Positions 1 to 22,466 of a stretch of DNA of 22,466 nt are shown in pieces. The DNA comes from a virus. The DNA lies in the IMG/VR virus record IMGVR_UViG_3300032144_000044, positions 1 to 22,466 of that record; one strand, written 5' to 3'. The position numbers were made by a program, and so were the translations under genes. The first letter of the stretch is position 1; every line of letters begins with the position of its first letter. The notes under the pieces are model-generated. The model made no database searches. It saw only the letters and a program-made list of their open reading frames with translations, and had not been told where the DNA came from.

Positions 1-32
1 GTTGCCAAAGGGATCGGTTTTGAACTTTCGAC

Positions 33-365
33 CTACCCCCCCGGCCTGTACCAGTGATGCGCTGGGTCTATCGGAAGCCCGGATTGCTCACAGCCTATAG
101 CTACGCCAGATTTCTCAAGGCGCTGCTTGTGACTGTCGTGGCACTTCTTGCATAGCGACTGCCAATTGCTCTCATCAAAGAAGAGTCTCTCGTCGCCCTT
201 ATGTGGGATTTTGTGATCGACGATCGATGCCGGCGTGGTTCGTTGTAACTTCCTGCAATCAACGCATAGCGGATGCAGTGAAAGGTGCCGCTTCCGCCCA
301 TTTCTCCAACGCCTTGTGTCGTAGAGATAGTGGTAGGCAGCACGCGCTCCATAGGCTCTATTCAC
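33..365 (-). CDS. HNH endonuclease (phage packaging-associated type)
   Basis: 110 residues from a GTG start at 365. The pattern is that of small phage HNH nucleases: an RRW segment near residue 18, a CxxC pair (PLCVDC, near 33-38), an IVDHKIPH core (about 48-55) with the catalytic histidine, an asparagine in the ESNWQSLC segment, and a final CKKCHDSHK zinc pair. Such nucleases usually lie beside the small terminase and help in DNA packaging. The gene is last in this part of the leftward operon, so the terminase is probably just beyond the left edge; that is inference. The start overlaps no Shine-Dalgarno of note and lies 2 nt after the upstream stop, suggesting translational coupling. Confidence 0.9.
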   Translation of the reverse strand: MNRAYGARAAYHYLYDTRRWRNGRKRHLSLHPLCVDCRKLQRTTPASIVDHKIPHKGDERLFFDESNWQSLCKKCHDSHKQRLEKSGVAIGCEQSGLPIDPAHHWYRPGG

Positions 366-367
366 GC

Positions 368-589
368 TCAGAGCGGTCTGCCGCTCAAATCGACCCGCAC
401 CCCTTCTTGAACGTCGTCGTCAGTCAGGTTGGCGAGCAGATCCGCGACGACTGCGACCAACTGACCGATTGCTACTGTCTGCCGATCCAGAGCCGCTATC
501 AGTCGCTCTTGGCTTGAGGATTCCACGCGCTCGCTCATAAGCAATGCGACTCCACTTTTTGATCTGCTCTCGGCGCTCTTTGCAGCCAC
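368..589 (-). CDS. Small hypothetical phage protein
   Basis: 73 residues if read from the GTG at 589, or 56 from the ATG at 538, which has a TGGAG sequence 11 nt upstream. No family is recognised. The middle (about residues 24-55) is a leucine/alanine/valine-rich amphipathic stretch followed by an acidic segment, so it is probably helical. It sits tightly between two operon genes (6 nt after one stop, 2 nt before the HNH start), which is the main argument that it is real. Similar small proteins are common just before terminase genes, but no function is claimed. Confidence 0.6.
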   Translation of the reverse strand: MAAKSAESRSKSGVALLMSERVESSSQERLIAALDRQTVAIGQLVAVVADLLANLTDDDVQEGVRVDLSGRPL

Positions 590-595
590 AGCCCA

Positions 596-925
596 TCAAT
601 ATTTGCTCTGCTTGACGCGCAGATTGATCGTGCCCTCAAGCGTTTGACCGCCGTCTGTACTGCAGACAATCTCAATCTTGTACGGACCAGCAACCGATGG
701 CTCAACCTGAAACTGCACGGCCATACCCGCTGGCACCAGCGCGGCATTGATTTCAACAGCCGTAGAGTTGACCTGCGCATTCGATATCGTCAGATCGCCT
801 GGTGATTGAACATCCGGCGAGCCGGTCAGTAGCTCATCACCCTCGAGCATCCCTGAGAAATCGACAGAGATAACCCGCACCTCATCGGTAGTTATCTCGC
901 GAATCTGTGGCGCAGTGCCGGCCAT
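596..925 (-). CDS. Probable beta-sandwich virion protein (fibre-tail adaptor-like)
   Basis: 109 residues from an ATG at 925. The sequence has alternating polar and hydrophobic strands and ends in a segment like Ig/beta-sandwich virion proteins: a GPYKIEIVCSTDGGQTLEGT stretch near residues 80-100, then a short basic tail. This resembles the small fibre-tail adaptor or head-tail accessory proteins of siphophages, which carry a similar 'transgressive strand, then test against reference frame' ending. The assignment rests on pattern only. The start codon shares one base with the stop of the upstream coiled-coil gene, showing tight operon packing. Confidence 0.7.
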   Translation of the reverse strand: MAGTAPQIREITTDEVRVISVDFSGMLEGDELLTGSPDVQSPGDLTISNAQVNSTAVEINAALVPAGMAVQFQVEPSVAGPYKIEIVCSTDGGQTLEGTINLRVKQSKY

Positions 926-1122
926 TACAGCGAATCCAGTTCAGCCTTGAGTGCAGCGACCGCTGCCATGCGGCGATTCAGCTCTGACTGAAGCTGTGCG
1001 ACCTTCTCGGTCTTGCCTCGCGCCAGGTTCTTCTCGATACAGGCTCGCAACGTGCGGATGCGAGAGATGTTGCGCGATGCCTGCTGTTCAGCAGTCGGAT
1101 TGATAGCAGCGCTATTGGCCAT
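925..1122 (-). CDS. Small coiled-coil phage protein
   Basis: 65 residues from an ATG at 1122. Residues about 12-65 are rich in Arg, Lys, Glu, Leu and Ala with a heptad-like spacing and almost no Gly or Pro, so a continuous helix or coiled coil is expected. It overlaps the next gene by one base and begins 9 nt after the preceding stop. No family is recognised. It could be a scaffold or chaperone for the adjacent structural proteins; this is a guess from location. Confidence 0.7.
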   Translation of the reverse strand: MANSAAINPTAEQQASRNISRIRTLRACIEKNLARGKTEKVAQLQSELNRRMAAVAALKAELDSL

Positions 1123-1131
1123 GATTTCGCC

Positions 1132-1590
1132 CTATGCCTGGTTCATCGATGCAATGCCGGACGCATTCCATGCAACAGAAAACGTGCCAGCAGTTAGGTC
1201 GATAGTGGCGCCAAGATCAACGAAGCCAACGGCACGCTTGCCGGTGTCGGTGTCGTTGTAGATGATTCCCCAGCGCGCATTGTTCGGGTTGCTAGCGTGT
1301 TGTGCGATGGACACATCATCGGCATCGAATACGCCAGCGCCACCGGTCAGCGTGACTGTTGGATTAGCCATCGTTGGGCCGCCGCTGGAATAGTTGCCGC
1401 CCGGCGTCACTTGGCTGCTCGACAAATTCGTACCGCCACCAGCGCCCCAACGCGGATCGGACGTGGTCGCAGCCGGCGTTACACCAGATGTGATCAGCCC
1501 CAGTTTGAACGTGTCGGTTTCGTGGTCGTGCAGCGCTTCCTGAACATCGACCAGCCACTGATCGAAATAGGTGATGTCGCCGGCAGCCAT
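1132..1590 (-). CDS. Phage structural protein, tail or decoration type
   Basis: 152 residues from an ATG at 1590, with a strong AGGAG ribosome-binding site 7 nt upstream. The N-terminus (DITYFDQWLVDVQEALHD) is helical; the rest is Gly, Thr, Ser and Asn rich with beta-strand character and many small residues, as in tail accessory proteins. Residues about 45-75 are a glycine/serine-rich low-complexity stretch. It lies 2 nt downstream of the large repeat protein gene at 1593-2852 and probably works with it in the virion. No exact family is recognised. Confidence 0.75.
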   Translation of the reverse strand: MAAGDITYFDQWLVDVQEALHDHETDTFKLGLITSGVTPAATTSDPRWGAGGGTNLSSSQVTPGGNYSSGGPTMANPTVTLTGGAGVFDADDVSIAQHASNPNNARWGIIYNDTDTGKRAVGFVDLGATIDLTAGTFSVAWNASGIASMNQA

Positions 1591-1592
1591 GA

Positions 1593-2852
1593 TCAGCTCC
1601 TGAAAGTGAAATGCAGCCGGCTTACCGGCATGGTGTAGTGAATCTTTTCGCCACTGATCGTGTATTCCAGACCGGAAACGAGGATCGGCGGAACAGCACT
1701 ATCAATCACGGCCTTGAACGTCGACAGGGTCAGCTGCTCTAGGTGAGCCGATACCCCGCCATCGATTACCAGTGTCGCGCCAAATGGCGTGATCGTCAGG
1801 CTTTCAAGATTGGCGCCAATGTTCTTTGCCAGACCAATCTGTGCGCTCAAGCTAGACAGCATCAGGCTCTCGCGCTGAGCGTCGATGGCGATGTCGATCG
1901 CTACGGTTGCGTGTAGTGAACTAACCTGAATCTGTTCGCTGAGAACGCCGATAGCCACGCCCGCAGCCACGGTCGCATCGGCGGCGACTAGTTCGATTGA
2001 CTCGACCTGAGCCGAGATCGATCTATTCGACGACACCATCGACAGAAACGTGCCAAGGGATATCTGTTCTGCTACGGCATTCAATCTGAGTGATGGCGCA
2101 GCGATGAACGTCGAGACCGAAATTGTCTCAACCGCTCCACTGACCGTCTTATTCAGCGAGACATTAGCGGAACTTGTGCTGATTGTTACTGATTCCGCAT
2201 CTGCCTCGATGACGGTATCGGTCGACCCACCCGAAATAATAGATATTGCAGACGCCGAGCCGTAGCTATCCCCCGATGAGAATGAAGCTGTTCCGCTCGC
2301 GGCGTCATCCAAGATCACGACACGCTGCTGAATACTTGAGATCCCGTCCGGCGCGATGATCGATGTTGTGTCAGCAGGGGTTGGCGGAGTTTGCGCGTAG
2401 TTGCCGAGCCCGCTTAAAACAACGTCGCCTTCTTCCGTGTCGACCGTCGAAGTGGCGACGCCATTGCTGTACTTAACATCCCAATCACGGAGCCATGCCG
2501 CTTCGGTGCTGGTGTCCACACCGTCAATGAATACGATGCCGAAAATTCGTTGATCGTAGAACGCGTTTTCGTTGAAGGTCGGCGTGATCGTGTGGCCAGA
2601 GCCAAAGTCTTCAACCTCGACGTAAGCCAGCGCGCAGTTCGAATCAAAGCCGTCTGTCTGACCCAGGAATATGACATCGCCAAAAGATGCCGACAGCCCT
2701 GTTATCGAGACTGTAGTGCTGCTGCCATCAAAGCGGATGAGGATGATGGCAATCTGCGATCCAGCAGGGACATCACCACCAATCGCGAGCGCACCCGGAG
2801 TAGCGCCCGTGCTCTCATGGTTGTAAACAACCGCCGTTCCGAGAACGCCCAC
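1593..2852 (-). CDS. Tail-fibre-like virion protein with eight 22-residue repeats
   Basis: 419 residues from a GTG start at 2852 with AGAGG about 10 nt upstream. The N-terminal half (to about residue 215) is a Gly/Ser/Thr-rich beta domain typical of phage adhesins. Residues about 217-393 hold eight imperfect tandem repeats of 21-22 residues, each with the pattern [hydrophobic]-E-[S/Q]-[hydrophobic]-x-[hydrophobic]-S-[S/T]-[F/L] then A-x-[V/I] and a turn. This suggests a beta-solenoid or regular fibrous shaft. The last 25 residues form a separate small ending. The role as fibre or surface protein is inferred from composition and position between lysis genes and the HNH/terminase side. Confidence 0.8.
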   Translation of the reverse strand: MGVLGTAVVYNHESTGATPGALAIGGDVPAGSQIAIILIRFDGSSTTVSITGLSASFGDVIFLGQTDGFDSNCALAYVEVEDFGSGHTITPTFNENAFYDQRIFGIVFIDGVDTSTEAAWLRDWDVKYSNGVATSTVDTEEGDVVLSGLGNYAQTPPTPADTTSIIAPDGISSIQQRVVILDDAASGTASFSSGDSYGSASAISIISGGSTDTVIEADAESVTISTSSANVSLNKTVSGAVETISVSTFIAAPSLRLNAVAEQISLGTFLSMVSSNRSISAQVESIELVAADATVAAGVAIGVLSEQIQVSSLHATVAIDIAIDAQRESLMLSSLSAQIGLAKNIGANLESLTITPFGATLVIDGGVSAHLEQLTLSTFKAVIDSAVPPILVSGLEYTISGEKIHYTMPVSRLHFTFRS

Positions 2853-2881
2853 GAATCAGCAGCCTCTAACAAACAAGCGGA

Positions 2882-3256
2882 TCAGGGGGATGCGGCAATA
2901 CCAAGGCCGCTTGGCGCCTGGGGGCGGCATTCACTCGCGAGGGGGACCGTGCTGGCGGTGTTAGAGGCAGCGCTCTCGAAATCCCCAATCGACGCCGTGA
3001 CGTGATAGGTGCGCGCTGTACAACTCGGCACGGTGTAACGCGTCTCGCTGCCGCCCAACGTGGCGAGCTTGCTGGCGCCGCTGTAGACCGTGATTGCGGT
3101 CAGCTCACCTTCAGCAACGGGTTCGCCATTGGCCTTGGTGGTCGGCAGTGTCCAGCCCAGCTCTGCGGCCTTGGCCGCACCGGCGAACACCAAAAGGCAC
3201 AGAACCGAAAGAAAGATTCCCGTTTCGATCAGGCGGGTGCGCTTGGTGTAGATCAT
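2882..3256 (-). CDS. Secreted single-domain FN3-like phage protein
   Basis: 124 residues from an ATG at 3256. Residues 1-31 are a clear Sec signal peptide: a basic start (YTKRTR), a hydrophobic core (GIFLSVLCLLVFAGA) and an AKA-A cleavage site. The mature part looks like one fibronectin-III-type domain (strand pattern GELTAITVYSG, LATLGGSETRYTVPS, TYHVTASIG), then a Pro/Ala-rich tail. The start overlaps the stop of the upstream membrane protein by 4 nt, so it belongs to the lysis cassette. A spanin or host-envelope function is possible from context, but there is no lipobox and no typical spanin coiled coil. Confidence 0.8.
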   Translation of the reverse strand: MIYTKRTRLIETGIFLSVLCLLVFAGAAKAAELGWTLPTTKANGEPVAEGELTAITVYSGASKLATLGGSETRYTVPSCTARTYHVTASIGDFESAASNTASTVPLASECRPQAPSGLGIAASP

Positions 3257-3453
3257 TTCAGTTGATCCTTTTGTTCCGGCTTAGCATTCTTCGCGTTGCC
3301 GACGTTGATGGCGAGGCAGTCAACGATCTTCCGAAGAATCAGAAGCACCGCGTTGACTTTCGGGTTAGGGAAAACTGCAGCAACAGCAGATGCGCCGGCA
3401 ATGACATAGGCCGCAACCTCTACACCTTTCTGGATCATGTCTGCGTCGATCAC
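3253..3453 (-). CDS. Small one-span membrane protein in lysis cassette
   Basis: 66 residues from an ATG at 3453. It has one hydrophobic segment (about residues 10-45, AAYVIAGASAVAAVFP then a second amphipathic stretch around VNAVLLILRKIVDCLA) and a highly charged lysine-rich end. It overlaps the endolysin stop and the next gene start by 4 nt each, a classic cassette arrangement. It could be a second holin, antiholin or pinholin-type factor. No family is recognised with certainty. Confidence 0.75.
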   Translation of the reverse strand: MIDADMIQKGVEVAAYVIAGASAVAAVFPNPKVNAVLLILRKIVDCLAINVGNAKNAKPEQKDQLK

Positions 3454-3938
3454 AGTTGGCTCCTGAGGGCGATAGCCCGCTCGAAAATAGTCATAAGGCG
3501 GCGAGACCAGCCGCCACCGAATCGCTTGAAGTGATTAAGGCTGGCGTAAAGCTCCATACGCCGTGCCGCAAACTCCCGGCAGGTTCCCTGTTTCGTAACT
3601 GCTGCCATGGTGATTGGTCCAATGTGCCCATCTGCGACAACGCCGGCCGCCTGTTGCAGCAGCTTTGCCGCTGTAGGGACGCCGTGCTGAACCGCTGCAT
3701 CGAATGCCATCAGGTCAGTGCCTGATGGCAGCTGGTCACACTTCAACGGCTGCCAGTAGTGCTCCCGATACAGCTCGATCGCCTGCAGCCGCGTGAGCTT
3801 CTTGATATCGATGCCGGGGAAAGCGCGCTTGCTGATCCCGTAATTCGTCTCACCGCCAGGATCGGCCGGATCGTTTGAGTAGCCACCCTCATGCGCCAGA
3901 ATCAGATCAACGGCGCCGTTGAAGTTGGTCGAGCTCAT
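3450..3938 (-). CDS. Endolysin, GH108-type N-acetylmuramidase
   Basis: 162 residues from an ATG at 3938. The N-terminus has the signature of glycoside hydrolase family 108: an HEGGYSNDPADPGGETNYGIS segment (about residues 16-36) in which the glutamate of HEGGY is the expected catalytic residue. The C-terminal part (about 105-150) contains the peptidoglycan-binding-like segment ending in an FKRFGGGWSRR motif, as usual for this family. It cleaves the glycan backbone of peptidoglycan at lysis. No signal peptide is seen, so release through the adjacent holin is expected. It overlaps the holin gene by 4 nt. Confidence 0.95.
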   Translation of the reverse strand: MSSTNFNGAVDLILAHEGGYSNDPADPGGETNYGISKRAFPGIDIKKLTRLQAIELYREHYWQPLKCDQLPSGTDLMAFDAAVQHGVPTAAKLLQQAAGVVADGHIGPITMAAVTKQGTCREFAARRMELYASLNHFKRFGGGWSRRLMTIFERAIALRSQL

Positions 3939-4270
3939 CTGGGGATTCGATTCGTAAACCAGTGCTCAGCCAGACCGATAGCCCGACCCCCCATGTGACC
4001 AGCGATGCCGGTAGCCGCAGCGGTCAGATACCAGTCCCAACCCATCGAGTAGCAGCAAAGCGCAGTCACAACACCAGCGAAGCCACTGATGGTCCATTCG
4101 CCAACCAGCTCAATCACGGAAAAAGCCGCCTTCGACTTCTTGAGTCGAGAAATGTAGTTGGCGGTTCCACCCCAAACAGCCAAAACAACAAGCCACAGAT
4201 AACCGAAGCCGGATTCCGCCAGAATCTTGCTGATCTGGCTGCTGGTTTCTGGCTCTGGAGTCACGCGCAT
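3935..4270 (-). CDS. Holin, LydA/phage_holin_3 type
   Basis: The ATG at 4270 (111 residues) is chosen because AAGAG precedes it and the longer reading from 4309 runs back into the terminator hairpin. The protein shows the typical pattern of this holin family: an SSQISKILAESGFGYLWLVV first membrane segment (about residues 12-40), a central hydrophobic segment (SGFAGVVTALCCYSMG) and a third (YLTAAATGIAGHMGG) followed by a charged tail. It forms the membrane lesion that lets the endolysin reach the wall. It is the first lysis gene after the terminator at 4281-4307 and overlaps the endolysin start. Confidence 0.9.
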   Translation of the reverse strand: MRVTPEPETSSQISKILAESGFGYLWLVVLAVWGGTANYISRLKKSKAAFSVIELVGEWTISGFAGVVTALCCYSMGWDWYLTAAATGIAGHMGGRAIGLAEHWFTNRIPR

Positions 4271-4280
4271 TGGGCTCTTA

Positions 4281-4307
4281 AATAAAAAACCCGCCACACA
4301 GGCGGGC
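4281..4307 (-). terminator. Intrinsic terminator before the holin
   Basis: Read on the minus strand, a CCCGCC/GGCGGG stem with a TGTGT loop is followed at once by TTTTTTATT. It is the last of three terminator-like hairpins between the Q-like gene and the lysis genes. Confidence 0.85.
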
Positions 4308-4326
4308 AAGAACGGAGAGACTTTTT

Positions 4327-4518
4327 TCAGATCTCTTTCACGGTAATTGCAAAACGCTTGCCCAGCGGGAAGGCCTCAGCAACATCGCCGGCAATAGTCA
4401 GCTCGATCAAGGGCACTGGGTTCTCAGCACCGTCGTCGACCAAAGAGATGATCGACGTCTTCCCGCGAGAATCTTCGGTTACCGCCACGCGGCATACTCG
4501 GCAGTTTTCCAGCGTCAT
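4327..4518 (-). CDS. Small hypothetical protein between terminators
   Basis: 63 residues from the ATG at 4516-4518. Longer in-frame readings upstream cross two terminator hairpins and are unlikely. The sequence starts MTLENCRVCRVAV with a CxxC pair and continues as an alternating strand pattern ending FAITVKEI, so a small beta protein is likely. No family is recognised. The ribosome-binding site is weak (TTGGGCG). It would be translated only when late transcription reads through the terminator at 4532-4557. Confidence 0.6.
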   Translation of the reverse strand: MTLENCRVCRVAVTEDSRGKTSIISLVDDGAENPVPLIELTIAGDVAEAFPLGKRFAITVKEI

Positions 4519-4531
4519 TGCATCGCCCAAG

Positions 4532-4557
4532 AATAAAAAACCCCGCACGCGGCGGGG
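4532..4557 (-). terminator. Intrinsic terminator in the late leader
   Basis: On the minus strand a CCCCGC/GCGGGG stem with a CGCGT loop is followed by TTTTTTATT. It lies 14 nt upstream of the small gene at 4327-4518. Confidence 0.85.
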
Positions 4558-4579
4558 AACATGGAGGAGATCAGAAACG

Positions 4580-4609
4580 AAAAAGCCCGGCGCAGTGGCC
4601 GGGCTTTTT
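4580..4609 (-). terminator. Strong bidirectional terminator, tR'-like
   Basis: A perfect 12-bp inverted repeat, AAAAAGCCCGGC and GCCGGGCTTTTT, with a 6-nt loop; it has a T-run in both directions. It lies about 25 nt downstream of the start predicted for the pR'-like promoter, as lambda tR' does for pR'. Confidence 0.9.
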
Positions 4610-4639
4610 GTTGTGCGGCGAAAACCGCAGAGTGAGCAC

Positions 4640-4668
4640 TTTTTACCTGTGCATGACCCACCGGTCAA
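4640..4668 (-). promoter_or_regulatory. pR'-like late promoter
   Basis: On the minus strand there is TTGACC (4668-4663), a 17-bp spacer, then TAAAAA (4645-4640). It begins 8 nt after the stop of the Q-like gene and drives toward three stacked terminators and the lysis genes. This is the layout of a Q-dependent late promoter. The -10 matches consensus at 4 of 6 positions. Confidence 0.65.
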
Positions 4669-4675
4669 CAACTTT

Positions 4676-5020
4676 TTAGTGGGTTCCGAGTTGCAGCCCG
4701 ATCCACTCTTCAGCAGCCTCAATTCGGCGCTGCACCGTATTCCAGCCAACGCAAAGTTCACGCCCAATCGCCCGGTTTGATTTCAGCTCAACATACGCCA
4801 GCTTGATGCACCGGTATTGCTCGTAGTTGAACCGCTTCAGGATAGCCACCACCTGATCGACACGAACGCCCTGGTCATCGCTGATCGGCGGCAGCGGCAC
4901 GCCACCGCCACGCACTTTGGCCAGCACGTTGATTCCATACCCAAGCCCTACCGAACTACCGCGCAGCCATGCACCCCATTGCTGCAGCGTTCGTTGCGTT
5001 TGAAGCGACCCCATACCCAT
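4676..5020 (-). CDS. Phage antitermination protein Q-like
   Basis: 114 residues from 5020, or 112 from the in-frame ATG at 5014, which has a better-spaced GGGGGA. The N-terminal TLQQWGAWLR motif (about residues 11-20), the central segment with VDQVVAILKRF, and the HTH-like C-terminus (SNRAIGRELCVGWNTVQRRIEAAEEWI) match the pattern of phage antitermination Q proteins of the DUF1133 type. Q modifies RNA polymerase at the late promoter so that it reads through terminators. A pR'-like promoter and stacked terminators directly downstream support this. Confidence 0.85.
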   Translation of the reverse strand: MGMGSLQTQRTLQQWGAWLRGSSVGLGYGINVLAKVRGGGVPLPPISDDQGVRVDQVVAILKRFNYEQYRCIKLAYVELKSNRAIGRELCVGWNTVQRRIEAAEEWIGLQLGTH

Positions 5021-5325
5021 TCCCCCATGCTGACCAGCGCTGAAAATCGACCCCGGATACTCCCCGGATCAAAACCCGGAACCTTTGCACTTTTTAAATC
5101 ACTGATAAACCTAACAAACCCGGAGACCCCGGAGACCCCGGATACTTTTTCCTCGCGCGTAAGAAAAATATTTTTTGGAACGCCTCGAAAATCACACGCA
5201 TAAAAAAATGCGCACGCGCGCGTGAAAAGTATCCGGGGTCTCCGGGGTCTCCGGGTTTTCGTTTCTTTTCAATCACCTGAAAAGCGCTCTGTGATCCGGG
5301 GAGTATCCGGGGCCTATCCGGGTTT
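5021..5325. repeat. Nested inverted repeats; candidate origin region
   Basis: This gene-free stretch of about 305 bp is a nested palindrome. The outer arms are 20-bp perfect inverted copies (5051-5070 and 5293-5312, CCCCGGATACTCCCCGGATC). The inner arms are 34-bp perfect copies (5116-5149 and 5225-5258) built from repeated CCGGAGACCC units. Between the inner arms is an A/T-rich core with TATTTTTT and TAAAAAAATG runs flanked by CGCGCG. The iterated GC-rich units, A/T core and position just downstream of the helicase/primase genes fit a replication origin, but this is inference. No promoter or gene is seen in it. Confidence 0.6.
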
Positions 5326-6930
5326 TCACTCGCTTTCACCTTTCCATGAGTCTTGGAACCGCTTGATATCGGCGCCAAGCCACTGCTTCTGGGTCATGCC
5401 GTCGGGCGGCGAGCCAATCTGCAGGATGGTTCCCTTGGCCGGGCCGCTGTATCCGCCGGTTTCATAGTCGACATCGCGCCGCCTTCGCTCGCGCGTGCTG
5501 ATGTTGTTGGAGAACTTCTGAAGGGTCAGATCGCGCTCACCGGTGCGCTGGCACCAACGTCTATAAGCGCGGTAGAGGTCGGCGACAAGGCAGGTGCAGT
5601 AGGGCCATTCCAGCCGACCCGCAGCCCAGTCGCGATGAAACAGATCCCAGCTGAAGCGGCTGTAGTCAATAAGCCGCTCCTTGGCCTCGGTTATCACCGG
5701 CTCAGTGAATACCGTGAAGTCTTCCAGGTCGAGCTGCAGCAGCATGCCGTAGAAAGCCTGCACGCCCCCCGCAGCTATCTCCGCCTGGACAGCCAGCCGC
5801 AGCTCGTCCGGCAGCTTCTTCAGCGGCCACACCACCAGCATACGGCGATCGCTCGGGTCGAGAGGGAAGGGCTGAATCTCGTTTGATAGAAAAACCGCAT
5901 TGAGGTAGTTAGATTCCTCCCAGCCCGAGACGAACTTCTTCTCGATGCGCTGGGTCTTGCCGGTGATCATCTGCTTCATGATGCCGGTGTAACTGAACTT
6001 CGACTCCCGCGAAAATATCTCTTCGAACAGCGCATAGAGCGCCTCGCTTCGCCAGTCGGTGTAGCTGCTTTCAAGCTGGTGCTGGCCGAGCGTTGCGCCG
6101 TAGTCGCCGTAAATCGGCTTCACAATTTCTTCGAACAGCAGCGACTTGCCAGAACCCTGTTGCTCGCTGTGAAACAGCACGGCCGTTCGCATCTTCGCGC
6201 CCACTTGCTGCAGCGGCAGCGCCAGCCATTTCAACAGCCACCGATAGACCTCCTGATCAAGGTTGACCAGGTGCGCAATCAAGCCGCAGATGGCGGAGCA
6301 TTTTTCGTCATCGAATATCGGCTCCAGCGGCAGCCCCCGGAAGGTATTGATACGACCCTCCTGCTCCAGCGGGCCGGAAGGGTCGAACACCAGTGACTCC
6401 TGCGCGATATCGGCACGGCTGGGGTGCTTCAGCCAGCCATCGAACACATCAGCAATCGCCAGCTTCAACGCTGACACTGGAATGCGCGAGCGGGTTGCCC
6501 GGTCCCATACAGAATCCGTGGGGTAGATGTAGACATAGCGCTGCAGCGCTTCCGAAAGCCCCCCACGCCCCCTGAGCTGCGCCGCCGCGGCGAACTGGCG
6601 CACATCCTCCTGGTCGACTGTCGCGCGCGCAGGGTGGTCGAGCCACTCCTGAAACAGCTTCGCGCCCCACCAATCTTTCGCAGCCCCCTTTTTTAGCAGG
6701 CGAGATTCGCGAGCATCCCAGACCTTTCCATCTGGCATGGCAAGCTGAAATCGCTGTACAAGCTCCGCAATTGAAAATCGCGCCACCTCCTCAGAGGGGG
6801 GCGGGGAGTCTTCTGGAGGAATATCTTGCGATGGCGGTTCCTGTGTTGGCTCGAATGCAGCGGCCACCATCGCCTTTACGGCATCGAGGCCCACGCTGAC
6901 ATGAAGGTCATTGGCATCGGTCAGCATCAC
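5326..6930 (-). CDS. Phage/plasmid replicative helicase, P4 primase-helicase (DUF5906) type
   Basis: 534 residues from an ATG at 6930. A Walker A motif (SEQQGSGKS, near residues 254-262) and a Walker B-like stretch (ALYALFEEIF) mark a superfamily 3 ATPase of the D5/P4 family. The N-terminal 60 residues are proline/glutamate rich and probably a flexible linker. The region from about 60 to 200 is the usual upstream domain (VWDARESRLL, KDWWGAKLFQEWL). The protein should unwind phage DNA at replication initiation. It overlaps the Toprim primase stop by 4 nt (ATGA), so primase and helicase are made together. The A/B motifs are seen; the family assignment is knowledge-based. Confidence 0.9.
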   Translation of the reverse strand: MMLTDANDLHVSVGLDAVKAMVAAAFEPTQEPPSQDIPPEDSPPPSEEVARFSIAELVQRFQLAMPDGKVWDARESRLLKKGAAKDWWGAKLFQEWLDHPARATVDQEDVRQFAAAAQLRGRGGLSEALQRYVYIYPTDSVWDRATRSRIPVSALKLAIADVFDGWLKHPSRADIAQESLVFDPSGPLEQEGRINTFRGLPLEPIFDDEKCSAICGLIAHLVNLDQEVYRWLLKWLALPLQQVGAKMRTAVLFHSEQQGSGKSLLFEEIVKPIYGDYGATLGQHQLESSYTDWRSEALYALFEEIFSRESKFSYTGIMKQMITGKTQRIEKKFVSGWEESNYLNAVFLSNEIQPFPLDPSDRRMLVVWPLKKLPDELRLAVQAEIAAGGVQAFYGMLLQLDLEDFTVFTEPVITEAKERLIDYSRFSWDLFHRDWAAGRLEWPYCTCLVADLYRAYRRWCQRTGERDLTLQKFSNNISTRERRRRDVDYETGGYSGPAKGTILQIGSPPDGMTQKQWLGADIKRFQDSWKGESE

Positions 6931-7763
6931 GCAGCCCGCGCTTCGAAGGTCGGCCAGCAGATCCGCGCGCCGACCGCCAATGCCGCAGCCGCTGCCTTCG
7001 TGATACCGGGGTTGCCGTCGGTGGCCGCATCGTTGTCAGCAACAATCACCATCGGCTGCTCCGGCAGCTTTGACCGTAGCGCCATCGCCACCGGCTGCAG
7101 GTTTCCTGCGTCGAAAGCGACAGCCACTGGATAGCCCGTCGCCATGTGCACGGAGGCTGCCGTCGCATAACCCTCCGCGATCAACAGAGGGGAAAGGGGA
7201 GAGACCTCGCCGATCAGATGAAAGCAACCGGACTTAGGCGTGCCGGTCAGGAATTTCTTGTTGCCGTCCGGCGCAATGAACTGCAGGCCAACCAGATCGC
7301 CGCCGATGTTTCGAACCGGCACCACGATCGATCCGCGCGAAAAGCGCACGCCAAAAGCGCGCACCTTTTTGCGATCGAGATAGGGCGAGGCACCGCTGTC
7401 AGGCAACTTCGCGAAAATGCGCTCGGCGCGCACCGCGGCATCTGCTGCGCGCTCCTTTCGCTCCTCGGCAGCAGCCGCACGCAACCGCTGTTGTTCGAGC
7501 TTGAAACGCTCGCGCTCGGCATCACTCAAGCCGGTGCCGCTGAACTCAATTTTCAGCGCATCGCCACCGTGCAGCTTCCAATTGCCGTAGCGGCCGACCA
7601 ATACCGTCTCGCCGTTGTCCAACCGCAGCTCATGCAGCACATACCAACCGGAACGCTTCTGCCCTTTGTCGCCCTCCGCCTTGCAGCGAACCATGCGCCC
7701 GATTTCAGGAGCGCCGTCGACGACCAACCCCGCAGCCGCGAGCTGCGCATGAACGTCTTGCAT
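6927..7763 (-). CDS. Toprim-domain DNA primase
   Basis: 278 residues from an ATG at 7763 with GGGGTGA upstream. Residues about 95-125 are a charged helical linker (Ala/Glu/Arg rich). The Toprim fold follows: LLIAEGYATAASVH (about 193-206) carries the conserved glutamate, and MVIVADNDA (about 238-246) carries the metal-binding DxD. The stretch VPVRNIGGDLVGLQFIAPDG is the usual segment before Toprim in phage primases. No zinc-ribbon is visible at the N-terminus, so it is shorter than DnaG. It synthesises primers and works with the helicase encoded next, with which it shares an ATGA overlap. Confidence 0.93.
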   Translation of the reverse strand: MQDVHAQLAAAGLVVDGAPEIGRMVRCKAEGDKGQKRSGWYVLHELRLDNGETVLVGRYGNWKLHGGDALKIEFSGTGLSDAERERFKLEQQRLRAAAAEERKERAADAAVRAERIFAKLPDSGASPYLDRKKVRAFGVRFSRGSIVVPVRNIGGDLVGLQFIAPDGNKKFLTGTPKSGCFHLIGEVSPLSPLLIAEGYATAASVHMATGYPVAVAFDAGNLQPVAMALRSKLPEQPMVIVADNDAATDGNPGITKAAAAALAVGARICWPTFEARAA

Positions 7764-7767
7764 GGCG

Positions 7768-7968
7768 TCACCCCTTCAGTTTTGTAATGGTCTGAAAGAT
7801 CCGCTCTTCGTGTGCAACGGCCACATTGCGATGCACAGCGGGATTGGCCGCGCCAGGCTCGATGTATCGAACTCGACCGTTATGAATGTCGCTGATGTGC
7901 TGCAACGTGCGCTGCATGCTGAGCCTGCGCAGCGTGTCGCCAGCGATGCGTGCTGATTCTCTTGTCAT
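7768..7968 (-). CDS. Small hypothetical early protein
   Basis: 66 residues from an ATG at 7968 with a strong GGGAGAAG site 5 nt upstream. It is basic, with an Arg-rich N-terminus (MTRESARIAGDTLRRLS) and a conserved-looking segment (HISDIHNGRVRYIEPG) in the middle. It lies 5 nt before the primase start. No family is recognised. A DNA-binding or replication-accessory role is plausible only from position. Confidence 0.75.
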   Translation of the reverse strand: MTRESARIAGDTLRRLSMQRTLQHISDIHNGRVRYIEPGAANPAVHRNVAVAHEERIFQTITKLKG

Positions 7969-7993
7969 CGATCTTCTCCCCCGATCGTTATTG

Positions 7994-8410
7994 TCACTTC
8001 GCCGCTTTCAGGAACTCTTCGAAGTGGCGAATTTTCATTTCGAGCGAAGCCGTGTGCTGGCGCTCCGCATCCAGCTCCTCTTCAAGCCGCGATTTCAGCT
8101 TCACCAGCCCGTAGCCGCGCTTCAGCGTTTGCCAGCGCAGCGGAATTTCGTTGCCGCAGAGATCCATCAGCGCATCAATCTTGTCCGGCGGGAAATGCGC
8201 CTGCCCGGAGCGAGCGCGAGACAACACGCCGGGGTCGATGCCCAGCTCGATGCAGATGCTCTTGTCCTGAAGGCCACCCTCTTCGACGCACTTGAAGCAC
8301 GCGCGCGTCAGCGAGGGAATTTGGCCAACCTGCTCATCAGAAAGGGTTTCTTTCACTTCGCGCACCACCCTGAGTTGTAGGGGTTGTTGGGGTGCTGCAA
8401 TCGACGGCAT
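7994..8410 (-). CDS. CII-like regulator, Phage_CP76 family
   Basis: 138 residues from an ATG at 8410 with GGAG about 11 nt upstream. The centre (residues about 48-95) has the signature of the CP76/CII family: LQDKSICIELGIDPGVLSRARSG as helix-turn-helix, then FPPDKIDALMDLCGNEIPLRW and KRGYGL. The C-terminus (about 105-135) is a probable coiled coil. In related phages this gene follows cro and activates lysogeny genes. A tR1-like terminator between it and the cro-like gene (8453-8481) is consistent with the lambda-like order. Confidence 0.88.
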   Translation of the reverse strand: MPSIAAPQQPLQLRVVREVKETLSDEQVGQIPSLTRACFKCVEEGGLQDKSICIELGIDPGVLSRARSGQAHFPPDKIDALMDLCGNEIPLRWQTLKRGYGLVKLKSRLEEELDAERQHTASLEMKIRHFEEFLKAAK

Positions 8411-8452
8411 AACGATTGACTCCAGTTGTAGGACGCACTTCGGGCCAAATAA

Positions 8453-8481
8453 AACCCGGCTCAGCGAGTGCTGGCCGGGTT
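8453..8481 (-). terminator. tR1-like terminator between cro-like and cII-like genes
   Basis: On the minus strand, AACCCGGC pairs with GCCGGGTT across a 13-nt loop and is followed by TTATTTGG, so the T-run is TTTTATTT. The first arm contains the last bases of the cro-like stop codon. Position matches lambda tR1. Confidence 0.75.
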
Positions 8482-8716
8482 AGGCGGTGAGTGGCGCTGC
8501 CCTGATATAGGCCCAGTCCACCGAATCATTGAGCTGCTCGCAGGTGACGACGCCACCGGTGAGCCGCTCGATGGTCGGGCAGTGATCGGCCGGCACAGGC
8601 CGCTCTCCAGTAATCCACTGGTGAACGGTAGGCGACTTCACCCCGAGAGCCCGCGCTAGCGCCGCCTGACTCCCGACAATTTCGGCCGCGATAGCGACCG
8701 GACTTTTCTCTTCCAT
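8480..8716 (-). CDS. Cro-like repressor, YdaS-type HTH
   Basis: 78 residues from an ATG at 8716. The segment IVGSQAALARALGVKSPTVHQW (about residues 13-34) is a helix-turn-helix of the YdaS/Cro family, followed by the typical ITGERPVPADHCPTIERLTGG and a short tail. The gene is transcribed away from the CI-like gene from a promoter with operators. By position it is Cro: it shuts off cI and adjusts early transcription. YdaS-type proteins are also annotated as antitoxins, but there is no toxin partner here. Confidence 0.9.
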   Translation of the reverse strand: MEEKSPVAIAAEIVGSQAALARALGVKSPTVHQWITGERPVPADHCPTIERLTGGVVTCEQLNDSVDWAYIRAAPLTA

Positions 8717-8743
8717 AGGTCTTCACCAGCAAGTGTCCGAGTG

Positions 8744-8772
8744 ACTGTAAGGCAATGCCTTATCAAAGGCAA
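8744..8772 (-). promoter_or_regulatory. pR-like promoter for the cro/cII/replication genes
   Basis: On the minus strand: TTGCCT (8772-8767), 17-bp spacer, TACAGT (8749-8744). Operator O1 fills the spacer next to the -10, so repressor binding should block it. Confidence 0.7.
8750..8760. promoter_or_regulatory. Operator O1 (OR-like)
   Basis: AGGCAATGCCT, the core of a longer palindrome TAAGGCAATGCCTTA (8748-8762). It is perfect apart from the odd central base and lies inside the pR-like spacer. The same core recurs at 9759 and 9784. Confidence 0.8.
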
Positions 8773-8782
8773 GGCATTGCTT
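8772..8782. promoter_or_regulatory. Operator O2 (OR-like)
   Basis: AGGCATTGCTT, i.e. AAGCAATGCCT on the minus strand, one base from the O1 core apart from the central base. It touches the -35 of the pR-like promoter and lies in the region of the opposing cI promoter. Confidence 0.7.
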
Positions 8783-8807
8783 TATGCCGGGGGTCGACGA
8801 CTAAGGT
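8777..8807 (+). promoter_or_regulatory. Possible pRM-like promoter for a leaderless cI transcript
   Basis: TTGCTT (8777-8782) and TAAGGT (8802-8807) are spaced 19 bp. The -10 ends 6 nt before the cI start codon at 8814, so transcription would begin at or near the ATG. No Shine-Dalgarno precedes the ATG, which agrees with a leaderless message as in lambda pRM. The -35 is weak, as expected for an activated promoter. Confidence 0.4.
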
Positions 8808-8808
8808 T

Positions 8809-8819
8809 AGGCAATGCTT
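8809..8819. promoter_or_regulatory. Operator O3 (OR-like), overlapping the cI start codon
   Basis: AGGCAATGCTT, matching the common core at 9 of 11 positions; the ATG of the cI gene is inside it. Binding here would repress cI, the role of OR3 in lambda. Confidence 0.6.
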
Positions 8820-9269
8820 ACTGGACCAGAACTCGGAAAAGCCATAGACCAAGCGCGCCAGCTCAAAGGAATGAGCAAGGCGGAGCTTGCCCGCGCCTTT
8901 AAGGTGACCCCGCCATCGGTTCAGGATTGGATTAAGTTTGGCCGAATCGATAAGGGCCGGCTCAACGACCTTTTTGCACTTTTCGCGGATGTTGTCGGGC
9001 CTGAGCATTGGGGGCTTTCGCGCGGCGACGTGATGGTCGTTGCTGAAGAGGGCGCAGCTTATGTTGTGGAGGTGAAGGCAAAGACGCCGGATCCTGCCCG
9101 CAATGCCTGGATTTCCATTTTTGACGAGATGGACACCAAAGAGGAGCAAGCGGCAGCTTTGGCCGTGATTAAAGTATTTAAAGCAACATATCGACCGCAA
9201 CCACAGGCGGGGCCATTAAAGAGAGCGGATGGCGGCCGGGATGCAACACGCAAGGAACGGAAAAAGTAA
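8814..9269 (+). CDS. CI-like lysogeny repressor without peptidase domain
   Basis: 151 residues from an ATG at 8814. The N-terminal segment LKGMSKAELARAFKVTPPSVQDWIKFGRI (about residues 17-45) is a helix-turn-helix of the CI/Cro class. The rest (to about 130) is a short mixed domain without the Ser-Lys pair of LexA-like autoproteolysis that would be expected in classical CI. The C-terminus is strongly basic (RKERKK). Induction may therefore need an antirepressor; a KilAC-type gene is present at 11131. It is divergent from the Cro-like gene and shares the operators between them. Confidence 0.88.
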   Translation: MLTGPELGKAIDQARQLKGMSKAELARAFKVTPPSVQDWIKFGRIDKGRLNDLFALFADVVGPEHWGLSRGDVMVVAEEGAAYVVEVKAKTPDPARNAWISIFDEMDTKEEQAAALAVIKVFKATYRPQPQAGPLKRADGGRDATRKERKK

Positions 9270-9369
9270 TCAGCCTCTGTACCCGAAGAAGCTGCTCGAC
9301 ATGCTTTAACTATGGGTGCAGCAGCCGCACGTATGACCACGACAAGCCCGGAAGCCAGGATGGGGATTC

Positions 9370-9705
9370 ATGATGGAATACAGCGTTATCGTGGCAGGAA
9401 CTGGATTTGAGGGGCGCGATGGGCGGATTCGGCTTGCTGCGAAGCCCGGGATGCCAGTCAAATTGGTGCCTGAACCGCAAAATAAATATGACCAGAACGC
9501 TATTGCTGTTTATCTACCTGTTAGAGCGTGGTACACGCTTTTCATCAGAACAGAAGTCCAAATCGGCTACATAAAGCGCGATCGAGCAGAATTCTTTACG
9601 AAGAAGATGCGCGAAGGCGGGAAGATTATCTCCGCGTCGATCAAGAGCATGTACACAGAGCAAAGCCACCCGCGAGTTTCTTTAACGGTAACCACCGACT
9701 GGTAA
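9370..9705 (+). CDS. HIRAN-domain protein in the rexAB position
   Basis: 111 residues from ATG 9370 (or 9373), with GGATGGGG upstream. It is nearly all one HIRAN domain: YSVIVAGTGFEGRDG, then VKLVPEPQNKYDQNAIAVY (about residues 30-49; the P-x-N-x-YD-x-NAI signature), then IGYIKRDRAEFFTKKM. HIRAN domains bind DNA ends or damaged/stalled DNA and occur in SNF2-type helicases and small phage proteins. Here there is no helicase part. The gene lies between the repressor and the pL-like operators, where lambda keeps rexAB, so expression in the lysogen from the cI transcript is likely. Confidence 0.85.
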   Translation: MMEYSVIVAGTGFEGRDGRIRLAAKPGMPVKLVPEPQNKYDQNAIAVYLPVRAWYTLFIRTEVQIGYIKRDRAEFFTKKMREGGKIISASIKSMYTEQSHPRVSLTVTTDW

Positions 9706-9758
9706 CCCACCTTAACAGATCCGACTATTTATCGATTTAATTTATCGCCCAAAAAATA

Positions 9759-9769
9759 AGGCAATGCCT
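9759..9769. promoter_or_regulatory. Operator OL1-like
   Basis: AGGCAATGCCT, identical to operator O1 at 8750-8760. It abuts the -35 of the pL-like promoter. Confidence 0.8.
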
Positions 9770-9770
9770 A

Positions 9771-9799
9771 TTGACACATGATGAGGCAATGCCTAATCT
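9771..9799 (+). promoter_or_regulatory. pL-like promoter for the DGR/accessory/integrase operon
   Basis: TTGACA (perfect -35, 9771-9776), 17-bp spacer, TAATCT (9794-9799). One operator sits just before the -35 and another fills the spacer beside the -10, as in the pR-like promoter. The first DGR target starts 34 nt downstream of the -10. Confidence 0.85.
9784..9794. promoter_or_regulatory. Operator OL2-like
   Basis: Second exact AGGCAATGCCT, centred 25 bp from the first and ending in the first base of the -10. Repressor bound here should exclude RNA polymerase. Confidence 0.8.
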
Positions 9800-9832
9800 C
9801 ACCCCATCGCCACCCACAACGGACCCCGGACG

Positions 9833-10336
9833 ATGGAAACCACCACCCAGCTCACCACCCTCAACCTGCCTCGCGTTGGCGCCCATTGGCCCGAGCAGGG
9901 CGGCATCTTCATCGGCCTGATTCCCGGCCAGAACGGCCAGCCGGACTACGCGCTGATCGCCCCGGACCACCAGGCCGCACTGTTCGAAAACGTGCAGTGG
10001 GGCCCGCGCGGCGTCGACGTACCCGCTGCCAACTCCGATTGGGACGGCGCGACCAACACCCTCGTGATGAACGGCGCCGGCAGCCAGCTCGCCCGCGACA
10101 TCCTCCAGCTCGAAATCGACGGCTTCTGCGGCTTCTACCTGCCGGCCCGCCATGAGCTGCGGCTGATGAAGCTCGTCGCTCCGCAATTGATCGTCGATGA
10201 CTGGCACTGGTCGAGCACGCAGTACTCCGCTCACCTCGCGTGGGACCAGGGCTTCGATGGTGGCAGCCAGCTCAACGGCGGCAAGGACAGCGCGCTTCGC
10301 GCTCGCGCAGTCCGCAGATTCTTAATTATTCAGTAA
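9833..10336 (+). CDS. DGR target protein 1 (DUF1566/C-type-lectin-like)
   Basis: 167 residues from an ATG at 9833; first gene after the pL-like promoter. The N-terminal part has a GGIFIGLIPG motif (about residues 23-32) shared with the two other targets, then a DYALIAPDH segment, a WGPRG motif and FYLPARHELRL (about 98-108). The C-terminus has the DUF1566/FGE-like ending, WHWSSTQYSAH through to ALRARAVRRF, which adopts a C-type lectin fold in DGR targets. Codons 129-155 form the variable repeat. There is no signal peptide or membrane segment. The ligand is unknown; diversification should alter a binding surface. Confidence 0.93.
   Translation: METTTQLTTLNLPRVGAHWPEQGGIFIGLIPGQNGQPDYALIAPDHQAALFENVQWGPRGVDVPAANSDWDGATNTLVMNGAGSQLARDILQLEIDGFCGFYLPARHELRLMKLVAPQLIVDDWHWSSTQYSAHLAWDQGFDGGSQLNGGKDSALRARAVRRFLIIQ
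10219..10321 (+). repeat. DGR variable repeat VR1 with 3' homing block
   Basis: 77 columns (10219-10295) align with the template repeat at 14357-14433 without gaps. There are 13 differences, every one at a template adenine. The next 26 bp (10296-10321) are identical in all three variable repeats and probably act as the initiation-of-mutagenic-homing site. Confidence 0.93.
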
Positions 10337-10348
10337 TTCAACCATTCC

Positions 10349-10363
10349 ACGCGCGCAGCGCGT
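10349..10363 (+). repeat. Hairpin after VR1
   Basis: ACGCGC-GCA-GCGCGT, a perfect 6-bp stem with a GCA loop, 12 nt after the stop codon. Equivalent hairpins follow VR2 and VR3. DGR homing is known to be stimulated by a hairpin or cruciform just downstream of the variable repeat. Confidence 0.85.
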
Positions 10364-10389
10364 TCGGCGCGAATTTTTGGAGGGATGCC

Positions 10390-10560
10390 ATGCAAATCAA
10401 TTTGCCGGACAACACGCCATTCATCGAGCTGGCGCGCTTCGCACACAGCATTGGCTGTGACGTGATCACGCGCAGCCCGACGTAACTGGAATTGCGGCCA
10501 AGCCCGGAAGCGCAGGCGCTGGCTCGCGCCCTCGATCGGGCGGAACCGCGCCGTGCATAA
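10390..10560 (+). pseudogene. Small gene interrupted by a TAA stop
   Basis: An ATG at 10390 with a good GGAGG site reads 31 residues to a TAA at 10483-10485. The same frame stays open beyond it for 24 more codons (LELRPSPEAQALARALDRAE...) to a TAA at 10558-10560, and the next small gene starts in the usual overlapping way at the end of that longer frame. The simplest reading is a 56-residue gene broken by one nonsense change. A truncated but functional 31-residue protein is possible. No family is recognised. Confidence 0.55.
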
Positions 10561-10705
10561 CGCACACGTCGTCGCCTGGTTGCACGCCTTCTACTGGTCG
10601 CTGGAGCAACAGGGGCGGCTCTGGTCGATGGCATTCGTTGGCCAATGGCACGACGACGAACTGAAGCTGGCACAGGAGGCCATGCAATGTCGCAGCAACA
10701 ATTGA
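10553..10705 (+). CDS. Small hypothetical protein
   Basis: 50 residues from a GTG at 10553 that overlaps the end of the preceding broken frame. The sequence is Trp/His rich (VVAWLHAFYWSLEQQGRLWSMAF) with an amphipathic C-terminal part. It overlaps the next gene start at 10687. No family is recognised, but the tight overlaps and codon use fit the operon. Confidence 0.55.
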   Translation: MHNAHVVAWLHAFYWSLEQQGRLWSMAFVGQWHDDELKLAQEAMQCRSNN

Positions 10706-10974
10706 TCAACCGCATCACCGAACTCGCCATCGATCTGTGCACACGGCGCATCGAGATCGTGCATGTGCGCTACGACGGCGCTGCCAACCAGCTGCAGATC
10801 ACCATCGGCGCCAGCTTCAACCGCCCGCCGCGACGGCAGATGAGTATCGATCTGGCTGAGCCGAGCGATAGCGAGCTGACACGCGCCCGTGTGCTGAAGA
10901 ACCTCAGCGAAGCGGCAGCGATGCTGGAAAACCTGAAGCGCTACCACAGCAACCAGCCCGAAGGGGTGGCGTGA
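10687..10974 (+). CDS. Small hypothetical protein
   Basis: 95 residues from the ATG at 10687, preceded by GGAGG; longer readings begin upstream inside the previous gene and lack a site. The first 25 residues are helical, followed by strands (IEIVHVRYDGAANQLQITIG) and a C-terminal helix (about 62-88, rich in Leu/Glu/Ala). No family is recognised. Its stop shares a base with the ATG at 10974. Confidence 0.75.
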   Translation: MSQQQLINRITELAIDLCTRRIEIVHVRYDGAANQLQITIGASFNRPPRRQMSIDLAEPSDSELTRARVLKNLSEAAAMLENLKRYHSNQPEGVA

Positions 10975-11129
10975 TGCGCAAGCCAATCCTCGGCCTGCAT
11001 GCCGACTACCGCAGCCTGCCGAAGATGCGCTTTCGCTGGAGCCGGCTGCGGATGGAGTGGGGGCGCGAATGCTGGCGCGTCGACAGCTGCGGAACCATTC
11101 GCGCCACTTGGTGGGAGTGGGAGCACTGA
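10974..11129 (+). CDS. Small basic, tryptophan-rich protein
   Basis: 51 residues from the ATG at 10974 (TGATG junction). It is rich in Arg and Trp (RFRWSRLRMEWGRECW, and WWEWEH at the end). Such small basic proteins are frequent in phage accessory operons. No family is recognised. It ends 1 nt before the ATG of the KilAC-domain gene. Confidence 0.6.
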   Translation: MRKPILGLHADYRSLPKMRFRWSRLRMEWGRECWRVDSCGTIRATWWEWEH

Positions 11130-11130
11130 A

Positions 11131-11544
11131 ATGCAGGTACACGCCGGCATCACCATCGCAGCAGCAGCACAGCAACTCGGCATCGGTAGCCGAACCCTGT
11201 TTCAACTGCTCCGCGATCACGGCGTGCTCAGCAGCAACAACATTGCAACCCGCCACTACATCGTCAGCGGCGACTTCATCAACCAGGAGCGCAGCGCGTT
11301 CAAGCAGGGCACCCACATTCGTCGCTGGTACACGGTGGCACTGGTCACCGGCCGCGGCATGAGCCTGCTGCAGGAGATCGTCGGTGGAGTGGCAGCGAAT
11401 GGGCAAGTGGTGGTGGCAGAGCAGGTGCAGCCGCTACCGGATCAGCGCAGCGATGTGCGACCAGGTGATGAAGTACGACGCCTGGGCGTACACAACGGAA
11501 TCAGCAACACCATGGGGCGCGCTCGGCACACGTCGGGACGCTGA
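11131..11544 (+). CDS. KilAC-domain protein (antirepressor-type C-terminal domain)
   Basis: 137 residues from the ATG at 11131. Residues about 7-90 match the KilAC pattern of phage antirepressors: ITIAAAAQQLGIGSRTLFQLLRDHGVLSS as winged-helix core, then a YIVSGDFINQ segment and a VTGRGMSLLQEIVGG ending. There is no separate Bro-N or KilA-N domain, so the protein is a free-standing KilAC domain. The last 45 residues overlap another credible gene in a different frame and may be unimportant or the result of a frameshift. An antirepressor role would suit a CI lacking self-cleavage; this is inferred. Confidence 0.75.
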   Translation: MQVHAGITIAAAAQQLGIGSRTLFQLLRDHGVLSSNNIATRHYIVSGDFINQERSAFKQGTHIRRWYTVALVTGRGMSLLQEIVGGVAANGQVVVAEQVQPLPDQRSDVRPGDEVRRLGVHNGISNTMGRARHTSGR

Positions 11545-11641
11545 ATCAGCCAGGAAATTGTGCGAGGAGCACCGCAATGCTGCAGAGAGCGAAAGGGGTT
11601 CAGTCAATGAAGCGCGCCAACCAGCTGCTGACGATGCGTGA
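11399..11641 (+). CDS. Small hypothetical protein overlapping the KilAC gene
   Basis: 80 residues from the ATG at 11399, with GGAG about 9 nt before it; a GTG at 11384 is an alternative. The first half has the look of a conserved short phage protein (YRISAAMCDQVMKYDAWAY, then LGTRRDAESARKLCEEH). It overlaps 146 nt of the KilAC frame and 65 nt of the next gene, which is unusual in this operon. One of the three frames is probably longer than the real product. Confidence 0.55.
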   Translation: MGKWWWQSRCSRYRISAAMCDQVMKYDAWAYTTESATPWGALGTRRDAESARKLCEEHRNAAESERGSVNEARQPAADDA

Positions 11642-11858
11642 CCAGCTCGCCACCCAGCTCGGCGAAAAGTACCGGCCCAGCATCGAGACCTACATGCCTT
11701 TCGTATCAGCAGCAGTAGCGCGCTGCGGTTGCGCGATCACCGCGGCGAACGAAGTGATCCAGCTGCTTGGCGATATGGGCGATGACATCGCCGTCAAGCG
11801 GCTGGTGACTTGTGCCGCGCTGGAGCTGGCACTCGGAACGCTGCCGGTGGCGGCATGA
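11577..11858 (+). CDS. Small hypothetical helical protein
   Basis: 93 residues from the ATG at 11577, chosen because GAGGAG lies 7 nt upstream; an ATG at 11607 is possible. The sequence is strongly helical with alternating hydrophobic faces (VARCGCAITAANEVIQLLGDMG, then VKRLVTCAALELALG). No family is recognised. Its stop overlaps the next ATG (ATGA). Confidence 0.75.
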   Translation: MLQRAKGVQSMKRANQLLTMRDQLATQLGEKYRPSIETYMPFVSAAVARCGCAITAANEVIQLLGDMGDDIAVKRLVTCAALELALGTLPVAA

Positions 11859-11959
11859 ACAGGCGCCAGCGTCACAGCGCATATCCACTACTGATCACGG
11901 TCGGGCTGATTCTCGGCTGGTACGCACTCGGCATCGCGGCTTACTTGGCTCAACCGTGA
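11855..11959 (+). CDS. 34-residue single-span membrane peptide
   Basis: ATG at 11855 overlapping the previous stop; TGA at 11957-11959. A basic N-terminus (NRRQRHS) precedes one hydrophobic helix (PLLITVGLILGWYALGIAAYLA). It is followed by an overlapping GTG. Small membrane peptides of this kind occur in phage early operons; no function is claimed. Confidence 0.6.
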   Translation: MNRRQRHSAYPLLITVGLILGWYALGIAAYLAQP

Positions 11960-12299
11960 TCCTGATCGCCACCTACGACAGCGACAAGCAGCAGGGCGGC
12001 GAGCCCCGCTGGCACAACCCGATGCCAGCAGGGCGGCGAGCCCCGCTGGCACAACCCGATGCCAGCAGGGCGGCGAGCCCCGCTGGCACAACCCGATGCC
12101 AGCAGGGCGGCAGCACTGGTTCCTGCGAATGCTCGGATACGGCGCTGATGGCTCGAAATCAGATCGACAACTGAGGGTGAAGCAACCATGCACCTATCAC
12201 GAACTGAGAGCGCAGCTGATCGAGCAAATGCTCGACGAAATTCGCGAGGAAGTTGGTGGCGTCGTGCGCTTTCAGTTCTGGGTCTACAAGGCGAGGTGA
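11956..12299 (+). pseudogene. Gene with frame broken by 37-bp tandem repeats
   Basis: A GTG at 11956 overlapping the previous stop begins ILIATYDSDKQQGGEPRWHNP. Reading then runs into three tandem 37-bp copies. Because 37 is not a multiple of 3, the present frame ends at 12174 with low-complexity sequence. If only one copy were present (74 bp fewer) the same start would lead in frame into the credible downstream sequence ending VRFQFWVYKAR at 12299, a protein of 89 residues. A copy number of 1, 4 or 7 would keep the frame. The gene is therefore broken or phase-variable. The product family is not recognised. Confidence 0.6.
11988..12111 (+). repeat. 37-bp tandem repeat, three copies plus a partial fourth
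   Basis: Copies at 11988-12024, 12025-12061 and 12062-12098 are identical except the first base; about 13 bp of a fourth follow. The unit begins CCAGCAGGGCGGCGAGCC and ends CACAACCCGATG. Confidence 0.95.
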
Positions 12300-12301
12300 A
12301 T

Positions 12302-12517
12302 ATGGAAATCATCAACACCGAAATCGAAGCCGCGGCGCGCATGAAATCGCTCGCCAACGTGGCCGGCGAACGCCGGGAGTTCGGCTACATCGAACGGCGC
12401 GGCACCTACCACGTGGGGCAGACCCGATACATCGAGGCGGTCTACGGCATGCAGCCGTTGGGGCGCTATCGCAACAAGGGCGCCGTGCGCCCACAACCAC
12501 TGAGGGCAGCACTGTGA
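12302..12517 (+). CDS. Small hypothetical protein
   Basis: 71 residues from the ATG at 12302, preceded by GAGGTGAAT. It starts with a helix (MEIINTEIEAAARMKSLANV) and continues basic (ERREFGYIERRGTYHVGQTRYIEAVYG). No family is recognised. The stop overlaps the GTG of target 2 by 4 nt (GTGA), implying translational coupling with that target. Confidence 0.75.
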   Translation: MEIINTEIEAAARMKSLANVAGERREFGYIERRGTYHVGQTRYIEAVYGMQPLGRYRNKGAVRPQPLRAAL

Positions 12518-13113
12518 GCAATGAAATCCCGACCATTCCCGGCACCCCGCTCGAAGGCGGCTTCTACGCCGGCCGCATCCGCGTTGGCGACGATGTTTTC
12601 GCACTGATCGTCGCGCCGAAAGCCGAGGGCGATCACGACAATATCGAGTGGGGCAATCGCGGCAAAGAAATCGCAAACGCTGGCAGTTACTTCGACGGCC
12701 GCGCCAACACCGTCGCCATGGCTGAGGCCGGCAGCGAGGTCGCGCAATGGGCGCTGCAGTTGCGCATCGCCGGCTTCGAAGACTGGTACCTGCCGAGCCG
12801 CGACGAGCTGGAGATCTGTTACCGCAATCTGAAGCCGACCACCGAGACGAACTATGTGTGGCGTCACGGCGACAACCCGAGCAGCGTGCCGGTCGGTTAT
12901 CCCTATAGCCAAAACAGCCCGGCAATGACGACTGCCGAACCGTTCCGCGAAAACGGTGCAGAGGCATTCGTCGACACCTGGTACTGGACCAGCACGCTGT
13001 GCTCCGCTCACGTCGCGTGGAGCCAGGACTTCGGTGATGGCCTCCAGTTCAACGGCGACAAGGTCAGCGCGCTTCGCGCTCGCGCAGTCCGCAGATTCAA
13101 AGTCATCAATTAA
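12514..13113 (+). CDS. DGR target protein 2 (DUF1566/C-type-lectin-like)
   Basis: 199 residues from the GTG at 12514 (GTGA overlap; GAGGG upstream); upstream in-frame codons lack a start with a site and run through another gene. It shares GGFYAGRI, WGNRGKEI, and WYLPSRDELEI (about residues 90-100) with the other targets, has an extra 30-residue insertion before the C-terminal region (NYVWRHGDNPSSV...), and ends WYWTSTLCSAH through ALRARAVRRF. The insertion makes it the longest DUF1566-like core of the three. The last 26 codons before the ending are variable. No signal peptide. Confidence 0.93.
   Translation: MSNEIPTIPGTPLEGGFYAGRIRVGDDVFALIVAPKAEGDHDNIEWGNRGKEIANAGSYFDGRANTVAMAEAGSEVAQWALQLRIAGFEDWYLPSRDELEICYRNLKPTTETNYVWRHGDNPSSVPVGYPYSQNSPAMTTAEPFRENGAEAFVDTWYWTSTLCSAHVAWSQDFGDGLQFNGDKVSALRARAVRRFKVIN
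12996..13098 (+). repeat. DGR variable repeat VR2 with 3' homing block
   Basis: The 77 aligned columns are 12996-13072. There are 15 differences from the template, all at template adenines. The 26-bp shared block is 13073-13098. Confidence 0.93.
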
Positions 13114-13129
13114 TCCATTCAACCATTCC

Positions 13130-13146
13130 AGCGCGCGCAGCGCGCT
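13130..13146 (+). repeat. Hairpin after VR2
   Basis: AGCGCGC-GCA-GCGCGCT, a perfect 7-bp stem, 16 nt after the stop codon. Confidence 0.85.
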
Positions 13147-13173
13147 CGACGCGAATTTCTGGAGCATGGAGCC

Positions 13174-13779
13174 ATGAGCAACAGCAACTCGGTAACCCTG
13201 ACAGTCGGATCGGCGCGCATCGAAGTGCCAGCGCGCGACGTGGTCTCGGCCATTCTGGCCAAGCTGACCAGTGATCAGTCAGCAGTGGTGGAAAGCCCCA
13301 ACGCTGCGCCCGCCATTGGTCAATTCTGGCCCGGTCAAGGCGGCATCTATGCCGGCCTGATGCGTGGCCACGATGGCAACCCGGACTATCACCTGATCGT
13401 GCCGACCGATCCGCGCGGCTTCGTTCGCGAGATCGCATGGGGCTCTCAAGGTAAGGAGGAGGCCGGCGCCTGTTCAGACTTCGATGGGCAGGCCAACACG
13501 ACTGCGCTGGCGAAATCGAAGCATGACCACCCGGCTGCAGAGTGGGCTGACGCCCTCGACATCGAGGGCCATGCCGACTTCTACCTCCCTTCACGTCGTG
13601 AGCTGCGCCTGTGCTGGGTGAACGTGCCGGAGCTGTTCGATGAAGGCTGGTACTGGTCGAGCACGCAGCACTCCGCTCTCTACGCGTGGAACCAGGGCTT
13701 CGGTGATGGCGGCCAGGGCATCAGCGACAAGGACACCGCGCTTCGCGCTCGCGCAGTCCGCAGATTCGTCAGTCATTGA
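13174..13779 (+). CDS. DGR target protein 3 (DUF1566/C-type-lectin-like)
   Basis: 201 residues from the ATG at 13174. Unlike target 1 it has an extra N-terminal segment (about residues 1-45, VTLTVGSARIEVPARDVVSAI) that may be an oligomerisation or attachment domain. Then come WPGQGGIYAGL (about 50-60), WGSQGKEE, FYLPSRRELRLCW, and the ending WYWSSTQHSAL through ALRARAVRRF. It lies directly upstream of avd. It has no signal peptide. The duplication of the whole unit (gene end, hairpin, conserved GAATTT and ribosome-binding sequence) indicates the three targets arose by module duplication. Confidence 0.93.
   Translation: MSNSNSVTLTVGSARIEVPARDVVSAILAKLTSDQSAVVESPNAAPAIGQFWPGQGGIYAGLMRGHDGNPDYHLIVPTDPRGFVREIAWGSQGKEEAGACSDFDGQANTTALAKSKHDHPAAEWADALDIEGHADFYLPSRRELRLCWVNVPELFDEGWYWSSTQHSALYAWNQGFGDGGQGISDKDTALRARAVRRFVSH
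13665..13767 (+). repeat. DGR variable repeat VR3 with 3' homing block
   Basis: The 77 aligned columns are 13665-13741. There are 12 differences at template adenines and one other (T to C at 13669). The 26-bp shared block is 13742-13767. Confidence 0.93.
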
Positions 13780-13795
13780 GTAATTCAACAATTTG

Positions 13796-13812
13796 ACGGC
13801 GCGCAGCGCCGT
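13796..13812 (+). repeat. Hairpin after VR3
   Basis: ACGGCGC-GCA-GCGCCGT, a perfect 7-bp stem, 16 nt after the stop. The changes relative to the VR1 and VR2 stems are compensated in both arms. Confidence 0.85.
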
Positions 13813-13829
13813 TCGCGAGTTTTTTCAGC

Positions 13830-14186
13830 ATGGCCCTGCATCACCAGCTACCGATTTACAAACTGGCCTATGACCTGCTGAGCACGGCGGTTGATGCCAC
13901 GCGGAACATTCCGCGCGACTTCAAACGTCTGATCGGGGAGAAGGTGCGCGAGGAGTGCGTCGAGCTGACGGTCTTGATTTTCAAGGCCAACGTCGCGCGC
14001 GACAAAGTGCCTTATCTGGAGCAACTGCTGGAGCGTCTGCAGGTTGTGGAACTGCTGCTGCGCCTGTCGCATGACAAGCGCTTTATCGGCCACAACCAGT
14101 ACGCGAAGGCGATCGAGATCACCGATCAGATCGGCAGGCAAGCCAATGGCTGGAAGAAGCATTCAGCAGCGTCGCCCGCTGTCTGA
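13830..14186 (+). CDS. avd: Avd, DGR accessory variability determinant
   Basis: 118 residues from the ATG at 13830. The pattern is that of Avd/four-helix-bundle proteins: LPIYKLAYDLLSTAVDATRNIPRDFKR at the N-terminus, four long helices without Gly or Pro breaks, and a C-terminal QYAKAIEITDQIGRQANGW motif (about 90-110). Avd forms a basic pentamer that binds the DGR reverse transcriptase and template RNA and is required for mutagenic homing. It lies between the third target and the template repeat, the canonical order; the reverse transcriptase that should follow is missing. Confidence 0.92.
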   Translation: MALHHQLPIYKLAYDLLSTAVDATRNIPRDFKRLIGEKVREECVELTVLIFKANVARDKVPYLEQLLERLQVVELLLRLSHDKRFIGHNQYAKAIEITDQIGRQANGWKKHSAASPAV

Positions 14187-14356
14187 GCGTCACGGCGCTC
14201 AGACCTGTGCGACTTTGAATCTGGTCGTGCCGCTGGCCCATGAGGCCACCGACAGGCGCAACAGGGAAACCACCGGCAACTGCCGGCAGGTCTCGCGCAG
14301 TTTCCCGGCTGACAGGCAACCGCCTTCGGTCGGGCGACGTGGATAGCACGACATGC
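14181..14356 (+). ncRNA. Putative 5' part of the DGR template RNA
   Basis: A gene-free spacer between avd and the template repeat. It begins with a 9-bp hairpin, GTCTGAGCG/CGCTCAGAC with a 6-nt loop (14181-14204), that contains the avd stop, and continues with further self-complementary GC-rich blocks (CCGGCAACTGCCGG near 14273). Template RNAs of other DGRs extend upstream of the template repeat and are structured; that this stretch does so is inferred. Confidence 0.5.
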
Positions 14357-14433
14357 GCAGTACTCCGCTCACAACGCGTGGAACCAGAACTTCGATGATG
14401 GCAACCAGAACAACAACGACAAGGACAACGCGC
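14357..14433 (+). repeat. DGR template repeat (TR), 3'-truncated
   Basis: 77 bp with 27 adenines; in the register of the targets it reads as eight AAC codons plus GAC, GAT and AAG. The AAC bias prevents stop codons after adenine mutagenesis. It is not translated: in that register a stop lies at 14310-14312 upstream. Matching with the three variable repeats ends at GCGC, and the 26-bp 3' block present after each variable repeat is absent here. Confidence 0.93.
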
Positions 14434-14460
14434 CTATCAGCAGTACCAGGAGCTATTGAA

Positions 14461-14910
14461 ATGACAGCTATCGAAGAGAAGGCGCTGCGGGAGCTGTCAC
14501 AGAAAGCTGCGACTGATTGTGAATTGTTTGTATGCAGGCATGGGCATATTGACGCCGTAACTCTCATTGCCCTGCTCGACACCATCGCGGAGCTGCGGCG
14601 TGCGGTAGAAGAAAACACTAACTGGTATGACAAGTATCAGCGCGACGTTGAGGGGCTAAACAATGAGGGTGATCCAATAGGCGGCGACCCACCGCGCGGG
14701 TTGAGGCACATCGCAGCCGAAGCAAGAGAGCTGCGCGTAGAACTCGCCGCGATCCGGGCGCTGGAGCCGGTGGCGTGGGTTCGGTTTCGCTCAGATGGCG
14801 GAATCGAGGGGCCGATACTCGACAGCCGCATGGAGGAGGTGCGTAAGCGCTCTGGTGTTTGGACTCCGCTCTACGCCCTCCCCCAACCAGCACCGACTGA
14901 GGAAGGCTGA
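14461..14910 (+). CDS. Ead/Ea22-like phage accessory protein
   Basis: 149 residues from the ATG at 14461, with AGGAG 8 nt upstream; an upstream in-frame ATG at 14353 would translate the template repeat and is rejected. The N-terminal half is helical (about residues 3-70), and the C-terminus has the EPVAWVRFRSDG ... PLYALPQPAP pattern found in Ead/Ea22-like proteins of lambdoid accessory regions. No biochemical function is known. The ATG overlaps a TGA in another frame that closes a short stretch described in the findings. Confidence 0.75.
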   Translation: MTAIEEKALRELSQKAATDCELFVCRHGHIDAVTLIALLDTIAELRRAVEENTNWYDKYQRDVEGLNNEGDPIGGDPPRGLRHIAAEARELRVELAAIRALEPVAWVRFRSDGGIEGPILDSRMEEVRKRSGVWTPLYALPQPAPTEEG

Positions 14911-14911
14911 G

Positions 14912-15142
14912 ATGGCTGACGGTATTAAAGCTGGTTGGATCGGCCCGTGGCACCAAGCGCCACTTAATGAATGGGCGATTGTTGGCATGAATCACTACCA
15001 CGTTGCAGGGGAGCGTTTTCTATTCGTCAGCATGACAAAAGGCGGTCGGTGCATCACAGAAGAAGGGAAAGACGATCAATACCTGTGGAACCGGCTTTGG
15101 CATAAAGCACAGCACGCACCGACTGAGGAGAAAGAATCGTGA
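14912..15142 (+). CDS. Small hypothetical protein
   Basis: 76 residues from the ATG at 14912, directly after the previous stop. It begins MADGIKAGWIGPWHQAPLN and ends HAPTEEKES, with a middle segment of short strands. No family is recognised; the APTEE ending echoes the Ala/Pro tail of the preceding protein. It overlaps the next start by 4 nt. Confidence 0.75.
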   Translation: MADGIKAGWIGPWHQAPLNEWAIVGMNHYHVAGERFLFVSMTKGGRCITEEGKDDQYLWNRLWHKAQHAPTEEKES

Positions 15143-15564
15143 GTGACGCAGCAGTAGCAGCAATTGAGTATGCACTTGGCGGCGGCATGGACGCCTTCGA
15201 CGCGCGTGAGTTTTTGAGAATGTGGAGCCACGGCGAGTTCTCGGATATTCGCAACTATTACGCGCGTGTTCCTGAAGAAGTTTTCATCGGGGCCGATCCG
15301 CTGCACCCGGAGACAAAACTGCAAAGCGAGCCGGCCGAGGCGCGAGGTGTGCCGGAAGCTGAACGGCTGGCAGCTGATATAGACGCGCTCTACAGATGGA
15401 CAGGCTGCCTCAGTTACAACGACTCATATGTCGGCGAGCCAGAAGGCGAATTCAAGCGCCGCATCCGCAGCCTATCAAAGATGCTCGATCAGGTAAGAGC
15501 GGAGCGTTCCGCCGCCCCCGCGCCAGCAGCCGAACAGGAGGGGAAAGACAATGGCAACGTGTAA
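15139..15564 (+). CDS. Hypothetical accessory protein
   Basis: 141 residues from a GTG at 15139. The first half has a DUF551/Ea-like look without a firm match (DAFDAREFLRMWSHGEFSDIRNYY). Residues about 72-120 are helical, and the C-terminus is an Ala/Pro-rich tail. Overlaps the next gene by 14 nt. Confidence 0.7.
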   Translation: MSDAAVAAIEYALGGGMDAFDAREFLRMWSHGEFSDIRNYYARVPEEVFIGADPLHPETKLQSEPAEARGVPEAERLAADIDALYRWTGCLSYNDSYVGEPEGEFKRRIRSLSKMLDQVRAERSAAPAPAAEQEGKDNGNV

Positions 15565-15835
15565 TTGCCAGACCGAAGTAACCGAAAAACTTCTGGAAAA
15601 CTTCAAAGACAAATTCCCTGAAGCGTTTTTGCACAAGGTGAATTTAACCAGCTACTCATTATTCATAAACGGTACAACAGGGCAGTGTGGCAGTGCCTAT
15701 GTAGTCTATTACGAGGCGGAAGCTGAATACCCACTAAAGAAAGGCGGATTGAAACGAAAGAAATTAAAAGGTTCGATAGTTGCCAACTACTGCCCGTTTT
15801 GCGGGATCAGTACGAAGGAGAAAGGCAATGGCTAA
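15551..15835 (+). CDS. Small zinc-ribbon-like phage protein
   Basis: 94 residues from the ATG at 15551. It has an N-terminal CNC pair (residues 4-6) and a C-terminal CPFCG motif (about 81-85), which together could bind one zinc ion. Between them is a beta-rich core (YSLFINGTTG, AYVVYYEAEAEY) and a lysine-rich loop. The layout matches small proteins of phage accessory regions with unknown role. The A/T content is higher than in neighbours, suggesting separate acquisition. Confidence 0.78.
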   Translation: MATCNCQTEVTEKLLENFKDKFPEAFLHKVNLTSYSLFINGTTGQCGSAYVVYYEAEAEYPLKKGGLKRKKLKGSIVANYCPFCGISTKEKGNG

Positions 15836-16487
15836 GAAATTGATCGAAGTTGATGCGCCGGAAGGGTACGAAGTTCACGAGGTTCACGTTGCATCGTCAG
15901 AAGGAGATTTCGATTTCCAAGAGGCTGGTTTCCGCATCATCGAAGCGCCGCAAGCGGGGGCGGTGAGTGATAAAGCAATTGCTGATCTCGTGCGCCTGAA
16001 AATGTCCAGTGGCAATAGCGTTCCAGTAGATCGGTGTTTTATTACTGCGGGCGAACTCAGCGCCCGCCTCTCCCAGCAGCCAGCGCCGCAAGCAGGGGTG
16101 GATGCCGTAAAACTTCTTGCTCTAATTGATATTGGCTTGAAGTTCTGCTTGGCAAACTCCGACTTTTCCGGGTGCCGCAGAGATATTAAAAAGGTGCAGG
16201 CCGATGTTGATGCGCTGACTGCCCTCCTCTCCCAGCAGCCAGCGCCGGAGGTTGAGCCAGATATGGCGAGAATAAACCGCTTCATCAACTTCGGCGCTAC
16301 TGAACAGCCGCCCCTCGTTGACCGAGTGCGGGAGGCGATGACGCCACGCCAGCGTAAACAGCCGTACCGAAACGCCGTGATGGTGGCAAATGAGCTAATG
16401 GACACCTATCCCGATGACACTCGGCTTGACGACATTCACGAAGTAACGGAAGCCGTGCGCGTTGTTCTGGCGGAGGGGGGTGAGTGA
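15828..16487 (+). CDS. Hypothetical accessory protein with repeated linker
   Basis: 219 residues from the ATG at 15828. The start (MAKKLIEVDAPEGYEVHEV) is a short beta unit common in phage proteins. Two copies of an LSQQPAP linker (about residues 81-87 and 134-140) separate three blocks; the corresponding 22-bp DNA repeats are 16067-16088 and 16226-16247. The C-terminal block (RNAVMVANELMDTYPDDTRLDDIHEVTEAV) is helical. It looks like a mosaic assembled from Ead-like modules. No function is known. Confidence 0.72.
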   Translation: MAKKLIEVDAPEGYEVHEVHVASSEGDFDFQEAGFRIIEAPQAGAVSDKAIADLVRLKMSSGNSVPVDRCFITAGELSARLSQQPAPQAGVDAVKLLALIDIGLKFCLANSDFSGCRRDIKKVQADVDALTALLSQQPAPEVEPDMARINRFINFGATEQPPLVDRVREAMTPRQRKQPYRNAVMVANELMDTYPDDTRLDDIHEVTEAVRVVLAEGGE

Positions 16488-16756
16488 TGAAGCAAATCGT
16501 AATTTTCCCGCGTGGATGCTTGACCGAGTTAGACCGAGCGCGTCTTGATGCTGCTGATATCGTTGCTGTTGAGTGCGACGATCCTTCAAAAGTCGTCTAC
16601 GCCATTCCGGCAGCCGAGACAGTGTGCCCGAGCGACATGCTCATGGCAGCGCTCAAGGCGGTTAAAGAAGGGAACGAAGGAAACCGCTTTATTTCCGACC
16701 TCTATCGCCGATTGATTGAGCGAGAATTGAAGGCAGAGCGGCAGGAGGTGGGGTGA
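16487..16756 (+). CDS. Hypothetical accessory protein
   Basis: 89 residues from the ATG at 16487 (GTG at 16484 is the other option), preceded by GGAGGGGGG. It begins with a strand-helix pattern (KQIVIFPRGCLTELDRARL) and ends with a charged helix. No family is recognised. The stop overlaps the next start. Confidence 0.72.
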   Translation: MKQIVIFPRGCLTELDRARLDAADIVAVECDDPSKVVYAIPAAETVCPSDMLMAALKAVKEGNEGNRFISDLYRRLIERELKAERQEVG

Positions 16757-16992
16757 TGGCCGCATCAAATGAATCAGCGCGCCCAGCTGCCGATTGGGTG
16801 ACGGAAGAAGTCTTCGCCAACCACGTTGGCCTGACCGCCAACGCGATCATCTTCCCGCTGTTTGGCTGGCCTCTTTCGCTGCACCAGAACCTGAGCCTGG
16901 GCCTGATCTACACCGCGATCTCGATCGCGCGCAGCTACTGCATCCGCCGCTGGTTCAACCGTAGATTGATTCAGGCGAGAACCCAGCCATGA
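16753..16992 (+). CDS. Two-span membrane protein, DUF7220-like
   Basis: 79 residues from GTG 16753 or ATG 16756, with GGAGGTGGGG upstream. Two hydrophobic segments (about residues 28-43, ANAIIFPLFGWPLSLH, and 46-62, LGLIYTAISIARSYCI) are joined by QNLS and followed by the RRWFNRR basic end. This N-x-x-P-L-F-G ... Y-T-x-I-S-x-A-R-S-Y pattern matches small membrane proteins of phage accessory regions. Function unknown. Confidence 0.8.
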   Translation: MMAASNESARPAADWVTEEVFANHVGLTANAIIFPLFGWPLSLHQNLSLGLIYTAISIARSYCIRRWFNRRLIQARTQP

Positions 16993-17138
16993 CTGAACCA
17001 GCGCGTGCCGGCCGCTCGGCGCTGATCGAGATCATCGCTCGCCAAATCGTGAGGGCGCATCTGGCGGCCCAGGTTGCCGGGCAGCCCCCTCAAGGTCACA
17101 ATCCCGGCCGACCCGCCCTCCAGCCAGCCGCCAGATAG
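16989..17138 (+). CDS. 49-residue hypothetical protein before the integrase
   Basis: ATG at 16989 overlapping the previous stop (ATGA) and ending at TAG 17136-17138, 7 nt before the integrase start. It is Ala/Arg rich with a helical N-terminal half and a Pro/Gly-rich end. An excisionase-like role could be imagined from position, but no HTH is seen. Confidence 0.5.
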   Translation: MTEPARAGRSALIEIIARQIVRAHLAAQVAGQPPQGHNPGRPALQPAAR

Positions 17139-17145
17139 CCAACCC

Positions 17146-18741
17146 ATGCTTGTCGCCGTCTACTGCCGCTACAGCTCCGATCGCCAGCGCGAAACCTCCA
17201 TCGCTGACCAGCTCCGAGTTTGCCAGACCTTCGCCGACCAGCGCGGCTGGAGCCTGGTGGCGATGCACAGCGACGAGGAGGTCAGCGGTAGCACGCCGGT
17301 TCGGGCGCGTCGCGGTGGCGCTGCACTGCTGGCTGATGCAATGGCCGACCGGTTCGGCGCGCTGGTGCTGGAAGGGCTCGACCGTCTCTCGCGCGACCTG
17401 GTCGAGCAGGAGACCATCGTGCGCCGGCTGGAGCACCGCGGCATCCGGATCATCGGCGTGTGCGACGGCTATGACTCAGAGGCCACCGGGAAGAAGCTGC
17501 ATCGCGGCATGCGCGGGCTGATCAACGAGGTGTACCTAGACGACCTCCGGGCCAAGACTCACCGCGGGCAGGCCGGGCAGGTGTCGCGCGGCTACTCGGC
17601 CGGCGGCGGCGGGTACGGCTACCGGTCAACGCATGACGGCACCGGATACCGTATCGAGATCGACGAAGACCAGGCGCGCTGGGTGCGCTGGATCTTCGAG
17701 CACTTCGCCGAGGGCTGGTCGAGCAAACGGATCGTCGCCGAGCTGAACCGGCTGCGGGTGCCGAGCCCGCGCGGCGGCACCTGGGCGGTCTCGGCCGTCT
17801 ACGGGAGCGCCGCGAAGGGCTGCGGCATCCTGCACAACGAGCTCTACGTCGGCCGCTACATCTGGAACCGCAGCCAGTGGGTGAAGGATCCCGACACCGG
17901 CAAGCGCCAGCGCTTCGAGCGACCGCGCAGCGAGTGGCTGATTGAGGAGCGGTCCGCGCTGCGGATCATCGACCAGGCGATCTGGGATGCCACGCGGGCG
18001 AGGTTCTCGACGTCGTATAAGGAAGGCGGCACGAAAGGGAAGGGGCGCGCGCCGCGGTCACTGCTCGGCGGGCTCATGAAGTGCGGTTACTGCGGCGGGG
18101 CGGTCGTGGCGATCAATGGCAAGCTCTATGGCTGTGCCACAAAGCATGACCGAGGGGCGGTGGTCTGTCGTGGAGTGTTCGCGCCGCGGCAGGAAACCGA
18201 AACACGGATTCTCGCGGGCGTTCGGGAAGAGCTGCTGCGGCCGTCAGCCATCGCAGAGATGCAGCAGATGGTCACTGAGATGCTGCGCGCCGAGTTGGCG
18301 GTAGGAGAAAGCGAGGCGAAAGCAGCACGCGGTCGAGTGGTCGAGCTGGAACGGGAGATCGATCGACTGGTCGAGGCGATTGCATCGGTAGGGATTTCTG
18401 ACGCGCTGACTCAGCGGCTGCGAAATGCCGAAGCCGAACTGGCGTCCGTCCGAAGAACAGCAGCGACGTCGTCAGGAAAGAAGGTTGAGATCCCGAACCT
18501 CAAGAGCATCTATCGCGAACAGGTCATGAACCTGCAAGAAGCACTTCGGAGCGATATTCAACAAGCGCGCAATGCGCTGAGGGAAATGATCGGGCCCATC
18601 ACTGTCGTCGAAAGAAACGACGAAGTGTGGGCCCAGATCGATACAGGCCCGGAAGCTATGTTGAAGGCTTCTGGTCTGTATATAGGATTGGTAGCGGGGG
18701 CCTGCTTCGGTTCCAATATACGGGAGATCAGGATCAGCTAG
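17146..18741 (+). CDS. int: Large serine integrase
   Basis: 531 residues from the ATG at 17146; in-frame starts further upstream overlap the preceding gene and lie before the catalytic motif. The resolvase domain (1-150) begins YCRYSSDRQ with the nucleophilic serine at position 10, followed by GLDRLSRDL near 87-95. The recombinase domain follows (GYSAGGGGYGYR, then the IFEHFAEGWSSKRIVAELN helix pair). A zinc ribbon comes next (CGYCGG ... GCATKHDRGAVVC, about 312-340), and a coiled-coil segment (about 385-470). It integrates the phage at attB/attP. The C-terminal tail is hydrophobic and unusual. Confidence 0.93.
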   Translation: MLVAVYCRYSSDRQRETSIADQLRVCQTFADQRGWSLVAMHSDEEVSGSTPVRARRGGAALLADAMADRFGALVLEGLDRLSRDLVEQETIVRRLEHRGIRIIGVCDGYDSEATGKKLHRGMRGLINEVYLDDLRAKTHRGQAGQVSRGYSAGGGGYGYRSTHDGTGYRIEIDEDQARWVRWIFEHFAEGWSSKRIVAELNRLRVPSPRGGTWAVSAVYGSAAKGCGILHNELYVGRYIWNRSQWVKDPDTGKRQRFERPRSEWLIEERSALRIIDQAIWDATRARFSTSYKEGGTKGKGRAPRSLLGGLMKCGYCGGAVVAINGKLYGCATKHDRGAVVCRGVFAPRQETETRILAGVREELLRPSAIAEMQQMVTEMLRAELAVGESEAKAARGRVVELEREIDRLVEAIASVGISDALTQRLRNAEAELASVRRTAATSSGKKVEIPNLKSIYREQVMNLQEALRSDIQQARNALREMIGPITVVERNDEVWAQIDTGPEAMLKASGLYIGLVAGACFGSNIREIRIS

Positions 18742-18782
18742 GTGGCCGGACGCATTTCAGCGGTAGAACGGCCAGCTCGCCT

Positions 18783-18808
18783 GCAGGCCAGTAACGGCCG
18801 AGGCCTGC
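18783..18808. terminator. Possible terminator between convergent genes
   Basis: GCAGGCC pairs with GGCCTGC across a 12-nt loop in the 100-bp gap between the integrase and the opposing tail gene. The T-run is poor, so it is a weak call. Confidence 0.3.
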
Positions 18809-18841
18809 AAGTCTTAGCTGTCTCACTTTTCCCCGCTTGCC

Positions 18842-19846
18842 TCACGGAACGAACTCGGCTGTATTGCTATTGCCGGCAGGCAGAGATGCCAGATCAGCGC
18901 GCTTGGTGAAGGTTGGGCCTGCCGTTACGTCATAAAGTGCGAGAAACGGCGTTATAAAGTGCGCCACTGCAATCAAGCTGTCGTCTGCAGACCACGATAC
19001 GCCATGCGCCGCGCTGGATGGCAGCCCGCTAGGATTGGACCCGCTTGTCAGCAGGGAAAGATCGGACTGGTTATAGACCCGCAAAAATGGCGACCCGCCT
19101 TGGGCGATCGCGATCTTTGTTCCATCGTGAGAATAAGCCACGTCATTCACAGTAGAGCCAGGCAGGGTCGCCGGGTTTGTTCGCTTGCTCCATCCTGATA
19201 CGGTGTAAACAGTTATGTACGGGGACGATGCGTGTCCAATGGAAAGCTCGGCGCCGCTCGGAGACCATGCCGCGCACTGCCCGGTGCTTGCAGGTAGCGT
19301 TGATGGGTCGGCGACCCTTGACCAGTCCGAGGTATTGTAAATAGTGATGTAAGGCGACGTGGCATGGCAGACAACCAGCTTTGATCCATCTGGAGAGAAC
19401 GCCGCATAGTTGGCGTTCCCTGTTGGTAGCACTGATGGGTTTGATATTTTTGTGAGAGTCGTTCCAGAAACCGAATAAATAGTGATATACGGGCTTGTGT
19501 TGTGAGCCACAGCAAGCAGGCTCTTATCAGGCGCCCAGGAGACACCGTTTGCGGTTCCTGTTGGAAGAGTTGCGGGGTCTGCCCACTTTGACATCCCTTC
19601 AACGGTATAGACCAGAACCCTAGGTGAAGCTGTATCAGCAAGGGCAATCAAAGTTCCGTCATTTGTTATCGCAATCTCGTTCACCGTAGATGGTGGGGCA
19701 GACGATGGCGCGCTGCCGACGCTGAAGTTATCCAGGTATCTGGTCAAAAATGGTGACGTGGCATGACCTACGAACAGGTAGTTACCAGGCTGAACAACAG
19801 GAACACCACAAACTGCTCCAATAAGGCCGCGAGGAATCATGGACAT
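18842..19846 (-). CDS. Seven-repeat beta-propeller tail protein
   Basis: 334 residues from an ATG at 19846. Seven repeats of about 44 residues follow the pattern [hydrophobic]-x-[V/I]-[G/A]-H-x-[T/S]-S-P-[Y/F]-[I/L]-x-[I/V]-Y ... LP ... WSPDG, consistent with a WD40-like seven-bladed propeller. The N-terminal 18 residues are separate. It is the last gene of the tail operon and overlaps the DUF2793 gene by one base. A receptor-binding or tail-tip role is inferred from position and fold. The family is known in phages only as hypothetical beta-propeller proteins. Confidence 0.85.
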   Translation of the reverse strand: MSMIPRGLIGAVCGVPVVQPGNYLFVGHATSPFLTRYLDNFSVGSAPSSAPPSTVNEIAITNDGTLIALADTASPRVLVYTVEGMSKWADPATLPTGTANGVSWAPDKSLLAVAHNTSPYITIYSVSGTTLTKISNPSVLPTGNANYAAFSPDGSKLVVCHATSPYITIYNTSDWSRVADPSTLPASTGQCAAWSPSGAELSIGHASSPYITVYTVSGWSKRTNPATLPGSTVNDVAYSHDGTKIAIAQGGSPFLRVYNQSDLSLLTSGSNPSGLPSSAAHGVSWSADDSLIAVAHFITPFLALYDVTAGPTFTKRADLASLPAGNSNTAEFVP

Positions 19847-20508
19847 TAAGCGGCCTCCAGATTCCCTTCAAGACACCATTCATTTGTGTCGCGCTTATGA
19901 ATTACAACTTGGCCATATTGCTTTCTTATTTTTAGTGATTCAGGCGTCCGGATAGTAACGCCTGCGCCGGCTGCAATAGTTGTCTGTCCGGCCCCCATCT
20001 GGCGTATCAAAATGGTTGTTCCCGTTGGGAAAGCCACAGAGCTGCTTGGCGGTATCGTTAGTGTATTGGAGGCCGCGTTGTTCATTTCGACGCAATACTG
20101 CGCATCGCCAATAACCAGCGTATATGTGGTTCCGCTTTGCGAGTTAATGGCAGTCTCACCAGTGATAGCGACATCAACTACCCAGTTGCTACCGTTGTAT
20201 CTGTAATAGGTCGCCTCATCTGCCACCCAGAACTTGTAACCGCTCTTTGGAGCGATGAACGTCCATGCAGCCGTGCTAGATCGGTACAAAGCCAGCTTTC
20301 CTGTCTGCCCAACCCACGCCCCTGTCGCGCTACCTGCCACGATATACATAGCGCCATCAGCAGGAGAGCCAGGCGGCGCCGCCAAATCCTTGTCGATGAC
20401 CGGCATCTGCAGAAGCGCATCAATGATTGAAAGCGCCGTGTTTACCGTGATGTATTGCTGCACAGCATTGCTGGTCAGCTCTGGAAGGCCGGCGTTCGGC
20501 GTCGTCAT
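19846..20508 (-). CDS. DUF2793-domain tail protein
   Basis: 220 residues from an ATG at 20508. Residues about 5-115 match DUF2793: LPELTSNAVQQYITVNTALSIIDALLQ, then PPGSPADGAMYIVAGSATGAW, YRSSTAAWTFIAPKSGYKFWVAD and YYRYNGSNW. The C-terminal part is a TIGRR-like beta region (GETAINSQSG, YTLVIGDAQYCVEMNNAAS). These proteins are found at the tail end of phage operons as fibre or fibre-attachment proteins. It overlaps the preceding tail-tip gene by 4 nt. Confidence 0.88.
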   Translation of the reverse strand: MTTPNAGLPELTSNAVQQYITVNTALSIIDALLQMPVIDKDLAAPPGSPADGAMYIVAGSATGAWVGQTGKLALYRSSTAAWTFIAPKSGYKFWVADEATYYRYNGSNWVVDVAITGETAINSQSGTTYTLVIGDAQYCVEMNNAASNTLTIPPSSSVAFPTGTTILIRQMGAGQTTIAAGAGVTIRTPESLKIRKQYGQVVIHKRDTNEWCLEGNLEAA

Positions 20509-22466
20509 GCTGCTTTCTCCACTTCATAGCCGGCACCCACCGTCGCGCTCATCTGGCGCACGCGGAAGGTGATCGAGGATTGTGTCGATCCGAAGTCAGC
20601 GGTCTGCTGAGCAGCGGTGTATGTGGCGCTATTGGTGTATGCCGTGATCGTGCGCACAACCATAGAGCCGTTGAGAATGTCGACCTCATAGGCTTCGCTG
20701 GCCTCGCCGAGTGGACGCTCAACGCCTGTGTTCCACCAGCTTGTAGAGTAACGACTGCGTCGAATCCATGATATTGCCCAATCGCTCCCAGCTGCGGAGC
20801 GCTTCGCTGACGCATGCACAGGAGATAGTGGTTTCAGGTTGACGCCTTGGTAGGCAAATTCCTGCGAATCAACTTCGTCAATTGTCTGGCCTATGCTTGT
20901 TGCGCGGAACTCCATAGTCAGACCGAGAGATTCTGCTGATGAGCCTATAACAAAAATATCCGGATCATCGAGGAATACAAGAACATCTCCAAACTGATGA
21001 AGACCGGTAGCCCACTCAGTTCCGCGAGCGCCGCGAATAAGATTCGTCAAGATATATGAACCATCTGCCTGCAGAGACGCTGTTGCGTACTGAATAATCT
21101 CCCACCTTCCATCTGCCCCATATGCGCAATAGTGTAGCCCTGTAAGCATTTGATCTTCTGTTATGGAGTCTAGCTCACCAGCTATTAAATCAACGCTAAG
21201 CGAAGATCCTCTATCTATCAGTGCGCCACTATTCGCAGACAAAGCAGCTCTGCAAATTCCTAGCGTTACAGGAGAAGAAAAAGCCTGAATATCAGTCCAA
21301 GTTTGCCCCTCATCTGGCGAACGATAGAGAACGCCTCCCTTCCAGCTTGTTGTGCTGCCAGCCACAGCAAGCCCATACCCGTACTCATCGTCCTGATCCC
21401 TCATCAACGGGATATCCAATAGGACAGCAAACGAATCGCCAGACAAGGGAATTTCGCCATCTGGAATGGTTCCGCCTTCACCGACGGCGTTGCTGGTGTA
21501 GCTCGCAGCACTGTTGGGAATCGCGGCGCATTCAAGCCGGCCGTCAGGCAGATATTGAACATCGAGCAGGATGAGTTCGAAGTCGGCGTAGTCAGCGCTG
21601 ATCGTTATCACGTCCGCAGGCTGTAGACCGAGATAGATCGGCGGCAGCACGAAGCGAGAGGCGCCCCCTTTCTGCATCCACGCAACGGAGTGGATGACGT
21701 CTGCGACCTGCGCGCACTCATCTGGAGTGAGCACTACCGGCAGCTCTACCTCCACAATGTTGACAGAGCTGCTTGCCTGTCGCTCGATGCTATGCTGCTC
21801 ATTTGCGTCGTATTCACGATCAGCGTCGAGACAGCGTGCTATGACCTTTCGCGGCAGCTGCGAATCCATCTCGCGTTCGCGCTCAAGCTGCACACCAGGA
21901 GCATCGCCATACTGGCGGGCATCAAGCAACTCGATTGGGATGGTGGCGACGGACGTCTTGCCGCGCCGCACCGCCTTGATCTGGTAGCCATCCATAATGA
22001 TGTCGAACGGCCAAACATTTTGCAGAGGCGAGATGCAAGCTCTTACCTGTTGAATACCGGCCACGGTATATCCAGTGACAAGATCGTCATCAAGATCTGA
22101 AACATCAATATCGGCAGAACCTATCAAGCCAGATCGTTCAAGCTCCTGACGAACAACGGATGAAAGCTGTATCTTTTCAGGCGACGGCGAGTTGATCCTG
22201 AAATACCTGATCTTGTAGTCATTCGATGCGGGGTTAGAATACGCAAATACACCAGATGAAAAATCGAACACGCCAAGCGCCGCATTGAGCCCGGTGTAAG
22301 ATGAATCACTGACGGCGACCGAAGAAACAAGCTCGGTCTCAATATCGACTATATCTACGAATATATCATTTCCAGATGCTCCGAAGTAACCGATAAATAT
22401 CGATCCATCGGACACGACAATCTGCCTTGTACTATCAGTAGGGTTATCTATTCCCAGCGCTGAAAT
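20505..22466 (-). CDS. Tail-tip/host-specificity protein, GTA-like (partial, 5' end beyond window)
   Basis: The frame is open to the right edge, so the 653 codons seen are the C-terminal part; a GTG at 22415 is not needed as start. The middle contains LTPDECAQVADVIHSVAWMQKGG and FVLPPIYLGLQPADVITI, and further on LIRGARGTEWATGLHQFGD, motifs of the putative phage tail proteins related to gene-transfer-agent host-specificity protein (Rcc01698 type). A C-terminal FN3-like segment ends in RVRQMSATVGAGYEVEKAA. It forms the tail tip that contacts the host cell. It overlaps the DUF2793 gene by 4 nt. Confidence 0.85.
   Translation of the reverse strand: MSALGIDNPTDSTRQIVVSDGSIFIGYFGASGNDIFVDIVDIETELVSSVAVSDSSYTGLNAALGVFDFSSGVFAYSNPASNDYKIRYFRINSPSPEKIQLSSVVRQELERSGLIGSADIDVSDLDDDLVTGYTVAGIQQVRACISPLQNVWPFDIIMDGYQIKAVRRGKTSVATIPIELLDARQYGDAPGVQLEREREMDSQLPRKVIARCLDADREYDANEQHSIERQASSSVNIVEVELPVVLTPDECAQVADVIHSVAWMQKGGASRFVLPPIYLGLQPADVITISADYADFELILLDVQYLPDGRLECAAIPNSAASYTSNAVGEGGTIPDGEIPLSGDSFAVLLDIPLMRDQDDEYGYGLAVAGSTTSWKGGVLYRSPDEGQTWTDIQAFSSPVTLGICRAALSANSGALIDRGSSLSVDLIAGELDSITEDQMLTGLHYCAYGADGRWEIIQYATASLQADGSYILTNLIRGARGTEWATGLHQFGDVLVFLDDPDIFVIGSSAESLGLTMEFRATSIGQTIDEVDSQEFAYQGVNLKPLSPVHASAKRSAAGSDWAISWIRRSRYSTSWWNTGVERPLGEASEAYEVDILNGSMVVRTITAYTNSATYTAAQQTADFGSTQSSITFRVRQMSATVGAGYEVEKAA

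Follow-up and report, generated by a model that had tools for sequence, protein, structure and literature searches.

The DGR of Bordetella phage BPP-1 shares Avd, a template repeat (TR), a VR and adenine-directed variation with the locus described here; unlike this locus it carries an RT, and its target, Mtd, is a tail receptor-binding protein. In the main viral DGR clades, viral targets are mostly annotated as tail proteins (PMC8144416), and the timing of DGR activity in the phage life cycle is described as a little-studied question (PMC11792537). A DGR under repressor control has been described before, in the Bacteroides hankyphage: most phage genes were reported to be expressed more strongly once its CI-like repressor was silenced, and the DGR was active in either condition (PMC12135933). 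Unlike the phage studied here, the hankyphage is a Mu-like transposable phage and its DGR target is a tail fibre (PMC12135933). No description of a DGR under a pL-type promoter with repressor operators was found in the literature searched, which mostly excluded subscription papers, so that absence is unproven.

The closest immunity systems described are those of the Escherichia coli prophages Rac (K-12) and CP-933P (O157:H7). RacR binds the racR-ydaS region, which holds three GCCTAA/TTAGGC repeats, as reported from EMSA and ChIP (PMC5700373). For CP-933P, it is reported that PaaR2 and YdaS bind operators between their genes, that each protein lowers the activity of the distant PL933P promoter about 100-fold, and that paaR2 is leaderless, like lambda cI (PMC8630535).

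The DNA analysed here (the window) spans an entire IMG/VR record of 22,466 bases, itself probably a fragment, with a lambda-like layout in its middle. Family searches placed a Toprim primase and a DUF5906 helicase (replication genes) on the minus strand. The plus strand carries cI, a HIRAN gene, the promoter, the DGR genes, small ORFs and the integrase; the gene order given in the first-pass annotation was right. Comparison of positions 8400-18800 with phage records gave no near match. The features are as follows.

7994-8410, minus strand: gene for a CII-like regulator (PHROG 101 CII-like activator, weak match, E 0.0027; no Pfam match)
8480-8716, minus strand: Cro-like gene of the YdaS family (PF15943, E 1.1e-25; P22_Cro, 1.6e-8)
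8750-8760: candidate operator between cro and cI, exact copy of AGGCAATGCCT
8772-8782: candidate operator variant between cro and cI, AGGCATTGCTT, at a position conserved in relatives
8809-8819: candidate operator variant over the cI start codon (ATG at 8814), AGGCAATGCTT
8814-9269, plus strand: CI-like repressor of the RacR family, 151 aa, HTH only
9370-9705, plus strand: HIRAN-domain gene (PF08797, E 7.4e-12) in the position of the lambda rex genes (rexAB)
9759-9769: candidate pL operator 1, exact AGGCAATGCCT, ending at the -35
9771-9776, plus strand: -35 TTGACA of the pL-like promoter
9784-9794: candidate pL operator 2, exact AGGCAATGCCT, covering the start of the -10
9794-9799, plus strand: -10 TAATCT of the pL-like promoter, 17 bp from the -35
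9833-10336, plus strand: DGR target T1, first gene after the promoter (VR 10218-10295; phrog_4245, E 4.4e-28)
11131-11544, plus strand: KilAC-domain (phage antirepressor) ORF inside the operon (PF03374, E 1.7e-7)
12514-13113, plus strand: DGR target T2, GTG start (VR 12995-13072; Lcl_C, E 2.4e-9)
13174-13779, plus strand: DGR target T3 (VR 13664-13741; phrog_4245, E 4.8e-34)
13830-14186, plus strand: avd (bAvd PF22296, E 1.1e-15, 58.5 bits against a cut-off of 40; PHROG 3206, Avd protein of DGR)
14170-14358, plus strand: avd-TR spacer, matching Rfam RT-15 RNA (RF03018, 183.5 bits, full length)
14356-14433, plus strand: template repeat, 3' end missing, no RT after it
17074-18741, plus strand: large serine integrase, distal and in the same direction as the operon (PF00239, PF07508; PHROG 95 integrase)

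The integrase had relatives in phages, all at less than 60% identity. The minus-strand genes at 18842-22415 were read, from their position, as tail genes; the targets lie away from them, between cI and the integrase, and a structural-gene DGR was rejected. The HIRAN gene sits between cI and pL in the window, and a relative in another locus (L084) is on the opposite strand. An antirepressor-type KilAC domain is itself encoded within the operon predicted to be under the repressor.

The first-pass annotation had described a TTGACA-17-TAATCT promoter overlapped by two exact copies of AGGCAATGCCT 25 bp apart, with the same core at 8750 and altered forms at 8772 and 8809 between cI and cro; all these positions were confirmed. 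Chance palindromes were rejected, because site counts far exceeded expectation and shuffles: the AGGCANTGCCT pattern had three exact matches in the 22,466-base window (0.03 expected; at least three in 0 of 100 shuffles) and the 14-base operator form, searched on both strands with up to two mismatches, had 12 (1.87 expected; at least 12 in 0 of 100 shuffles). As in a lambda-type OL/pL left operon, the promoter lies 3' of cI on the same strand and shares the operators of the cI-cro region. Its -10 matches TATAAT at only three of six positions (T1, A2 and T6), which explains why a generic sigma-70-like scan of 8400-15000, with no promoter found, missed pL itself. One further operator-like sequence, AAGGCAATGGCTAA, with one mismatch, lies inside coding sequence at 15822-15835 and is probably there by chance.

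The window belongs to the RacR/YdaS immunity family by both of its regulators: RacR of Rac has 57% identity over 74 aa to the window CI, and YdaS has 54% identity over 63 aa to the window Cro. Rac has three sites between racR and ydaS and one at the racR start, as in the window's system, and beyond racR it has a twin-operator TTGACA promoter of the same geometry (CATTAGGCATAGCCTATTGACAATCAATTAGGCATTACCTATAGTTCC). The left operon of Rac holds kilR, recE, recT and others, whereas that of the window carries a DGR. The third regulator, YdaT, showed no similarity to the window CII-like protein (BLASTP E 0.55), which has the weak PHROG 101 match instead. CP-933P resembles the window in its repressor/YdaS switch, with a PL promoter beyond the repressor operon and a repressor gene that is leaderless (in the window, probably so), but differs in operator sequence; the genes after PL933P are of unknown function, and the accessible part of the source mentions no DGR.

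Conservation was assessed in 80 viral loci, the best 80 of 268 CI relatives; all counts in this paragraph refer to this set. At least three operator sites lie over the cI start region in 77 of the 80, the exceptions being L010 (locus starts 20 bases ahead of cI), L073 (no site) and a third locus that has two sites. A second, twin operator pair lies 573 to 7193 bases downstream of the cI start in 72 of the 80, and in 70 of these 72 pairs a -35 (TTTAC, TTGAC or TTGCA) begins exactly 12 bases past the first base of operator 1. Since the distance from cI to the pair varies so widely, the pair is kept as an element in its own right. No twin pair was found within the available stretch of eight loci: six of these (L003, L019, L026, L042, L043 and L054) end 0.5-3.9 kb past the cI start, and the other two (L064 and L073) do not. 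Changed operators can be common to both places, as in L077-L080, which have AGGCTATGCCT at cI and its other strand, AGGCATAGCCT, at the pair. On account of the recurrence at cI (77/80) and downstream (72/80), the window sites are very probably CI/Cro operators. That the palindromes serve another regulator (YdaS/Cro only, or a host factor), with CI inactive there, is very improbable: PaaR2 and YdaS do both act on PL933P (PMC8630535), but, as with RacR, copies of these sites also cover the cI start and are found in the cI-cro region. Since an operator covers the cI start, where AGGCAATGCTT is found in 71 of the 80 relatives, and paaR2 is leaderless, the window cI mRNA is likely to be leaderless as well.

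Downstream of the promoter, the three VRs carry the DGR signature. Over 78 aligned positions, the T1 VR differs from the TR at 13 of 27 adenines and 0 of 51 other sites, the T2 VR at 15 of 27 and 0 of 51, and the T3 VR at 12 of 27 and 1 of 51; pooled, 40 of 81 adenines and 1 of 153 non-adenine sites have changed. As to a C-type lectin fold of the targets, Lcl_C was above cut-off for T2 only and a profile match to PDB 8q4e was obtained (E 2e-9). The T1 query found one relative in viral contigs. A structure model of T3 (pLDDT 78.8, VR below 50) had no Foldseek match in the PDB at E 0.001 and so did not confirm the lectin fold. Judged by eye, all three targets lack an evident N-terminal signal peptide, and for this reason they are expected to stay in the cytoplasm. 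The RT-15 RNA family coincides with the avd-TR spacer (and is also annotated in phage Cruim01); in this lineage, RT-15 RNA would seem to be the 5' portion of the template RNA of the DGR.

The cassette has Avd, but neither an RT nor a full TR. The record holds no RVT_1 domain (PF00078) and tblastn beside avd found no RT; the TR stops at 14433, without the CTTCGCGCTCGCGCAGTCCGCAGATTC tail kept by all three VRs, and gives way to an unrelated ORF that has an AGGAG site of its own. As assembled, the cassette is disarmed: transcription from pL would supply the targets and the template RNA, but the operon by itself would bring about no mutagenesis. This point was absent from the first-pass annotation. 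Its reading of a pL-like promoter with phage-repressor twin operators driving the DGR strand was upheld by the 80 CI relatives, by Rac and by other immunity types (below); control of an active DGR must be withdrawn for this record, from which the RT is missing. The agreement of the VRs with the TR at 152 of 153 non-adenine sites suggests that the RT and the TR 3' end were lost recently, presumably by deletion, or else that an RT still acts in trans. The second option, in which the missing RT is an assembly artefact or lies elsewhere in the phage or in the host, fits with VRs written so recently and with a 22-kb record that is a fragment. We nevertheless hold it to be unlikely: the break lies within the TR, with the unrelated ORF after it, RT adjoins avd as a rule (119 of 123 DGR loci, including four short alignments: L095, 40 aa; L134, 57 aa; L174, 112 aa; L197, 114 aa), and the RT is missing or nearly so, by independent losses, in L095, in L102 and L104 (the same DGR) and in L117 (Pseudomonas phage vB_PaeS-D14O).

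The site itself is real, and its reading as a pL with phage-switch operators is well supported by sequence comparison. In L045, L046, L052 and L112, too, a CI of this family goes with a DGR, there with its RT. The full reading, to which we assign a probability of about 0.8, is that 9759-9799 is the OL/pL of a Rac-type lambdoid immunity system, that the DGR operon behind it would be off in the lysogen, and that its RT was recently lost. CI (8814-9269), and probably also the YdaS-type Cro, would occupy the twin palindromes and so keep sigma-70 polymerase off 9771-9799, as at the three cI-cro sites. In the lysogen, CI would occupy both operator clusters, perhaps with looping as in lambda, and the left operon would be kept off: T1, the small ORFs, the KilAC ORF, T2, T3, avd, the DGR RNA/template and perhaps the integrase. 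Upon infection or loss of CI, polymerase would start near 9806, the variable T1 would be read first and these would be immediate-early genes, on a transcript that may extend from 9800 toward the integrase at 17074. Were the cassette complete, this early burst would supply RT along with template RNA and so limit diversification to cells in productive or new infection; the present record would yield only Avd, a truncated template and target variants that stay fixed unless an RT is provided in trans.

Induction is unlikely to proceed by CI self-cleavage (SOS) in this phage, because the window CI is without the Peptidase_S24 domain, which is present in the same-family CI of L112 and L009 (286-aa relatives). 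The KilAC-domain ORF at 11131-11544 may belong to another induction route.

The twin operators would not set the timing if the DGR genes were also, or mainly, expressed in the lysogen via internal promoters or leakage. T2, T3 and avd lie 2.7-4.4 kb from pL, which leaves room for internal promoters, and hankyphage DGR activity was reported in lysogen cultures (PMC12135933). Against this, the scan of 8400-15000 passed no sigma-70-like promoter, with the reservation that pL was missed as well, and we regard lysogen expression as improbable.

The frequency of the layout was assessed in 123 DGR loci: Avd relatives from viral contigs (31 loci), phage records (8 of 10 hits) and named bacterial genomes (80 kept of 141), together with L045, L046, L052 and the window. 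The promoter scan covered 109 loci, those in which avd is preceded by 3.5 kb or more (the other 14 of 123 have less), and looked for promoters overlapped by a pair of sites with a cluster of matching sites 250-6000 bases upstream of them. At the -10, A2 and T6 were required, in place of an earlier rule of four matches in six, which missed the window's own promoter. A stricter palindrome finder found the window but missed the positive controls L059, L077 and L046; a more general scan gave many matches to coding repeats and was left out of the counts. Shuffles of the same stretches and the reverse strands served as controls.

At a score of at least 32, a twin-operator promoter was found in 29 of 109 loci, a count that is not blind because the rules were set after candidates had been seen, against 1 of 1090 shuffles and 9 of 109 reverse strands; at a score of at least 33 the counts were 24 of 109, 0 of 1090 and 8 of 109, respectively. 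The reverse-strand matches (9/109) are taken to include the pR promoters of the same switch, judging from the sequence of L124. With near-identical loci removed, 27 of 103 had such a promoter. The remaining 80 of 109 had none scoring at least 32. Of the 123 loci, 56 have a cI homologue upstream of the DGR and on its strand, and one (L142) has it only in another position; with nine repressor queries, cI was not recognised in 66. Either a cI homologue or a twin-operator promoter was present in 64 of 123.

The operators of the 29 loci are of many different, unrelated sequences, so the layout, which is recurrent in this Avd lineage, is not tied to one immunity type. The first-pass annotation had called lysogeny control of a DGR in a non-structural operon a non-standard arrangement; with 29 such loci the layout is no exception in this lineage, and the hankyphage is a precedent for repressor control. 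Burkholderia phage Magia (MT701587) has, in one direction, cI, a twin-operator promoter, a lectin-fold DGR target, recombination genes, a further target, avd, RT and integrase, with some small minus-strand ORFs between cI and the first target; it differs from the window in its unrelated repressor and operators, the presence of RT and a tyrosine integrase. Its operators are its own, with ATAACCAAAGTTAT-type sites between cro and cI and ATAACTTTGGTTGTTGACACGCCGATAACCTTAGTTATAAT before the operon, and own operators at both cI/cro and the DGR operon promoter were likewise found in L082, L084, Janthinobacterium fluminis (L124) and others. When the promoter region was compared with the cI-cro region of its own locus, no random stretch of that locus matched as well in L082 (0/284), L084 (0/289), L113 (0/291), L089 (0/288), the window (0/295), L045 (0/284) or L112 (0/296). 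In L086, L090, L092, L101, L110, L111, L118 and L119, the cI-cro match fell short of this (3 to 81 of about 290 stretches). In Shewanella phage QDWS, ATAAACACCACGTTTGACAGTCGCATAAACATGGTGTTTAAT was seen by eye beyond the repressor, and its match to the cI-cro region is weak. As isolated phages with the layout exist (Magia and, by eye, QDWS), a bench test is possible.

The DGR would be a cargo module of the left operon, in a lineage that appears to hold the same place in many phages with unrelated repressors. It could be neutral cargo at a lambdoid accessory-gene site, in which case repression of the operon would have no special meaning for DGR function. This is a serious rival, to which we give only slightly less than an even chance, because DGR cargo is rare in the Rac-type CI family: among the best 80 of 268 CI relatives, target homologues occur in four loci and avd in three, other genes occupying the rest. 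KilAC, methylases, RecT and exonucleases share such operons. On the other hand, the Avd lineage follows cI, with both on one strand, in 56 of 123 loci, and a single locus has cI only in another position; this suggests a stable niche, and the lineage is found across many operator types. Of more interest than the single case is that one DGR lineage turns up repeatedly behind the lysogeny operators of many phages.

The reading of 9759-9799 as a repressed OL/pL lends itself to a functional proposal, which is doubtful as a whole: the lineage, in a repressor-controlled immediate-early operon, would diversify non-structural, unexported binding proteins that are made before replication and act inside the new host, the variants here being frozen by loss of the RT. 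Were this true, the targets may act, for instance, against host defences or rival prophages, repression would shield the lysogen from mutagenesis, with new variants arising only when the phage enters a new cell, and the window would represent a later stage in which a successful variant set was fixed by RT loss. The layout points to DGR targets made early rather than to tail proteins, and a DGR operon behind lysogeny-repressor operators would offer, for one lineage, a concrete and testable answer to the question of timing.

The lineage is active in nature, as indicated by two loci, L107 and L108, whose 9,128 shared bases are identical but for 14 positions, all in the VR of one target (L108 87-193) and all at template adenines. 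L107 carries primase and helicase genes on the same strand as the DGR and is not a clean example of the layout. In the left operon of the window, a tandem 37-base unit was observed at 11989-12111 (three identical 49-base copies at 37-base spacing).

What the first reader, a model, noticed from the sequence alone, without database searches (positions are those of the whole stretch)
9833..14433. Diversity-generating retroelement with three target genes in a phage early operon
Three DUF1566/C-type-lectin-like genes end in variable repeats that align without gaps to a non-coding template repeat at 14357-14433. Over 77 columns VR1, VR2 and VR3 differ from the template at 13, 15 and 13 positions. 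Of these 41 differences, 40 fall on the 27 template adenines; only one (T to C at 13669) falls among the other 50 columns in three comparisons. Adenine-specific variation is the hallmark of mutagenic homing. An avd gene lies between the targets and the template. Most phage DGRs described have one or two targets in tail-fibre genes; three targets in a pL-like operon is unusual.
Basis: partly seen in the sequence, partly recalled or inferred. Interest (0 to 1): 0.95.

Follow-up and report, generated by a model that had tools for sequence, protein, structure and literature searches.

The report
Phage mutation cassette missing its enzyme
A temperate phage carries three genes that were clearly rewritten by a protein-diversifying retroelement, but the element's reverse transcriptase and the priming end of its template are gone, so it looks like a recently disarmed diversity generator whose varied products have been kept.

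Summary
Avd, a complete RT-15 leader RNA and post-VR hairpins are present, and operator-like palindromes flank a promoter-like site before target 1, supporting 'pL-like'. (1) There is no reverse transcriptase in the 22.5-kb record, not even a fragment. (2) The TR is cut at 14433: all three VRs continue for 26 identical bases (the IMH end), which RT-bearing relatives also have in their TRs. In relatives the RT follows the TR directly: 102 of 107 testable IMG/VR loci found by the leader alone have a full RT, 5 a disrupted one, none lacks it entirely. Three targets are not unusual: nine relatives with full RT have three. Best reading: an amputated DGR, recipients intact and donor broken, recently enough that the TR has not drifted. 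Similar losses recur in related phages, often where an HNH endonuclease gene has replaced TR and RT. An RT in the unsequenced structural module, misassembly, or a helper acting in trans are not excluded.

The parts
8750..8819 (.). three operator-like palindromes AGGCAATGCCT (0-1 mismatch) at 8750, 8772 and 8809, around the gap between the YdaS/Cro-like gene (8480-8716, -) and the repressor-like HTH gene (8814-9269, +)
   Evidence: HTH assignments
9759..9799 (+). two exact AGGCAATGCCT operator-like sites (9759, 9784) flanking a -35-like TTGACA (9771-9776) upstream of target 1: pL-like promoter. The -10 is weak and the promoter scan called no site here.
9833..10336 (+). target gene 1 (167 aa), first gene of the operon
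   Evidence: phrog_4245 4e-28; orthologs at 64-70% identity at the same distal position in L057, L040
10219..10295 (+). VR1; 13 differences from TR, all at adenines
10296..10321 (+). IMH-type constant tail of VR1 (TTCGCGCTCGCGCAGTCCGCAGATTC), missing from the TR
10349..10363 (.). hairpin after VR1 (6-bp stem, loop GCA)
12514..13113 (+). target gene 2 (199 aa, GTG start)
   Evidence: Lcl_C/DUF1566 2.5e-9, phrog_4245 3e-32
12996..13072 (+). VR2; 15 differences, all at adenines
13073..13098 (+). IMH-type tail of VR2, identical to that of VR1 and VR3
13130..13146 (.). hairpin after VR2 (7-bp stem, loop GCA)
13174..13779 (+). target gene 3 (201 aa)
   Evidence: Lcl_C 5.9e-6, below Pfam's cut-off; phrog_4245 5e-34; profile match to HbP1, PDB 8q4e, E 6e-9
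13665..13741 (+). VR3; 13 differences, 12 at adenines
13742..13767 (+). IMH-type tail of VR3
13796..13812 (.). hairpin after VR3 (7-bp stem, loop GCA)
13830..14186 (+). avd (118 aa), intact
   Evidence: NF033474 1e-16 below its cut-off; up to about 80% identical to avd of RT-bearing relatives
14170..14358 (+). RT-15 RNA (RF03018), complete leader ending at the TR start
   Evidence: 183.5 bits, gathering 82, positions 1-192 of 192
14357..14433 (+). template repeat, cut short: lacks about 26 nt (IMH*) present in relatives' TRs
14433..14434 (+). deletion/replacement junction: TR end, spacer and RT (about 390 codons in relatives) absent
   Evidence: junction not found elsewhere in IMG/VR
14461..14910 (+). 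first gene after the junction, no family, own ribosome-binding site AGGAG
   Evidence: one weak relative
17074..18741 (+). serine integrase at the operon's far end (context)

Best explanation
This is an amputated DGR in the early (pL-like) operon of a lambdoid temperate phage. Shown: three target genes were written from this TR; the targets, their IMH tails and hairpins, avd and the RT-15 leader are intact; the last ~26 nt of the TR and the whole RT are absent from the record. Inferred: one deletion or module exchange at 14433/14434 removed the IMH* end, the spacer where cDNA is primed, and the RT, leaving the element unable to make new mutagenised cDNA in cis. The three lectin-type proteins are kept as fixed variants. 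The loss is recent, since TR and VRs still agree at 149 of 150 non-adenine positions. The products are probably intracellular early proteins binding variable host factors; that role is a guess from location and lack of an obvious signal peptide.
For: No RVT_1 in the record; tblastn of six relative RTs finds only the VR tails, E > 6. RT follows TR directly in nearly all avd-bearing relatives. In a leader-based survey of IMG/VR, 102 of 107 testable loci have a full RT, 5 a disrupted one, 0 none. The TR's 3' constant end is present in all RT-bearing loci tested and absent only in four RT-disrupted loci and the window. All three window VRs keep an identical 26-nt tail the TR lacks. RT-15 complete. 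Hairpins present. Published BPP-1 work: the spacer between TR and brt recruits bRT-Avd and primes cDNA at IMH*, and inactivating bRT, Avd or TR cut repair to ~1e-9 (PMC12875486). Same class of loss in whole records of Medea1, Aurca01 and vB_PaeS-D14O.
Against: The record is an incomplete linear fragment lacking most of the structural module, so a displaced RT cannot be excluded. The exact junction is seen in one record only. avd and TR show no decay, which would also fit an element still in use. The IMH* and spacer requirements come from BPP-1 and were not tested in this clade.
Confidence: 0.7

Rival explanations
1. Assembly artefact: the contig joins the DGR half of one phage to the early genes and integrase of another at the TR, and the real phage has a normal TR-RT.
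For: One record only; the junction is not seen in other IMG/VR records (though records very near the window may be hidden); genes just after the junction have almost no relatives in the related loci.
Against: The TR 3' end is unique in the record, so a repeat-driven misjoin has no obvious shared word; the junction lies just upstream of an intact ribosome site and start codon; no sharp GC step at 14433; gene order on both sides fits one lambda-like genome opened in its structural module.
Confidence: 0.12
2. Complete DGR with the RT moved to the part of the genome not in the contig; the shortened TR still works.
For: The structural module is missing from the record; avd, leader and TR are well preserved.
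Against: No displaced RT was found in RT-less relatives' whole records (several are fragments); every intact relative has RT next to TR; the TR lacks its IMH* end.
Confidence: 0.08
3. Satellite-like use: the targets keep being rewritten in trans by a helper DGR (TR-RNA, Avd, RT) of a co-resident prophage.
For: All recipient features are intact; avd-TR-brt can act in trans in BPP-1 (PMC3240598); VRs of RT-less Aurca01 and Medea1 differ at 15 of 32 adenine columns and 0-1 of 70 others.
Against: No IMG/VR sequence matches the TR with adenines masked; in Aurca01/Medea1 target a, 4 non-TR differences appear to cluster just upstream of the VR, which fits recombination better than retrohoming.
Confidence: 0.07

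Closest known systems
Bordetella phage BPP-1 DGR (mtd-avd-TR-brt)
   Same: Adenine-specific TR-to-VR writing, C-terminal VR, avd upstream of TR, IMH-type constant end and a hairpin after the VR.
   Different: Three small early-operon targets instead of a tail fibre; RT, spacer and TR 3' end missing here.
RT-15-associated DGR clade in temperate phages (Cruim01, LPPA56, Haboob, phPA-G, SC_8, Magia, QDWS; most of IMG/VR L004-L034)
   Same: Related targets and avd and the same TR type; the RT-15 leader was checked in L007 and L013 and is annotated in Cruim01; up to three targets.
   Different: They keep the full TR end and the RT directly downstream.
RT-less relatives (Medea1, Aurca01, vB_PaeS-D14O, L018/L166, L025/L027, L105, L149, L173)
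   Same: TR and RT lost in whole or part; targets kept where the flank is held.
   Different: They keep an RT C-terminal scar of about 23-66 residues and several carry an HNH endonuclease gene in place of the lost part; the window has neither, and alone keeps 77 nt of TR with three intact targets and avd.
Treponema denticola target genes in isolates lacking core DGRs (PMC4891356)
   Same: Targets remain after loss of RT and TR.
   Different: Bacterial targets, many with lipoprotein signals; neither RT nor TR was found in those isolates, whereas avd, leader and most of the TR remain here.

Membership tests
Diversity-generating retroelement (complete) | TR and VR differing almost only at TR adenines | tested here: met
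   40 of 41 differences at adenines, P about 2e-17
Diversity-generating retroelement (complete) | DGR-type reverse transcriptase | tested here: not met
   No RVT_1 in the 22,466-b record, no tblastn match to relatives' RTs; the rest of the genome is not held
Diversity-generating retroelement (complete) | Accessory protein Avd | tested here: met
   bAvd 1.1e-15, phrog_3206 1.4e-31
Diversity-generating retroelement (complete) | TR with its IMH* end, as in relatives | tested here: not met
   TR stops at 14433; the end is in all RT-bearing relatives tested
Diversity-generating retroelement (complete) | VR at the 3' end of target, IMH and hairpin after it | tested here: met
   Identical 26-nt tails; stems of 6-7 bp with loop GCA
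Diversity-generating retroelement (complete) | Ongoing retrohoming | not testable with these tools
   Needs reads or culture
RT-15 RNA (RF03018) | Covariance-model match above gathering score | tested here: met
   183.5 vs 82 bits, full length
C-type-lectin-like DUF1566/Lcl_C target | Family match | tested here: met
   Target 2 above Pfam's cut-off, target 3 below it, target 1 by phrog_4245 only; profile of targets matches HbP1 8q4e
C-type-lectin-like DUF1566/Lcl_C target | Lectin fold in a structure model | tested here: inconclusive
   Model of target 3 has pLDDT under 50 across the VR and no convincing PDB match

The most novel reading that the evidence does not exclude
RT-less phages of this clade are DGR 'satellites' or 'cheaters': they keep target genes with working recipient sites and have them rewritten by the full DGR of a co-resident prophage, or by swapping VRs with it, so diversity is shared in a phage community without each member carrying the enzyme.
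Probability: 0.08. Interest if true: 0.8.

Novelty: new variant of a known kind. Interest (0 to 1): 0.5.

Why it matters
DGR surveys generally start from the RT, so amputated cassettes like this are easily missed. With complete relatives and several independent losses, the clade makes testable what happens after diversification stops: whether evolved binders are kept, decay, or are exchanged. It also points to a class of DGR targets that are early-operon, apparently intracellular phage proteins rather than tail fibres, and to HNH endonuclease genes as agents that may displace the DGR core.

Tried and rejected
RT hidden as short, frameshifted or distant ORFs: rejected. TR as a translated target end: rejected; the target-frame reading of the TR runs into a stop by 14461 and no listed ORF carries it. 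Chance repeats: rejected. HNH replacement in the window itself: no endonuclease at the junction; the HNH gene at 33-365 lies elsewhere. Near DNA matches among phages: none. Fold of target 3: uninformative, with no convincing PDB match.

Full report
OBSERVATION. VR1, VR2 and VR3 differ from 14357-14433 at 13, 15 and 13 positions without gaps, 40 of 41 at the 27 template adenines. The chance of this is about 2e-17, and only the copy at 14357 behaves as template. 21 of the 27 adenines are changed in at least one VR. In the target frame the template reads QYSAHNAWNQNFDDGNQNNNDKDNA, rich in Asn.

CONTEXT. The window is a whole IMG/VR record of 22,466 b, probably a fragment. Gene order is lambda-like: endolysin, primase, CII-like and YdaS/Cro-like genes on the minus strand; a repressor-like gene, targets, avd, TR, small genes and a serine integrase on the plus strand; tail genes on the minus strand at the right end. 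The capsid and packaging module is missing. Palindromes AGGCAATGCCT (0-1 mismatch) lie around the gap between the Cro-like and repressor-like genes (8750, 8772, 8809), and two exact copies (9759, 9784) flank TTGACA just before target 1. The pL-like reading is therefore reasonable, although the consensus scan called no promoter there. The targets have no obvious signal peptide (by eye).

WHAT IS MISSING. No RT domain is in the record, and tblastn with six RTs of relatives finds only VR tails at E > 6. In relatives the TR runs about 26 nt further (for example TTCCGCGCTCGCGCCGTCCGCAGAT in L007) and the RT ORF follows at once. In the window the three VRs carry an identical 26-nt tail, TTCGCGCTCGCGCAGTCCGCAGATTC, but the TR stops at 14433 and continues into unrelated sequence and a gene with its own ribosome site at 14461.

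WHAT IS KEPT. Avd is intact. The RT-15 RNA (RF03018) is complete, ends at the TR start and scores higher than in the three other loci of the same search where it was found. Each target has a hairpin with loop GCA 53-57 nt past VR column 77; across 83 VRs of this clade 46 have such stems of 6 bp or more, against 10% of random windows.

SURVEYS. Avd searches gave 31 IMG/VR and 9 genome loci, to which named phages were added. Nearly all avd-bearing loci have the order targets-avd-TR-RT. Three targets with full RT occur in L013, L026, L032, L034, L037, L038, L040, L041 and L057, so three is not unusual. A search blind to RT and avd, using a 20-mer of the leader, gave 118 stretches; of 107 testable, 102 have a full RT and 5 a disrupted one; none has zero RT trace.

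HOW IT MOST LIKELY WORKS. In BPP-1 the spacer after TR recruits bRT-Avd and primes cDNA at the TR's IMH* end, and inactivating bRT, Avd or TR nearly abolishes activity (PMC12875486); efficient homing needs IMH and a hairpin at the target (PMC3240598). By that model the window has working recipients and a broken donor. TR and VRs agree at 149 of 150 non-adenine positions, so the donor was probably lost recently. The targets persist as fixed variants (inferred).

RELATED LOSSES. Whole records of Medea1, Aurca01 and vB_PaeS-D14O have no RVT_1 domain. In Medea1/Aurca01 a NUMOD4-HNH gene sits between the targets and a 23-29-residue RT scar. D14O and L018 carry related HNH endonucleases (48% identity) between avd or a cut TR and an RT scar; L105 and L149 have similar HNH-like ORFs (by eye). 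L173, L025 and L027 are plain deletions. Aurca01 and Medea1 VRs differ from each other almost only at adenine columns although both lack RT, so the adenine signature alone does not show that the genome bearing it can mutate.

KNOWN AND NEW. DGRs, their accessory parts and target remnants without RT or TR in Treponema denticola are published (PMC4891356), and viral DGR targets described so far are mostly tail proteins (PMC8144416). I found no paper, among those searched, on RT-amputated phage DGRs or on HNH genes displacing the DGR core; the library is not complete.

VERDICT. The signature is real, but this is a disarmed DGR, not a complete one. The main doubts are the missing part of the genome and the single observation of the junction.

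Noticed in passing
L045 9311-9805, L046 9314-9805, L064 3967-4587, L018 10587-11033, L105, L149: HNH-type endonuclease genes (NUMOD4/HNH_3 or phrog_374/3377; L105 and L149 by resemblance) sit where TR and RT should be, with right boundaries in the RT C-terminus near NSYFGL/QASHS: recurrent displacement of the DGR core.
   Followed up: partly
L045 and L046, targets at 7986-8597 and 8674-9294: RT-less phages Medea1 and Aurca01 share near-identical target bodies (4 of 498 differences in target a) but their VRs differ at 15 of 32 adenine columns and 0-1 of 70 others: VR exchange or rewriting in trans, or differences older than the RT loss.
   Followed up: partly
window 14353-14910; RT ORFs in L006, L007, L013, L022: In this clade the RT reading frame is open through the TR (MATRTTTTRTT...), so the RT start may lie inside the template; in the window that frame is fused in frame to the next gene.
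   Followed up: partly
window 11989-12111: Perfect tandem repeat, 3.3 copies of a 37-bp unit, between targets 1 and 2.
   Followed up: no
L116: RT cut just after YVDDF with the frame running into other sequence, while TR, avd and targets remain.
   Followed up: no
window 18842-19846 (-): Tail-end gene with matches to several beta-propeller/WD40 families.
   Followed up: no
window 9370-9705: HIRAN-domain protein (Pfam 7e-12) between the repressor-like gene and target 1, 65% identical to one in L007/L008.
   Followed up: no
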